Shown: one piece after another, positions 1 through 57,252 of the stretch
How the letters are laid out: each line of letters opens with the position of its first letter
Position numbering within the stretch: the first letter of the stretch is position 1
From: Coriobacteriia bacterium
GTDB taxonomy: Bacteria > Actinomycetota > Coriobacteriia > Anaerosomatales > PALSA-660
NCBI GenBank assembly: GCA_025361885.1
Contig: JANYJF010000032.1
Span: 1 to 57,252 of the forward strand
DNA length: 57,252 nt
Direction of reading: 5' to 3'
Notes under the pieces: generated by a model
Database searches by the model: none
What the model was told of the DNA's origin: nothing
What the model saw: the letters and a program-made list of their open reading frames with translations, nothing else
Translations under genes and position numbers: made by a program

Positions 1-329
1 TGACGGTCGACGGCGCGCAAGAGATGCAGCGAGTCGATCGAGTGGATCAGATGCGCACGACCGACGACGTCCTTGACCTTGTTGGTCTGCAGTGTGCCGA
101 TGAAATGCCAGCGCATCTGCGGGAACAGCGCCTGCTTGCCCGCGAACTCCAGCGTCCGGTTCTCGCCGAAGTCGGAGACGCCGGCCGCGATGGCCTGGCG
201 GACCTCTTCGACCCCCACGGTCTTGGACACGGCGACCACGGTCACTTCGCGCGGGTCGCGGGCGACGATGTCCGCGGCGTCCGCCACCTGTCTCAGTACC
301 GATCCATATCGCTGAGCGATCGCTGACAC
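1..329 (-). CDS. yggS: YggS/PROSC-family pyridoxal phosphate homeostasis protein (C-terminus cut by window edge)
   Basis: PLP-binding protein of the YggS/YlmE/PROSC family, thought to buffer free PLP and so affect amino-acid and vitamin B6 metabolism; it has no established enzyme activity. The 109 visible residues are the N-terminal part of the alanine-racemase-like TIM barrel. They include VVAVSK with the PLP lysine at residue 36, then FGENR, and WHFIGTLQTNK, the hallmark motif. The GTG start at 329 is preceded by GAAAGG and lies about 20 nt after the phoU stop. In many Gram-positives this gene lies between ftsZ/pgeF and sepF; here it follows the pst-phoU genes. The rest of the gene lies to the left of the window. 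Confidence 0.9.
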   Translation of the reverse strand, partial: MSAIAQRYGSVLRQVADAADIVARDPREVTVVAVSKTVGVEEVRQAIAAGVSDFGENRTLEFAGKQALFPQMRWHFIGTLQTNKVKDVVGRAHLIHSIDSLHLLRAVDR

Positions 330-348
330 GTCGGCACGCGCCTTTCGG

Positions 349-1020
349 TCAGGTCACGTCGGCGGGCGGCTCCGTCGGCTGCGACTCGAATGTGCCGGTG
401 AGCAGGTACTGGATGCGCTCCCCGATGTCCACGGCGTGGTCCGCGATGCGCTCGAGGTAGCGCGAAGCCATGACCATCGACGTCGCCCACTCGATCTCCT
501 CTTCGTCTTGCAGACGCGCGAGCTCGCGGAAGAACTGCTTGTAGAGGTGGTCGATCGGCTCGTCGAGCTCCTCGAGCTTGCGGGCGAGCTCGAGGTCGTA
601 GGTGTCGAGTGCCTCGAGGCATGCCTCCAGCACACGATGCACGAGGTTGCCCTGCGCCTGGATCAGGTCGCTCAGAGTCTGCGGCCCTCTGCGGTCAGCG
701 GTTCGCTTCGCGGACTTCGCGATGTTGACGGCGAGGTCGCCCATGCGCTCCATGTGCATGCCGATGTACGCCATCGAGTGAAGAAGGCGCAGGTCCCGGG
801 CCACGGGGAACTGCGTGGCGATGACCTCGAGCGAATGCTCCTCCACGGCCAGAGTCCGGCGGTCGATCTCGTCGTCGCCCGCGATCACGCGGTCCGCAAG
901 ATCGACGTCGCCGGTGACGAGTGCGGCCACCGAATCGGTGGTACGGTCCACGATGACCCGCCCGATGCTGAGCACCTCGGCCTTCATGTCCTTCAGTTCC
1001 TGCCGGAAGCTCTCACGCAT
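349..1020 (-). CDS. phoU: Phosphate signalling/transport regulator PhoU
   Basis: Cytoplasmic negative regulator that couples the PstSCAB phosphate importer to the PhoR-type sensor kinase. The 223-residue protein is all helical with two PhoU repeats; the metal-binding-type segments (MHMERMGDLAVNIA in the first half, YLERIADHAVDIGERI in the second) are clear. I chose the ATG at 1020 because AAGGGG lies about 11 nt upstream and the product then begins MRESFRQEL, as PhoU proteins do. An upstream in-frame ATG at 1074 would add 18 residues of atypical sequence. It is the distal gene of pstS-pstC-pstA-pstB-phoU. The 153-nt gap to pstB is unusually long for this operon. Confidence 0.95.
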   Translation of the reverse strand: MRESFRQELKDMKAEVLSIGRVIVDRTTDSVAALVTGDVDLADRVIAGDDEIDRRTLAVEEHSLEVIATQFPVARDLRLLHSMAYIGMHMERMGDLAVNIAKSAKRTADRRGPQTLSDLIQAQGNLVHRVLEACLEALDTYDLELARKLEELDEPIDHLYKQFFRELARLQDEEEIEWATSMVMASRYLERIADHAVDIGERIQYLLTGTFESQPTEPPADVT

Positions 1021-1090
1021 CGCGCTGACACCCCTTCGAGACTCGATCATCGCACCGCCGCGCACAGTCAGCACGCCGGTTCATCGTGAC

Positions 1091-1096
1091 AGTATA
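1091..1096 (-). promoter_or_regulatory. Possible -10 element upstream of phoU
   Basis: TATACT on the minus strand within the 153-nt pstB-phoU gap. No convincing -35 hexamer sits 16-18 nt upstream. The same gap has GC-rich complementary blocks (GGGGCCC near 1108 and GGGCCCC near 1160). It may allow separate phoU expression; this is weak evidence. Confidence 0.25.
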
Positions 1097-1173
1097 CCTG
1101 CCCCGATGGGGCCCGGGTTGCACGGGGGTTGAACGCTCCCAAGCCCGGGACGAAGCGCTGGGCCCCTGTGTGT

Positions 1174-1998
1174 CTATCCGAACCGGCCGGTGATGTAGTC
1201 CTCTGTCCGCCGGTCCCGCGGGCTGGTGAAGATGGAGGCCGTGCGGTCGTACTCGATGAGGTGCGCGGGCTCCCCTGCCACCTCCTGCAAGAAGAACGCC
1301 GTGTAGTCACTCACGCGAGCGGCCTGCTGCATGTTGTGCGTGACGATGACGATGGTGATGCGGTCTTTGAGCTCGGCCATCAGATCCTCGACCTTCTGGA
1401 CCGACGTCGGGTCGATGGCGGAGCACGGTTCGTCCATCAGCAGGACCTCGGGCTCGACCGCCAGGACCCTCGCGATGCACAGCCGTTGCTGCTGCCCCCC
1501 CGAGAGGGTCAGACCGCCACGGCCCATGATGTCCTTGACTTCCTTCCACACGTTCGCGCGCTTGAGCGACGCCTCGACGATCTCGTCGAGCTCCGCCTTC
1601 TTGCGGACCCCGTGGAGTCTCGGTCCGTATGCCACGTTGTCATAGATGGACATCGGGAAAGGGTTCGGCTGCTGGAAGATCATACCTACGCGGCGGCGCA
1701 GGTCGACCGGGTCGACGCCCGGTGCGTACACGTCGTTGCCGTCGAGTAGCACCCTTCCCTCGTTGCGGGTGCCGGGGATCAGGTCGTTCATCCGATTCAG
1801 GCAGCGCAGGAAGGTCGACTTGCCACAGCCCGACGGCCCGATGAAGGCCGTGACCGCGTTCTCTTTGATGCCGACCGTGATGTCGGTGAGCGCGTTGAAG
1901 TCCCCGTAGAAGAAATCGAGCTTCTGCACGGAGAACTTGTTCGCGTGGTTGTCGGTGGGGATGACCCCTGTCATGTGCGAGGCGAGCGTGTCGCTCAT
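1174..1998 (-). CDS. pstB: Phosphate ABC transporter ATP-binding protein PstB
   Basis: ATPase that powers high-affinity phosphate import with PstA and PstC at the inner face of the membrane. The product is 274 residues with Walker [10 protein letters not shown] at about 54-62, a Q-loop region ([13 protein letters not shown], characteristic of PstB), the signature LSGGQQQRL, Walker B VLLMDEP and the switch histidine in IVTHNMQQ. The ATG at 1998 overlaps the pstA stop by four bases (ATGA), arguing for translational coupling and for this start. The reading frame stays open far upstream through pstA and pstC, but that extension is a shadow frame. Confidence 0.96.
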
Positions 1999-2843
1999 CC
2001 CAGCATCCTCCTGTTCCTGCTGACGATGTATCGCGCGGTGAGGTTGAAGGCCAGGACCATGAGCACCAGCAGCAACGCAGTGCCGAAGGCCGCGGGCAGG
2101 TTGATGCCCTCCTGGGCGAGGAGCAGCAGGTGCACCGGCATCGTACGGCCGGGCTGCGTCGGGAGGATGGGCGCGTTGATCATGGTGCCCATCGTGTAGA
2201 TGACGACGGCGGTCTCGCCGGCCGCACGTCCGGCTGCCAGGATCACGCCGGTGATGATGCGGGGCGTCGCGGACGGCAGGACGATCCGGGAGACCGTCTG
2301 CCACTTGCTGGCGCCCAGGCCGTACGAACCCCAGCGTATGTACTTGGGAACGGCGCGGATCGCCTCCTCGGTGGTGCGCATGATGATCGGCAGGAGCAGG
2401 AACGCGAGCGCGAGCGCCGCAGCCATGACGGAGAAGCCCATCCCCATGCCTTCGACGAACGCGGCCAGACCGAACAGACCCATGACGATCGACGGCACCG
2501 AGGCCAGCGAGTCGGCTGCGAACCGGATGATCTGCACCAGCCGCCCCTGCACCGCGTACTCGGCAAGGTACACTGCGGCGAGCACGGCCACCGGTGTCGT
2601 GATGAGCATCGCCAGGATCGTCACGTACAGCGTCGCTTGGATGGTCGGCCAGATGCCGCCCTCCATGTTCACGCCGTGCGGCCAGCTGAATATGAACGCG
2701 GGTGTCAACTGACCGATGCCGTTGACGATCACGTAGAGCAGGATCGTCCCGAGAGCCCCTACGGTCGCGATCGCGGCGAGCCAGATCACGCCGAGCGCTA
2801 TCCGGTTCGTCGTCGTCTTGTTGACGCGTTCGCGCGACTGCAT
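1995..2843 (-). CDS. pstA: Phosphate ABC transporter permease PstA
   Basis: Inner-membrane permease half of the PstSCAB importer. The 282-residue protein has about six transmembrane helices and the MetI-type permease core. The EAA-like loop ([25 protein letters not shown]) contacts the PstB ATPase; [15 protein letters not shown] is the conserved PstA segment that follows it. It starts right after the pstC stop and its end overlaps the pstB start. Expression presumably rises on phosphate starvation as in other pst operons, but I could not recognise a Pho box. Confidence 0.95.
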
Positions 2844-3815
2844 CTATCCCACCTCCTTGCCGAAGCGGGAGATGATCCGGATCGTCGCTACGAAGATCAT
2901 CGAGATCACGAACAGGATGATGGCCACTCCGAACAGCGCGGTGCGATGGTCGCCCGCGGCGTACGGCATGTCCATCACGATCACCGTGGTCAGGGTCAGG
3001 AACGGCGCGAAGATGCCGTTTGGGATGACGGGCGCGTTGCCCGCCACCATCACGACCGCCATCGTCTCGCCGATAGCGCGTCCCATGCCGAGGATGATGG
3101 CATCGATGATGCCGATCTTGGCCGCCGGCAGCAGCACGCGCCAGATGGTCTGCCACTTGGTGGCACCCATCGCGTAGCTGGCCTCTCGGATGCCCTCCGG
3201 CACCGAGCGCAGCGCGTCCTCGGAGATCGCCGCGATGGTCGGCAGGATCATGACCGCGAGGATGATCCACACGGTGAACAGTCCGAAGCCCAGCCCGCCC
3301 GAGAACTTCGCGATGATCGGGCGAAGCAGGACCAGACCAAAGAAGCCGTACACGACCGATGGGATGCCCGCAAGCAACTCGACGGCCGGCCGCACCAGGT
3401 CGCGGATCCTGGGGTTCGCAACCTCGGAGAGGAAGACCGCCGTGCCGATCGCCAGTGGCGCGCCCAGTGCAAGGGCACCCAGCGTAGCGAGCATGGAGTT
3501 CACGATGAGGGTCAGGATCCCGAAATCGCCCTTGGTAGGATGCCACACGTACCCACCAAGGAAGTTGAACAGCCCGACCTTCGCGAAGATGGGCCAGCCT
3601 CGCCACCCAACGAACAGGAAGATAAGGGCAACGCCCGCGACCGCGACGCACGCGCATACCAGGAACAGGTTCTGGAGAGCCGCCTCCTTGAAGTACGTGG
3701 CGCGCGAGATGGTCGACAGCCCGCTGCCGGCTGATGGGGCCGCATCCGCGTTCGGACGTCCCGACCCTTCGCTCAATCGGACAGCACGATCATCGGGCTT
3801 CGGGTCCAGAGTCAC
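2844..3815 (-). CDS. pstC: Phosphate ABC transporter permease PstC
   Basis: Second membrane subunit of the phosphate importer. It has 323 residues, about six transmembrane segments after an N-terminal cytoplasmic stretch of roughly 45 residues, and the MetI-like domain with the EAA loop ([25 protein letters not shown]), then [16 protein letters not shown]. It abuts pstS upstream (pstS stop at 3817, a two-base overlap region) and pstA downstream with no gap, so the four pst genes are one transcription unit. Confidence 0.95.
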
Positions 3816-3816
3816 G

Positions 3817-4656
3817 TCACTTCCTCCCTTCGGCTACAGGGAGGAACCCCGCGTCACGGACGACCTTGCTCTGGACTGCGGACGACAGCACGAAGTCCAC
3901 GTACTGCTTCGCCAGGCCCGAGGGCTTGCCCTTCGTGAAGAAGTGCAGCACCCGCGAGACCGGGTAGGTGCCGTCCGCGACAGTCTTCTCGGTCGGCTGG
4001 ATGCCGTCGATGGAGACCGCCTTGACCGACTTGTCGACGAAGCCGAGCGAGATGTAGCCCACAGAGGTCGCGCTGTCCGCGACGACGGAGCGGACCTGTC
4101 CGGTACCCGGCAGCACGGCCGACTTCGGATCGAACGGCGCCCCGCCAAGGACGATCTTGGAGAACGCCTCGCGGGTACCGGAAGCCTCGTCGCGGTTCAC
4201 GAGCCAGATGAGCTGATCCGATCCGCCGACGTCCTTCCAGTTGGTGATCTTGCCTTCAAAGATATCGGCGGCCTGCTTCGTGGTGAGGGCTCGGACGGGA
4301 TTGGACGGGTTCACTATGACCGCGATGGCGTCGAAGGCGATGGGCGTGTCGACCAGTCCGAGCGACTTCTCCTCCGGCTTGAGATCGCGCGAGGAGGTAC
4401 CGATGTCGCTGGTTCCCTTGGTGACCGATTCGATGCCCGCGGAGGATCCGACGCCGGCTACGAGCACGCGCAGGTCCGCGTGCTGCTCGTGGAACATCTC
4501 AGCGGCCACTTCCGCGATAGGCAGGATGGTGGTCGATCCGGTGACGGTCAGCTCGGTCTTGGCCGCTCCCGCCCGCGACGAGCAGCCAGAGACGAGCATC
4601 GCGGGAAGCACGACGGCGAGCACCAGGACACGAGCGGCGGAGCGGCGAAGGCTCAT
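3817..4656 (-). CDS. pstS: Phosphate-binding lipoprotein PstS
   Basis: Extracellular lipid-anchored phosphate-binding protein that feeds PstCA. The 279 residues begin with a basic, hydrophobic signal ending in the lipobox LVSGC, with the lipidated cysteine at 25. Phosphate-binding signatures follow: TVTGSTTILPI near the N-terminus, ASGTREAFSK in the middle (the Ser-Gly-Thr loop) and GYISLGFVDKSV. I chose the ATG at 4656 because it overlaps the pgeF stop as ATGA; an ATG three codons upstream (4665) is the alternative. Translation coupled to pgeF is unusual for a pst operon. Confidence 0.94.
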   Translation of the reverse strand: MSLRRSAARVLVLAVVLPAMLVSGCSSRAGAAKTELTVTGSTTILPIAEVAAEMFHEQHADLRVLVAGVGSSAGIESVTKGTSDIGTSSRDLKPEEKSLGLVDTPIAFDAIAVIVNPSNPVRALTTKQAADIFEGKITNWKDVGGSDQLIWLVNRDEASGTREAFSKIVLGGAPFDPKSAVLPGTGQVRSVVADSATSVGYISLGFVDKSVKAVSIDGIQPTEKTVADGTYPVSRVLHFFTKGKPSGLAKQYVDFVLSSAVQSKVVRDAGFLPVAEGRK

Positions 4657-5504
4657 CGGCCCCATCCGAGGACGGCCGCCAAGGCGCCGTGGCGCCCGGT
4701 GACACCTTCGGCTCGGAACGAGAAGTACGAGTCGGTGTTCTCGGCCGTGCAGATGTCGGCCACGAACACGCTATCCCTGGGCAATCCGACCTCGCTAAGT
4801 GTCTGGGACACGACAGCTCCGAGGTCCAACCGGTCCCGGGGCGGTGCAATCGTATCAGCGGCGTTTGGGAATTGCGACACGAATAACGACCGGAGGTCCT
4901 CGCCTACCGGGTAGTGGCATGGTCCGATCCGCGGTCCGACGTAGGCGACCAAGTCCGAGGGCTCGCAGCCCGCGCGGCGTGCGAGGAGTACCGCTGCCGA
5001 GGCGGGCAGCCGGCCCAGCGCACCCTTCCATCCTGCATGGACCACGGCAACGGCTCGGACCGGCCTGATGGCCACGATGATGACCGGCACGCAGTCAGCG
5101 AAGCACAGGAGCAGCGGCGTGTCCGGCTCAGCGGTGATCAACGCATCGGTCTCGGGCAGCGGCGGAGCCTCGCCGAGGCGCGCGAACGCGCCCATGCCGG
5201 CCGATGCGCCCGCGACCTCCCGCGTGCGCAGCCCGTGCACCTGCTCCGCCATCGTGAGGCGGGACCTGAGCGGTTCGATATCGAGTGCCTCCAGCAGCGT
5301 AGAGCGGTTGTCGTCCACGCTGGACGCGTCGTCGCCCACGTGCGACGCAAGGTTCAGCGACGAATAGGGGGCGCTGCTTCGTCCCCCCGTGCGCTGCGTG
5401 AACGCGATCAGAATGCCCCACGACGCGCGCAACTCGGGGTCCATCAGGGCCCTCACGCCCGCGCGCGTGAGGGCCTCGAGGTTCGGAGTGTGCTGAGCGG
5501 GCAT
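4653..5504 (-). CDS. pgeF: Purine nucleoside phosphorylase / laccase-domain protein (YfiH, PgeF)
   Basis: Member of the YfiH/YlmD family (formerly called polyphenol oxidase), known for a zinc site with purine nucleoside phosphorylase or deaminase activity, and in E. coli as the peptidoglycan-editing factor PgeF. The 283 residues contain the zinc ligands in QVHG (His90), FADCVP (Cys138) and VHAGWKG (His156), plus the family motif YSSLNLASHVGDD. The start is uncertain: ATG at 5504 or 5531, neither with a strong ribosome site. The gene normally lies between ftsZ and yggS; here the pst genes follow it, and the pstS start overlaps its stop. Confidence 0.92.
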   Translation of the reverse strand: MPAQHTPNLEALTRAGVRALMDPELRASWGILIAFTQRTGGRSSAPYSSLNLASHVGDDASSVDDNRSTLLEALDIEPLRSRLTMAEQVHGLRTREVAGASAGMGAFARLGEAPPLPETDALITAEPDTPLLLCFADCVPVIIVAIRPVRAVAVVHAGWKGALGRLPASAAVLLARRAGCEPSDLVAYVGPRIGPCHYPVGEDLRSLFVSQFPNAADTIAPPRDRLDLGAVVSQTLSEVGLPRDSVFVADICTAENTDSYFSFRAEGVTGRHGALAAVLGWGR

Positions 5505-5582
5505 GGCTGTTCCCGTCGGCCGTCGCGGCATCCGCCCGGATACATCTGGCGCGAACGTGTCGGTTCGGTGACACTTATCGTA

Positions 5583-5611
5583 CAGGGTACGCGCCGCTCG
5601 CGCGGCACCTG
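5583..5611. other. Small inverted repeat in a divergent intergenic region
   Basis: Between pgeF (minus) and the plus-strand gene at 5655 there is a nested inverted repeat: GCCGC (5593-5597), loop TCGC, GCGGC (5602-5606), flanked by CAGGGT and ACCTG. It could be a transcript leader structure for either gene or an operator. No clear promoter hexamers were found here. Confidence 0.3.
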
Positions 5612-5654
5612 TGGGGTAGGAACCATATGGCTGCTGCCGGGAGGGGGTGCATCA

Positions 5655-6206
5655 ATGAAGCGGTCATTGAGGTTTTTCGGTTCGCTCGCCACGTTCGGCA
5701 CGGTCCTCGCGGTCGCGGCTCCGGCGTACGCGGCGGACTACAGCTCATCTGGAAGTGATCCCGCCGCCGGCGGGATCGTGTGCGGCACCTGGTTGTGCAT
5801 AGGCTTCTTCTCGCTGATCGGCCTCGCTCTGTTCATCCTGTGGGTGTGGATGACGATCGATGCCTTCGGGCGCCAGGAGTACGAGTTTCCCAACAGTACG
5901 GGGAACAGCAAGAACACATGGATCATCCTGATGCTCGCGGTGGGGCTTCTGCTCCAGGCCTGGGGCGTCATGGCGCTGATCTACTACTTCATGGTGTTCA
6001 GGAAGATCAAGCGCGGCACGGTCGCTCCGCAGTGGGCGGGCAGCGCCCCCACGGCGCCTCAGGCGCCGACCTACGCGCCGCCCGCACCACCGGTACCGAC
6101 CTACGCGCCGCCCGCACCACCGGTACCGACCTACGCACCGCCCGCACCTCCGGCGCCGCCGGCGCCGCCTGCGCCTCCGACCGATCCTGGTCAGCCGCCC
6201 GCGTAG
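5655..6206 (+). CDS. Small membrane protein with PLD-nuclease N-terminal-like (PLDc_N) helices and a proline-rich repeat tail
   Basis: Function unknown. The 183-residue product has a Sec-type signal ending AYA-AD around residue 26, then two hydrophobic helices (about 40-65 and 85-108). The pattern resembles the PLDc_N module found at the start of cardiolipin synthases and in short stand-alone proteins: WVWMTIDAFGR, then NTWIILMLAVG, then YYFMVFRK. The last 50 residues are Pro/Ala-rich and include three copies of PTYAPPAPPV. The ATG at 5655 has an excellent GGGAGGGGG about 7 nt upstream. It is the only plus-strand gene in the left 24 kb, lying alone between ftsZ and pgeF, and ends at a strong terminator. 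Confidence 0.85.
   Translation: MKRSLRFFGSLATFGTVLAVAAPAYAADYSSSGSDPAAGGIVCGTWLCIGFFSLIGLALFILWVWMTIDAFGRQEYEFPNSTGNSKNTWIILMLAVGLLLQAWGVMALIYYFMVFRKIKRGTVAPQWAGSAPTAPQAPTYAPPAPPVPTYAPPAPPVPTYAPPAPPAPPAPPAPPTDPGQPPA
6066..6155 (+). repeat. 30-bp tandem repeat, three units, coding for PTYAPPAPPV
   Basis: Three head-to-tail 30-bp units at 6066-6095, 6096-6125 and 6126-6155, each starting CCGACCTACGC. The first two are identical and the third differs at a few positions. The units are in frame with the gene at 5655 and give a repeated decapeptide, a typical site of copy-number variation. Confidence 0.95.
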
Positions 6207-6231
6207 GCGCCATCACCAGGGGCACGTTATA

Positions 6232-6264
6232 GAGGCCTGCCGCCGGGAACCGGCGGCAGGCCTC
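6232..6264. terminator. Strong hairpin terminator between convergent genes
   Basis: Perfect 15-bp stem (GAGGCCTGCCGCCGG with its exact complement) and a GAA loop. It lies between the end of the plus-strand gene at 6206 and the end of ftsZ at 6376, so it probably serves both directions. There is only a short T tract on the plus side. Confidence 0.85.
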
Positions 6265-6375
6265 TTCGCTATTCGGGTCCCACCCAGTGGAGCCGCAGGG
6301 CGCGGCATTCGCCGCTAAACAGCCGCGCGGGATCGCCGGTCGCGACCGGCGCCCACGTCTAGACTCTCGGTCGCA

Positions 6376-7461
6376 CTACCTGCGGCGCAGGAACGCAGGG
6401 ATGTCGAGCTCGTCCTCAGGCATGGGCTCGAACGTCGGGACCGATGAGGCGCCGACGAGCGACTGCACTGACTGGTCCCCGCCGAACTCCATCGACTGTT
6501 GCTGCTTGCGGCGACCCTCGAAGCCGGTCGCGATCACAGTCACACGGATCTGGTCCATCATCGAGTCGTCGATGACGGCACCGAAGATGATGTTCGCCTC
6601 GGGATGCGCGGCAGCGGCGACGACTTCGGCCGCCTCGTTGACCTCGAACAGACCCAAGTCGCTCCCGCCCGCGATGGAGAGGAGCACCCCCTGCGCGCCC
6701 TCGATCGAGGACTCGAGCAGCGGGCTTGAGATCGCGGCTTTGGCGGCGTCGTGCGCGCGGTTGTCGCCGCTCGCGATACCGATGCCCATCAGTGCGCTGC
6801 CGGCGTCCGCCATGATCGTACGGACGTCCGCGAAGTCCAGGTTGATCAGGCCCGGCACCGTGATCAGGTCCGTGATGCCCTGGGTGCCCTGGCGCAGGAC
6901 GTCGTCGGCGATCCGGAAGGCGTCAAGGATCGACGTCTTCTTCTCGGCTACCTGCAACAGACGGTCGTTCGGGATGATGATGAGTGTGTCGACGACCTCT
7001 CGCAGGCGCTTGATGCCCTCGTCCGCCTGCAGGGCCCGCTTGCGGCCTTCGAACGCGAACGGGCGGGTCACGACGCCGACTGTCAGCGCGCCGATCTCCT
7101 CCTTCGCGATCTGGGCGATCACGGGCGCCGCGCCGGTGCCGGTGCCGCCGCCCTCGCCCGCGGTTATGAAGACCATGTCAGCGCCTTGGAGCGCCTCCTT
7201 GATCTCGGCACGGTTCTCTTCGGCAGCCTGAAGACCGACGTCAGGGTCCGCGCCGGCACCCAGTCCCTTGGTCAGCCCCACTCCTACGTGGACCTTGTAG
7301 TCCGCATCCGACATCAGCAGTGCCTGTGCATCGGTGTTGACGGCGATGAACTCGACGCCCTTGACGCCGGCCTCCACCATGCGGTTCACCGCGTTCGAAC
7401 CGCCACCTCCGATACCGATCACCTTGATGACGGCCAGGTAGTTCGCTCCGGTCTCCAACAT
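6376..7461 (-). CDS. ftsZ: Cell division protein FtsZ
   Basis: Tubulin-like GTPase that polymerises into the Z ring. It has 361 residues. The GTP-binding signature GGGTGTG is at 104-110, preceded by [10 protein letters not shown]. The T7 catalytic region and a short variable linker follow. The C-terminal peptide [12 protein letters not shown] (about 350-361) is the type that binds SepF or FtsA. The ATG at 7461 is preceded by GGGAGGGGACAG, a good ribosome site, so a start nine codons upstream is unlikely. It follows the L,D-transpeptidase gene, from which a hairpin and an AT-rich leader separate it, so it may also have its own promoter. Confidence 0.98.
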
Positions 7462-7530
7462 CTGTCCCCTCCCGCTTCCGGGAATCATCTACGTCTAAGG
7501 CTCTACTTGAGGGTTAGCCTACCAGCAGAA

Positions 7531-7557
7531 CACTAAATGTTTGCATAAAGGTTAGTG
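7531..7557 (-). promoter_or_regulatory. AT-rich palindromic element in the ftsZ leader
   Basis: CACTAA (7531-7536) and TTAGTG (7552-7557) form perfect outer arms, with ATG/CAT-like inner complementarity, in a patch much richer in A+T than its surroundings. A TTGACC -35-like hexamer is at 7561-7566 on the minus strand, but no good -10 was found at the right distance. It could be an operator or part of an ftsZ promoter. Confidence 0.35.
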
Positions 7558-7605
7558 CCAGGTCAAGAGCTGATCCAAGGGAATTCTCGCGGTGTGTCCA
7601 AACCA

Positions 7606-7632
7606 AGAGGCCGGGCGCATGGCCCGGCCTCT
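7606..7632 (-). terminator. Hairpin after the L,D-transpeptidase gene
   Basis: An 11-bp perfect stem (AGAGGCCGGGC and its complement) with a 5-nt loop, followed on the minus strand by a moderately T-rich tail. It lies between the L,D-transpeptidase stop and the ftsZ start and probably reduces read-through from the upstream wall genes. Confidence 0.7.
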
Positions 7633-7665
7633 CATCTGGCTGGTGGTGAGGTGTGTCTATCGTGC

Positions 7666-8703
7666 TCAGCGGCGCGTTTCCACCGGCGTGCCGACCGGTA
7701 CCTGCGGCCACAGGTCGAGCACATCCCAGTTATACATCCTGATACACCCGTGCGAGGCCATGGTCCCGATCACCCACGGCTGATTGGTGCCATGAATGAG
7801 GTAGCCCGTTGACTGCCACCGACCCGGACGGCCCCTCCTCGACGACCTCATGCGGAACAGACGCATCTTGCGTGGCCCGTAGATGCCACCGGGATCGCTG
7901 GTGTACTTGGCCCCCATCTTCCAGGTGCCGACGGGAGTGATGTTCCGCTTGCCGTGCGCGACCGGGTACGTCTTGACCATCTGATAGTCCACGATCCAGT
8001 GGAGCTGGTAGGTGCCCTTCTCGACCACGATCATCGTCGGGTACGGCGTGTCGATGCGGCGGAACCCGTACGAGTACGAGCCGGTCTCACCAATAGGATT
8101 GGCGACCGTGACCGTGTACACCGTCCACCCCGCGGTGTTGCTCCTCAGACCGAACGACATGGACGTGCCGGGAGTGCTCGCGCTGGTCCCCATCCACACC
8201 CCGTTGATAGCGATCGTGACCTTGGTGGTCGAAGCCCCTGCCAACACGACCACGTTCGTGAGGTTGGATACCGCGGGACCCGACGGCGACAGCAGCTCCG
8301 GCGGCCCAGGTACTCCCCATGATTGGAGCGTTGCGACCGGCGCTGAGACGTCCGTCCCCGCGTACTGTCCGGACCCGTGGACGACAGCGGAGATGACATG
8401 CCTCCCCGCAACGACCGGGATCCCTGCGAACACCGACTGCGTGTCGGGGCTCACCGCGCGAGTTGCCGCAACCGAACCGTCGACGAGCAGATCCAGCGTC
8501 CCGCCCGGATCCGTCGCTGAGAGAGTGACCGTCGCTGTCAACGATCGGGCGGTATCGGTGGGGACGGTCACGGACAACGCCGACGCCGGTGATGCCGAGG
8601 CGACCCAGGCGACCCCGGCGACTGCGACGATGGCCACCATCCTGCAAAGAGCCTTGCGTGTGATATCCCCTGAGGACCCTGCCCAGCCATGTCTGCGAAC
8701 CAT
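7666..8703 (-). CDS. L,D-transpeptidase with Ig-like N-terminal region (YkuD family)
   Basis: Secreted wall enzyme predicted to form 3-3 (L,D) peptidoglycan cross-links or attach proteins. The 345 residues start with a long signal (hydrophobic core about 20-38, ending ASPASA), continue with about 190 residues of beta-rich Ig-like sequence, and end with a YkuD domain. That domain carries HGTNQ and SHGCIRM, with the catalytic cysteine near residue 320. The ATG at 8703 follows AGAGGGGGA closely; an in-frame ATG at 8724 is possible. The gene starts next to the ftsQ stop, so it should be transcribed with the division cluster, in the place where ftsA lies in many bacteria. Confidence 0.93.
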   Translation of the reverse strand: MVRRHGWAGSSGDITRKALCRMVAIVAVAGVAWVASASPASALSVTVPTDTARSLTATVTLSATDPGGTLDLLVDGSVAATRAVSPDTQSVFAGIPVVAGRHVISAVVHGSGQYAGTDVSAPVATLQSWGVPGPPELLSPSGPAVSNLTNVVVLAGASTTKVTIAINGVWMGTSASTPGTSMSFGLRSNTAGWTVYTVTVANPIGETGSYSYGFRRIDTPYPTMIVVEKGTYQLHWIVDYQMVKTYPVAHGKRNITPVGTWKMGAKYTSDPGGIYGPRKMRLFRMRSSRRGRPGRWQSTGYLIHGTNQPWVIGTMASHGCIRMYNWDVLDLWPQVPVGTPVETRR

Positions 8704-8753
8704 CACTCCCCCTCTAGCCGTCATGTCCCGTTCGGACCAGGACGCGAAGACGC

Positions 8754-9737
8754 CTACTTCCCCAGGCCCCGCCACGTCGGGCGGTCGGTCGTCCTCACGT
8801 CGATCGACACGACTCTACCACGCTGGTCAGCCAGTATCTTGCGCACTATGGCATCCTTCTTCACGGCGCCCGCGGCGTCACCGAAGACGATCTCGACCTT
8901 GTCCGCGGTGTAGAGGGTCGTGGCATCGATCTCGGACGCGGACACGGCCAGGACCTGTGCTCGCAGATCCGCGGAGATGGAGACGAGGACTTTGACCGCG
9001 TTGAGCAAGGGCTCGGATGTCGTCCTTCGTCCGGCCTTCAGGTCGAGCCCCTTCACCTCGCGGATCAGCGGAGTCACGCCGGCCGTCGGAGGAGCGGATC
9101 CGGTGGCCGCAGCCGACCTCTCGGCGATAACGAATCCGTTCGCGTCGATCAACCACTTCTTCGCCCCTGCGTCGACGATTGCGACGGCCCGGCGCTCCAC
9201 CAAACGGATCCGCAAAGCGTCGGGGAAGACACGTGTTACCGCGACGGACTCGACGCGCGGGTCACGTGCGACCCGGACCGTGACCGCCTCCCCCGGGAAG
9301 CGTATGAGCGTCGCGTCCGCCGGTACGGCGGCGAGCCGCACGACCTCTTCGCGTGACATGCTCTCGGCCCCCACGACCTCGACCCGCTTGATCGAGAATA
9401 GCGGAGAGCGATAGATGCCGATCATGGAACCCACGACCGCCAGGACCGAAAGCACGATGACCGCGATCCTGATCTGTCCGTGCCGGCGCTGATCGGCCAG
9501 CCGGCGCTCCCGCTCTGAGCGCTTCGCCATGGCGATACCATCGCCGGCTCGTGGCTTGGACGCCGGCTTGGCTTTGTGCCCGCGCTCGGATGGAACCCGG
9601 CCGGCCACTCTGCGAGAGACCGCGGCCGGCTCGCTCGAGACGCGGTGTCGGTCGCGTTCGCCGCTGGATATGTGGACCGGCTTACCTCGATCAGAAGGTT
9701 CCGAGGAAGCGGATCTCCGGCCTGAGCTCGACGCCAT
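8754..9737 (-). CDS. ftsQ: Cell division protein FtsQ/DivIB
   Basis: Bitopic divisome protein that links FtsB/FtsL to FtsI/FtsW. The 327 residues consist of a long basic cytoplasmic tail (about 1-88), one transmembrane helix (about 90-110), a POTRA domain (starting SIKRVEVVGAESMSREEVV) and the beta domain. The long tail is common in actinobacterial FtsQ. The ATG at 9737 is preceded by AGGGA with a 7-nt spacing and overlaps the end of murB by 47 nt; starting at the internal Met70 would remove most of the tail. Confidence 0.93.
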   Translation of the reverse strand: MASSSGRRSASSEPSDRGKPVHISSGERDRHRVSSEPAAVSRRVAGRVPSERGHKAKPASKPRAGDGIAMAKRSERERRLADQRRHGQIRIAVIVLSVLAVVGSMIGIYRSPLFSIKRVEVVGAESMSREEVVRLAAVPADATLIRFPGEAVTVRVARDPRVESVAVTRVFPDALRIRLVERRAVAIVDAGAKKWLIDANGFVIAERSAAATGSAPPTAGVTPLIREVKGLDLKAGRRTTSEPLLNAVKVLVSISADLRAQVLAVSASEIDATTLYTADKVEIVFGDAAGAVKKDAIVRKILADQRGRVVSIDVRTTDRPTWRGLGK

Positions 9738-10599
9738 GCGTGTCCCTGACTGTCATCTGTAGCTTGCGAATGAGTCCCGCGATGTCGGCGGCCGTGGCAC
9801 CGCCGTCGTTGACGATGAAGTTCGCGTGCACCGTCGAGACAGCTGCGCCGCCGAGTCGCATGCCCTTGCATCCAGCAGCCTCGATGAGACGGCCCGCCGA
9901 GTCACCCTCGGGATTGACGAACACGCTGCCGGCACTCGGTAGACCGAGCGGTTGGCTCGCTTTGCGCGCCCTGAGGTTCCGCTCCATCTCGGCGCGGATC
10001 CTCAGGGGGTCGCCCTCGGTCACCCGAAGGACTCCCTCGACGATGATACCGCGACGGACGAGGCCGCTGGTGCGATATCCCCACTCGATCGCGGCCCCTT
10101 TGACGAGCGACAACCCGCTTCCCGGAACGAACAACGTCACGGACTCCACGATCTGTCCGATCCAGCCCTCGCGTGTCCCGGCGTTCATGGCCAGCGCGCC
10201 CCCCAGCGTACCCGGGATCCCAACGCCCCAGGTCATGCCGGCGACGCCCTCGTGGAAGGTCTGCTGGACGAGGAATGCGAGGATCGTACCCGCCCCGGCG
10301 CGCAGGGTCCCGTCTGCGATCTCATGGTGTTTGAAGTCACGGCCCAGCACGAGCACCGCGCCGTCGTAGCCTGCATCGGCGACCAGGAGATTCGATCCCT
10401 TGCCGACCACCGTGTACGAAACGTCCTCCTCGAGCAGGACGTCGGTCGCCAGCGACAGGTCCGCGATGGTGTCAGCCACGACCCAGAGTGCCGCGGGCCC
10501 GCCGACGCGGTACGTCGTATGGCGGGACATCGGCTCACCGGAATGCACTTCTCCGGAAAGGGAACCGGCGAGGCGCGCCCGCGCCCGCTCTAGAGACAT
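9691..10599 (-). CDS. murB: UDP-N-acetylenolpyruvoylglucosamine reductase MurB
   Basis: FAD enzyme that reduces UDP-GlcNAc-enolpyruvate to UDP-MurNAc in the cytoplasm. The 302 residues include the FAD-binding N-terminal part (TTYRVGGPA, GKGSNLLVAD, GIPGTLGGALAMNAG) and the C-terminal MurB domain with the catalytic serine in PSAGSVFVNP and the closing ELRPEIRFLG. Its start overlaps the murC end and its end overlaps the ftsQ start. Placement of murB with murC and ftsQ is common in Gram-positive and actinobacterial division clusters. Confidence 0.96.
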   Translation of the reverse strand: MSLERARARLAGSLSGEVHSGEPMSRHTTYRVGGPAALWVVADTIADLSLATDVLLEEDVSYTVVGKGSNLLVADAGYDGAVLVLGRDFKHHEIADGTLRAGAGTILAFLVQQTFHEGVAGMTWGVGIPGTLGGALAMNAGTREGWIGQIVESVTLFVPGSGLSLVKGAAIEWGYRTSGLVRRGIIVEGVLRVTEGDPLRIRAEMERNLRARKASQPLGLPSAGSVFVNPEGDSAGRLIEAAGCKGMRLGGAAVSTVHANFIVNDGGATAADIAGLIRKLQMTVRDTHGVELRPEIRFLGTF

Positions 10600-11990
10600 T
10601 CCGGGGAGCCCCCGCTCTGCGAGCGCTCGGTCAGTGCACGGACGATCTCGGGTCCCATCGACGTCACGTCGCCCGCGCCCATCGTCATGACCATGTCGCC
10701 GGAGCGAAGGCGCGTCGCCAGGTATCCGCCGATGTCGGCACGATGTGGGAAGTACGCGAGCGACGTATGCGCGTCATGCGTGAGGACCGCGTCGACGAGC
10801 GTGTGACCGGAAACGCCGGGAACCGGGGTCTCGCCTGCACTGTAGACGTCCATCAGCACCACGCGGTCGGCGTCGTCGAAGGCGCCACCGAAGTCCCGGG
10901 CGAGAGCAGCGGTGCGCGAGTAGCGATGCGGCTGGAAAAGCACCCATACGCGCCCTCTTGTCGCGCTCCGGGCGGCTGCCAGCGTGGCCTTGACCTCCGT
11001 CGGATGGTGCGCGTAGTCGTCGACGACCCACACGCCTTCCACGTTCGCCACAGTCTCGAAGCGGCGCTTCACACCGCCGAAACCCGCGATGCCGGCGACT
11101 GCGGCCTCCGGGTCGTAGCCGAGCGCCCAAGCGCATGCCAGCACCGCCGTAGCGTTGACGACGTTGTGCACACCGGGGGAGGCGACGAAGCAGGGAACGA
11201 CACGCCCGTCGGGGAACGAGACTTGGAACTCGTGACCGATGCCCTGTGGCTCAAGCTCGAAGCAGCGGACCTGCGCGTCGCGGGACAGGCCATAGCTCAC
11301 CAGGCGAGCCGGGCAGCTGGCCGCGAGGGCCATCGCCCGGTCGTCGTCAGCGCACGCGACCAGCGCGCCATCGTGGTGAACGCGTCCCACGAACTCGCGG
11401 AAGGTCTCGACGACCTCCTCGATGCCCGAATAGTGGTCCAGGTGATCAGCCTCGACGTTCGTCACGATCGCCACGAACGGGTCGAGGTGGACGAACGACC
11501 CGTCGGACTCGTCGGCCTCCACCACGTACAGGTCACCGGAGCCGCAACGCGCGTTGGAGCCGGCGTCCCGGACCTCCCCGCCCACAAGGAACGTGGGATC
11601 AAGACCCATCGCGATGAACGTCGTGGCCGCGAGGGAGCTGGTCGTCGTCTTGCCGTGGGTCCCGGCGACAGCGATGGTCCTCCGGTCACCGGCCAGGGCG
11701 GCAAGCATCCGGGCGCGCTGCCACACCGGTATGCCGCGACGCCGAGCTTCCACGACCTCTGGATTGTCGTCGGGGATCGCGGAGGAGACCACGACTATCT
11801 CCGGGTCTCCGAGGTTGGCGGCGTCGTGTCCGATCGAGACCCTCACGCCTTCCTCGACCAACGCGGATGCGTAGCGCGACATCTTCATGTCCGAGCCGGT
11901 CACCCCGAGGCCCCTGTCGTGCAGGACCTTTGCGATGCCGCTCATGCCGGCGCCGCCGACACCTACGAAGTGCGCGTGGACGCGGCTCAC
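10590..11990 (-). CDS. murC: UDP-N-acetylmuramate--L-alanine ligase MurC
   Basis: Adds the first amino acid, L-alanine, to UDP-MurNAc. The 466 residues show the three Mur ligase domains: a Rossmann-like N-terminus (FVGVGGAGMSGIA), the ATP-binding GTHGKTTT at about 110-117, and the C-terminal domain with DDYAHHPTEV. It starts with GTG at 11990, overlapping the murG stop (GTGA), so the two are translationally coupled. Confidence 0.97.
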   Translation of the reverse strand: MSRVHAHFVGVGGAGMSGIAKVLHDRGLGVTGSDMKMSRYASALVEEGVRVSIGHDAANLGDPEIVVVSSAIPDDNPEVVEARRRGIPVWQRARMLAALAGDRRTIAVAGTHGKTTTSSLAATTFIAMGLDPTFLVGGEVRDAGSNARCGSGDLYVVEADESDGSFVHLDPFVAIVTNVEADHLDHYSGIEEVVETFREFVGRVHHDGALVACADDDRAMALAASCPARLVSYGLSRDAQVRCFELEPQGIGHEFQVSFPDGRVVPCFVASPGVHNVVNATAVLACAWALGYDPEAAVAGIAGFGGVKRRFETVANVEGVWVVDDYAHHPTEVKATLAAARSATRGRVWVLFQPHRYSRTAALARDFGGAFDDADRVVLMDVYSAGETPVPGVSGHTLVDAVLTHDAHTSLAYFPHRADIGGYLATRLRSGDMVMTMGAGDVTSMGPEIVRALTERSQSGGSPECL

Positions 11991-13288
11991 GACGCGCTCT
12001 CCTGTTCGGTCGTCGGCCCGACCATCACCGCGCCGTCACCCGGCGCATCACCGCCGGACGCATCGGCGCCCCGAGACACCGTCTCCATGGGGAGTGGAGC
12101 CTTCTTGGGGGCCTTCTCAGCCTTAGCCTGAGCCTTGGCCTGCGCGGCGGCGACCTGGGCGCAGACGTCGGTGTTGCGGCCGGAGCGGCATGCTGTCTCC
12201 ATCGCCACCTCCACCAGCTCCTCGGCCGCCGTCGGACGCCCCAACATCGAGGACGCGCACGCCATCGCACGAAGACGAGCGGGATCGCCCAGCAGCCGGA
12301 ACAGCTCATCGCCGAACATCGGCTTGCCCAAGTCAGCATCGGTGACGCGCCAGGCGGCTCCCGCATCCACCATGGACCTCGCGTTGAGGGTTTGATGATC
12401 GCCGGTCGCGAACGGGTACGGGACGAGCAATGCTGGCCGGCCCAGGACCGTGAGCTCAGCGATGGTCGTGGCTCCGGCGCGGCACACCACAAGGTCGGCG
12501 GCCGCGAGAGCATCGCCCATGTTCTCAACGTAGTCGAGAACGCGATACCATTTCGGCTCCTTGCCGCCCGCCGCCTCCTTGAGCGACGCGCGAACCTGCT
12601 CGGCCTCGGAAGGTCCGGCGATATGAAGGACCCTCAGGTCGGGGACAGCCTTCAACCTTTGGTAGAGGTCTATCATCCCACCGTTGAGATGACGCGCGCC
12701 CCTACTCCCGCCGAAGACCAGGAGGACGAGGTCCTTCCCGCGTAGCTTGAAAGCACGGCGGCCGGCGTCACGGCTCGCAAGTGGGACGTCACAGCGAACG
12801 GGGTTGCCTGTCACCACGGCCCTTGTCGGATACGCGAGATACCCGATGGACTCGGGGTACGTGACACATACGGCCTGGGCCCACCGCGACAGCACGCGGT
12901 TCGCGAGACCGGGCACCGAATTCTGCTCGTGCAGCACCAGCGGCACACCGGCGAACGCCGCCGCTGCTCCCAGGGGCAGCGAGACGTAGCCGCCGAAGCC
13001 GACCACGACATCTGCCTTGTAGCGCCACAGCAGGCCCAGCGCTCTCAAGAAGGACGCCAAGATCGTGAATGACGACGTGACCAGCGTCGACGGCTTGGCG
13101 CGGTCGTATCCTTTGGCTGGGAGCCCGTGGAACTCGAAGCCCGCTTGCGGGACCAATCGCGACTCAAGCCCCGCGGGGGTGCCCACGAATGCGACCGCGT
13201 TATGCTCGTCGCCCGCGAGTAGAGACGCCACCGTCAACGCGGGATAGATGTGGCCGGCCGTCCCTCCGCCGCTCACCAGTACGCGCAC
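11987..13288 (-). CDS. murG: Undecaprenyl-PP-MurNAc-pentapeptide GlcNAc transferase MurG, with C-terminal extension
   Basis: Peripheral membrane glycosyltransferase that converts lipid I to lipid II. GGGTAGHIYPA follows the start directly; FGGYVSLP, HEQNSVPG, FGGSRGARHLN and the UDP-GlcNAc site RAGATTIAEL are present. I chose the GTG at 13288 because GGGAG lies 5 nt upstream and the product then begins VRVLVSGGG, matching family starts. An ATG at 13300 is the alternative. After the normal end (about EELVEVAME) there are about 60 extra residues, first Ala/Lys-rich and then Gly/Asp-rich. The 5-prime end overlaps the ftsW 3-prime end by 89 nt. Confidence 0.95.
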   Translation of the reverse strand: MRVLVSGGGTAGHIYPALTVASLLAGDEHNAVAFVGTPAGLESRLVPQAGFEFHGLPAKGYDRAKPSTLVTSSFTILASFLRALGLLWRYKADVVVGFGGYVSLPLGAAAAFAGVPLVLHEQNSVPGLANRVLSRWAQAVCVTYPESIGYLAYPTRAVVTGNPVRCDVPLASRDAGRRAFKLRGKDLVLLVFGGSRGARHLNGGMIDLYQRLKAVPDLRVLHIAGPSEAEQVRASLKEAAGGKEPKWYRVLDYVENMGDALAAADLVVCRAGATTIAELTVLGRPALLVPYPFATGDHQTLNARSMVDAGAAWRVTDADLGKPMFGDELFRLLGDPARLRAMACASSMLGRPTAAEELVEVAMETACRSGRNTDVCAQVAAAQAKAQAKAEKAPKKAPLPMETVSRGADASGGDAPGDGAVMVGPTTEQESAS

Positions 13289-14441
13289 GCTCGCTCCCAT
13301 CTGCTGAGGACACGCGCGCGGGGATGCCACGCGCGAGGACTAGACCGTGACTGGACACCGAGAGTATAAGGCCCACCCCGGCAAGGGTGAACAACAACGA
13401 CGTGCCTCCGTAACTCACAAGCGGCAGCGGGAGCCCGGTGATAGGCATCAACTGCGTGGCGGCGGCCATGTTGATGACCGCCTGCGCAACGATCAGCGTC
13501 GTCAGCCCCCCGGCGACGAGCTTCCCCAGAAGATCACGAGAGCCAAGCGCGATTCGGAAGCCTGCGACTGTGAAAGCCCCGAAAGCGATGACGACGCTGA
13601 GCGTACCCCACAATCCGAGCTCTTCGCCGATGATCGAGAAGATGAAGTCGGTCTGGGCCTCGGGCAGGTAGAAGTACTTCTGAGCGGACATGCCCAGCCC
13701 GGCGCCCTTCCAGCCACCGGATCCGAACGCGAGAAGCGACTGGATGGTGTGGTAGCCGGTGCCCTGCGGATCCGCCCACGGGTTGACGAACGACAGCAGC
13801 CTCGCGACGCGGTAGGGCTCCATGACAGTCAGCGCCAGTGCTCCTACGGCCGCCGCTGCGGCCATCATCGCGATGTATCGCCACTCGACCCCGCCGAGGA
13901 TGAGCACGGCCCCGACACCCAGGGTCGTCGTCATCGCGGTACCCATGTCGCGCTGCAACAAGACCAGGAGCAACACGGGCCCGACGGCAGCCAGAAAACG
14001 CCCAAGGTCAGGCATCCTGCGGTCGCGTCCCCCGGTCCGATCCGCGACGAGGGCCGCGACCGCGAACACAAGGATGAGCTTCGCCAACTCCGAGGGCTGG
14101 AACGATATCCCACCGATGTCGAACCAGCTCCTGGCACCGTTGCGGGTCACGCCGGCGAACATCACGGCGACCAGGGCGGTGTCCGCGAAGATCAGCCCCA
14201 TCCAGTACAGGCGCTTCCAGAAGTGATAGTCCACGCGCGACGCGAGCCCTAGGACCGCGAGTCCGGCCAGCAGGGCGAGCGCCTGTCTCTTGATGTGGTA
14301 GGCGCTGTCGTGGTAGCGGAGGAAGTCCGGGCCCGACGACGCTGAGAAGACCATGACAAGCCCCAGGAGCACGAGGAACACCACGGACCCCAGGAGCACG
14401 TAGCGGGCGGTCGTGCCGCCCGCATGCTTCTCCCCGCTCAC
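13200..14441 (-). CDS. ftsW: Lipid II polymerase/septal SEDS protein FtsW
   Basis: Multi-pass SEDS glycosyltransferase working with FtsI in septal peptidoglycan synthesis. About ten transmembrane helices are visible in 413 residues, with the hallmark GGISFQPSELAKL, the conserved GTGYHTIQSLLAFGSGG and the C-terminal PLPLVSYGGTSL. The GTG at 14441 overlaps the murD stop (GTGA) and has GGGAG 6 nt upstream, so I prefer it to the GTG/ATG-type starts further upstream. The basic C-terminal tail is read in the region shared with murG. Confidence 0.96.
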   Translation of the reverse strand: MSGEKHAGGTTARYVLLGSVVFLVLLGLVMVFSASSGPDFLRYHDSAYHIKRQALALLAGLAVLGLASRVDYHFWKRLYWMGLIFADTALVAVMFAGVTRNGARSWFDIGGISFQPSELAKLILVFAVAALVADRTGGRDRRMPDLGRFLAAVGPVLLLVLLQRDMGTAMTTTLGVGAVLILGGVEWRYIAMMAAAAAVGALALTVMEPYRVARLLSFVNPWADPQGTGYHTIQSLLAFGSGGWKGAGLGMSAQKYFYLPEAQTDFIFSIIGEELGLWGTLSVVIAFGAFTVAGFRIALGSRDLLGKLVAGGLTTLIVAQAVINMAAATQLMPITGLPLPLVSYGGTSLLFTLAGVGLILSVSSHGLVLARGIPARVSSADGSERARTGERRRDGRPHLSRVDGGVSTRGRRA

Positions 14442-15841
14442 GTCCCACTCCCGCGAGGCATCTCGTGCACCATGCGCTTGAACTCGCATCCGCGGTGACC
14501 GTACGAGCGGAATTCATCGAATGACGCGTTGGCGGGCGACAGCAGGACCACATCACCGGGAACAGCGATCCGAGTGGCCGCCATCACAGCCTGCGACATC
14601 GTCGGGACCTCCACTGTGGTCATGGACAGTCCCGAGAACGCCTCGTGCAACTCGGGCAGGCACTCGCCGAACAGAACGGCGGCCTTGGCACGCGCTGCCA
14701 CAGCACGGGCCAGGGGGCCGAGATCGTTGTGCTTGTTGCGCCCGCCGAGCAGAACGATCAGCGGCTCGTCACAGAAGGCCGTGAGCGCCTTGAGCACCGC
14801 GTCGGGGTTCGTCGCCTTCGAGTCGTTGACGAATCGCACTCCCCCCACCTCCCCGGCCGGCTCCAGCCGGTGCTCCACGGGCTCGAACGAGGTGAGGCCG
14901 CGCCGGACTGCGTCGCTGCCAGCGCCCAACGCCAGCGCGGCGGTCGCGGCGGCGAGCGCGTTGCTCACGTTGTGGTCGCCGCGGATCCGCAGCTCCCCAG
15001 GCGCCACGAGCGCCACCGGACCGTCCGGTCTCTCGACCGTCAGGACGCCGTCGACGACGGACGCACCTCCTGGACGCAGCGCGACGCGGCTCACGCGGGC
15101 GACCGTCGCGCCCGTGGCCTCGGCCGCGCCCACCTTGGCGGCGGAGCCAGGATCGTCGATATCGATGATCACCGTGTCGCCCGGTCCCATGTTCGCGAAG
15201 ACCTTCGCCTTGTCGGCGCCGTACGCTTCACGACTGCCGTGCCAATCCAGGTGGTCGGGCGTGATGTTGAGCAGCACCGCGACCTTGGGGCGGAAACGGT
15301 CGGTCAGCGCCAACTGGAAGGACGACACCTCCGCCACCAGCACGGCACGCTCGGGAGCCGAGGCCGCCGCTTCGACGACAGACGTCTCCCCGATGTTGCC
15401 GCAGACACGGGCGTCGATCCCCCCGCCACGCAGCAGGTGCGCGAGGAGTGCCGTGACCGTCGTCTTCCCGTTGGTGCCGGTCACGGCGGCGATCGGAGCG
15501 CACGCGATCAGCCAACCAAGCTCCACCTCGGAGATCACCGAAGCCCCTGTCGCCTTCGCGGAGAGCATCACCGCCGCGTGCGGAGGGATACCGGGACTCG
15601 CCACGACCAGGTCCCAGGGACCGTCCGGGACACCCGTGACGCCCAGGAACACGTCGGCCCCCTCGTCGCGAAGGTCCCGAGCCCGGCTCGCAAGCGAGGC
15701 ATCTTCCGACCCGCCGCGCTCGTCGACGACCGTCACGAGCACGCCTTCGCCGGAAGATGCGCGGCTGAGTTCGTATCGGGCCGCGGCCATGCCGGACATC
15801 CCGAGGCCGAGCACCAGTATCCGCTGGAGACCCTCGCCCAT
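14438..15841 (-). CDS. murD: UDP-N-acetylmuramoyl-L-alanine--D-glutamate ligase MurD
   Basis: Adds D-glutamate to UDP-MurNAc-L-Ala. The 467 residues carry the N-terminal LGLGMSGMA, ATP-binding GTNGKTTVTALL at about 122-133, the NITPDHLDWHGS segment and the C-terminal FVNDSKATNPDA motif typical of MurD. It starts just after mraY (6-nt gap) and its stop overlaps the ftsW start. Confidence 0.97.
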   Translation of the reverse strand: MGEGLQRILVLGLGMSGMAAARYELSRASSGEGVLVTVVDERGGSEDASLASRARDLRDEGADVFLGVTGVPDGPWDLVVASPGIPPHAAVMLSAKATGASVISEVELGWLIACAPIAAVTGTNGKTTVTALLAHLLRGGGIDARVCGNIGETSVVEAAASAPERAVLVAEVSSFQLALTDRFRPKVAVLLNITPDHLDWHGSREAYGADKAKVFANMGPGDTVIIDIDDPGSAAKVGAAEATGATVARVSRVALRPGGASVVDGVLTVERPDGPVALVAPGELRIRGDHNVSNALAAATAALALGAGSDAVRRGLTSFEPVEHRLEPAGEVGGVRFVNDSKATNPDAVLKALTAFCDEPLIVLLGGRNKHNDLGPLARAVAARAKAAVLFGECLPELHEAFSGLSMTTVEVPTMSQAVMAATRIAVPGDVVLLSPANASFDEFRSYGHRGCEFKRMVHEMPRGSGT

Positions 15842-15847
15842 AGCCGG

Positions 15848-16906
15848 TTACCGCCGGAACGAGTTGATGAAGAACGCAGCAAAACCGGCTCCGGCCAGAA
15901 TACCGGTCACGATCCAGAAACGGACCATCACCTTGGTCTCGGACCACCCCTTCATCTCGAAGTGGTGGTGGAGTGGCGCCATGCGGAAGATCCGCTTGCC
16001 GGTCAGCTTGAAGGACGCCACCTGCAGGATCACCGAGAGCCCTTCGGCCACGTAGATGCCGCCTATGATCGGCAGGAGCAGCTCGGACTTGGTGAGGATG
16101 GCGAGCGCGGCGATGGCCGCACCCAGACCCAGTGAGCCCGTGTCGCCCATGAAGATGTCCGCCGGGAAACTGTTGTACCAAAGGAAGCCCAGGCACGCCC
16201 CCGCCACGGCGCCGGCGTACAACGCGAGTTGCAGGTGGTTCTGCCGGAACGCGATAGCCGCGTAGGCCAGCACCACGATCATGACTGTGCCGGCCGCCAG
16301 GCCGTCGAGCCCGTCCGTGAGGTTCACGGTGTTCGATGTGCTGATGATCATGGTGAAGATGAGGCCGAGGTACAGCCACGGGATGACGATCGCCGATCCA
16401 CCGAGATGCAGCGTGGTCGTCAGGATCCCGAGGTCGAGGTACCGCGAGGTCAACGGGATGACGACCTTGGACCCGACGCCCGCCCAGTTCACCGCCAACA
16501 TCCCGAACGCACCCGCGATAAGGAACTGCCACAGGATCTTGGCACGAGGACGCAGACCCAGCGATCGCGCCTTGAGAACCTTCGAGTAGTCATCCACGAA
16601 GCCCAAGATGCCGCACGACAGCATGACTCCCACGGCCAGGATCGCGGCCCTGTCGAAGCGGCCCATCGCAAAGAAGACCGCAGTGATGACGAGCAGGATC
16701 AGGACGCCGCCCATCGTGGGCGTACCCTGCTTGACCAAGTGACCCTGCGGGCCGTCGGCGCGCACCTGCTGTCCGATGTTGCGGAAGCGCACCAAGCGTA
16801 TCCAGAACGGGAACAGCGCCCCCGCTGCGACCATCGCGACGATGACGGCCAGGAACACCTGGTAGGTCGGATACCTGCTGATGTCGAGCGGCAGAAGGTT
16901 AGGCAT
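15848..16906 (-). CDS. mraY: Phospho-N-acetylmuramoyl-pentapeptide transferase MraY
   Basis: Ten-helix membrane enzyme that moves phospho-MurNAc-pentapeptide onto undecaprenyl phosphate to give lipid I. The 352 residues include GTPTMGGVLIL, the Asp pair in GFVDDYSKV, NTVNLTDGLDGLAAG, FMGDTGSLGLG and the histidine motif MAPLHHHFEMKGWSE. Its start overlaps the murF end by eight bases. Confidence 0.98.
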   Translation of the reverse strand: MPNLLPLDISRYPTYQVFLAVIVAMVAAGALFPFWIRLVRFRNIGQQVRADGPQGHLVKQGTPTMGGVLILLVITAVFFAMGRFDRAAILAVGVMLSCGILGFVDDYSKVLKARSLGLRPRAKILWQFLIAGAFGMLAVNWAGVGSKVVIPLTSRYLDLGILTTTLHLGGSAIVIPWLYLGLIFTMIISTSNTVNLTDGLDGLAAGTVMIVVLAYAAIAFRQNHLQLALYAGAVAGACLGFLWYNSFPADIFMGDTGSLGLGAAIAALAILTKSELLLPIIGGIYVAEGLSVILQVASFKLTGKRIFRMAPLHHHFEMKGWSETKVMVRFWIVTGILAGAGFAAFFINSFRR

Positions 16907-18308
16907 GCGGCTCTATGATCCCTTCCACGACGCGCTCCAGCTGCATCACGCGCGAGGCCTTCACGAGCACCAGGTCACCCGGCGCAAGCAGATCGTCGAG
17001 GACTTCCCCCGCCTCCTCGACCGTCGCGCAGGGCCGCACGCTCTCGGCGGGCATCCCCTCAGCACGCGCGCCCTCTGCGATCCGCAGAGCGCACACCCCG
17101 ACCGTGACGAGGATATCGGCGTGCTCGGGCACGATCTCGCCCAGCCCGAAGTGCGCCAGCTCGGACAGCGAGCCCAGCTCGGCCATGTCGCCCAGCACAG
17201 CGATCCTGCGCCCTTCGGTCGGCATGTCTCGCAATGTCGCGAGTGCCGCTCGCATCGAGGTCGGGGAAGCGTTATAGGCGTCGTTTATGACGGTCACTCC
17301 GCTGGCGCTGGAGAAGACCTGCATGCGCATGCCGGTCGTGCGTGCCACGGCGAGTCCCTCGGCGATGTCCTTGAGGCTCAACCCGAGGTAGAGTGCGACA
17401 GCGGCAGCCGCGGCGGCGTTGTACGCGTTGTGACGACCCGGGATCGGCAGTGTGACCTCCGCGGTCTCGCCGGCCGCTTGGAGCGTGAATGAGGGAAGCC
17501 CGTCCTCTCCGACCGTCAGACCGACCGCCCGCACGTCGTCGCCGGGCTCGGTCCCATACGTCACCACGGGCGCTTGAGCCTGCTCGGCGAGGCGCGCCGA
17601 GTGCACGTCGTCGCCGTTGAGGAACACGCGACCGGCACCTCCGACGCATCGCACGATCTCAGCCTTCGCGTCGACTATGGCCTCCTGGCTTCCCAGGACC
17701 TCGATGTGCGTCATGCCCACGTTCGTGACGAGCGCGGCTGTCGGCCGCGCGATGTGGCACAGCGCCGCTATCTGGCCCGGGCCGCGCATGCCCATCTCGA
17801 CGACGACGACATCGGTGTCGGGGCCCATCTCGAGAAGCGTGAGTGGCACGCCCAATTCGTTGTTGCGGTTCCCGCGGGTCGCCACGACCTTGAGCTTTGT
17901 CGCCAGAGCTGACGCTATGAAGTCCTTCGTCGTGGTCTTGCCTGTGGAGCCGGTGATGCCGATGACCGGACGGTCGGACCTCGAGCGATGCCACGAAGCG
18001 AGTGCGCTGACCGCCACGAGCGGGTCGGAGACCCGGATGATCGCCGCCTCGGGGCGCCGCGCTTCGATCACGGCGGTCTCCATCGCTTCGTCCCATCGGG
18101 TGACCAAGGCGGCACGCGCGCCGGCAGCCAACGCCTCGCCGACGAAGTCGTGGCCGTCGGCGTGTTCGCCTATGAAGGCCACGTACAGGCAGCCGGGCGT
18201 GACCTCGCGCGAGTCGACCGCGACGCCGTTGACCGTGACCGTCCCCGCGCCGCGCACGACTGTTCCTCCCGTGACCTGAGCCAGCGTGTCGACCGATGCC
18301 CTCAGCAC
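16899..18308 (-). CDS. murF: UDP-MurNAc-tripeptide--D-alanyl-D-alanine ligase MurF
   Basis: Adds the D-Ala-D-Ala dipeptide to complete the pentapeptide precursor. The 469 residues contain the Mur ligase ATP loop GSTGKTTTKD at about 120-129, the TRGNRNNELGVPLTLL motif specific to MurF, and VINDAYNASPTSM in the C-terminal domain. The GTG start at 18308 is preceded by GAGG and overlaps the murE end. Confidence 0.97.
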   Translation of the reverse strand: MLRASVDTLAQVTGGTVVRGAGTVTVNGVAVDSREVTPGCLYVAFIGEHADGHDFVGEALAAGARAALVTRWDEAMETAVIEARRPEAAIIRVSDPLVAVSALASWHRSRSDRPVIGITGSTGKTTTKDFIASALATKLKVVATRGNRNNELGVPLTLLEMGPDTDVVVVEMGMRGPGQIAALCHIARPTAALVTNVGMTHIEVLGSQEAIVDAKAEIVRCVGGAGRVFLNGDDVHSARLAEQAQAPVVTYGTEPGDDVRAVGLTVGEDGLPSFTLQAAGETAEVTLPIPGRHNAYNAAAAAAVALYLGLSLKDIAEGLAVARTTGMRMQVFSSASGVTVINDAYNASPTSMRAALATLRDMPTEGRRIAVLGDMAELGSLSELAHFGLGEIVPEHADILVTVGVCALRIAEGARAEGMPAESVRPCATVEEAGEVLDDLLAPGDLVLVKASRVMQLERVVEGIIEPHA

Positions 18309-19756
18309 AGTCGCCTCAACTCCTCGGACGCGACCTCACGGTCGTCGAAGTGGATGGTGCGGTCCGCGAAGATCTGGTAGTCCTCGTGGCCCTTGCCGGC
18401 GATGAGGACCGCGTCGCCCTCGCGAGCGAGGGACAGCGCCAGCTCGATGGCGTGCCTGCGGTCGACCTCGACGTGCTTCGACGCCGCACAGTGGGTCATC
18501 CCGTCCTCGACCTGAAGGATGATGCCGACCGGGTCCTCGCTGCGCGGGTTGTCGCTGGTGACGATGGCGATGTCCGAGAGGCTCGCCGCCGCACGGCCCA
18601 TGAGCGGACGCTTAGCCGGGTCGCGGTCTCCGCCGCAACCGAACACCGTGATGACGCGGCCAGCGGTCACTGCGCGAACCGCCGTGATCGCCTTCTCGAG
18701 GCCGTCGGGTGTATGCGCGTAGTCGACGAACACCGCGAACGGCTGTCCTTCCTCGATGCGCTCGAGACGCCCCGGTACCTGCGGCGCCGCCTCGAGTCCG
18801 GCGACGATGGTGTCTAGCGGGATACGGAGTGCCAACCCACAGCCTGCGGCCACCAGCGCGTTGGACACGTTGAAGGCCCCGGTCAGGGGCAGGGCGAGGC
18901 GCCGCGTGCCTTGTGGGGTCACCAGGTCCAATGAGGTGGACCTCAGCCCCATCTCGATGCGTGTCGCCCGTACGCGCGCCTCAGGAGATACGCCGACGGT
19001 CCACTCGGCACCTGTCTGGACCACGAGCCTGCGCCCGTGCTCATCGTCGATGTTGACGACCTGCGAGTCAGGCGGGACGTGGCGGAACAGTCGAGACTTC
19101 ACCGAGAAGTACTCCTCGATGGACGGGTGATAGTCCAAATGGTCCTGACTCAGGTTCGTGAACGCTGCGACGGCGAACCGCACACCGTCGACCCGGTGAA
19201 GGTCGATGGCGTGGGATGAGACCTCCATGACGGCCGCGTCCACGCCTTCCTCGACCATGTGCGCGAGCAGCGCCTGGAGATCGCGCGACTCGGGCGTGGT
19301 GCGGCCAGCGGGCTCGCGAGCGCCGGCGATGCGTGTCTCCACGGTCCCGACGATCCCGGTCGTGTGCCCCGCTTCGCGCAGGATCGAGTCGATGATGTAC
19401 GTGGTGGTGGTCTTGCCGTTCGTGCCCGTGACGCCGACGAGCGCCATATGATGTGACGGATCACCGAAGAACACGGCGGAAGCCAGCGCGAGCGCCTGGC
19501 GCGTGTCGGCAACGACGACCTGCGGAATCGCGGGAATGTCGACCATGTGGCTCGTCACGAGCACGGACGCACCACGGGCGGCGGCGTCCGCGGCGAACTC
19601 ATGACCGTCATGGACGAACCCGGGCACACAGAAGAAGGCATCGCCGGGCCGCACGCGATCCGAGCGGTAGGCGATGCCGGTGACCTGAGCACGCAGGCCC
19701 TCAGGGCCGACAGCCTCGGTCGTCGGAAGAAGTTGCGAAAGGTTCAGGGGATCCAC
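18302..19756 (-). CDS. murE: UDP-MurNAc-L-Ala-D-Glu--meso-diaminopimelate ligase MurE
   Basis: Adds the third stem-peptide residue. The 484 residues include the ATP loop GTNGKTTTT at 111-119, TTPESRDLQ and DYAHTPDGLEKA. The DNPR motif at about 402-405 is the substrate-recognition motif of meso-diaminopimelate-type MurE (lysine-type enzymes differ here), so the wall is predicted to be DAP-type. The GTG at 19756 starts six bases after the ftsI stop. Confidence 0.97.
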   Translation of the reverse strand: MDPLNLSQLLPTTEAVGPEGLRAQVTGIAYRSDRVRPGDAFFCVPGFVHDGHEFAADAAARGASVLVTSHMVDIPAIPQVVVADTRQALALASAVFFGDPSHHMALVGVTGTNGKTTTTYIIDSILREAGHTTGIVGTVETRIAGAREPAGRTTPESRDLQALLAHMVEEGVDAAVMEVSSHAIDLHRVDGVRFAVAAFTNLSQDHLDYHPSIEEYFSVKSRLFRHVPPDSQVVNIDDEHGRRLVVQTGAEWTVGVSPEARVRATRIEMGLRSTSLDLVTPQGTRRLALPLTGAFNVSNALVAAGCGLALRIPLDTIVAGLEAAPQVPGRLERIEEGQPFAVFVDYAHTPDGLEKAITAVRAVTAGRVITVFGCGGDRDPAKRPLMGRAAASLSDIAIVTSDNPRSEDPVGIILQVEDGMTHCAASKHVEVDRRHAIELALSLAREGDAVLIAGKGHEDYQIFADRTIHFDDREVASEELRRLC

Positions 19757-19762
19757 GATTCC

Positions 19763-21592
19763 TCACCGCACGGGACTGGTCGAGTCTAGCACGCCGCCAA
19801 GGGGTGCCTTGGGGGCGCCGGGTGCCTTCGTGACCTTACCGTTACCGGTCTTGGAGCCGGCCTTCGGCTTCGCCGGGACGGGAGTCACGACGACGGGGGC
19901 CGTGACCTGCGGGCTGGGTGGGATCTTGAGGTGCGCCACGCAGAACTGCGCGAGCCTGGAGAACGCCGGGGCTGCGACCGAGCCACCGAAGATGGTGCCG
20001 CTCGGCTCGTCGATGGTCACGAGGATCAGGATGCGCGGGTCGTCCGCGGGCAGGAAGCCCGCGAAGGACCCGATGTACTTGCCCGAGGCGTAGCCGGCGC
20101 CGTTCGGCAGCGGCTTCTGGGCCGTGCCCGTCTTGCCGGCGACCTGGTAGCCGGAGACCTTGGCCGCCGCGCCCGTTCCGTCGTCGACGACTGCCCTGAG
20201 CATGGTGACCATCTGAGCTGCCGTGGCCGTGGTGCAGGCACTCTCAGTGGGCCAGAACAGCGGTCGCGTGTCTCCCTCTTCCCGGAGAAGGAAGTGCGGC
20301 GTGACGAGCGTCCCGTGGTTGGCGACACCCGAGAGCGCCTTGCACAGCTGCGCGCCGGTGACCGATATGCCCTGCCCGAAGGGGATGTTGCCGATCGACG
20401 ACTTCGACCACAGTGACGGATTGGGCAAGTACCCCTTCGCCTCGCCAGGGAAGTCGATCCCGGTCTTGGCCGTCAGACCGAACCGGGAGAAGTACTCGTA
20501 CAGGCCGTTGGCGCCGAGGGCCTGGCCGAGCTTGACCGCGCCTACGTTCGAGGACTTCGTCACGATCGTGGTCAGGTTCCAGTCGACGGTCGCGCGATCG
20601 TGGGACTCATGGATGGTCCTGTCCGCGATCTTGAGAGTCGGCGGCAGGTTGAACATGCTGTCCGGCGTGAAGATGCCCTTGTCGATGACGGCGGCCGCCG
20701 TGAACGTCTTGATGGTGGAGCCGGGCTCATAGGCATCGGATACGACCTTGTTGCGCCATGCCTTGGGATCAGCGGTCCGGTAGGTGTTGGGATCGAAATA
20801 TGGCGTCGAAGCCATCGCGAGGACCTCGCCGTTGCGCGGGTCCATCACCACCACCGACCCGCCCTTCGCACCGAACTGCGTGACGGCACTCGAGAGTTCC
20901 ATCTGCGCCTGGTACTGGATGTCCTTGTCGATCGTCAGGTACACGTTATGTCCGTCCACCGGATCGATGGACACGAGCGTGCCACCTGGGATCGTGCGCC
21001 CGCGGCGGTCCATCTCGGCTTTCAACTGGCCCGGCGTCCCGCGCAGGACCGCGTCGTACTGCTTCTCGATCCCCGCCAGGCCCGAATCATCGGTGCCCAC
21101 GAACCCCAGGACCTGGCAGGCCAGATCGCCCGAAGGATACGTGCGCATAGAGTCGTCCACGAGCGAGATGCCGGCGATCCCGAGTTTGGAGACGGCCTCC
21201 GCGCGGCCCATGTCGACCTTGCGAGCGATGTCGAGGCCTCCGACGTCGCGGATTAGCTTGGCGTAGTACGACTCGGGCGTTCCGCCCAGGACGCCGGCGA
21301 GCGCGGTCGCGGCGCCTCGCGGGTCACGGATCTTGTGCGGCTCGGCGACGATCGTCTTGGCGTCCACAGTCCAGGCGAGCTTCTGGCCCTCGCGGTCGAG
21401 GATCGCCCCGCGGCGCGGCGAGAGAATGACGTTGCGCACGCGCTGCTTCTCCGCGATCGCCGCGAACGCCGGCGCCTGGACGACCTGGATCCACACGAGT
21501 CGCACGGACACGATACCGAGAAGGACGAGACAGACCGCAGCGAGACCGGTGAACCGCTCGCGAACGTCACCCGACGCGCGCGTTCGGGACAC
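19763..21592 (-). CDS. ftsI: Septal peptidoglycan transpeptidase FtsI (class B penicillin-binding protein)
   Basis: Cross-links septal peptidoglycan with FtsW. The 609 residues have one N-terminal transmembrane helix, a PBP dimerisation domain and a transpeptidase domain with SxxK (serine about 292 in PGSTIKTF), SxN (about 347-349 in TKSSNVG) and KTG (about 487-489 in AGKTGTAQ). No PASTA domain is present; a Pro/Lys-rich tail of about 50 residues ends the protein. The GTG at 21592 has a near-perfect AAAGGAGG seven bases upstream. An ATG at 21625, close to the ftsL stop, is less likely. Confidence 0.96.
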   Translation of the reverse strand: MSRTRASGDVRERFTGLAAVCLVLLGIVSVRLVWIQVVQAPAFAAIAEKQRVRNVILSPRRGAILDREGQKLAWTVDAKTIVAEPHKIRDPRGAATALAGVLGGTPESYYAKLIRDVGGLDIARKVDMGRAEAVSKLGIAGISLVDDSMRTYPSGDLACQVLGFVGTDDSGLAGIEKQYDAVLRGTPGQLKAEMDRRGRTIPGGTLVSIDPVDGHNVYLTIDKDIQYQAQMELSSAVTQFGAKGGSVVVMDPRNGEVLAMASTPYFDPNTYRTADPKAWRNKVVSDAYEPGSTIKTFTAAAVIDKGIFTPDSMFNLPPTLKIADRTIHESHDRATVDWNLTTIVTKSSNVGAVKLGQALGANGLYEYFSRFGLTAKTGIDFPGEAKGYLPNPSLWSKSSIGNIPFGQGISVTGAQLCKALSGVANHGTLVTPHFLLREEGDTRPLFWPTESACTTATAAQMVTMLRAVVDDGTGAAAKVSGYQVAGKTGTAQKPLPNGAGYASGKYIGSFAGFLPADDPRILILVTIDEPSGTIFGGSVAAPAFSRLAQFCVAHLKIPPSPQVTAPVVVTPVPAKPKAGSKTGNGKVTKAPGAPKAPLGGVLDSTSPVR

Positions 21593-21628
21593 CCTCGCGC
21601 CTCCTTTGCCTACCGCCGCTCGCATCTC

Positions 21629-22246
21629 CTACCGCGAGCCGGCCAGGCCCACGTCCCCGACGAGCAGGGACTGCGCCTCACCGGCTGACATGTCGAGGAC
21701 GGCACCGATCACGGCGCCGAGCCCGGAGGTGCGCGCGGAGTCTCCAACGCTCGCCGAAGTCGCCGCGGAGGCACCGGTCGCCGGGCTCTTCGCGTCTGGG
21801 GGCAGTAGGAGATAGTTGATGGACACGGGCTTGGTCATCTGCATGGTCGTCGAGGCGATGCTCTCGACCCTCGACGGCGCCATGAGCGCGCTCTTGTCGA
21901 CCTCGAGCTGGCCTGCCGCGATCCGTTCGGTCTTGATGTTGCGCCTGAGCGAGCCTTCCGAGAGTGACATCTCGGCCACGCGGGCCATGACACCGACGCG
22001 CACCATCGCGACGGCGGCGATGCCCAGAGCCAACCACACGAACGCGGCGAAGACCGCGCGGGCCCCGGAGGCCTTGGCACGGGCGGAGGGCCGCTTGGAA
22101 GCAAGGGGCTGGGAAGCGGTTCGCGCGCGGGCGGAGGGGGTGGCCGCCCGCGCGCGGTCGCGAGTGCGAGACTTGACGACGCGAAGGTGAGCACCGCGCG
22201 GGGCGGGATGCGCCACGTGCGACAGTTTGCGCGCCGCTTCTCCCAT
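21629..22246 (-). CDS. ftsL: FtsL-like bitopic cell division protein
   Basis: Placed between rsmH and ftsI, where ftsL lies in most division clusters. The 205 residues start with a basic, Ala/Arg-rich cytoplasmic tail of about 60, then one transmembrane helix (about 63-85), then a short coiled-coil-like stretch (SEGSLRRNIKTERIAAGQLEVDKSAL) and a low-complexity Ala/Ser-rich C-terminal half. FtsL proteins diverge strongly, so the call rests on topology and position. The ATG follows AAGGAG by about 10 nt. The C-terminal extension is longer than in typical FtsL (100-130 residues). Confidence 0.75.
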   Translation of the reverse strand: MGEAARKLSHVAHPAPRGAHLRVVKSRTRDRARAATPSARARTASQPLASKRPSARAKASGARAVFAAFVWLALGIAAVAMVRVGVMARVAEMSLSEGSLRRNIKTERIAAGQLEVDKSALMAPSRVESIASTTMQMTKPVSINYLLLPPDAKSPATGASAATSASVGDSARTSGLGAVIGAVLDMSAGEAQSLLVGDVGLAGSR

Positions 22247-22294
22247 CTTGCTCGTACTCCTTCGCGATGTTGCCCGGACACGGCCGGGTGTGGT

Positions 22295-23230
22295 TCAGAC
22301 CTTCTCCGCCACTCGCAGCTTTGCGCTGCGGGACCGCGGATTGTTCTCGATCTCGTCCGCGGTGGGCACGATCGCCTTTCGCGTGACGATCCGGAGTACC
22401 GGCACCCTTCCACACACACATACGGGCAGGTCGGGCGGGCACGTGCAGCCCCGGGCCAACTCGTTGAACACCGTCTTGATGACGCGGTCCTCGAGGGAGT
22501 GGTACGCGATGACCGCGACTCTGCCCCCGGGAGCCAGCCACCGCACGGCAGCTCGTATGGCGCCGTCGAGGACCTCGATCTCCTGGTTGACCTCGATTCG
22601 CAGCGCCTGGAACGTCCTGCGGGCCGGATGGGGCCCACCTCTGCGCGCGGACGCGGGGATCGCGTCCTTGATGACCTGGACGAGTTCGAAGGTGGTGGCG
22701 ATGGGGCGGCGGCCTCGCGCGGCTACGATGAATGCTGCGATGCGCGAGGCCCACCGCTCCTCGCCATACTCTCGAATGACTCGAGTAAGCTGGGCCTGGG
22801 AGTACTGGTCGACCACGTCGGCGGCGGTGGGTCCGCCGCCCTCCGGGTCCATCCTCATGTCGAGCGGAGCATCGTGGTGGTAGCTGAAGCCCCGCTCGGG
22901 CATGTCGAGTTGCGGAGACGATACGCCGAGGTCGAACAGGATCGCGTCCGCGTACGGTATGGACGCCTCGACGAGCAGGCGGTCCAGGTCGGCGAAGTTC
23001 CCCTTCAATAGAATGATCTGCTGGCCGAGGCGGAGTGTGTCTGCTGCTGCGATGAGTGCTGCGTCGTCTTGATCGATCCCCACCAACGTTCCGGTGGGGG
23101 CGATCGAATCTGCTATCCGCCTCGCGTGGCCTGCCCCGCCCAAGGTGCAGTCGACTGCGATGGAGCCTGGTTGCAACTTCAACTGCTGGAGGACCTCGGC
23201 CAGCAAAACTGGTGAATGCCGGTATTCCAT
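22295..23230 (-). CDS. rsmH: 16S rRNA m4C1402 methyltransferase RsmH (MraW)
   Basis: S-adenosylmethionine-dependent N4-methyltransferase acting on C1402 of 16S rRNA. The 311 residues begin MEYRHSPVLLAEVL, as the family does, with the SAM loop DCTLGGAGHARRI, FDLGVSSPQLD, PLDMRMD and the C-terminal AYHSLEDRVIK and NPRSRSAKLRVAEK. The ATG at 23230 lies close to the mraZ end. An upstream in-frame extension to 23353 lies inside mraZ and has no supporting features. Confidence 0.97.
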   Translation of the reverse strand: MEYRHSPVLLAEVLQQLKLQPGSIAVDCTLGGAGHARRIADSIAPTGTLVGIDQDDAALIAAADTLRLGQQIILLKGNFADLDRLLVEASIPYADAILFDLGVSSPQLDMPERGFSYHHDAPLDMRMDPEGGGPTAADVVDQYSQAQLTRVIREYGEERWASRIAAFIVAARGRRPIATTFELVQVIKDAIPASARRGGPHPARRTFQALRIEVNQEIEVLDGAIRAAVRWLAPGGRVAVIAYHSLEDRVIKTVFNELARGCTCPPDLPVCVCGRVPVLRIVTRKAIVPTADEIENNPRSRSAKLRVAEKV

Positions 23231-23240
23231 TGTCAAAGCC

Positions 23241-23675
23241 CTAGAGGATGCCCTGGTCGGCCAATTCCTCGGCTGCGTCCACGACAGTGCCGCTGATCTC
23301 GCTCTGGTACGCCGCCCACGTGGCGGAGTCCCATACCTCGATGCGATCGCCATTGCCGATAACGGTCACGTCCCTGGTGATGCCCGCGTGCTCGCGCAGC
23401 GGTCCCGTGAGGGGGATCCGCCCGGCGGAATCGACATTGACCTCGGCGGCGCCGGCCAAGAAGAACCGTCGGACGTCGCGGGTCTTGCGGCCGAAATCGT
23501 TGCCCTCGAGCAGCTTGCCGAGGAAGTCCGTGTAGCCCTCGGCCGGGAACACGTACAGGCAGCCTTCGAAGCCCTTGGTCACGACGACCTTCTCGCCCGT
23601 GACTCCGCGGAACTTCGCCGGAAGTGAGACGCGGCCTTTGGCGTCGAGCGTGTGCTGATACTCACCAAGGAACAT
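23241..23675 (-). CDS. mraZ: Transcriptional regulator MraZ
   Basis: First gene of the division and cell wall cluster. The 144 residues form two AbrB-like SpoVT domains: MFLGEYQHTLDAKGRVSLPAKFR in the first and AAEVNVDSAGRIPL in the second. The family forms octameric rings that bind repeats in the promoter of their own operon. The ATG follows GGGGGGAGG by about 7 nt. GTG-initial repeats with 10-bp period lie upstream, consistent with autoregulation. Confidence 0.96.
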   Translation of the reverse strand: MFLGEYQHTLDAKGRVSLPAKFRGVTGEKVVVTKGFEGCLYVFPAEGYTDFLGKLLEGNDFGRKTRDVRRFFLAGAAEVNVDSAGRIPLTGPLREHAGITRDVTVIGNGDRIEVWDSATWAAYQSEISGTVVDAAEELADQGIL

Positions 23676-23747
23676 CCGGCGCCTCCCCCCTCGTCTCGCC
23701 TGCTGATCGGACCCTCATCGTGCTGGTGAGAACTCCCTCACAACGGA

Positions 23748-23776
23748 ACTCTATGACACTACATCCCACAGTGCAA
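23748..23776 (-). promoter_or_regulatory. Probable sigma-70-type promoter of the mraZ/dcw operon
   Basis: On the minus strand TTGCAC (23771-23776) and TAGAGT (23748-23753) are separated by exactly 17 nt, about 75 nt upstream of the mraZ ATG. Each hexamer matches consensus at four of six positions. GTG-type repeats lie in the spacer. Confidence 0.6.
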
Positions 23777-23820
23777 CCCTTTTGTGACCTTTCATGACAC
23801 TCGTTACCACGCGCCACCAC
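23751..23820 (-). promoter_or_regulatory. Candidate MraZ-binding repeats
   Basis: On the minus strand, GTGG at 23820, GTGG at 23810 and GTGT at 23800 start three units exactly 10 bp apart. A second pair, GTGGG at 23769 and GTGTC at 23759, has the same period and lies between the -35 and -10 hexamers. MraZ of other bacteria binds short direct repeats with a 10-bp period upstream of mraZ, so these are plausible autoregulatory sites. Confidence 0.55.
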
Positions 23821-23985
23821 CGCATGCAGCCGCTCCCCCACTTCGCCGGCTGCGCGAGAACGGCTAAGCCCGACTCACACTGCCGCGAACCACCGCGGCG
23901 AGAACGCCGTCTGAACGGGTGCGGACAGGAGATCGGACCTTGACAGCGAACTAGAGGGAGACGGGCGTGACCGCAGCACGGGGAG

Positions 23986-24014
23986 TTGTCCCGGCGCGGC
24001 GGCACCGATACAAT
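23986..24014 (+). promoter_or_regulatory. Probable promoter of the plus-strand group starting at 24054
   Basis: TTGTCC (23986-23991), 17-nt spacer, TACAAT (24009-24014; five of six consensus positions). The start codon at 24054 lies about 33 nt beyond the expected transcription start. The rest of the 378-nt gap between mraZ and this gene (23676-24053) holds the divergent mraZ promoter and nothing else I recognise. Confidence 0.6.
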
Positions 24015-24053
24015 CCGTCACGAGTCCATAACTCGCGGGAGGTGAACCATCAG

Positions 24054-24194
24054 ATGACACCCAACTGGGCCGGCGCGGTCGTCAATACCCTCGTGCTAGC
24101 GACCTTCGTGGTGATAGGGATCGGCATCGGCTTCCTCGTCTATGCCGCCAAACAGCTGAAGAAGGCCGAGGAGAAGTCCTCCGTATCCGAGTAG
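24054..24194 (+). CDS. Small single-pass membrane protein (46 aa)
   Basis: No family recognised. The product has a short polar N-terminus (MTPNWAGAVV), one hydrophobic helix at about 9-30 and a charged Lys/Glu-rich C-terminus (KQLKKAEEKSS). The ATG at 24054 has GGGAGGTGA about 10 nt upstream, a good promoter in front, and a terminator-like hairpin after the stop, which together make a real gene likely. It is divergent from mraZ and precedes the DUF4349 lipoprotein gene. Confidence 0.75.
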   Translation: MTPNWAGAVVNTLVLATFVVIGIGIGFLVYAAKQLKKAEEKSSVSE

Positions 24195-24233
24195 GCGCCT
24201 CCATTCGCTGTCATCTCTGACGAAGGTAGATCG

Positions 24234-24266
24234 AACGCCCGCCGCAGCAAGTGCTGCGCGGGCGTT
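24234..24266 (+). terminator. Hairpin between the 46-aa gene and the DUF4349 gene
   Basis: A 15-bp stem with one bulged C: AACGCCCG then CGCAGCA pairs with TGCTGCG then CGGGCGTT across a minimal loop, followed by TCTGTCAT. It probably terminates or attenuates the short upstream transcript. Confidence 0.6.
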
Positions 24267-24341
24267 CTGTCATCCACAGGCATCCCGTCAAAGCCGCCCA
24301 AGGTGGTGTGCGGGAGCGACGATCGATAGGGGGAATCCGAC

Positions 24342-25430
24342 ATGCGAGGCGTCAACGCTCGAGGGCTTGTCCGAATCGCTGCCGCGGTGCTGGCCGCGAT
24401 GCTCGTCACCACGTCGCTGGCAGGTTGCGGCCTGTCCAGATCGACTTCCACGGCACCACAGCCGGGGCGCCAGGACCTGACCGGCGCGCCTGCCACGGCC
24501 GGCCCGTCGACGAAGGGCTCTCCCAGCTCGGCGGGGCTCGCCGAGAGTGCGATCGCGCCCGCTCCGACCGCGTCCGGCGTCAATGCGTCCACCATCCCTG
24601 CGGACCAGCGCCTCATCGTGCGCGACAAGACGCTGCGACTCGAGGTCGAGGACGTCCCCGGGGCGATCGATAAGCTCAGGTCGATCGCGAAGTCGACGAA
24701 GGCCGATATCACGGACATGCAGGTGTCGACGGCCGCCGACGGGCCGATCTACCGGCCACTGCCGGTGCAGACTCAGGCTGGCGGGACATCGAGCGCTTCC
24801 GCGACCGCGCTCAACGCCTACCTCACGGTGCGCGTGCCGGTTTCGGACTTCGAGAGATTCGTGGACGAGGCGTCGAAAGTGGGCCGCGTGCTCTACCAGT
24901 CCGAATCCTCCGACGACGTCACGCAGCAGCACGTCGACATGGCGGCCCGTCTGTCGAACCTGCGCGCCGAGGAGACCCGGCTTCGCGACTTCCTGAACGC
25001 GGCACGCAACGTCACGGAGATGCTTCAGGTGGAGACCGAACTCAACCGCGTCCGCGGCGAGATCGAGTCCATGTCCGCGCAGCTCGCCTACCTCGAGCGA
25101 CAGGCCGCGCTGGCCACGGTGACCATCGAGCTGACCGAGCCTCGGGCCATCGTCCGTCCCGCGGGGATCGACTGGGGCTGGAGCCAGGCGCTGACGGATG
25201 CCATCCGCGCCTTCGTCGGCGTCGTCGAGGGGATCATCGTGGTCACGGGGGCACTCCTCCCCCTGGTGTTGCTGGCTCTTGTGGCGTTCTTCATCATCCG
25301 CGCGACTGTACGGCGATCCCGCAAGCGCAGGGCCGCGGCGGGAACCGGTGCCGAGGGCGAGGACCGAGACGGACCTGTGGAGACGTTCGATGACGGCGAC
25401 CGGACCGCGTCGCACATCCCGGAGAGCTGA
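24342..25430 (+). CDS. DUF4349 domain lipoprotein with C-terminal membrane anchor
   Basis: Function unknown; DUF4349 proteins are surface-associated and often lipidated. The 362 residues have a signal with lipobox SLAGC (cysteine 29), a Pro/Ser/Ala-rich spacer, and the DUF4349 core (RLIVRDKTLRLEVEDV through TLRVPVSDFERFVDEASKVG-like sequence). A coiled-coil stretch (about 205-255, RLSNLRAEETRL) follows, then a transmembrane helix near 300-325 with a basic, charged cytoplasmic tail. AGGGGG lies about 8 nt before the ATG. A second small membrane gene may follow it directly. Confidence 0.88.
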   Translation: MRGVNARGLVRIAAAVLAAMLVTTSLAGCGLSRSTSTAPQPGRQDLTGAPATAGPSTKGSPSSAGLAESAIAPAPTASGVNASTIPADQRLIVRDKTLRLEVEDVPGAIDKLRSIAKSTKADITDMQVSTAADGPIYRPLPVQTQAGGTSSASATALNAYLTVRVPVSDFERFVDEASKVGRVLYQSESSDDVTQQHVDMAARLSNLRAEETRLRDFLNAARNVTEMLQVETELNRVRGEIESMSAQLAYLERQAALATVTIELTEPRAIVRPAGIDWGWSQALTDAIRAFVGVVEGIIVVTGALLPLVLLALVAFFIIRATVRRSRKRRAAAGTGAEGEDRDGPVETFDDGDRTASHIPES

Positions 25431-25434
25431 GCAC

Positions 25435-25743
25435 TTGCCGTTCTCGCTGAGGCCCCGTGTGCGTATCGCGTGGTGGGCGGCGGTCCTCGCGACCGCCGCC
25501 GCCTACGTCTTCCGGGCGCTCGTCTCTCTTGGCGGTGACATGCGTCCGCAGCTTCCAGCAGACGCCATCATCGGCGGAGTGCTCGCCGCGCTGCTCATCG
25601 CTCGCATGCTGGTGGCACGGTGGGCGGTTCGCGCCGATGGAAACGAAGGGGATCGCGATTCCCGGACACGGACCGGCGCCGGTGGCGGCGATCGTCCCGG
25701 CGCCGGCGGACGAGACTCCAGCGGGCTCGACAGCAGGCCCTGA
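25435..25743 (+). CDS. Possible small two-helix membrane protein
   Basis: No family recognised. The frame from a TTG at 25435 (GGAG about 10 nt upstream) gives 102 residues. There is a basic N-terminus, a hydrophobic helix (IAWWAAVLATAAAYVFRALVSL), a second helix (AIIGGVLAALLIARMLVARWAV) and a Gly/Asp/Arg-rich tail. An ATG at 25390, inside the end of the DUF4349 gene, is an alternative start. The two clear hydrophobic segments and the tight spacing support a gene, but codon evidence is limited in such GC-rich DNA. Confidence 0.5.
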   Translation: MPFSLRPRVRIAWWAAVLATAAAYVFRALVSLGGDMRPQLPADAIIGGVLAALLIARMLVARWAVRADGNEGDRDSRTRTGAGGGDRPGAGGRDSSGLDSRP

Positions 25744-25746
25744 CGC

Positions 25747-26733
25747 TCACTCCTTCTCGTACGGCTTCCCCACCGCCGCGGGAGCCACGGCGCGTCCCAT
25801 GACGCCAGCCAGCACCACGACGGTCAGCACGTAGGGCAGCATCAGGAAGAACTGCGGCGGCACCTTGATCGCACTGGAGACCAACTGCAGCTTGATCTGG
25901 AGCGCGTCCGTGAATCCGAACAACAGCGACGCCAGATACGAGCCCACCGGCGTCCATCGTCCGAAGATATTGGCCGCCAGCGCTATGAAGCCGCGCCCGT
26001 TCGTCATGTTCTCGGTGAACGTCCCGACCTGTTCAAGCGCGAGGTTGGCCCCGGCCAGACCGGCCAGTGCCCCCGAGATCACGACTGCGGCATAACGGCC
26101 ACGCCGGACGTTTATGCCAACCGTGTCCGCGGCGCGCGGGTGCTCGCCCAGCGCGCGGAGCCTCACTCCCCACCTGGTCCGGTACAGCGCCCACTGCCCG
26201 ATGACTGCGATCGCGATGGCCATGTAGGCGATAGGCGAATGGCTGAACAGGAGCGTGTTGATCCAGGTCCACACGGTACCGAGGAGGCCTGAGCCGGCTG
26301 CGGCGACCGGGAAGTTGAAGACCTGGGGGAGCGTCTCGCGGACCGCGTCGGTGGATCCCGGGTGCCCGTAGAACGACTCCATCAGGAATCCCGTGAGGCC
26401 GAGCGCCAGGATGTTGAGTGCCGTGCCGGACACCACCTGCTCCATGCGCAGGTCGATGGAAGCGAATGCGTGGATGAGCGAGAACAGGGCACCTGTGGCC
26501 ACCGCCGTGGCCAGTCCGATCCATACCGCGGCCAGTGGCCCGATGGAGGTTCCCTGAAGAGCCAGTGTCGCTGCGGTGCCGAAGAACGCGCCGACCAGCA
26601 TCATGCCCTCAAGTGCGATGTTCACAACGCCCGAGCGCTCGCATATCGTCCCACCGATGGCGGCCAGCGCGAGCGGGGTCGCGACACGGATCGCTGAGGC
26701 GAACAGGTCCGGGTTCAGGACATCACTGAGCAC
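25747..26733 (-). CDS. Nucleoside-type ABC transporter permease (second subunit, NupQ/YufQ-like)
   Basis: Membrane subunit of a BPD_transp_2 (branched-chain/ribose-type) importer, with eight to ten helices in 328 residues. The conserved core segments VNIALEGMMLVGAF and RTRWGVRLRALGEHPRAADTVGINV are present, followed by ALAGLAGANLALEQVGTFTENMTNGRGFIALAA, as in the second permease of BMP-dependent nucleoside importers. Its start overlaps the end of the first permease by 11 nt. It ends four bases from the stop of the convergent gene at 25743. Confidence 0.92.
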   Translation of the reverse strand: MLSDVLNPDLFASAIRVATPLALAAIGGTICERSGVVNIALEGMMLVGAFFGTAATLALQGTSIGPLAAVWIGLATAVATGALFSLIHAFASIDLRMEQVVSGTALNILALGLTGFLMESFYGHPGSTDAVRETLPQVFNFPVAAAGSGLLGTVWTWINTLLFSHSPIAYMAIAIAVIGQWALYRTRWGVRLRALGEHPRAADTVGINVRRGRYAAVVISGALAGLAGANLALEQVGTFTENMTNGRGFIALAANIFGRWTPVGSYLASLLFGFTDALQIKLQLVSSAIKVPPQFFLMLPYVLTVVVLAGVMGRAVAPAAVGKPYEKE

Positions 26734-27823
26734 GTGCGGTCACCTCCTTGCGACGACGGGCTATCCATTTCGAGACGAAGGGTTCCGTAGCCACGAAGAA
26801 GATGATGAGCCCCTGGATGATCGAGACGACCTTGATCGGCACGTTCGCCTCAAGCTGCATCAGCGACGATCCGGCGGAGAGCGCGCCGAACAGGATGGCG
26901 GCGGGGATCACCGCGATCGGGTTGTTCTTCGCAAGAAGGGCGACCGCGATCCCGGTGAACCCGAAGCCCGACGAGAAGGTGTCGAAGATGCGACCCTGCA
27001 CGCCGAGCACCTCGACCACGCCCGCAAGACCGGCAAGAGCGCCGGATATGCACAGGGCTTTGACAGTGGTGGACGCTATCGAGATGCCGCCGTTCTCGGC
27101 CGCGAGCGGGTTGAACCCGACCGCGCGCGATTCGTAGCCGGTCGTCGTGTACTTGAGGATGAACCACATGAGTGCGGCACACCCGACCGCGATGAGCAGA
27201 CCCATGTGCGCTCGGCCCAACTGAAGCGCCGGGAAGACCTGCACGATCCTGGGGAGGACGGCGCCGGCGCCGATCAGGTCGGTCTGCGGTATGGGACCGG
27301 GGGCCTTGAGCGGGCCGGTGACCAGCCACGACACGATGTACCTCGCAATGTAGCCGAACATCATCGTGGTGATGACCTCGTGGGCACCGACCCGGGCCTT
27401 CAGGACAGCCGGGATGAAGGCCCAGGCCGCGCCCGCGAGGGCACCCGCGATGATGATCGCCGGCAACGCGATGAACACTGACATTCCGCCCAGGACGACT
27501 CCCAGGTAGGCGCCGGCGAGTCCGCCCATGAACAGCTGCCCCTCGGCGCCTATGTTGAACAGACCGCTGCGGAAGCCGTACGCCACGGCCAAGCCGGTGA
27601 ACATGAGCGGCACCGCGCTCAGGAAGGTCTCGCCGATGTAGTTCATCGAGCCGAAGGAACCGCGGATCAAAGCCGAGAAGGCGGCGACCGGGTCTTTGCC
27701 GAACGCCCAGATGATCAGGGAGGAGATCAAGACGGCGAGGATGACCGAGACGACCGGCGAGAACGCCTTGATGGCGATGCCGGTCCAATCGCGCTGCTCT
27801 ACGATCTCAGGTCGGCCAGCCAT
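26723..27823 (-). CDS. Nucleoside-type ABC transporter permease (first subunit, NupP/YufP-like)
   Basis: Partner permease of the importer. The 366 residues have a short cytoplasmic N-terminus, about ten helices and FRSGLFNIGAEGQLFMGGLAGAYLG, typical of the YufP type, then KARVGAHEVITTMMFGYIA. The ATG at 27823 lies one base after the stop of the ATPase gene. A GTG-type extension to 27874 would lie within that gene and is not supported. Confidence 0.93.
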   Translation of the reverse strand: MAGRPEIVEQRDWTGIAIKAFSPVVSVILAVLISSLIIWAFGKDPVAAFSALIRGSFGSMNYIGETFLSAVPLMFTGLAVAYGFRSGLFNIGAEGQLFMGGLAGAYLGVVLGGMSVFIALPAIIIAGALAGAAWAFIPAVLKARVGAHEVITTMMFGYIARYIVSWLVTGPLKAPGPIPQTDLIGAGAVLPRIVQVFPALQLGRAHMGLLIAVGCAALMWFILKYTTTGYESRAVGFNPLAAENGGISIASTTVKALCISGALAGLAGVVEVLGVQGRIFDTFSSGFGFTGIAVALLAKNNPIAVIPAAILFGALSAGSSLMQLEANVPIKVVSIIQGLIIFFVATEPFVSKWIARRRKEVTARAQ

Positions 27824-27824
27824 G

Positions 27825-29369
27825 TCAGGAGCCCCCCTTCTCGACCGGGGCGGACAACTTGCTCCCGCCACCACCTGTCATGTAGTAGCCGAGCATCTCG
27901 TCGGTCGCCTCTTCAGCGAGGACTTCATGCACGATCAGCCCTTCGTAGATGACCAGGATGCGGTCGGCGATGGAGAGCACTTCCTCGAGCTCGAGACTCA
28001 CGAGCAGCACGGCCTTGCCCCGGTCGCGCTCGGCAAGGATCTGCTCATGCACGAATTCGATCGCACCGACGTCGAGACCGCGGGTCGGCTGCGCGGCGAT
28101 CAGCAGGTCGGGGTCGCGTCCCAGCTCGCGAGCCACGACGACCTTCTGCTGGTTGCCGCCCGACAGCGCGCCGGCGAGCACGTGGATCGACGGGGTGCGG
28201 ACATCGAAGTCCGCGACCCTCTTGCGCGCGGTGTCAGCGACCGCCTTTGTGCTCACGATCCCGCCATGAGCATACGGCGCCTTCCGGTGGTCTCCGAGCA
28301 CCATGTTCTCGGCGATGTCGAACTCCAGCACGAGCCCGCGGCGATGCCGATCCTCCGGCACGTGTGACACGCCGGCCGCGATGGTTTGGCGCGGTGTCGC
28401 GCGGGTGATGTCCTTGCCGCGGAGCGTGATGCTGCCGGCCTTCGGGCGCCTCAGGCCCGTGATCGCTTCCACGATCTCGCGCTGACCGTTGCCGTCCACC
28501 CCGGCGAGCGCAACCACCTCTCCGGCACGGACGTTGAGACTGACACCCTTGACCGCGGGCAGCCGCCGGTCGTCATCGACCTCGAGGTCGTCCACCGACA
28601 ACACCACCTCACCCGGAGACCCGGGCGTGCGTGCAACCCGGAGCACGACGTCACGGCCGACCATCATCCGGGCCAGCCCCGCCTGGTCCGTGTCGGCGGG
28701 TCGGGTCTCGCCGACGAGGCGCCCGTCTCGCATGACCAGCACGCGGTCGGCGATCGCCAGCACTTCCTCGAGCTTGTGGGTGATGAGTGCGACCGCGAGG
28801 CCCTCATCCACGAGGGAGCGCACGACGCCGAAGAGCTCGCGCACCTCCGCGGGCGTGAGGACTGCCGTGGGCTCGTCGAGGATGAGGATGCGCGCGCCCT
28901 GGTACAGCGCCTTGAGGATCTCCACCCGCTGCTGCATTCCCACGGACAGATCCATGACCCGAGCATCCGGGTCGACCTTGAGGCCGTAACGCCCCGAAAG
29001 CTCGAGTACCGCGCGTCGTGCGAAGGCCAGGTCGATGACCTGTCCGTACTTGACAGGCTCGCGGCCGAGCACGATGTTCTCCGTCACTGTGAGCGGCTCG
29101 ACAAGCATGAAGTGCTGGTGGACCATTCCGATCCCGAGGTCGATGGCCTGACGCGGGTTGTGGATGTTAGCGGGCTTACCCTCGATGAGCACCTCGCCGC
29201 CGTCGGGCGACAGCAGCCCGTACACCACGTTCATGAGGGTGGACTTCCCGGCTCCGTTCTCGCCCAGAAGCGCCACGATCTCGCCGGCATCGAGCGTCAT
29301 CGAGACCTTGTCGTTGGCAAGGACGCCGGGGAACACCTTGGTGATCTCACGCACTTCTAGCAGGGGCAT
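27825..29369 (-). CDS. Nucleoside-type ABC transporter ATP-binding protein (two NBDs, NupO/YufO-like)
   Basis: Cytoplasmic ATPase of the importer, with 514 residues and two fused nucleotide-binding domains. Domain 1 is intact: Walker A GENGAGKST at 36-44, signature LSVGMQQRVEIL, Walker B ILILDEPTAVLTP. Domain 2 has a degenerate P-loop (GVDGNGQREI) and Walker B (LLIAAQPTRGLD) but a good signature (LSGGNQQKVV); this is the usual state in ribose/nucleoside ATPases of this family. Downstream come the two permeases with almost no gap; upstream, across a hairpin, is the substrate-binding lipoprotein. Confidence 0.95.
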   Translation of the reverse strand: MPLLEVREITKVFPGVLANDKVSMTLDAGEIVALLGENGAGKSTLMNVVYGLLSPDGGEVLIEGKPANIHNPRQAIDLGIGMVHQHFMLVEPLTVTENIVLGREPVKYGQVIDLAFARRAVLELSGRYGLKVDPDARVMDLSVGMQQRVEILKALYQGARILILDEPTAVLTPAEVRELFGVVRSLVDEGLAVALITHKLEEVLAIADRVLVMRDGRLVGETRPADTDQAGLARMMVGRDVVLRVARTPGSPGEVVLSVDDLEVDDDRRLPAVKGVSLNVRAGEVVALAGVDGNGQREIVEAITGLRRPKAGSITLRGKDITRATPRQTIAAGVSHVPEDRHRRGLVLEFDIAENMVLGDHRKAPYAHGGIVSTKAVADTARKRVADFDVRTPSIHVLAGALSGGNQQKVVVARELGRDPDLLIAAQPTRGLDVGAIEFVHEQILAERDRGKAVLLVSLELEEVLSIADRILVIYEGLIVHEVLAEEATDEMLGYYMTGGGGSKLSAPVEKGGS

Positions 29370-29419
29370 CGACGGGCTCCTTCACGACACCTGAAGCTTC
29401 GGCCAACGAGCACTCACGC

Positions 29420-29451
29420 GGGCGGCCGACACGAACTCGTGCCGGCCGCCC
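29420..29451 (-). terminator. Hairpin between BMP lipoprotein and ABC ATPase genes
   Basis: GGGCGGCCG and CGGCCGCCC arms (9 bp) extended by CACGA/TCGTG after one mismatch, with a tiny loop. It lies 3-prime of the substrate-binding gene and has no T tract. It is better seen as an attenuator or mRNA-end stabiliser that gives more binding protein than transporter than as a full terminator. Confidence 0.55.
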
Positions 29452-29506
29452 GTCGTGCTTCGCCGGGTCCGACCTCCAGGGCCGGTCCCGCTTGTGACGT
29501 GCGGAG

Positions 29507-30574
29507 CTACTTGAGGGAATCCTTGACGGTCACCTTGCCGTCGATGATGGCCTTCTTCGCAGCGTCGACCTTGTCCTTGATGCTCTGCGGGATCTTGCTG
29601 TCGAAGTTGTGGTACGGCGCGAGAGCCACGCCGCCCTCCTTCAGACCGAACGAGGTGTTCGTACCACCGGCGAACTTGCCGTCGAGCTCGTTCTTGATCG
29701 TCTGGTAGACAGCCTCATCCACGCGCTTGACCACCGACGTGAGCATGATGTCCTTGGCATCCGGGACCGAGAGGAACTGGTCCTGGTCGACACCGATGAT
29801 CAGCGCGCCCTTTTCCTTGGCCGCCTGGATCGTGCCGAGGCCCGTGGCGCCGGCGACCGGGAAGATGATGCTGGCGCCCTGATTGATGAGCGACAGACCC
29901 AGTTCCTTGCCCTTGGCCTGATCGTTGAAGCTGCCGGCATACACGGCTACGACCTTGGCGTCCGGGTTGACGGACTTCACGCCCTGGACGAAGCCGGCGC
30001 GGAACCGCTCGATGACCGGGACGTCGAGCCCGCCGACGAAGCCGATCGTGTTGTTGTTCTTGATCTTCGGATCGATCGTGGTGTCCTTGACGGCCAGGCC
30101 GGCGAGCACGCCCGCGAGGTAGGACGCCTCCTGCTCCTTGAACACGAGACCGGCAGCGTTGGCCGGCGCCTTGTCGAAGAACTCATCGATCCCGCCGAAC
30201 TGGGTCTTCGGGAAGGTGGTGGAGACCTTGCTGACCGCGTCGGTCATCAGGAAGCCGACCGCGAAGATGGGGCTGTAGCCAGCGTTCGCAAGGTTCGTCA
30301 GGTTGCGCTCGTAGTCAGCCTGCTCCTTGGACTCCAGGACCTTGATCTCGACGCCGAAGTCCTTCTGAGCACGCTTGAGACCCTCGTACGACAGGTCGTT
30401 GAACGACTTGTCGCCCAAGCCACCGACGTCGGTGACCATGGCGGTCTTGAGCTTGGGCTTTGCGGTCGTCGGGGTCGACGTTGTCGTGGGCGCGGGAGCA
30501 CACCCTGCTACTACGACGGCCACCATGGCGAAGACCATCAGAGCCACGAGGAACGTGCGGACGTTCTTCTTCAC
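29507..30574 (-). CDS. BMP-family nucleoside/simple-sugar-binding lipoprotein
   Basis: Substrate-binding component (BmpA/Med/TmpC family, periplasmic-binding fold), which in characterised relatives binds purine nucleosides. The 355 residues start with a signal ending in lipobox VVAGC (cysteine 25) and a Thr/Pro-rich linker. The typical beginning is VTDVGGLGDKSFNDLSYEGL; QEASYLAGVLAGL and IGFVGGLDVPVIERFRAGFVQGV follow. I prefer the GTG at 30574, since GGAGG is 9 nt upstream; a GTG three codons earlier (30583) is possible. Confidence 0.93.
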   Translation of the reverse strand: MKKNVRTFLVALMVFAMVAVVVAGCAPAPTTTSTPTTAKPKLKTAMVTDVGGLGDKSFNDLSYEGLKRAQKDFGVEIKVLESKEQADYERNLTNLANAGYSPIFAVGFLMTDAVSKVSTTFPKTQFGGIDEFFDKAPANAAGLVFKEQEASYLAGVLAGLAVKDTTIDPKIKNNNTIGFVGGLDVPVIERFRAGFVQGVKSVNPDAKVVAVYAGSFNDQAKGKELGLSLINQGASIIFPVAGATGLGTIQAAKEKGALIIGVDQDQFLSVPDAKDIMLTSVVKRVDEAVYQTIKNELDGKFAGGTNTSFGLKEGGVALAPYHNFDSKIPQSIKDKVDAAKKAIIDGKVTVKDSLK

Positions 30575-30829
30575 ACCTACCACCCTCCATTCGATGTCAG
30601 CATTGCTGTATCCAGTCTATCCCTAACTCCATGCACGTACATCACGCCTACCACCTTCTCCGCACCCGACCCGCCCCTTCGAACGGATCTCTCTCCAAGC
30701 GCGGCAGGATCATGGGGAGAGCACTGGTGTGAACGCCACCCCAGCGTCCTGGCGCGGCCCCACGGCGTTGCCACCCGAGGGACCCCCGCTTGAGAGTGTA
30801 CCCCCCGCACCGGTCCCGCGTCCCCGTGC
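30575..30829 (-). other. Leader region of the BMP gene: potential stem-loops and a 22-codon upstream ORF
   Basis: About 250 nt without a known gene lie between xerD and the BMP gene. On the minus strand I see a compound stem (AACGCC...GGCGTT enclosing CCAG...CTGG), CTCTCC/GGAGAG arms, and a short ORF beginning GTG-ATG-TAC after AAGGTGG. The ORF runs 22 codons to a TAG just before the BMP start. I recognise no riboswitch class, and no clean promoter hexamer pair is visible. Confidence 0.3.
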
Positions 30830-31750
30830 TCAGCGCATCTTTGCGCGCGGGTGGGTCGAGAGGTACTCCTCGCGAAGATGTGACCGGTCGACGTGGGTGT
30901 ACAACTGGGTAGTGGAGATATCCGAATGCCCGAGCATGTCCTGGAGCGAGCGGAGGTCCGCGCCACCCTCGAGCATATGTGTCGCGAAGGAGTGCCTCAG
31001 CGTATGCGGATGCATCTCGAGCCCGACTCGACCCGCGTACTTGCGCACGGTGGTGAACACGGTCTGTCGCGTCATCCTGCCGCCACGCTGGTTGATGAAC
31101 GCCGCAGCCGGATCCTGTCTGGAGCGCGACGACTTCGACCGAAGGAAGGGGCGCCCGTGTGAGAGGTAGTCCGCGCTAGCGCGGAGCGCGGCGCCCGCGA
31201 TCGGGATGACGCGCTCTTTGCTGCCCTTGCCGAAGACGCGCAGGAACCCGCCGGCAAGGTCGATATCCGTCAGATCCAATCCCGTGAGCTCGCTCACGCG
31301 CATGCCGCAGCCGTAGAGGACCTCCAGTATGGCGCGGTCGCGCAGACCAGCCGGGCTCTGAGGGAACGGCTGCGACAGCATCCGGTCGATATCGTCGATG
31401 CTCACGACGGTGGGCAGGCGCTTCGGAACCTTGGGCAGGGGCAGGCTCGCTGTCGGGTGGTTCTCGGTGACCCCCTCGCGCACGAGGAACTTGTGGAAGC
31501 TCTTCGCTGACGCCACCTTTCGCTCCACCGAAGACGGCGCGAGGTCACGGTCGCGCAGAGTGCCGATGTAGGCGGTCACGTCTTCGCGGCGCACCTGGTC
31601 GGGTCCCGTCACATCACGGCAGGCGAGGAACGCAGTGTACGCCACCAGGTCCCGCCGGTATGCATCTATCGTGTGCGGCGAAGCGCCCCTCTCGACCGCG
31701 AGATAGCCCAGGAACTCGTCGGACAGACCTGCGAGGTCGCGTGCGCTCAT
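30830..31750 (-). CDS. xerD: Site-specific tyrosine recombinase XerD
   Basis: Chromosome-dimer resolution recombinase. The 306 residues have a SAM-like N-terminal core-binding domain and a C-terminal catalytic domain with all catalytic residues in order: Arg151 (GCGMRVSEL), Lys175 (GKGSKER), His249 and Arg252 (HTLRHSFATH), His275 (LGHSDISTTQ) and Tyr284 (LYTHV). Length and a complete active site argue for the housekeeping Xer protein rather than an integrase, and no mobile element surrounds it. The ATG overlaps the upstream acetyltransferase stop (ATGA). XerC/XerD assignment by eye is tentative. Confidence 0.9.
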   Translation of the reverse strand: MSARDLAGLSDEFLGYLAVERGASPHTIDAYRRDLVAYTAFLACRDVTGPDQVRREDVTAYIGTLRDRDLAPSSVERKVASAKSFHKFLVREGVTENHPTASLPLPKVPKRLPTVVSIDDIDRMLSQPFPQSPAGLRDRAILEVLYGCGMRVSELTGLDLTDIDLAGGFLRVFGKGSKERVIPIAGAALRASADYLSHGRPFLRSKSSRSRQDPAAAFINQRGGRMTRQTVFTTVRKYAGRVGLEMHPHTLRHSFATHMLEGGADLRSLQDMLGHSDISTTQLYTHVDRSHLREEYLSTHPRAKMR

Positions 31751-32208
31751 TCGGCCACCCGTGTCTTTCTCATGTACACAAGCTCGAGCGCGCTCGAGAC
31801 CGGGCGCCGGTCCGTCTCCACGTATCCGAGTTGCCGGTACAGTCCCATCCCCGGCTCGTTGAGGTGGCCTGTGAACAGCTCGAAACACCTGTGTCCACCG
31901 AACCGCGCCTCGATCTCGAGCATGAGGGCCCTGGCGATCCCCTGCCGCTGGAACGAGGGGTGCACGACTAGCCGCCCGACGTACACGCATCCATCGCGCT
32001 CGGTGCCGCGGACCGAGCCGACCAACCTCGCGTCCTGGACCGCGATCAGGACGACTTGGGTGCGGATGTCCGAGGCGATCTCATCCGCGGTCTCGACGAG
32101 CGGAGGCAGACGGTCGTCGCCGTAGCGCAGGGCCGCGGGCGCGAAGGCCAGTTGCTGAACCTCGAGGATCGCTGGGGCGTCCTGTGGACGTGCGTCGGCG
32201 ATCTCCAT
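31747..32208 (-). CDS. GNAT-family N-acetyltransferase
   Basis: Predicted acetyl-CoA-dependent N-acetyltransferase of unknown substrate. The 153 residues show the acetyl-CoA-binding pattern LVVHPSFQRQGIARALMLEIE (motif A), then LYRQLGYVETDRR near the C-terminus. The ATG at 32208 has GAAGGGGG about 10 nt upstream, so the longer open frame to 32292, which runs into the ald terminator hairpin, is not used. Its stop overlaps the xerD start. Confidence 0.88.
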   Translation of the reverse strand: MEIADARPQDAPAILEVQQLAFAPAALRYGDDRLPPLVETADEIASDIRTQVVLIAVQDARLVGSVRGTERDGCVYVGRLVVHPSFQRQGIARALMLEIEARFGGHRCFELFTGHLNEPGMGLYRQLGYVETDRRPVSSALELVYMRKTRVAE

Positions 32209-32254
32209 GTCTGTCAGACCCCCTTCAGCCAGAGATGATACGCCAGCGCCCCGA

Positions 32255-32295
32255 CACATGGATGGCCGCCCGCTGAGCGGGCGGCCATCCATGTG
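32255..32295 (-). terminator. Strong terminator after ald
   Basis: Perfect 19-bp stem (arms 32255-32273 and 32277-32295) with a TGA loop, just downstream of the ald stop on the minus strand and before the acetyltransferase gene. It is the longest perfect hairpin in the window. The T tract is weak, as often in high-GC genomes. Confidence 0.85.
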
Positions 32296-32321
32296 ATCAC
32301 TCAGTGGATCCGCCGGGCGCC

Positions 32322-33437
32322 TTACGCGAGCAGGGACTCCAGCGGGGAGTACTCCATGCCGTGCGCGTCCGCGACCGACTTGTAGGTGACCTTGCCGTCC
32401 AGGACGTTGACGCCCCGTGCGAGCGCGGCGTCTTCGGCCACGGCCTTCTTCCAGCCCTTGTCAGCGATCGCGATGCCGTAGCGAAGAGTGGCGTTGACCA
32501 ACGCGTTCGTCGACGTGTTCGGCACGGCGCCAGGCATGTTGGCCACGCCGTAGTGCAGGACCCCGTCGACGAAGAAGGTCGGGTCGGCGTGCGTAGTGGC
32601 GTGGGTGGTCTCGATGCAGCCACCCTGGTCGACGGAGACATCGACGACGACAGCGCCGCGCTTCATGTTCGGCAGCATGTCCTTGGTGATGAGCCACGGG
32701 GTCTTGGCGCCCGGCAGCAGGACGGCACCGATGACGAGGTCCGCCGAGTACACGGCTTCCTCGATGTTGTGCTTGCTCGAGTACACGGTCCGCATGCGGT
32801 TGCCCCACAGCTCGTCGATGTACCGGAGCCGGTCGAGATTGACGTCCAAGACTGACACATGTGCGCCCATGCCGCAGGCGATGTAGGCCGCGTTGATGCC
32901 GACGACACCCGCGCCCAGGACCACGACGTTGGCCGGCAGCACGCCGGGGACGCCGCCCATGAGCACGCCGCGGCCGCCGAACGGCTTCTGGAGGTAGGTG
33001 GCGCCGACCTGCGCAGCCATGCGGCCGGCGACCTCGGACATCGGGGCCAACAGGGGCAGCGAACGGTTGGGCAGCTCGACCGTCTCGTACGCGATGCACA
33101 CGGCCCCGGACTTCACGAGACCGACGGTCTGCTCGTAGTCGGGGGCGAGGTGAAGATACGTGTAGAGGATCTGGCCGGGGCGCAGCATCTCGATCTCGGC
33201 AGGCTGCGGCTCCTTGACCTTCACGATCATGTCGGCCTTGGCGAAGATCTCCGCCGCCGCGTCGATGAGCGTCCCACCGGCGGCAACGTACTCGTCATCG
33301 GTGAACGAGGAACCCTCGCCCGCCGCCTTCTCGACGAGCACCGTGTGGCCATGAGCGATGAACTCGCGGACGCCACCTGGCGTCATGCCTACGCGGAACT
33401 CGTTGTTCTTGATCTCCTTGGGGACACCGATGATCAC
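32322..33437 (-). CDS. ald: Alanine dehydrogenase
   Basis: NAD-dependent interconversion of L-alanine with pyruvate plus ammonia. The 371 residues begin MIIGVPKEIKNNEFRVGMTP. The substrate residues Arg15, Lys75 (KVKEPQ) and His96 (YLHLAPD) fall at the standard family positions. The NAD fold follows (VVVLGAGVVGINAAY), with VDVSVDQGGCIETT afterwards. The start is GTG at 33437 with AAGGAG about 8 nt upstream; the open frame runs further to 33566 but has no support. It has its own promoter and terminator, so it is monocistronic. Confidence 0.97.
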   Translation of the reverse strand: MIIGVPKEIKNNEFRVGMTPGGVREFIAHGHTVLVEKAAGEGSSFTDDEYVAAGGTLIDAAAEIFAKADMIVKVKEPQPAEIEMLRPGQILYTYLHLAPDYEQTVGLVKSGAVCIAYETVELPNRSLPLLAPMSEVAGRMAAQVGATYLQKPFGGRGVLMGGVPGVLPANVVVLGAGVVGINAAYIACGMGAHVSVLDVNLDRLRYIDELWGNRMRTVYSSKHNIEEAVYSADLVIGAVLLPGAKTPWLITKDMLPNMKRGAVVVDVSVDQGGCIETTHATTHADPTFFVDGVLHYGVANMPGAVPNTSTNALVNATLRYGIAIADKGWKKAVAEDAALARGVNVLDGKVTYKSVADAHGMEYSPLESLLA

Positions 33438-33477
33438 AGCTGTTGCTCCTTCGATAGGCACCGATCCGACTGTGCGA

Positions 33478-33517
33478 GGCGCGCGGCGATCGAGTGTCTC
33501 GATGAGGCCCGCGCGCC
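33478..33517 (-). other. 5-prime UTR stem-loop of ald
   Basis: GGCGCGCGG (33478-33486) pairs with CCGCGCGCC (33509-33517), and ATCGAG pairs with CTCGAT inside, around a TGT loop. It would lie a few bases after the predicted transcription start and about 30 nt before the ribosome site, with no T tract. It may stabilise the transcript or be regulatory. Confidence 0.45.
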
Positions 33518-33534
33518 TTGGCAAAACCTGTCCC

Positions 33535-33562
33535 AGTGTAGCGCTCCCGACCGTCAGTTCAA
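33535..33562 (-). promoter_or_regulatory. Probable ald promoter
   Basis: Minus-strand TTGAAC (33557-33562), 16-nt spacer, TACACT (33535-33540), about 100 nt upstream of the ald GTG start. Confidence 0.55.
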
Positions 33563-33623
33563 GCAAGGCGGGCGGTACTCGCCGTGCGGACGGCGGTCAC
33601 GGACATGCTGAGGTCTCAGGGAA

Positions 33624-34691
33624 TCAGTGGAGCAAGTCCGCCGCCGCGCGTCCCGCCGCCGCGGCAGCCAAGAAGAACGCGGGATCGTCATCAGGTCCGC
33701 GGCCCATGGTGCGCACGCCGACCCCGCGGAGATCGGGAAGTCGGCCCGAGGACACGTCGGCGCGTGTGTGACGCTCCCAAACGTGCGCGGCCTCCAGCGC
33801 CGCATCGACCACGCCGGCCTGCTCACCGGGCAGCCGCGGCACGACCACCGTCGCGGGGTGAAGCGCGATCCGCCCGAGGGCGGTCAGCGAGTGATGGCTG
33901 ACGCCGCGGTGGCGCTCACGCTGGTCGGCGAACGAGATGCGCAGCGCGGCCAGTGGTCGCCCGCCCAGAACCCCGGCGGCGTTGATCGCCTCGCCCTGTG
34001 CGATGCCGCCGTGACCGAACGGTGTCCCCGTGCCCACCGTGCCGGGACCTATGGACACGATCGCGATGTCCGCGTGCGTAACGTGCCGGGCGGCGAGGAG
34101 AGCCGAATGCAGGGTCACGGTCTCCAATCCGCCACCGACGGCTTGACCGGCGGTCAGGGTCTCATCCAGCAGGCCGCTCTCGAGGCAGCTGCGAACGAGG
34201 TCGGAGAGCGCCATCATCATCGATGCCTGGTCGGTCATGACGTACGCCACCCGTGCGCCCGGCACACGCTCCTTGATGCCGGCCGCCACCAGCGCCACCT
34301 GGCTGTGCAGGCCACAACACACCACCGGCATGCCGGCGATGTCCTCGGCGCGCCGCATGACCTCGTGGTACGGGCTCTCTTGCGACTCGACCGCCAGAAC
34401 GTCGCGCTGCATCGGCGAGTAACGCAGCTTCATGATGTGTCCGTGCGACGGGTCGTCGAGCGCGACGTCATCCCCACCACCGCGGGCCACCACGAAGTGC
34501 GAGCCGCCAGTACCGAGGCGGAGGCGCACCGCGGTGGTGTTCAGCAGGACACGCTCGCCGGCCACGCACTCACCGGTGAGCGACGTGTAGCACACGGCCG
34601 AGCCCGGACCGTCGGGCGTCGACACGTCCAGCTTCTGATAGCCGGGTGCCGCCTGCTCGATGCGCACGACGTGTCCCCATACGAGGCGCAT
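33624..34691 (-). CDS. DUF3866 family protein
   Basis: Conserved actinobacterial protein of unknown biochemical function. The 355 residues have no signal or transmembrane helix. Visible features are an N-terminal beta-rich part (GHVVRIEQAAPGYQKLDV), KLRYSPMQRDVLAVESQESPYH, VVCCGLHSQVALVAAGIKE, YVMTDQASMMMALSDLV and IVSIGPGTVGTGTPFGHGG, all matching the family as I know it. It follows the M20 peptidase by 12 nt and ends just before the ald promoter, so it is the last gene of the pyrG operon. Confidence 0.85.
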   Translation of the reverse strand: MRLVWGHVVRIEQAAPGYQKLDVSTPDGPGSAVCYTSLTGECVAGERVLLNTTAVRLRLGTGGSHFVVARGGGDDVALDDPSHGHIMKLRYSPMQRDVLAVESQESPYHEVMRRAEDIAGMPVVCCGLHSQVALVAAGIKERVPGARVAYVMTDQASMMMALSDLVRSCLESGLLDETLTAGQAVGGGLETVTLHSALLAARHVTHADIAIVSIGPGTVGTGTPFGHGGIAQGEAINAAGVLGGRPLAALRISFADQRERHRGVSHHSLTALGRIALHPATVVVPRLPGEQAGVVDAALEAAHVWERHTRADVSSGRLPDLRGVGVRTMGRGPDDDPAFFLAAAAAGRAAADLLH

Positions 34692-34703
34692 GGCCGGTGT
34701 CGC

Positions 34704-35819
34704 CTAGCCCTCGACCGCGCGCAACACCGCGACGTCGAGCAAGCGGGTGAGCGCTTCGAGGTCGGCCACCGCGATCCACTCGCCGGTCGAGTGCACGTCA
34801 CGCATCCCAGACGACAGCACGAAGGTCGGAGTGCCGTGCGCGGCGAACACGTTCCCGTCGCTGCCTCCGCCGGTCGCGAACGTCCGCGGCGTCAGGCCGG
34901 CTTCACGGCAACATCCGATCACGAACAGCAGCGATGGATCGTCATCGGGAAAGCGGAAGCCGTCGTACTCCTTGTGCCACGTGATCGCCGCGGAACCCCC
35001 GGCTTCGCTCGCGGCACGGTGCATCGAAAGGTCCATCGCATCGCGAGCGGCGACGGCGCGGACCGGGTCCAGTGAACGGCACTCACCCGTTATCATCGTG
35101 GTCTCGGCCACGACGTTCGTCGCCCGTCCGCCGCCGATGGAGCCGATGTTGGCGGTCGTCTCTGCGTCGAGGCGTCCCAACTCCATGCCGGAGATCGCGC
35201 GTGAGGCCATCACGATGGCGGAGACGCCCTTCTCGGGCTCGACGCCGGCGTGCGCCGAGCGCCCGAGGAAGGTCGCGGTGAACGTGTAGTGGGTCGGGGC
35301 GGCGGTCACGATACCACCGGGCTCACCGTCGGCATCGAGCACCAGACACACGTCACCGGCCGCCGCGTCGGGCGGCAGGTGCTTAGCGCCGAGAAGGCCC
35401 TGCTCCTCGCCCACGGTGATCAGCGCGCGGACTTCCGCGTGCGGTGCGCCGGACTCGTGCAGCCGGCGGACCGACTCGATGATCGCGGCGATCCCGGCCT
35501 TGTCATCGGCGCCCAGGATGGTCTCCCCCACGCTGCGCACCACGCCATCGATGACCACCGGCTCGACGCCGCGGCCCGGCTCGACCGTGTCCATGTGCGC
35601 CGACAGCACGAGCACCCGGCCCGGCACCGTCCCCGGCAGCGTCGCGATGATGTTGCCGACATTCGATCCGGTGGCTCCGGGGCTGTCGTCGAAATGCACG
35701 TCCATGCCGGCCGCATCGAGCGCATGAGCCACATACGTCGCCACACCCGCTTCATCGCCAGTGGGACTGTCGATGCGGACAAGGTCTAGGAACGTGGCGA
35801 GAAGCCGCTCGTCGGACAA
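34704..35819 (-). CDS. M20-family metallopeptidase (PepT-like)
   Basis: Predicted cytoplasmic zinc aminopeptidase or tripeptidase-like enzyme. The 371 residues carry the co-catalytic zinc set: SAHMDTVEPG, GADDKAG, the general base in VGEEQGLLGA, LDADG and the C-terminal VHSTGE histidine. A dimerisation lid (AHAGVEPEKGVSAIVMAS) sits in the middle. The substrate is not deducible. It starts with TTG at 35819, seven bases from the pyrG stop. Confidence 0.9.
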   Translation of the reverse strand: MSDERLLATFLDLVRIDSPTGDEAGVATYVAHALDAAGMDVHFDDSPGATGSNVGNIIATLPGTVPGRVLVLSAHMDTVEPGRGVEPVVIDGVVRSVGETILGADDKAGIAAIIESVRRLHESGAPHAEVRALITVGEEQGLLGAKHLPPDAAAGDVCLVLDADGEPGGIVTAAPTHYTFTATFLGRSAHAGVEPEKGVSAIVMASRAISGMELGRLDAETTANIGSIGGGRATNVVAETTMITGECRSLDPVRAVAARDAMDLSMHRAASEAGGSAAITWHKEYDGFRFPDDDPSLLFVIGCCREAGLTPRTFATGGGSDGNVFAAHGTPTFVLSSGMRDVHSTGEWIAVADLEALTRLLDVAVLRAVEG

Positions 35820-35825
35820 GGCAGA

Positions 35826-37436
35826 TCAGCCCCTCGAGTTCTTGTAGGCCACCGCAGCGCCGATGAAGTCGCGGAACAGCGGGGCCGGGCGAGTGGGACG
35901 GCTCTTGAACTCGGGGTGACCCTGGTTGCCGACGAACCACGGGTGGTCGGGAAGCTCGATCATCTCGACCAGTTTGCCGTCGGGCGACAGCCCGGATATG
36001 ACGAGGCCGGCGTCGACCAGTTGCTGCCTGTACGTGTTGTTGACCTCGTAGCGGTGCCGATGCCGCTCGTAGATGACGTCTTCGCCATAGGCGTCCCAGC
36101 CCCTGGTACCCGGCGTGACCGTGCATGGGTAGGCACCGAGGCGCATAGTGCCGCCCATGTCGTGGACGGACTCCTGGTCGCGCATCAGGTCGATGACCGG
36201 GTGCGGCGTGACCGGGTCGAACTCGGTGGAGTTGGCTCCGGGAAGACCCGCCACGTTGCGAGCGAACTCGGAGACCGCCACTTGCATGCCGAGGCAGATG
36301 CCGAAGTACGGGACCTTGTTCTCGCGGGCGTAGCAGGCCGCGCGGATCTTGCCCTCGATGCCGCGGACGCCGAAGCCGCCGGGGACCAGGATGCCGTCCA
36401 TCTCGGACAGCATCTGGTCGACCTCCTCGACTGTGATGCCCTCGGCGTCGACCCAGTCGATCTTCACGTCGTGCTCGTGGAAGATACCGGCGTGCTTGAG
36501 CGCCTCGTGGACCGAGAGGTACGCATCGGGGAGCTGCACGTACTTGCCGACCAGCGCGATGCGTACGGTGTCCGTGAGCGACTGGCTATGGCGGACGAAG
36601 TTCTCCCACCCACTCATGTCCGGCTCCCCGCACTCCAGCCCCAGATGGTCGATGACCATCTGGTCGAGCATCTGCTCGCGCAGGTTGAGCGGCACCTGGT
36701 AGATGGAGGGCGCGTCCTGTGCGGAGACCACGGCGGCGGGGTCCACGTCGCAGAACAGGCCGATCTTGCGCCGGATGCCGGCGTCGATGGGACGGTCGGA
36801 GCGGCACACGATGAAGTCGGGCTGGATGCCGATGCTGCGCAACTCCTTGACGGAGTGCTGTGTGGGCTTGGTCTTCAGCTCGCCGGAGGCGGCGATGTAC
36901 GGCACCAGTGTGACGTGGATGTAGCACACGTTGTCGCGCCCGACGTCCTTCTTGAGCTGGCGGATGGCCTCGAGGAACGGCAGCGACTCGATGTCGCCGA
37001 CGGTGCCGCCGACCTCGGTGATGATGACGTCGGGCTGGGTGGCCTCGGCCAAGCGGATGATCCGCTCCTTGATCTCGTTGGTCACGTGCGGGATGACCTG
37101 CACGGTGCCACCGAGGTAGTCACCTCTTCGCTCCTTGGTGATGAGCGTCTGGTAGACCGAGCCGGCCGTCACGTTGCAGTCGCGCGACAAGGACTCATCG
37201 ATGAACCGCTCGTAGTGGCCGAGGTCGAGGTCGGTCTCGCCTCCGTCATCGGTCACGAAGACCTCGCCGTGCTGGAACGGACTCATGGTACCGGGATCGA
37301 CGTTGAGGTACGGGTCGAGCTTCTGGATGGTGACCTTCTGCCCACGCGCCTTGAGCAGCCGGCCCAGTGATGCTGCCGTGATGCCCTTGCCGAGCGAGCT
37401 CGCCACGCCTCCGGTCACGAAGATGTGCTTCGTCAT
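35826..37436 (-). CDS. pyrG: CTP synthase
   Basis: Makes CTP from UTP, ATP and glutamine. The 536 residues comprise the amidoligase domain ([44 protein letters not shown]) and the class I glutamine amidotransferase domain (VPGGFGVRG, nucleophile in [16 protein letters not shown]). The ATG follows AAGGA closely. It lies between a PNPT-family membrane protein and the M20 peptidase. Confidence 0.98.
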
Positions 37437-37441
37437 AGTCC

Positions 37442-38566
37442 TTACCGTGCCTCCCCGTCTGTGCCGCCTGTGTCCGCCGTTGCCGCCGTGCCGTTCTCGC
37501 CGCCTGCGTCCAAGCCCGCCGCAACGTCTGATCCATCATGTGCCCTGCCGAGGCCGTCGAGCCACCGCAGGAGAGGAACCTTCTCTATGGACTCCGAGAA
37601 GCTGATCTTCTCGGAGAGCAGATTCAAGGCGAGGAGGAGGGTGGCCGCCACCGCCAGTCCCCACAAGGGCAGAGTGGCCGCGAGCACGAAGCCTGCCAGG
37701 GCGCCAGCGGCATTCGCGCCGGCGTCGCCGAGCATGCCGCGCTCACCCAGGTCGTAGCGCCACACGGCCACGACCGGGCCGAGCAGGAGGATGACCAAGA
37801 CCACCGCGACGAGGATGGCCTGCGGCGCGGGAGCGACCCCCGAGGGGACTTGCTCCTCCGCGATCGCTGCCGAGCCCAACGCCCCGGGAAGCGCCGCGGC
37901 GACGGCCCCGACGGCCAGCAACGAGTAGCACTTCAGCGCGCGCCCGGGACGCAGGTCCGTGAGGTTGATGAGGTTGGCGGCAAGAGCGATCACGGCCGCG
38001 CCGAGCAGCCACCCGGCCAGCACGACGAACGCCACGGTTCGTGGTTGCGAGATGCCGCCAGCCGCATCGAATGCCCGGCGCAGCGCGGGTTCGACGCAGA
38101 CAGCCAGGGACGCGAGGCCGATCCCGAGCATCTTGAGTCCGCCGGTCGTCAGCCGGCCATGTCGAAGCGCGTCGATGTGCCCGCGGAAACCCTTGGTATC
38201 CGCACCGCCGAAGGCGTCGTCGATCAGCCCGAAGGCGAACGCCGCCGTCACAAGCAGCACCGGGACGAGCCACGCCGCCTCCCGGAGCACATCGGGGTAG
38301 ACCGCCGGCTGCAGCGTTCCGGTCATCGCAAGGACAGAATCCAGCCCGTCCGCGACGACCGTCACCGTCCAGACTCCGACAGCCCACAGCACCCACACCA
38401 GCCCCAGGCCCGGCGTGACCTCACGGCCCCGATAGTTGACGACCCGCATCCGGGACCGCTCCAACGCCGGCATGAGCGCCCGCATCCCGAGAGCCGGGAC
38501 GCCCCATCCGGCGACGAGCGCCAGCCCGACAGACACGATCCCGGCTATCCACATCGGCGTCATCAC
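37442..38566 (-). CDS. MraY/WecA-like (PNPT superfamily) membrane protein
   Basis: Polytopic protein with about ten helices in 374 residues that resembles polyprenyl-phosphate N-acetylhexosamine-1-phosphate transferases. It has FGLIDDAFG (the paired aspartates), [31 protein letters not shown] (in the place of the DGLDG motif) and [13 protein letters not shown]. The substitution of DGLDG suggests a divergent enzyme with another substrate, or altered activity. It starts as GTGA over the stop of the large membrane protein upstream and ends six bases before pyrG, so these genes are coupled. The polar C-terminal 35 residues are low complexity. Confidence 0.82.
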
Positions 38567-40914
38567 GAGGTGGTGATCTTCCCGGTGCGGAGGGCGCTCG
38601 CATCATCGGCAGGTGCGGGGCCTTCGGCCGCCATGCGCGTCATGATCAGGTACAGGGCTCCCACGCCAACATAGAGGATGATGAGCGCCGGGATGATGAT
38701 CCCGGAATCCTCAGTGAAGTATGCCACCGTGCCGGCAACCAGGCTGGCGGTCAGTCCGGCCGAGTAGCCCGGCCATCGCTCGAGCATCGCCTTGAACTCC
38801 CCGCGCGGCTTCCATCGCAGGTAGATGAGCGTTCCCATGATCCCGACGAGCAGGTATGTCCAGTTGGTGCGGGTCAGCACCCGGAAGTTGGTGTCGGCCT
38901 TCCTCATGATGATCGTCCACAGCGCGCCGACCCCGCCGACGCCGGCGGACTGAAGGGCCTTGCCCAGATGCGTCTCGCGTCCCGGGCTGCCGAGCAGGTC
39001 GATCGCCGACAGCGCCGCGACGAGGAGGACGACGAGCAGCAGCACGACGCCGGCCGTCTTCCAGCTCAGCACCTTGCGGCCGTTGATGAGGGCCCAGAAC
39101 ACCCCATAGCCGACGGTGCCCCAGATCGCCACACCAACGTTGGCCCCGAACATCGGGGCTGCGGAGGTGACCACCATCAGAACGCCGAGCACCGGCACTC
39201 CCCACTTCTTCGCGGCGCCTATCCACGGCTTGTCGCGCAGGATGTCGAGCAGGACACCCGCTCCGATGATGGAGGCGCCGAGGATCAGTGCCGCTGACTC
39301 GTTGCCCATCCCGTAGAAACGTGCCCCGAACAGTGGCGAGTAGGAGAAGAAGCCGGTCTGAGACAGCGGCGCACCCACCCATTGGTCGACGAGCACGACC
39401 GCTGTGGTCCCGAGACCGAACACCGCGATGCGAACTCCCGAGTGATCGTCGCGCGAGACGAGAAGCACGGCAGCCCACAGGAGCAGCGCGACACCTATCA
39501 GCAGCGATGTCACCGCGCCTGCTGTCGGGGGCCATCGCCACACGAGGAATCCGACCGTGCTCGCCACCGGGACAGCAAGTGTCAGGAGCAGCAGCGACCG
39601 AAGGATCCTGCCCCAGCGACCTGTCACGCCGCCCACGCCTCCTACGACGAGGAACGTGCACAACACCAAGATGCCGACGACCAGGCTGATATAGGCATTG
39701 ACCACGGAGAAGCGCACGACCTCGACCGCGACCGACGTGCGGTTGTACTCGTCGAGGGTGGCGACACGGTCCTCAAGCGTCGCCCCGGCCGATGTCGAGC
39801 CGATGACGGCGCCCGGCATCGAGGACGGCGCCTTGGCGCCCAACGCGGCGAGTGTCGTCGCACCGATGTCCATGAACGTCACGATCCCCGGCCGGTGCGT
39901 CGATGAGGCGGTGGCCACGCCTCCCGACAGACCGGGGCCCTTCAGAACAGCCGGCACCAGCCCGGGGGGCTCGCCCTCCACTTCTGGAGCCGCGAGGCTG
40001 ACCACCATGATCGTGTCCTGAGGCCCGAGGGCGGCGGCAACACGGGAAACCACCTTGTCGAGCTCGCGCAGAGCGGTCGCGTGCTGGGCGGCGACGACCT
40101 GTGTCGACGCGTCCGAGGCCGAAGCCGCGACGCGAGACAGATCACCCGGATCGATGACAGCGAAGATGGCGCCGCTGGATGACGCACGGGTGGCGGATGA
40201 CATGGCCTTCGTGTAGGCGGAGAGCAACTTGGCGACGTCGGTGCGGACACCGAAAGGTCGGGTGGGGTCGGTATCGAGCGTGCGGGCGGAGACGTCACCG
40301 AACATGGTGCGGCCAGCCGCGTCCATCGCGATCATGCCGGCCGGGCGGACCCGCATGATGTCACTCAGCGACAGGCCGGGATCCGAGTTGCCGGCGCCCA
40401 CCGTGGCGCCACCGGCGTCGCGGACCGCCTGGCCGAGCGTTCCGACAGCCCCCGGCGTCGACAGATCGCGGTTTGCGAACCTCTGCCGCGGCACGCCGAG
40501 GAAGACGACCTGGTCGCCTGACGGGGACGCACCCGACAGCCGCGAGAACTCGGTGGCAGCGAGCCCGCCCTCGGTGTACTCGTCCGACGAGTAGGCCTCG
40601 AGCGATGTCGGATCGATGGTGACTCCCGCGCCTGCGGAGAGCAGCAGCGCCCCCTTGACGATCGCCGAGGTGCCGACGCCGACGGAGCCGCTTCGCAGGT
40701 TCACATTGGCCAGCGTGCCGGAGCGGGCCAGGCCGCGGATCGACGGTACGGGGCCTTTGGTGATGTCGTTCCACGTCATATACGGGGCGACGATGACCAC
40801 GACGGCGCGCGGACCCGTCGGGGCGGTGGCCCCTGCAGCCGCCGAGGAGGTGAGCGGAAGGCTCAGTCCCACGAGGCAGACCATCGCGATCATCGCAGCC
40901 AGGCGTCGCTTCAT
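38563..40914 (-). CDS. Large membrane protein with extracytoplasmic alkaline-phosphatase-like domain
   Basis: No characterised homologue recognised. The 783 residues have a Sec signal (about 1-27), then about 400 extracytoplasmic residues with the outline of an alkaline phosphatase/sulfatase fold: a beta-strand plus IRGLARSGTLANVN near the start and HRPGIVTFMDIGATTLAALG near the end. Ten to twelve helices follow, from about 435 to the C-terminus. The usual metal-binding Asp-Gly after the first strand is replaced (VIVAPYMTW), so the domain may be catalytically altered. The ATG at 40914 has GGAG 7 nt upstream. It is divergent from murJ and coupled to the PNPT gene. Confidence 0.8.
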   Translation of the reverse strand: MKRRLAAMIAMVCLVGLSLPLTSSAAAGATAPTGPRAVVVIVAPYMTWNDITKGPVPSIRGLARSGTLANVNLRSGSVGVGTSAIVKGALLLSAGAGVTIDPTSLEAYSSDEYTEGGLAATEFSRLSGASPSGDQVVFLGVPRQRFANRDLSTPGAVGTLGQAVRDAGGATVGAGNSDPGLSLSDIMRVRPAGMIAMDAAGRTMFGDVSARTLDTDPTRPFGVRTDVAKLLSAYTKAMSSATRASSSGAIFAVIDPGDLSRVAASASDASTQVVAAQHATALRELDKVVSRVAAALGPQDTIMVVSLAAPEVEGEPPGLVPAVLKGPGLSGGVATASSTHRPGIVTFMDIGATTLAALGAKAPSSMPGAVIGSTSAGATLEDRVATLDEYNRTSVAVEVVRFSVVNAYISLVVGILVLCTFLVVGGVGGVTGRWGRILRSLLLLTLAVPVASTVGFLVWRWPPTAGAVTSLLIGVALLLWAAVLLVSRDDHSGVRIAVFGLGTTAVVLVDQWVGAPLSQTGFFSYSPLFGARFYGMGNESAALILGASIIGAGVLLDILRDKPWIGAAKKWGVPVLGVLMVVTSAAPMFGANVGVAIWGTVGYGVFWALINGRKVLSWKTAGVVLLLVVLLVAALSAIDLLGSPGRETHLGKALQSAGVGGVGALWTIIMRKADTNFRVLTRTNWTYLLVGIMGTLIYLRWKPRGEFKAMLERWPGYSAGLTASLVAGTVAYFTEDSGIIIPALIILYVGVGALYLIMTRMAAEGPAPADDASALRTGKITTS

Positions 40915-41052
40915 GCTCTCACTCCAAACGGCGCACCCGGGCGTGCGGACACATGGTCCGGCCCGGGCGATGGGCCAAGCGTGCGGGGGCTGGTGACGGA
41001 TCGGGCGACATGGTGCCTGTGCGCGCCCGGGCAGCAGAGGTGCCCGACCAGA

Positions 41053-41058
41053 AGTATA
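41053..41058 (-). promoter_or_regulatory. Possible -10 element for the large membrane protein operon
   Basis: TATACT on the minus strand about 140 nt upstream of the ATG at 40914, in the divergent gap with murJ. No good -35 hexamer is visible at standard spacing. Confidence 0.35.
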
Positions 41059-41110
41059 CCGGAATATGTCGCGACGACGCGGAAGTTCCTGTGGGTGTGT
41101 TGCCGTCCGG

Positions 41111-41116
41111 TAGAAT
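41111..41116 (+). promoter_or_regulatory. Probable -10 element of murJ
   Basis: TAGAAT, five of six consensus positions, with only a weak TTCCTG -35 candidate 19 nt upstream. Transcription from here would begin near 41123, after the ATG at 41115, which therefore cannot start murJ. Confidence 0.45.
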
Positions 41117-41158
41117 GGCGGCGAAGCATACCGCGACCGCATCCACCCGGAGGCACCC

Positions 41159-42787
41159 ATCGCCGCTCCGTCGATAGCACGCTCGACCGCGACCATGTCG
41201 GTCTCGACGCTCGTCTCCCGCATGACCGGCTTCGTGCGGACGTGGGCGATGGCCGTCGCGCTGGGCGTCACCATGACGTCCACAGGCGCGATACCGGTCG
41301 CCTCTTCGTTCAACATCTCCAACAACATCCCGAACATGATCTACGAGCTGCTGGCTGGCGGGGTCCTGTCCGCCATGCTCATCCCGATCTTCATGGAGCG
41401 ACTCGAGAAGGATGGCCAGGAGGGCGCGTTCCACTTCATCCGATCGCTGTTCAATCTCGCCTTCGTGGTGCTGGGCCTGGTCGCGCTCATCGGGACGTTC
41501 CTCCCATACCCGTTCGTCCGCACCCAGACGTTCACGGTCAAGCCCGAGGAGGTCCAGCTCGCGGTCTACTTCTTCCGCTTCTTCGCCGTACAGATCGTGT
41601 TTTACGGGATGATGGCGATCACCACGGGCGTGCTCAACTCGTACCGGCACTTCTTCGCGCCGGCGATCGCTCCGGTGCTCAACAACGTCGTGGTCATCGT
41701 CGCGCTGCTAGGTGTCTACATCCCGATGCGCGCCTCGCACCCCATGTGGGCCGTCACCGCGCTCGCGGTTGCGACCACGCTGGGCGTCGTGGCGCTCCTC
41801 GTGGTGCAGCTGCCGGTGCTCTTCAAGCTCGGATTCCGGTTCAAGCTCGGGATCGACTGGAAGGACCCGTCTCTGCGCAAGCTGGGCATCAAGATGCTCC
41901 CGATCCTGCTGTACGTGGCGACGAACCTCGTGGGCGTGTCGTTCCGCAACGCCTACGCCACCTCTGCGTTCCGCGATGGCTCGGCGACGCTGTCATACGC
42001 CTGGATGTGGTACCAGTTGCCGTACGGCGTCTTCGCCGTGGCGCTCATCACCGCGCTCGTGCCCGAGCTGTCCGAGATGGCGGCGAAGAAGGACTGGACC
42101 TCGTTCAAGACGACCTTCTCCACAGGATTGCGCGCGCTCGGCGTCCTGGTCCTGCCGATGGCCGCGATGCTCATCGCTTTGGCGGGGCCGCTCGTGACCC
42201 TGTACCGCGCCGGCAATTTCCCGCAGGCCGCCGTGCCGCTCGTCTCCAGCGTCCTGATGGCGTGGACTCTGGGCCTGTTCTCGTTCTGCGCGTTCATGTT
42301 CGTGCTGCGCACGTTCAACACGATGCAGGACAGCCGGACGCCGGCGATCGTCAACGTGTTCGTCACGGTCCTGCAGGTCGCGCTGTACGCAGGACTGACG
42401 AGCATGACGGCATGGGGCAACTTCCGCCTCGTCGGCATCCCGGCCGCGGACGCGATCGCCTACACGCTCAACGTCGCGATCCTTCTGATCATCCTGCGCC
42501 GCCGCATCGGCGCGTTCGACGGCCGTCGCATCGTCGGGACGCTCGGCGTCGTGCTGGGAGCCTCGCTGCTCGGTGGCGGCGCCGCGTGGGGAGCCTCGCG
42601 TCTGGCCGGCCTCGCGCTGCACGCCGGCCGCTTCGCCTTCCTCGGGCAGATCGCCGCCGGTGGCGTCGCCGGGCTCGTGGTCGCCTACGGCCTGCTCCTC
42701 GTGCTGAAGGTGCCCGAGATGGGGATCGCGGCTTCCATGGCCAAGCGGGTGGTCGGTCGCGCACTGCCGAAGAGGGCCGCATCCTGA
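41159..42787 (+). CDS. murJ: Lipid II flippase MurJ (MviN), with apparent ATC start
   Basis: MOP-superfamily flippase that moves lipid II across the membrane; about 14 helices in 542 residues, including GVLSAMLIPIF, NIPNMIYELLAGG and LNSYRHFFAPAIAPVLNN. The first ATG in frame (41195) would remove the conserved segment SIARSTATMSVSTLVSRMTGF at its beginning and has no ribosome site. Upstream in frame to the TAG at 41111-41113 there is no ATG, GTG or TTG. GGAGG at 41149-41153 lies 5 nt before an ATC at 41159, which would give the expected N-terminus. A one-base indel that joins the ATG frame at 41115 is another explanation. Confidence 0.9.
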   Translation: MAAPSIARSTATMSVSTLVSRMTGFVRTWAMAVALGVTMTSTGAIPVASSFNISNNIPNMIYELLAGGVLSAMLIPIFMERLEKDGQEGAFHFIRSLFNLAFVVLGLVALIGTFLPYPFVRTQTFTVKPEEVQLAVYFFRFFAVQIVFYGMMAITTGVLNSYRHFFAPAIAPVLNNVVVIVALLGVYIPMRASHPMWAVTALAVATTLGVVALLVVQLPVLFKLGFRFKLGIDWKDPSLRKLGIKMLPILLYVATNLVGVSFRNAYATSAFRDGSATLSYAWMWYQLPYGVFAVALITALVPELSEMAAKKDWTSFKTTFSTGLRALGVLVLPMAAMLIALAGPLVTLYRAGNFPQAAVPLVSSVLMAWTLGLFSFCAFMFVLRTFNTMQDSRTPAIVNVFVTVLQVALYAGLTSMTAWGNFRLVGIPAADAIAYTLNVAILLIILRRRIGAFDGRRIVGTLGVVLGASLLGGGAAWGASRLAGLALHAGRFAFLGQIAAGGVAGLVVAYGLLLVLKVPEMGIAASMAKRVVGRALPKRAAS

Positions 42788-43467
42788 ACGCCGTCGCGAT
42801 CATCCCCGCGCACGACGAGTCCGAACGCATCGAGGCGACGGTGAAGGCCGCTCTCGCGATCCCCCGCGTCGTGCGGGTCCTGGTGGTCGACGACGCCTCG
42901 TCGGACGACACCGCCGAGCGCGCGAGCGCCGCCGGCGCCGACGTCCTGCGCCTCGAGCGCAACGTCGGAAAGGGCGCCGCGCTCCAGGCGGGGCTCGAGC
43001 GTACGCGCCGGGGCAGGGACGCGGTCCTTCTGCTCGACGGCGACCTCGCCGAGACGGCTTCGCAGGGCGCTCTCCTGCTCGGGCCGGTGCTGGCCGGTGG
43101 GGCCGACATGACCATCGCGCGCTTCCCGAAGCCGGCGAACAAGGCGGGGTTCGGGCTGGTGATGCGCCTGGCCAGGTGGGGCATCCGGCGCTACGGCCGC
43201 GCGGACTTCCTGGCCACCGCTCCCCTGTCGGGGCAGAGGGCGCTCAGCCCCCACGCTGTGGACGCGGTCATGCCCTTCGCATCCGGTTATGGCGTAGAGG
43301 TCGCGATGACGTCGCACGCCCTGCGCGCCGGGCTGCGCGTCCTCGAGGTCGACACGACGATGGCGCACGCCGCCACGGGCCGGGACATCGCCGGATTCGT
43401 CCACCGTGGAAGGCAGTTCGCGGACGTGGCCTCGGCGCTGCTCGCCCTGCGGCGCGAGCTGCGCTGA
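42784..43467 (+). CDS. Family 2 glycosyltransferase, apparent CTG start
   Basis: Predicted GT-A-fold glycosyltransferase, similar in outline to polyprenyl-phosphate sugar transferases. The 227 residues begin (from CTG) NAVAIIPAHDESERI, then VLVVDDASSDDT, NVGKGAALQAGLE and a DGD motif in LLLDGDLAE; no transmembrane helix is evident. The frame has no ATG, GTG or TTG near the needed start. The CTG at 42784 overlaps the murJ stop as CTGA and has AGAGG 8 nt upstream. The next standard start, GTG at 42841, would delete the nucleotide-binding N-terminus. It forms an operon with murJ. Confidence 0.85.
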   Translation: MNAVAIIPAHDESERIEATVKAALAIPRVVRVLVVDDASSDDTAERASAAGADVLRLERNVGKGAALQAGLERTRRGRDAVLLLDGDLAETASQGALLLGPVLAGGADMTIARFPKPANKAGFGLVMRLARWGIRRYGRADFLATAPLSGQRALSPHAVDAVMPFASGYGVEVAMTSHALRAGLRVLEVDTTMAHAATGRDIAGFVHRGRQFADVASALLALRRELR

Positions 43468-43513
43468 GGGCGCTGGGCGAGAGCCACGACCGACCGGGAC
43501 CGCCGTCCGATCG

Positions 43514-44380
43514 CTACTTCGGGATCGTGGCGGTGAGCGGGCTCGGGTACGCACCGTCGACACCGCGCGCCAAGCCGAATCGTCCGTCAGCCCGCCCGAG
43601 CAACACCCACACGAGCGAGACCTGGCCGAGCGGGGTGTCCGCGTGATCGACGGTGGGCAGACCGGCGTCGGACGCGGCAGCCGCGACACCGGTCGCGTGT
43701 TTCGTCGTCTCCGCTCCGGCAGCCATCTGGCCGTGCGACTTGGCCGCCGAGGCCAGCGCGATCTGCGCCGCATCGGCCTTGTCGTCGAACGCTCCGGTGA
43801 CCACGAACAGCGTGGGCGTCCCAGCGCCGTCGGGCCTGGTCATGGAGAGCTCTCCGGCCGCCACGAGCAGGTCTGTCAGAGGGCTCGGTATTCCCGGAGC
43901 GTTGGCGAATTCGCGGGCAAGCACGTCGGCGGTCGGGGCGGTCAGATCGCCGCTCGCGTCCGCCGCGAGCACCGCCGCCACCTTGGCGGCGAGCGCCTTG
44001 TCCTTCAAGCCGAAGCCGGCGTCGCGGAAGGTCGCCGCGATCGACATGCCGCCCGCCTTCGCCACTGCATCGCCTACCGCGGCCGCGGCGTCCGCGCGGC
44101 CCGCGTTGCCGAGCACCAGGACCGTGCGACCGGACAGTCTGTTCGCCACCAGGACCGGCGCGGCATCCGTGACGAACGCCTTGTTCGTATCCAACTCGGA
44201 CTTGAGCTGGGTGTTATCCGTCCGCAGCGCTGAGTACTCCTTCTGAAGGCTGTCGACCAGAGTCGTGCGCTGCGCGTTGAGCGTGCCGCGTTCCACGACG
44301 ACGGTGCCGAGCAACAGCCCGATGGACAACGCGAGGAACACCGCGACGAGCGATGCGATGTGATAGCGGAAGTTGTACAT
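43514..44380 (-). CDS. SteB/MctB-like copper transporter family (DUF3186) protein
   Basis: Single-pass membrane protein annotated as a copper transporter in mycobacteria (MctB) and as SteB, a partner of SteA in corynebacterial cytokinesis. The 288 residues have the conserved N-terminus NFRYHIASLVAVFLALSIGLLLG (helix about 8-28), a coiled coil (about 35-65, LVDSLQKEYSALRTDN) and an extracytoplasmic alpha/beta domain. No cluster of Cys or Met is present. In this context (after steA) I favour the division role. The ATG has GGAAGG about 10 nt upstream; the gene ends convergent to the GT2 gene. Confidence 0.87.
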   Translation of the reverse strand: MYNFRYHIASLVAVFLALSIGLLLGTVVVERGTLNAQRTTLVDSLQKEYSALRTDNTQLKSELDTNKAFVTDAAPVLVANRLSGRTVLVLGNAGRADAAAAVGDAVAKAGGMSIAATFRDAGFGLKDKALAAKVAAVLAADASGDLTAPTADVLAREFANAPGIPSPLTDLLVAAGELSMTRPDGAGTPTLFVVTGAFDDKADAAQIALASAAKSHGQMAAGAETTKHATGVAAAASDAGLPTVDHADTPLGQVSLVWVLLGRADGRFGLARGVDGAYPSPLTATIPK

Positions 44381-44407
44381 GCGCCTTGGACCTTCCAGTC
44401 GTTTCGC

Positions 44408-45529
44408 TTACATGCCCAGGAGTGTGCGTATGCGCAGCAGGCCGAGACCGAGTGCCGCACGCGCGGACGAGGAGATCATGACTATGACGGTCAGCGTGAC
44501 GAGCGCCGATCCGACTATTGCGACCAGTCCGTTCAGACCCGGGGTCGCGCGGTACAGCTTGTTCACGCCCTTGGCGTCCACGAGCTTCGGACCCACCTTG
44601 AGGCGCACGAGGAACGTCGAGGCCATGCCCTTGCGACCCTTGTCGAGGTACTCGATCAGGTTGGCGTGTGTTCCGACCGCCACGATCAAGTCGGCGCCCG
44701 ACTCGTATGCGAGCAGAAGCGCCAGGTCCTCGGACGTGGCAGCGAGCGGCCACGTGACGCCGGTCAGCCCGAGCTGCTGCAGTCGCTCCATTCCAGGCGC
44801 CCGCCCGTCGGGATACGCATGGACGACGAGTTCGGCACCGGCGCGAAGGGCCGCGTCGGTCACGGAGTCCATGTCTCCGATGATGATGTCGGGCGCGAAG
44901 CCCGCGTCGCGCAGGGCGTCGGCTCCGCCGTCCACGCCGATGAGCACAGGCTTGACCTCACGGATGTAGGGCCGCAGCGCCTGCAGGTCTTCCTTGTAGT
45001 CGTAGCCACGCACGACGACCATCACGTGCCGGCCCTCGATCTGGGTCGTGATCGCCGGGAGTCCGACTCCCTCGGTCAGCAGGTTCTTGTCTTGTTCGAG
45101 GTACTCCAAGGTGTTGCGGGCGAACTTGTCCAGCTGCTCGCCGATCCCCGCCTTGGCATCCTCCATGGATTGCTCGATCGACTCGACTGTCAGGCGCGTT
45201 CCCGACGCCACGACCTGCCCACCGTACAGCACGTCACAACCCACGACCTCGACCGTGTCGCCCTCCCGGACCTTCTCGAAGATCTCGGGGCCGACAGCGT
45301 CGAGAACAGCGACCCCGCCGCGCGTGAGAATGAGCGGACCGACGTTCGGGTAGACGCCTGTGATCGACCGCGAGGCGTTCACGACGACTTCGACGCCGGT
45401 GCCCAGCAGCCCCTCGGCGCTCACCCGGTCGAGGTCCGCATGATCGATGATGGCGATGTCCGAAGGACCGAGACGCTTGGTGAGATCCTTGGTGCGCTTG
45501 TCGAGACGCGCGGTTCCCTGATGATGCAT
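44408..45529 (-). CDS. SteA-like cytokinetic ring protein
   Basis: Putative cytokinetic ring protein with a thiamine-pyrophosphokinase-like core. The 373 residues include GVDGGADALRDAGFAPDIIIGDMDSVTD (the TPK-like catalytic-region motif) and ATSEDLALLLAYESGADLIVAVG, and end with a transmembrane helix near 335-358. SteA interacts with SteB in Corynebacterium glutamicum. The ATG at 45529 has GGAAGG about 7 nt upstream. It follows recN and precedes the SteB gene by 27 nt. Confidence 0.9.
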   Translation of the reverse strand: MHHQGTARLDKRTKDLTKRLGPSDIAIIDHADLDRVSAEGLLGTGVEVVVNASRSITGVYPNVGPLILTRGGVAVLDAVGPEIFEKVREGDTVEVVGCDVLYGGQVVASGTRLTVESIEQSMEDAKAGIGEQLDKFARNTLEYLEQDKNLLTEGVGLPAITTQIEGRHVMVVVRGYDYKEDLQALRPYIREVKPVLIGVDGGADALRDAGFAPDIIIGDMDSVTDAALRAGAELVVHAYPDGRAPGMERLQQLGLTGVTWPLAATSEDLALLLAYESGADLIVAVGTHANLIEYLDKGRKGMASTFLVRLKVGPKLVDAKGVNKLYRATPGLNGLVAIVGSALVTLTVIVMISSSARAALGLGLLRIRTLLGM

Positions 45530-45601
45530 TCCGTGCCCTTCCGGGACCCTGCGGGTGGTGGTGCGGGCCCCCGGGGAGTGTACCAGAGCTGCCTTACGCG
45601 C

Positions 45602-47227
45602 TCATCGTGTTGAGGCCGTGGAGAGGAGTTCCCTGGCGTGCGCGAGCCCGGTGTCGGAGTCGGATCCGGACAGCATCCGGGCAACCTCGACGACGCGCTC
45701 CTCACCGACGACCGGGCGTACTCGCGTGACGGCCCGGCCGTCGACCTCGGACTTCTCGACGACCAGATGCGCGTCCGCGTATGCGGCGACCTGTGCGAGA
45801 TGGGTGATGACGAGGACCTGGTGCCGCTTCGCCAGCAGCGCGAGCCGCTTGCCGACGGCCAGCGCGGTCGCTCCGCCGATCCCCGCGTCGATCTCGTCGA
45901 AGACGAGCACGGGCACGGTATCCGCATCGCCCAGCACGCCTTTGAGCGCGAGCATGACGCGGCTCACCTCGCCGCCGGACGCGATACGCGCGAGGGGCCG
46001 GGGAATGTCGCCGCCGCTCGAGGAGAACATGAACTCGACTCTGTGCGGGCCGTCAGCGGTCCACGCGGCGAAGCCGAGCGGCGCCATTGCGACCTCGAAG
46101 ACGGCACCGGGCAAGGCCAGGTCCGATGCCGCGGCGGCAAGCTGTTCGGTGAAGCGCGGCGCGGCCTGCGAGCGCACCGTGACGAGCGCATCACCGGCCT
46201 GGCGCAGATTCGCTTCGGCGGAGCGCACCGCTTCGTGCGCGGCCTCCAGTCCCGCCTCCCCCGCCTCGAGTGTGACGATCTCCGCCGCGGCGGACTCGCG
46301 AGCCTCCAGCGCGTCGTCGATGGTGCCGCCGTACTTGCGCTTGAGTGACATGAGGGCCGCAAGGCGCGATTCCGCCTCGTTGAGGGCCCCGACGTCGTAG
46401 TCCGTCGACTCGCCGTAATCACGGATGCGGCAGCCCGCGTCGTCGACGGCTGTGATCGCCGATGACAGGTCGGCGGCGATCGCGTCGAGGGCCGGGTCCA
46501 GCCCTCCGCCCGCGTGCAGCGCGGCGAGCGCCTTCGCGAGCGTGTCGGACGCGCCCCCGTCGCTTCGCAGGGCGTCGAACGCCGCGGACGACGCCTCGGT
46601 GAGTTTGCCTGCGTGACGCATACGCGGAAGGCGCTCTTCGATCGCGCTGTCCTCGCCCGGAGCGGGGGCCACTGCGTCGATCTCGTCGACCGTCCAGCGC
46701 AGACTCTCGATGCGGCTGTCCCGATCGGTCATCGCGGCCGCGAGGCGCGCGGCCTCCTGCCGAGCGCGCACCGCCGACGCCCACGCGTCGCGATACGCCG
46801 CGAGCGCATCTTGGGCTGGTGCTCCGGCGAAGCGGTCGAGGTATGCGGCGTGCCGCGCGGGATGCAGCAGCGACTGGTGCTCGTGCTGACCGTGCAGGTC
46901 GACCGCCGGGCCCAAGGCGTCGTCGAGACCGGCGACCGACGCCATCTCACCGTCCAGGTAGCACTTGGAGCGACCCTCGGCGGAGAGCCTGCGGCGGACG
47001 AATCGCTCGCGACCATCGAGCACGAAGCGCCCTTCGACGACCGCCTCTGCCGCACCGGAGCGCACGAGCGTCGCGTCCGCGCGTTCCCCCAGCAGCAGTT
47101 TGAGAGCACCGACCAGGACCGTCTTGCCCGCGCCGGTCTCACCCGTGAGCACCGTCATCCCCGGACCGAGTTCCAGCCATGCCTCGTCGATGAGGGCGAG
47201 GTCCTTGACGTGGAGTTCCTCGAGCAC
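45602..47227 (-). CDS. recN: DNA repair protein RecN
   Basis: SMC-like ATPase for double-strand break repair. The 541 residues start MLEELHVKDLALIDEAWLELGPG, carry Walker A GETGAGKT at 29-36, long coiled-coil segments in the middle, the signature IASGGEVSRVMLALK and Walker B VLVFDEIDAGIGG, and end with the D-loop/H-loop region (VLVITHLAQVAAYAD). It begins four bases after the nadK stop. argR, usual before recN in Bacillus-like clusters, is absent. Confidence 0.97.
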   Translation of the reverse strand: MLEELHVKDLALIDEAWLELGPGMTVLTGETGAGKTVLVGALKLLLGERADATLVRSGAAEAVVEGRFVLDGRERFVRRRLSAEGRSKCYLDGEMASVAGLDDALGPAVDLHGQHEHQSLLHPARHAAYLDRFAGAPAQDALAAYRDAWASAVRARQEAARLAAAMTDRDSRIESLRWTVDEIDAVAPAPGEDSAIEERLPRMRHAGKLTEASSAAFDALRSDGGASDTLAKALAALHAGGGLDPALDAIAADLSSAITAVDDAGCRIRDYGESTDYDVGALNEAESRLAALMSLKRKYGGTIDDALEARESAAAEIVTLEAGEAGLEAAHEAVRSAEANLRQAGDALVTVRSQAAPRFTEQLAAAASDLALPGAVFEVAMAPLGFAAWTADGPHRVEFMFSSSGGDIPRPLARIASGGEVSRVMLALKGVLGDADTVPVLVFDEIDAGIGGATALAVGKRLALLAKRHQVLVITHLAQVAAYADAHLVVEKSEVDGRAVTRVRPVVGEERVVEVARMLSGSDSDTGLAHARELLSTASTR

Positions 47228-47230
47228 GAC

Positions 47231-48079
47231 TCAGCCCCGCAGGAAGGTGTCGCGAAGTACCCGGTGGAAGTGCCGGCCGTCGAGCCGCACAAGCGTGACG
47301 TCTCGCGCGTCGCGTCGCACGGTCACGCGGTCGAGGGTGCTGCGGCACGGGACGGTGTCACCATCGACGACCACGCAGGCATCCGAGCGCGCCGGGTCTC
47401 CGAACACCAGATCGACGACCTCGTCGGGGCCCAGGAGCAGCGGCCGAGCGCGCAGAGTGTGTGCGGCGACGGGCACCAGCAGCATCCCGCTCGCGCGGGG
47501 CGACATGATCGGGCCGCCCGCGGAGAGCGCGTAGGCGGTCGACCCTGTGGCGGTGGCCACGATGACTCCATCGCAGACGTAGCGCGTGAGTTCCTCGCCT
47601 GCGACGTTGATGGTCACCTCGACCGCGCGATGGGCTGAGCCGCGACCGACGTAGACCTCGTTGAGTGCCCGGTACTCGCCCGCGGACCTGCCACCGACCG
47701 TGACACTGCCCGCCAGCGTCATGCGCCGCTCGAGCGTGCCCTCACCGGCGAGCGCAGCGTCCACCGAGCCGGCCGGGTCGGAGCCATCCGCACCCGACAG
47801 AAAGCCGAGCCTGCCCAGGTTCAGACCGAGGATGGGGACGTCGGCGCCACCGAGCACGTGGACGGTCTTGAGGATCGTCCCGTCCCCGCCCAGCGCGACG
47901 GCAAGGTCCGGGACGCCCAGGTCCGCGATGGACACCGCGCGCTCGTCGAGACCGGCCGCCAGCGCGTCGCCGTCGGTGAGCACCGGCGTGTGGCCGCGCA
48001 CGTCGAGATGCGAGACAAGCTCGCGCGTCGCGTCGAGCGCGCGCGCATTGCCGATGTTGGGGACGAGCAGGACTCGCAT
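47231..48079 (-). CDS. nadK: NAD kinase
   Basis: Phosphorylates NAD to NADP. The 282 residues have the catalytic GGDGT at 64-68 and the second conserved block with VCDGVIVATATGSTAYALSAGGPI. The N-terminal sequence MRVLLVPNIGNARA is typical. It lies between tlyA and recN with short gaps (9 and 3 nt), a common actinobacterial and firmicute arrangement. Confidence 0.97.
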   Translation of the reverse strand: MRVLLVPNIGNARALDATRELVSHLDVRGHTPVLTDGDALAAGLDERAVSIADLGVPDLAVALGGDGTILKTVHVLGGADVPILGLNLGRLGFLSGADGSDPAGSVDAALAGEGTLERRMTLAGSVTVGGRSAGEYRALNEVYVGRGSAHRAVEVTINVAGEELTRYVCDGVIVATATGSTAYALSAGGPIMSPRASGMLLVPVAAHTLRARPLLLGPDEVVDLVFGDPARSDACVVVDGDTVPCRSTLDRVTVRRDARDVTLVRLDGRHFHRVLRDTFLRG

Positions 48080-48088
48080 GCGGGATGA

Positions 48089-48883
48089 TCAGCCTCCAAG
48101 TACCTCGCGGGCGGCAGCGACGACGGTCTCGGGCGTGTCACCCGTGGCCTCGCCGCTGCCGGCCAGCCATATCCAGAACTCGATATTACCCTCAGGCCCC
48201 TTGAGCGGCGAGAACGTCATGCCGCGGACGACCCAGCCCAGTTCCGCCGCCGCGACCGAGACCGCGCGCAGGACATCCGTGTGCACCTCGGGATCGCGCA
48301 CCACGCCGTGTTTTCCCACACGGCCCTTACCCGCTTCGAACTGGGGCTTGACCAAGGCCACGACCTGCGAGGACTCGTCGAGTTGCTCGCGGACGTGCGG
48401 CAGCACCTTCACCAGTGCGATGAACGACACGTCAATTACCGCCATATCGAACGGTGCGCCCGGTAGAGGTCCTTCGACGGAGCGGATGTTGGTCCTCTCC
48501 AGCACCGTCACCCGCGGATCCGTGCGAAGCGCCCACGCCAGTTGACCGTATCCCACGTCGACGGCCGTGACGGACGCGGCGCCGCGCTGAAGCACGCAGT
48601 CGGTGAACCCGCCGGTCGAGGCGCCGACATCTATGACGCGCAGCCCGGCCGGCTGTATGCCGAACGTGTCCAGAGCTCCTGCCAGCTTGAGCCCGCCACG
48701 CGAGACGTACTGCTGGCGGGGCGTGACCTCGAAGACGGTCCCCTCTTCGACCTGCTGGCCGGCCTTCGTGACCGGCTGGTCGCCGATCCTCACATCACCG
48801 GCAAGGATCGCGGCGCGGGCACGTTCGCGCGACGCGAACACGCCCGACTCAACGAGTGCTGCGTCGGCCCTGATGCGTCCCAT
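48089..48883 (-). CDS. tlyA: TlyA-family rRNA 2-prime-O-methyltransferase / hemolysin A
   Basis: S4-domain plus FtsJ-like methyltransferase; in mycobacteria it methylates 16S C1409 and 23S C1920. The 264 residues begin with an S4 domain (RIRADAALVESGVFASRERARAAILAG), then YVSRGGLKLAGAL, SAM-binding VIDVGASTGGFTDCVL and the acidic PFDMAVIDVSF. The ATG at 48883 lies within the last 35 nt of dxs; further upstream frame is dxs shadow. Confidence 0.94.
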   Translation of the reverse strand: MGRIRADAALVESGVFASRERARAAILAGDVRIGDQPVTKAGQQVEEGTVFEVTPRQQYVSRGGLKLAGALDTFGIQPAGLRVIDVGASTGGFTDCVLQRGAASVTAVDVGYGQLAWALRTDPRVTVLERTNIRSVEGPLPGAPFDMAVIDVSFIALVKVLPHVREQLDESSQVVALVKPQFEAGKGRVGKHGVVRDPEVHTDVLRAVSVAAAELGWVVRGMTFSPLKGPEGNIEFWIWLAGSGEATGDTPETVVAAAREVLGG

Positions 48884-50783
48884 CGCCTGCGCCCTTCTTC
48901 TCGCGAACGCTGGCCAGCCTGCCGACGACCGCATCCCGCACGGCCGGGGCGGTGAGCCCGACGTCGGAGAGCAGCTTGGGTGTGGCACCGTGCGTCACGA
49001 AGCAGTCCGGGACGCCGAGGTGCAGGATCGGAGTGGACAGCTCGAGGTCGGACCCCGCCTCGAGCACTGCCGCACCGAAGCCGCCGAGTGCCGTGTTCTC
49101 CTCGAGGGTTACGATGAGGTCGTGTCCCTCGGCCGCCCAGGTGATCGCCTCGAGGTCCAAGGGCTTGACCCATCGCATGTTGACGACCGAGGCGGACACG
49201 CCCCGCTCGGCCAGCAGCGCGGCCGCCGCCTCAGCGGTCGCCGTCATGCGCCCGATCGCGAGCAGCGCCACGTCGCGACCCTCGGAGCGCACCTGCGCCC
49301 GGCCGGCCTCGAGCACGGTCGGCGTCACGGGCAGCGGGACACCGGCGCCCCTGCCGCGCGGGTATCGGATGGCCACCGGTCCGTCGGCGACCAGCGCCGT
49401 GTGCAGCATGTCGACGAGCTCGGCTTCGTCGGCGGGCGCCATGATCATCAGGTTCGGTATCGCGCGAAGGTAGGTCAGGTCGAACACGCCATGGTGCGTC
49501 GGCCCGTCCTCGCCTACCAACCCCGCTCGATCCAGGCAGAACACGACGTGGAGGTCCTGCAGGCACACGTCCATGATGATCTGGTCGAAAGCCCGCTGCA
49601 GGAATGTCGAATAGACGGCCACGACGGGGATGCGACCACCGACGGCCAGACCCGCGGCCAGCCCGACGGCGTGCTGCTCCGCGATCCCCACGTCGTAGAA
49701 CCGGTCCGGGAAGGTCTTCGAGAACGCGTCGAGCCCGGTGCCTGTGGGCATCGCGGCGGTGATCGCACAGATCCGGTCGTCGCGCGCGGCCTCGGCAACC
49801 AGAGAGGCGCCGAACACATCTGTGAACGACGGCGCTCCGGGCGTGCCGTTGACCTTCCCTGACTCGATCTCGAACGGCGCGACGCCGTGGAACAGGTCAG
49901 GGTTCTGCTCGGCGTGGGAGTAGCCCTGGCCCTTGTGCGTGACGGCGTGGATCAGGACTGGGCCGCCCGCGTTGCGTGCCCAGGTGACCGCGTCCTGGAC
50001 CTGCTGCACGTCGTGCCCGTTGATCGGCCCCACGTACTTCCAGCCGAGCTCCTCGAAGAGCATGCCAGGAACGACGAGCTGCTTGAACGACTGCTTGGCG
50101 GCCTCGCCGGCGGCGACCATCGCGGCACCTACACCGGGGATGCGAGCGACCTTGGACTCCACGTCGTCGCGAAGGCGCCGATAACGCGCGTCGAGCCGGA
50201 CGCGGCCAAGATACGAAGCGAGCGCCCCGACGTTCTCCGAGATCGACATCTCGTTGTCGTTGAGGATCACGGTGAGGTCCACGCCAAGGTGGCCGGCGTG
50301 GTTGAGTCCCTCGAACGACATACCGCCGGTCATGGAACCGTCGCCTATCACGGCTACCACCTGCTCGTCGCCGCCGACGTCATCGCGGGCGCACGCCATC
50401 CCGAGCGCCACAGAGATGGAGTTGGAGGCGTGCCCTGTGTCGAACACGTCGTACTGAGACTCGCTGCGCTTGGGGAATCCGCACACGCCCCCGTACTGGC
50501 GCAGCGTCGTGAAGCGCTCCAGACGACCCGTGAGCAGCTTGTAGACGTACGACTGGTGGCCCACGTCGAAGATGACCTTGTCGTGAGGCACGTCGAGCGC
50601 GCGCAGCAGTCCGAGCGTCAGCTCGACGACCCCGAGGTTGGGGGCCAGATGACCTCCCGTGACGGAGACCGTCTCGATGAGTGTCCGGCGGATGTCCGCC
50701 GCCAGCGCGACGAGCTGGTCGTCGTCCAGCGGTTTGAGATCCTGGGGGGTCAGTATGGATGCGAGGACGTGCTTATCGCTCAA
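48849..50783 (-). CDS. dxs: 1-deoxy-D-xylulose-5-phosphate synthase
   Basis: First step of the non-mevalonate isoprenoid pathway, a thiamine-diphosphate enzyme. The 644 residues include VTGGHLAPNLGVVELT, FDVGHQSYVYKLLTGR, the TPP motif GDGSMTGGMSFEGLNHAG, HAVTHKGQGYSHAE and the transketolase C-terminal part with VFCLDRAGLVGEDGPTHHG. The start is TTG at 50783. ispA, which often precedes dxs, is missing; a separate promoter lies upstream. Confidence 0.97.
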   Translation of the reverse strand: MSDKHVLASILTPQDLKPLDDDQLVALAADIRRTLIETVSVTGGHLAPNLGVVELTLGLLRALDVPHDKVIFDVGHQSYVYKLLTGRLERFTTLRQYGGVCGFPKRSESQYDVFDTGHASNSISVALGMACARDDVGGDEQVVAVIGDGSMTGGMSFEGLNHAGHLGVDLTVILNDNEMSISENVGALASYLGRVRLDARYRRLRDDVESKVARIPGVGAAMVAAGEAAKQSFKQLVVPGMLFEELGWKYVGPINGHDVQQVQDAVTWARNAGGPVLIHAVTHKGQGYSHAEQNPDLFHGVAPFEIESGKVNGTPGAPSFTDVFGASLVAEAARDDRICAITAAMPTGTGLDAFSKTFPDRFYDVGIAEQHAVGLAAGLAVGGRIPVVAVYSTFLQRAFDQIIMDVCLQDLHVVFCLDRAGLVGEDGPTHHGVFDLTYLRAIPNLMIMAPADEAELVDMLHTALVADGPVAIRYPRGRGAGVPLPVTPTVLEAGRAQVRSEGRDVALLAIGRMTATAEAAAALLAERGVSASVVNMRWVKPLDLEAITWAAEGHDLIVTLEENTALGGFGAAVLEAGSDLELSTPILHLGVPDCFVTHGATPKLLSDVGLTAPAVRDAVVGRLASVREKKGAGDGTHQGRRSTR

Positions 50784-50849
50784 GGAGCGTTCATCTCCCG
50801 ATTCGCATTTCCGTGCACGCGCGGTGGCGTGAGCCCAAAGCGCAGTCGA

Positions 50850-50878
50850 AGCATAGTACCCGTGCCGGCACCCCTCAA
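50850..50878 (-). promoter_or_regulatory. Probable dxs promoter
   Basis: Minus-strand TTGAGG (50873-50878), 17-nt spacer, TATGCT (50850-50855), about 67 nt upstream of the TTG start of dxs, in the 161-nt gap after xseB. Confidence 0.55.
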
Positions 50879-50944
50879 GGTGCGCGGCCGTTGCGTCACC
50901 GCCCTGTCACCCCGCACCATCCGCGGCACCCGAGGCGTGTCCGG

Positions 50945-51319
50945 TCAGCTCCGCTCGTCGTCCTCCTGAGGCTCGTCGACGACGCCACCGCGCAACTCGT
51001 ACTCCTCGATCGTGACCTCTTCGATGATGCCGCCGTCCGGCAGCTCCTCGATCGTGACCGTCTCGACGACGATCGCGTCGCCCGCATCCGGCCCGGAGTC
51101 CTCCCCCTCGCGGGACCCCTCGCCCTCGGCGGCGGCGGCCTCGAGTGTGGACCGCCACTGCTTGGCGTCGATCAGCTCGGTGCACTGGTTGGCCAGGCGC
51201 ACGCCCTCTTCGAGCAGGTCGAGGCTCTTCTCAAGGCTCGTGTCCTTCTTGCGGACCTCGGTCGCGATCTGCTCGAGCCTCACGCGGGCGGAATCGAACG
51301 TGTACACGTCGTCGCTCAT
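50945..51319 (-). CDS. xseB: Exodeoxyribonuclease VII small subunit with acidic C-terminal extension
   Basis: Small subunit of exonuclease VII. The first 65 residues fit the family well (FDSARVRLEQIATEVRKKDTSLEKSLDLLEEGVRLANQCTE in pieces), forming the two-helix oligomerisation unit. The remaining 60 residues are strongly acidic and low complexity, making the protein 124 residues instead of about 80. The ATG overlaps the nusB stop by four bases. The large subunit gene xseA, which normally lies between nusB and xseB, is not here. Confidence 0.88.
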   Translation of the reverse strand: MSDDVYTFDSARVRLEQIATEVRKKDTSLEKSLDLLEEGVRLANQCTELIDAKQWRSTLEAAAAEGEGSREGEDSGPDAGDAIVVETVTIEELPDGGIIEEVTIEEYELRGGVVDEPQEDDERS

Positions 51320-51747
51320 GCTGATTCTCCGTGGGTGGCTGCCTCGCGGGTGCGCTCCTCGGACAATCTACCGAGGATGCCGTTCACGAACTTGGACGAG
51401 TCGTCGGTGCCGTAGATCTTCGCCATCTCGACCGCCTCATTGATCGAGACCGAGTCGGGGATGTCGTCTTGGAACATGAGCTCGTAGACGGCGATCCGCA
51501 GGATGTTGCGGTCCACGAGCGGCATGCGGGACAGTGTCCAGTTCTCGGAGATCGACTCGATGGTCGCGTCGATGATGGTCTGATGCGATTCGACCCCCAT
51601 CAGCAGTTCGCGGCAGAACTCTGTCGGCTCGCCGTCCTCGCCGCTGAACGTGCCTGTGGCCAAGATGCCCGACAGGGTCTCGTCGGTGATCTCACGCTGG
51701 TAGAGGATGTGAAGCGCCTGATGGCGCGCGCGGCGTCTCTCGAGCAT
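51316..51747 (-). CDS. nusB: Transcription antitermination factor NusB
   Basis: RNA-binding factor for rRNA antitermination, working with NusE (S10). The 143 residues are all helical with the N-terminal RRRARHQALHILYQ, LVDRNILRIAVYEL and the C-terminal SINEAVEMAKIYGTDDSSKFVNGILG, all family hallmarks. It sits between the asp23-family gene and xseB as in Bacillus-like clusters. Confidence 0.97.
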   Translation of the reverse strand: MLERRRARHQALHILYQREITDETLSGILATGTFSGEDGEPTEFCRELLMGVESHQTIIDATIESISENWTLSRMPLVDRNILRIAVYELMFQDDIPDSVSINEAVEMAKIYGTDDSSKFVNGILGRLSEERTREAATHGESA

Positions 51748-51786
51748 GGTGGTGGTGTCGCTGCTTCCTGTTGGTCGCGTGGTGCG

Positions 51787-52149
51787 CTATGCGGGAAAGG
51801 TGATCCCGTCGATGAACACGTCGACGGTATCGGCCTTGGTGCCGGTCTGGCTGACGAGCGCCTCGTAGACAGCCGTCTGGACGGACTCCGCGATGTGTCG
51901 GAGCGGCTGGCCGTACTCGACCGACACATGCACGCTCACGGCCAGTAGACCCGCCTCATCGACGCACAGCTCCACGCCCTTGGCGCCCTGCTTGGACATC
52001 AGGCCTGCGAGGCCCGGGGTGGTGACAGCGGCGACGCCTTCTACGGACTCCGTCGCCAGCACGACGATGGTCTCGAGCACTCCGGGGGCCAGGTCGACTC
52101 CCTCGAGGCGCAACTCGCTGCACGCGGTGTTCTCTCTAGTCTTCGCCAT
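51787..52149 (-). CDS. Asp23/Gls24 family envelope stress response protein
   Basis: Small cytoplasmic, membrane-associated-type protein of the Asp23/YqhY family; YqhY in Bacillus is linked to acetyl-CoA carboxylase control. The 120 residues contain LAPGVLETIVVLATESVEGVAAV, GVELCVDEAGLLAVSVHVSVEYGQPL and the C-terminal VNVFIDGI-like strand (VDVFIDGITFPA). The ATG at 52149 overlaps the accC end by 14 nt. The accC-asp23-nusB order is conserved in many Gram-positives, supporting a functional link with the carboxylase. Confidence 0.92.
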   Translation of the reverse strand: MAKTRENTACSELRLEGVDLAPGVLETIVVLATESVEGVAAVTTPGLAGLMSKQGAKGVELCVDEAGLLAVSVHVSVEYGQPLRHIAESVQTAVYEALVSQTGTKADTVDVFIDGITFPA

Positions 52150-53512
52150 GACCGTCCTCGTTGCCGAAGATGTGCGTGTCGACGAAGTCAGTATAGACCT
52201 CGCCGCGCTGGAAGTATTCGTTCTCGACGACCCGCTGGTGGAACGGGATCGTCGTCGGGATACCCACGATGATGAACTCGTCGAGCGCGCGCCGGGCACG
52301 GTTGATCGCCTCGTAGCGCGTCTCACCCCACACGATGAGCTTTCCGAGCAAAGAGTCGTACGTCGGCGGCACATGGTAGCCGGAGTACAGGTGGCTGTCG
52401 ACGCGAACGCCCAATCCACCGGGTGCGTTGAAGATCTCGACCTTGCCGGGATGCGGTCGGAAGTCGTGCTCCGTATCCTCGGCGTTTATGCGGAACTCGA
52501 TCGCGTGGCCGCGGATCTCGATGTCGGACTGGTCGGGGTGGCGCATCGGCCTGCCTGCGGCGATGCGGATCTGCTCCTTGATGATGTCCACGCCCGTGAC
52601 GGCCTCGGTCACAGGGTGCTCGACCTGCACCCGGGTGTTCATCTCCATGAAGTAGAACGTGCCGTCGGTGTCGAGGAGGAACTCGACGGTGCCGGCATTG
52701 ACGTAGTCTACCGCCCGGACGGCCTTGAGGGCCGCCTCGCCCATCTCCGCCCGCAACTGCGGCGTCAGAGCTGGTGACGGGGACTCCTCGATGAGCTTCT
52801 GGTGGCGCCGCTGCACCGAGCAATCGCGCTCGAACAGATGGATCGCGTTGCCGTGGCTGTCCGCGAGGACTTGGAACTCGATGTGGCGCGGACGAAGGAG
52901 GTACTTCTCGATGTAGACCGTATCGTTGCCGAAAGCGACGGCCGCCTCGGCCTTGGCGGCGTGAAGGTTGCTCACCAAGTCGCCCGGACCTGTCGCGACA
53001 CGCATGCCGCGCCCGCCGCCGCCAGCCGACGCCTTGATCAGAACCGGATAACCGACCTGCTCCGCGAAGGCGAGAGCCTCCTGTTCGGAGGTCACCGCTC
53101 CGTCGGAACCCGGGACGGTGGGCACGCCTGCGGCCATCATGGTGGAGCGCGCCACGGCCTTGTCACCCATGCGTTCGATGGCATCCGGGCTCGGTCCGAT
53201 GAAGGTGATGCCACTGTCGGCGCACGCGCGCGCGAACCCCGCGTTCTCCGCGAGGAACCCGTAGCCCGGATGGATCGCCTGACAGCCCGTCACCAGGGCG
53301 GCGGACACGATGTTCGGCATGTTGAGGTAACTGAGCGCGGACGGCGCGGGACCGATGCACACCGCGCGGTCCGCCATGCGCGCGTGCAGACAGTCACGAT
53401 CGATCTCCGAGTACACGGCGACCGTTTCGATGTCCATCTCACGGCACGCGCGGATGACCCGCAGCGCGATCTCGCCCCGGTTGGCGATAAGGATGCGGTC
53501 GAACTCGCGCAC
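52136..53512 (-). CDS. accC: Biotin carboxylase subunit (AccC type)
   Basis: ATP-dependent carboxylation of the biotin on a carrier protein. The 458 residues include ILIANRGEIALRVIRACRE, HPGYGFLAENAGFA, the ATP-grasp glycine loop KASAGGGGRGMRVA, FLLDTDGTFYFMEMNTRVQVEHPVTE and the C-terminal domain with YDSLLGKLI. The GTG at 53512 follows the stop of the carboxyltransferase::BCCP fusion gene directly, so the product is presumably its partner. It could serve pyruvate carboxylation, acetyl-CoA carboxylation, or both. Confidence 0.96.
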   Translation of the reverse strand: MREFDRILIANRGEIALRVIRACREMDIETVAVYSEIDRDCLHARMADRAVCIGPAPSALSYLNMPNIVSAALVTGCQAIHPGYGFLAENAGFARACADSGITFIGPSPDAIERMGDKAVARSTMMAAGVPTVPGSDGAVTSEQEALAFAEQVGYPVLIKASAGGGGRGMRVATGPGDLVSNLHAAKAEAAVAFGNDTVYIEKYLLRPRHIEFQVLADSHGNAIHLFERDCSVQRRHQKLIEESPSPALTPQLRAEMGEAALKAVRAVDYVNAGTVEFLLDTDGTFYFMEMNTRVQVEHPVTEAVTGVDIIKEQIRIAAGRPMRHPDQSDIEIRGHAIEFRINAEDTEHDFRPHPGKVEIFNAPGGLGVRVDSHLYSGYHVPPTYDSLLGKLIVWGETRYEAINRARRALDEFIIVGIPTTIPFHQRVVENEYFQRGEVYTDFVDTHIFGNEDGHGED

Positions 53513-53515
53513 GCC

Positions 53516-55351
53516 CTACCCCACCGGCTCGTAGTAGAAGAGCACCGCTCCGTAGTCGACCGCCGACGCGTCCTCGGCGACGACCTCGCGGATGACTCCG
53601 GCCTCCGGCGCGTCGATCTCGTTCATCAGCTTCATGGCCTCGAGGATGCACAGCGTCGCGCCTTCTTCGAAGGTGTCGCCGACTTTGACGAACGCCTCGG
53701 AGCCGGGCGAAGACGAGCGGTAGAACGTGCCGACCATCTGCGCTTTGATCTCACGCCACGACGCAGGACGCCCGGACGTGTCCTCGACGGAGACAGCCGA
53801 AGCCGAGACAGGAGCGGACGGATGCGCCGGCGTCTGGACGCTCACGCCACCCTTGCGCACCACGATCTTCGAGCCGTTCTCCTCGACACTGACCTCGGAC
53901 ACGTCGGATGTCTCGACCATCTTGATGAGCTCGCGGATCTGATTGACGTCCACGGATTCGTCCTCCCTGACTGCATTGATCTCTTCGCTCATGAGGAAGA
54001 CCGCCGCTTCGGCGCCCTTCTGGTGCTTGCTCAAGTAGGTGCGGGCCTCGTTGGGGAAGAGCGCGTACATCAGCACATCTTCCTCGCTGTGGGCGAGGTC
54101 TCCGATCTCTGCTTCGACCTCGTCGTACGTCGTGGTGACGAGAGACCCCGGCCGGACATCCTCGGCCAGTGGCTGCTCGTTCCCGAGCACCTTGGCGACT
54201 ATCTCCAGGTCCATCGGTCCCGGCGCTTTGCCGTAGAAGCCCCGGATGTAGTCCTTCATCTCGTTGGGCACGACGCTCCACCGCTTGCCGGTCAGCACGT
54301 TGAGCACGGCCTGCGTGCCCACGATCTGCGACATCGGCGTCACGAGCGGCGGGTAGCCCACCTCCGCGCGGACCTTCGCGATCTCGGCCAGCACGTCCGG
54401 CATCCGGTCCCCGGCCTTCTGGACGTCGAGCTGGCTGATGAGGTTGCTCATCATGCCGCCCGGCACCTGGTGCGAGAAGACCTCCATCTGCAGCATCGTG
54501 GTGATGCCGCGCTTGAGATGCTTGCTCTCGCGCACTGCCTCCCAGTAGTGGGCGATGCGGAACAGCTCGTCGAGGTCGAGACCGGTGTCGTACGGCGACT
54601 CCTTGAGCGCCGCCACGATCATCTCGACGGGCGGCTGGCTGTTGCCGAAGGCGAGCGCCACGGCCGCCGTGTCGACGATGTCGGCACCGGCCTCGATGGC
54701 CTTCAGGTAGTTCATCGGGGCCATGCCGCCGATGTAGTGGCAATGCACGTGGACCGGGAGGCCGATCTCCTCTTTGAGGGCGCGGACCATCTTCTCGGTC
54801 CGGAACGGCGTGAGCATCCCCGCCATGTCCTTGATGCAGATGGTGTCGGAGCCCAGATCCTTGAGCCTGTGCGCGTACTCAAGATAGCTGTCGAGCGTGT
54901 GGACCGGGCTCACGGTGTAGGAGATGGCACCTTCGAAGTGGCCGCCGCACTCCTTGATCGCCGACGCGCTCACCTCGAGGTTGCGGATGTCGTTGAGCGC
55001 GTCGAAGACACGGAAGACGTCGATGCCGTTGCGCTTGGAGGCGTGGACGAACCTGCGGCAGATGTCGTCGGAGTAGTGGTGGTAGCCGACCAGGTTCTGG
55101 CCGCGGAGCAACATCTGCAGGGGAGTCTTCGGGCAGTGGTGCTTGATCGTGCGAAGGCGCTCCCAGGGGTTCTCGTCGAGGAATCGCAGCGCCGCGTCGA
55201 ACGTTGCCCCGCCCCATACCTCCAGCGACCAGTACCCCACGGCGTCCATCGCCGGCAGGATCGGGAGCATGTCGGCGATCTGCATGCGCGTGGCCCAGAG
55301 CGACTGGTGTGCGTCGCGAAGGGTGGTATCTGTGATCGCTACGGGTCGCAT
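53516..55351 (-). CDS. Carboxyltransferase (PycB/OadA type) fused to AccB-type biotin carboxyl carrier protein
   Basis: 611 residues. Residues about 1-450 form a pyruvate/oxaloacetate carboxyltransferase: TDTTLRDAHQS at 7-17, VEVWGGATFDAALRFL-type barrel start, KDMAG, the metal-binding HCHYIGGMA and the conserved PGGMMSNL. Residues 467-611 match a complete AccB rather than an OadA biotin tail: VNQIRELIKMVETSDVSEV, a Pro/Ala/Ser linker, QMVGTFYRSSSPG, and EAMKLMNEI with the biotinyl lysine at 574. The ATG at 55351 is the first plausible start. The following accC supplies biotin carboxylase. The overall reaction is probably pyruvate to oxaloacetate; the carrier might also serve fatty-acid synthesis. 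Confidence 0.9.
   Translation of the reverse strand: MRPVAITDTTLRDAHQSLWATRMQIADMLPILPAMDAVGYWSLEVWGGATFDAALRFLDENPWERLRTIKHHCPKTPLQMLLRGQNLVGYHHYSDDICRRFVHASKRNGIDVFRVFDALNDIRNLEVSASAIKECGGHFEGAISYTVSPVHTLDSYLEYAHRLKDLGSDTICIKDMAGMLTPFRTEKMVRALKEEIGLPVHVHCHYIGGMAPMNYLKAIEAGADIVDTAAVALAFGNSQPPVEMIVAALKESPYDTGLDLDELFRIAHYWEAVRESKHLKRGITTMLQMEVFSHQVPGGMMSNLISQLDVQKAGDRMPDVLAEIAKVRAEVGYPPLVTPMSQIVGTQAVLNVLTGKRWSVVPNEMKDYIRGFYGKAPGPMDLEIVAKVLGNEQPLAEDVRPGSLVTTTYDEVEAEIGDLAHSEEDVLMYALFPNEARTYLSKHQKGAEAAVFLMSEEINAVREDESVDVNQIRELIKMVETSDVSEVSVEENGSKIVVRKGGVSVQTPAHPSAPVSASAVSVEDTSGRPASWREIKAQMVGTFYRSSSPGSEAFVKVGDTFEEGATLCILEAMKLMNEIDAPEAGVIREVVAEDASAVDYGAVLFYYEPVG
53951..53968 (-). promoter_or_regulatory. 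Internal Shine-Dalgarno plus GTG start inside the fusion gene
   Basis: AGGGAGG (53962-53968), 8-nt spacer, then GTG (53951-53953), in frame with the fusion gene at codon 467. Initiation here would give a 145-residue protein beginning VDVNQIRELIKMVE, exactly the normal N-terminus and length of AccB. This could be a working internal start or a relic of a formerly separate accB. Confidence 0.6.
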
Positions 55352-55446
55352 GGCCTGGCACCTGACGTGAAGGATTCGGACTGTCCGGTCATGTGGCCAC
55401 CTTTGGGCGCCGACTCGGCCCGCCGGTGGAACGTCCAGTATAGCCG

Positions 55447-55452
55447 ACGACA
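55447..55452 (-). promoter_or_regulatory. Possible -10 element before the fusion gene
   Basis: TATACT on the minus strand in the 177-nt gap between efp and the fusion gene, about 95 nt before the ATG. There is no matching -35 at standard spacing. Confidence 0.3.
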
Positions 55453-55528
55453 CCCTTGGCGCGCGCCCCTCGCGAGAGGTGCGGCCGCCGGATGCCGCTT
55501 CGAGCAGCGTTGCTGGCGTGACGAAGCG

Positions 55529-56089
55529 CTAGACGCGCGTGATGTAGCTTCCGTCCCGAGTGTCGACTTTGATGTGCTCGCCCGAGTTGACGAACATCGG
55601 GACCATCACCACGGCGCCGGTCTCCAGCGTCGCGGGCTTGCTCCCGCCCTGCACAGTGTCGCCCTTGAATCCCGGCTCGGTCTCGACCACTTCGAGCTCC
55701 ACGAACATCGGAGCCTCGACACCGATCATCTCATCACCGGCGACGAGCACGGTCGCGGTGTCGTTGTCCTTGAGCCACTTCCCCGCCTCGCCGACGAAAT
55801 CGCGAGCCAGGTCGAACTGATCGTACGTGTCGGTGTCCATGAAGTGGAACGCGTCACCGTCGTTGTAGAGGTACTGGAGGTTCTTGGTCTCCATCCGCAC
55901 GTCATCGAGCTTCTCGCCGGCGCGGAAGGTCACGTCCACCACGCGGCCACTCTTGACCTCCTTGAGCTTGGTGCGGACGAACGCGCCGCCCTTGCCCGGC
56001 TTGACGTGCTGGAACTCCACGACGACCCACAGCTTGTCGTTGTAGGAGATGCACATGCCGTTCTTGAGGTTGTTGGTGGAGACGGGCAT
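55529..56089 (-). CDS. efp: Translation elongation factor P
   Basis: Ribosome-binding factor that relieves stalling at polyproline. The 186 residues have the three OB-like domains; the tip of domain I reads KPGKGGAF with the lysine at 33 corresponding to the modified Lys34 of E. coli. The C-terminal DTRDGSYITRV is standard. A ribosome site (AAGGA) lies upstream. Several proteins in this window have proline runs (for example the gene at 5655), so EF-P should matter for them. Confidence 0.97.
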   Translation of the reverse strand: MPVSTNNLKNGMCISYNDKLWVVVEFQHVKPGKGGAFVRTKLKEVKSGRVVDVTFRAGEKLDDVRMETKNLQYLYNDGDAFHFMDTDTYDQFDLARDFVGEAGKWLKDNDTATVLVAGDEMIGVEAPMFVELEVVETEPGFKGDTVQGGSKPATLETGAVVMVPMFVNSGEHIKVDTRDGSYITRV

Positions 56090-56143
56090 ACCTTCAACGT
56101 CCTTCCATGCAGCGCGAGGCCGTCGGGCGCCGCGGCGGGTGTC

Positions 56144-57232
56144 CTACAACTCGATGAGGCCCTTGGGGGAGTGGGACAGGAGCCTGCACCCACCCTCTTC
56201 GACCACCACAAGGTCCTCGATTCTAACACCTCCGAAGCCGGGCACGTACACGCCCGGTTCGATGGTGATGACGCTGCCGGAGCGAACCGAGTCGCGACTG
56301 TTGACCCCCACACGCGGCAGTTCATGGATGTTGAGACCCACGCCATGCCCGAGTCCGTGGCCGAACTGCTCGCCGAAGCCACGCGCCCGCAGCAGGTCCC
56401 GCGCCGCGGCGTCGATCGCCTCGCCCGGCATCCCCGGCTTGACGGCGGCCAGCCCGGCCATGTTCGCGTCCAGCACGGCCGAGTACAGCTCGCGCTGGCG
56501 CTCGTCGGCGAGGCCGACGACCACGGTCCGCGTCATATCCGAACAGTACCCGCCGATGCGGGCCCCGAAGTCCATGGTCAGCAGCTCTCCGGTCCCGATT
56601 ACCCTGTCGGTCACCCCGGCGTGCGGCTTCGATGAGTTGGGACCGCTCGCGACGATGGAGTCGAACCCCAGCCCCTCGGAACCGCCGCGGCGCATGAACG
56701 ACTCGAGCTCGAGCGCGACGTCCACCTCGCGCATGCCGGGTCGGATGATCCCGAGCACGTGGTCGAAGGCCTGGTCCGCGAGTGCGGCCGCGCGCCCGAT
56801 CGCATCGACCTCGACCGGCTCCTTGACCTGCCGCAGCTCTTCGACCAGCTGTTCGAAGGCGGCCACGCGACCCTGGAACTTCTCAGAGATGAACCGGAAC
56901 CTGCCGTACGGCATCGAGGACTCGATGCCGAGCGCCTCGACGCCCTTCGCCCTCAACTCGTCGCACACCGTGACGTAGAGGTTCTCGCGCACGATGTGGA
57001 CCGACCACGGTGTTCCCTCGGCGGCCGCCTCGGTGACCTCCTTGTAGCGGAAATCCGTGTAGTAGCGCGCTGCCGCGGCCGTGATGAGACACAGACCGGC
57101 GCCGCTTCCGTCGATGACGCCCTCGAATCCGGTGAGGTAGCGCTGGTTGGCGTCCGAGGTCACGAGGAACGCGTCGATGGCCTCGTCCACGAGCCGAAGC
57201 CGGAGTGCCGCGAGACGATGTTCGGCGTTCAT
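56144..57232 (-). CDS. Xaa-Pro aminopeptidase/dipeptidase (M24 family)
   Basis: Metallopeptidase that cleaves X-Pro bonds. The 362 residues have the creatinase-like N-terminal domain and the pita-bread catalytic domain. The metal ligands lie in LLTMDFGARIGGYCSDMTRT (two Asp), GHGLGHGVGLNIHELP (His), ITIEPGVYVPG (Glu) and GVRIEDLVVV (Glu). The ATG at 57232 is chosen since the product then starts MNAEHRLAALR; three upstream codons remain open to 57241. The gene usually precedes efp in Gram-positive genomes, as here. The whole gene appears to be inside the window. Confidence 0.93.
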   Translation of the reverse strand: MNAEHRLAALRLRLVDEAIDAFLVTSDANQRYLTGFEGVIDGSGAGLCLITAAAARYYTDFRYKEVTEAAAEGTPWSVHIVRENLYVTVCDELRAKGVEALGIESSMPYGRFRFISEKFQGRVAAFEQLVEELRQVKEPVEVDAIGRAAALADQAFDHVLGIIRPGMREVDVALELESFMRRGGSEGLGFDSIVASGPNSSKPHAGVTDRVIGTGELLTMDFGARIGGYCSDMTRTVVVGLADERQRELYSAVLDANMAGLAAVKPGMPGEAIDAAARDLLRARGFGEQFGHGLGHGVGLNIHELPRVGVNSRDSVRSGSVITIEPGVYVPGFGGVRIEDLVVVEEGGCRLLSHSPKGLIEL

Positions 57233-57252
57233 CGCGCACATCCGGTCAGCAG

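Follow-up and report, generated by a model that had tools for sequence, protein, structure and literature searches.

Organization of the ftsQ–ftsZ region

The DNA examined (the window) is the 57,252-nt contig JANYJF010000032.1 of a Coriobacteriia genome (order Anaerosomatales, assembly GCA_025361885.1; 1.65 Mb in 70 contigs, completeness 91.6%). On its minus strand, an open reading frame with an ATG at 8703 and a stop codon at 7666–7668 encodes a 345-aa L,D-transpeptidase (LDT), and the gene order along this strand is ftsI murE murF mraY murD ftsW murG murC murB ftsQ LDT ftsZ pgeF pst (Table 1). The LDT gene forms the end of the mur/fts run, 50 nt from the ftsQ stop and about 180 nt ahead of ftsZ; murB and ftsI were named by Pfam and the remaining genes of the upstream run from their sequence and by synteny. 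A sequence-only reading of this DNA had placed a YkuD enzyme with a full SHGCIRM site between ftsQ and ftsZ, and its open reading frame, strand, coordinates and flanking genes were all correct. The GC3 of the LDT gene (0.815) matches that of the neighbouring genes (0.80–0.87), which argues that it is not a recent foreign gene. The same genome contains a single further YkuD gene, at another location.

Table 1. Features of the LDT gene and its surroundings in the window (AF2, AlphaFold2 model).
Feature	Position	Strand	Basis
Upstream run murB, murC, murG, ftsW, murD, mraY, murF, murE, ftsI	9691–21625	-	
ftsQ	8754–9737	-	ORF; POTRA_1 + FtsQ_DivIB_C
Purine-rich ribosome-binding sequence AGAGGGGGAG, immediately 5' of the LDT ATG	8704–8715	-	read directly
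L,D-transpeptidase gene (signal peptide, Ig, Ig, YkuD)	7666–8703	-	ORF, Pfam, alignment, AF2
Predicted signal peptide, residues 1–42	8578–8703	-	AF2 helix 14–35; A-x-A site SPASA/LS
Ig-like domain 1, about residues 43–130	8314–8577	-	Big_3_5, AF2; borders approximate
Ig-like domain 2, about residues 131–217	8053–8313	-	AF2 strands, full-length LdtMt2 alignments; borders approximate
YkuD catalytic domain, residues 218–345	7669–8052	-	Pfam, AF2, structural alignment
Catalytic motif SHGCIRM, Cys320 at 7744–7746	7735–7755	-	read directly
G+C-rich stem-loop just 3' of the LDT stop, terminator-like, poor T tract	7606–7632	-	
Conserved ftsZ upstream block, two FtsR-like 25-bp sites (7529–7553, 7491–7515)	7489–7567	-	motif of PMC6683498
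ftsZ	6376–7488	-	ORF; TIGR00065, 425 bits

The true start of ftsZ is probably the second ATG, at 7461 (within 7459–7488), which is preceded by GGGAGGGGACAG and gives the FtsZ N-terminus found in other loci. Beyond ftsZ, pgeF is followed directly by pstS, pst permease and ATPase genes and a phoU-like gene within the division cluster (349–4665), some of these names being assigned from sequence alone; pstS adjoins pgeF also in L037, L038, L044, L045, L153, L156, L163 and L210. An opposite-strand open reading frame (4914–6206, plus strand) lies between pgeF and ftsZ, and the C-terminal portion of its product resembles a small membrane protein whose tail is a Pro-rich YAPPAPP repeat.

Domains and active site of the LDT

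The sole Pfam domain above cut-off was YkuD (PF03734, residues 223–342; E=3.7e-21, 76.7 bits against a curated cut-off of 23.4). The bacterial Ig-like family Big_3_5 gave a weak match, with E=0.0036 in the window protein; 7 of 12 slot members matched it with E no higher than 5, the best value being 2.2e-6. The AlphaFold2 model, built on an alignment of 12 slot proteins (mean pLDDT 87.5, pTM 0.71), comprises a helix at residues 14–35, two beta-sandwich domains and the YkuD domain. Ala42, which ends the A-x-A site, was invariant in the 12 rows of the slot-protein alignment (A1), as were H304, S317-H-G-C320 and the whole of S317–R322. The thirteenth slot copy (genome G111) reads SAGC and its gene is split over two frames, so this LDT may be decaying or mis-assembled.

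SAGC or SNGC replaces SHGC in ten LDTs (L046, L058, L061, L071, L127, L128, L130, L131, L059 and L129), with the Cys and an upstream HGTN retained where checked by eye. At L143:444–1481 (plus strand, genome G103), the N-terminal part of the protein is Ig-like and aligns with the window LDT at 27–28% identity, but the C-terminal domain is Peptidase_M23 (E=3e-29) in place of YkuD; here a wall hydrolase carries the same front part.

Conservation of the position between ftsQ and ftsZ

We examined if the LDT gene recurs between ftsQ and ftsZ (the slot) in the 69 genomes of the window's order. An FtsZ match was found in 66 of these and the ftsZ upstream region could be read in 65, the 66th genome (G103) being left out because a contig end cuts ftsZ. 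The slot held an LDT gene in the same orientation at 13 of the 65 loci, spread over six families: the window's own family f1 (6/8), f10 (2/2), f15 (2/2), f9 (1/1), f14 (1/1 readable) and f7 (1/4). The slot was LDT-free at the other 52 loci, including two of the eight genomes of f1; the near-universal presence expected within the order for a core divisome component was thus not found. At 51 of these 52 loci the ftsQ–ftsZ distance was 125–300 nt (tblastn coordinates), and in G007 it was 655 nt with a small unrelated open reading frame inside. The slot LDTs aligned in A1 were 37–47% identical to the window protein. In families of the class outside the order, 20 loci were examined and no LDT match lay between ftsQ and ftsZ, these slots being judged mainly by LDT match; ftsQ lay beside ftsZ at 17 of them, ftsZ was away from the cluster in L157 and L158, and ftsQ was unmatched in L160.

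A contig search with the single window protein found no relative, and the same search with alignment A1 gave 64 loci. One of these, L210 (DYIV01000004.1, the sequence of genome G525), is placed in the same phylum as the window and another class; it has ftsQ, LDT and ftsZ in the same order, with FtsZ 78% and LDT 32% identical to those of the window and with a 4-nt overlap between the ftsQ stop and the LDT start. Matches to A1 occurred in 22 of 36 genomes of that class, and among 30 match loci examined there the G525 copy was the only one flanked by FtsZ and FtsQ matches. The MAG carrying L210 is titled Slackia heliotrinireducens FI88_64_8 and is very probably misnamed: its sequence is placed outside the window's class, and in the species tree it is separate from the rows of f18, f19 and f22. 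A block like that upstream of ftsZ is visible in L210 too, at 6982–7148.

The synteny search that the sequence-only reading had proposed bore out the gene position that it had noted: the same slot and orientation recur at 13 of 65 loci and in one genome of another class, which argues against chance or assembly error, and the LDT is a conserved-position member of the mur/fts (dcw) run. Among the titles and abstract openings returned by a literature search there was no account of an LDT in this slot.

That reading had also put the LDT where ftsA commonly lies. This is true here in a formal sense only; the 52 remaining loci of the order have no LDT in the slot, and in the window's genome a true ftsA was not found, its two FtsA-profile matches looking, from their sequences, like PilM and MreB. 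Replacement of ftsA by the LDT was rejected, as relatives without the gene have the slot empty of LDT. SepF gave no match in the window's genome and was present in 64 of the 69 genomes of the order. In G107 SepF lies about 6.4 kb beyond ftsZ, roughly the point at which the window contig runs out; SepF is therefore probably just unassembled here, and its absence as a mark of an unusual divisome was set aside.

Expression and the ftsZ upstream region

LDT starts could be read in 10 of the 13 slot loci and lay between -25 and +72 nt from the ftsQ stop; further possible starts were seen inside ftsQ in L037 and L040. The stem-loop after the window LDT had a folding energy of -31.8 kcal/mol (z -4.66). 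A sigma-70 scan of the stretch gave no promoter-like site, neither for the LDT gene nor for ftsZ.

The conserved ftsZ upstream block is located 3' of the LDT gene and was found before ftsZ with or without an LDT. One part of it, like TAAGGTTTATGCGAAGATTGA, was detected with one strict pattern at 10 of the 13 slot loci and at 49 of the 52 loci without an LDT. The second part, like AACCCTAAAGTAGAGGTTGAG, resembles the FtsR site of C. glutamicum ftsZ, which PMC6683498 gives as AACCCTAAAGTAAAGGTTGAGGGTA. The best identity to this published 25-mer was at least 15/25 at 13 of 13 slot loci and 51 of 52 other loci, against a weak control of 50 mononucleotide shuffles per locus; the window site scored 16/25, and 1 of 50 shuffles was equally good. 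Two such FtsR-like sites stand in tandem upstream of ftsZ across the order (65 loci).

Because this block is kept before ftsZ whether or not an LDT gene precedes it, ftsZ is very probably transcribed from a start of its own; and because ftsZ keeps its own conserved promoter region downstream of the LDT, the LDT gene most likely belongs to the mur–ftsQ transcript. The predicted co-expression of the LDT with wall-precursor and divisome genes, an expectation of the sequence-only reading, is well supported by the short or negative ftsQ–LDT distances, by the 4-nt overlap in L210 and by the place of the conserved ftsZ promoter region after the LDT and not before it. A private LDT promoter is possible.

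Scattered relatives

Matches that lie outside the slot and score 100 bits or more were counted as scattered LDTs. These were found in 41 of the 69 genomes of the order, mostly as CWB2 fusions, and the loci inspected were without matches to other dcw proteins; that LDTs are otherwise scattered genes, as had been claimed, is true within this order. A slot gene was present in 13 genomes, a scattered gene in 41, neither in 15 and both in none. The chance of no overlap under a random draw is about 1e-6, a figure that treats as independent genomes which, within a family, are not; by family there were six with slot genes, eight with scattered genes, two with neither and none mixed. Since slot and scattered LDTs never co-occur, this suggests one gene in two locations.

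Two LDT trees were made. The first had 61 rows, with L143 left out for having no YkuD domain; in it the slot LDTs were not a single clade and the basal branches were unresolved. The second had 59 rows, with L194, L205 and L210 added and with L143, L129 (a 146-aa contig-end fragment), L144, L145, L146, L001 (another, divergent LDT type), L213 and L214 dropped. Here a branch (91/86, not starred) set off the order's slot rows, beside a scattered clade (95/85), with L210 below both. Removal of the contig-end and outlying rows was needed for this slot clade to appear; when they are kept, the slot label needs three changes. L194 (JADIIM010000024.1), titled Aeromicrobium sp., has an LDT within the order's CWB2-type clade and is probably a misnamed MAG. 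In the species tree (quick method, 84 rows), in which L210 is a long branch, slot presence took at least nine changes, six of them forced by starred branches, so that losses or transfers must have been many. We take the LDT gene to be old and to have been lost or moved many times, with transfer possible.

Substrate supply

The MurE of the window carries DNPR, which we take to be a meso-DAP signature. D,D-carboxypeptidases of the S11 family produce the tetrapeptide donors used by LDTs. An S11 enzyme was found in 64 of the 69 genomes of the order and in 10 of the 13 slot genomes; searched for as the S11 family alone, none was found in the window's own genome (about 92% complete), G093 or G147. 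Anaerosomatales are described as thin Gram-positive rods in PMC9686372, whose main text contains neither the word peptidoglycan nor the word diaminopimelic.

Discussion

Mur genes supply precursors for the whole cell wall, and the LDT gene closes an ftsI–mur–ftsQ run. We hold, with a little more confidence than doubt, that its product would be a secreted Ig–Ig–YkuD LDT acting as a growth-coupled housekeeping 3-3 cross-linker that is not septum-specific. The LDT would probably be transcribed and translated together with ftsQ and the precursor genes, presumably from a single transcript, with ftsZ starting anew, just downstream, from an FtsR-type promoter region of its own. The exported enzyme would most likely use tetrapeptide stems supplied by a D,D-carboxypeptidase to form 3-3 (mDAP-mDAP) cross-links in newly made wall, acting at the septum and elsewhere.

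The sequence-only reading had gone further, to 3-3 cross-linking as part of septation in this lineage. This does not follow from the arrangement: the gene is missing at 52 of 65 loci and in two of eight genomes of its own family, so the LDT is evidently dispensable for septation; the genes upstream of it make precursors for the whole wall, and ftsZ is apparently controlled separately. A septum-specific LDT, i.e., a working divisome part whose 3-3 cross-links would be regular in septal wall, gains from the fixed place after ftsQ over six families and another class, and from the slot LDT never co-occurring with the scattered type; but loss of the gene in close relatives, and the service of the mur genes to the whole wall, leave such a role not well supported, and we consider it unlikely.

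An alternative in the opposite direction is that the position means nothing, an ordinary wall or stress LDT having landed behind ftsQ with its own promoter and with no tie to division or growth. In 41 of 69 genomes the same family is found elsewhere, at loci unrelated to this one, so the slot position is not needed for function; yet the overlap with, or short distance from, ftsQ and the persistence over six families exceed what would be expected from neutral landing, and we find this account less credible still than a septal one.

YkuD enzymes are also known for L,D-carboxypeptidase activity, D-amino-acid exchange and the covalent attachment of surface proteins, and the fold might serve one of these reactions here. 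ElsL, an L,D-carboxypeptidase, is among the weak NCBIfam matches, and the window's own genome shows no S11 carboxypeptidase for donor stems; but S11 is found in 10 of 13 slot genomes and in structure the protein is closest to transpeptidases (Z 19.2 for B. subtilis YkuD and about 16–17.5 for mycobacterial LDTs), which makes another reaction very unlikely. That the locus is an assembly or binning artefact is hardly conceivable, for although all slot loci come from fragmented assemblies and the G111 copy is split over two frames, independent genomes already refute it: the arrangement recurs in 13 bins from the order and in one from another class, and the sequences have diverged, those in A1 being 37–47% identical to the window protein.

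The slot clade beside the scattered clade, L210 below both and the mutual exclusion of the two gene locations allow a bolder proposal as well. The slot may be ancestral to at least two classes of Actinomycetota, and the LDT a dedicated partner of FtsQ, FtsW and FtsI, made from the same message for septal 3-3 cross-links, and later lost or replaced by a CWB2-anchored relative in most descendants; we regard this as speculative and improbable. The housekeeping reading remains the one we prefer: we see in the LDT a housekeeping enzyme whose gene occupies an unusual and conserved place in the genome.

A conserved LDT behind ftsQ would provide a natural case of 3-3 cross-linking tied to the genes for precursor and septal synthesis, and it bears on carbapenem action and on how cross-linking is shared between PBP-type and LDT-type enzymes. 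The finding of an FtsQ-linked or a CWB2-anchored LDT, never both, gives a testable claim of one job done from two addresses.

Comparison with known systems

The kind of enzyme is already known, and what is unusual is its conserved genomic context between ftsQ and ftsZ; to our knowledge, the LDTs of other systems are encoded by accessory genes away from the division cluster. The nearest catalytic domain is that of B. subtilis YkuD (PDB 1y7m, 4a1i; Z 19.2, 2.2 Å over 112 residues, 38% identity by VIA-align), which, with others, is also among the nearest sequence relatives in the PDB. The aligned part of B. subtilis YkuD is without Ig domains, whereas the YkuD domain of the window protein comes after two of them, and the window gene sits behind ftsQ, unlike that of B. 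subtilis. The mycobacterial enzymes LdtMt2 and LdtMab2 (PDB 3vyn, 5uwv) share the full-length layout of two Ig-like domains and YkuD, and LdtMt2 chains were the first Foldseek matches of the LDT model (E 3.5e-11), although no LdtMt2 chain was among the sequence matches with E of 1e-3 or below. In their catalytic domain the mycobacterial LDTs rank second to B. subtilis YkuD (about 22% identity, Z about 16–17.5), and the domain orientation of LdtMt2 differs from that of the model (rmsd about 16 Å). The closest relatives are the scattered LDTs of the same order, mostly about 40–48% identical over the shared YkuD and Ig-like part; those examined have CWB2 repeats or other N-terminal domains in front and lie elsewhere in the genome. 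In the dcw cluster of C. glutamicum, as given in PMC6683498, ftsQ is likewise followed by ftsZ with an FtsR-like site upstream of ftsZ, and the window differs in adding the LDT gene between ftsQ and the ftsZ promoter region.
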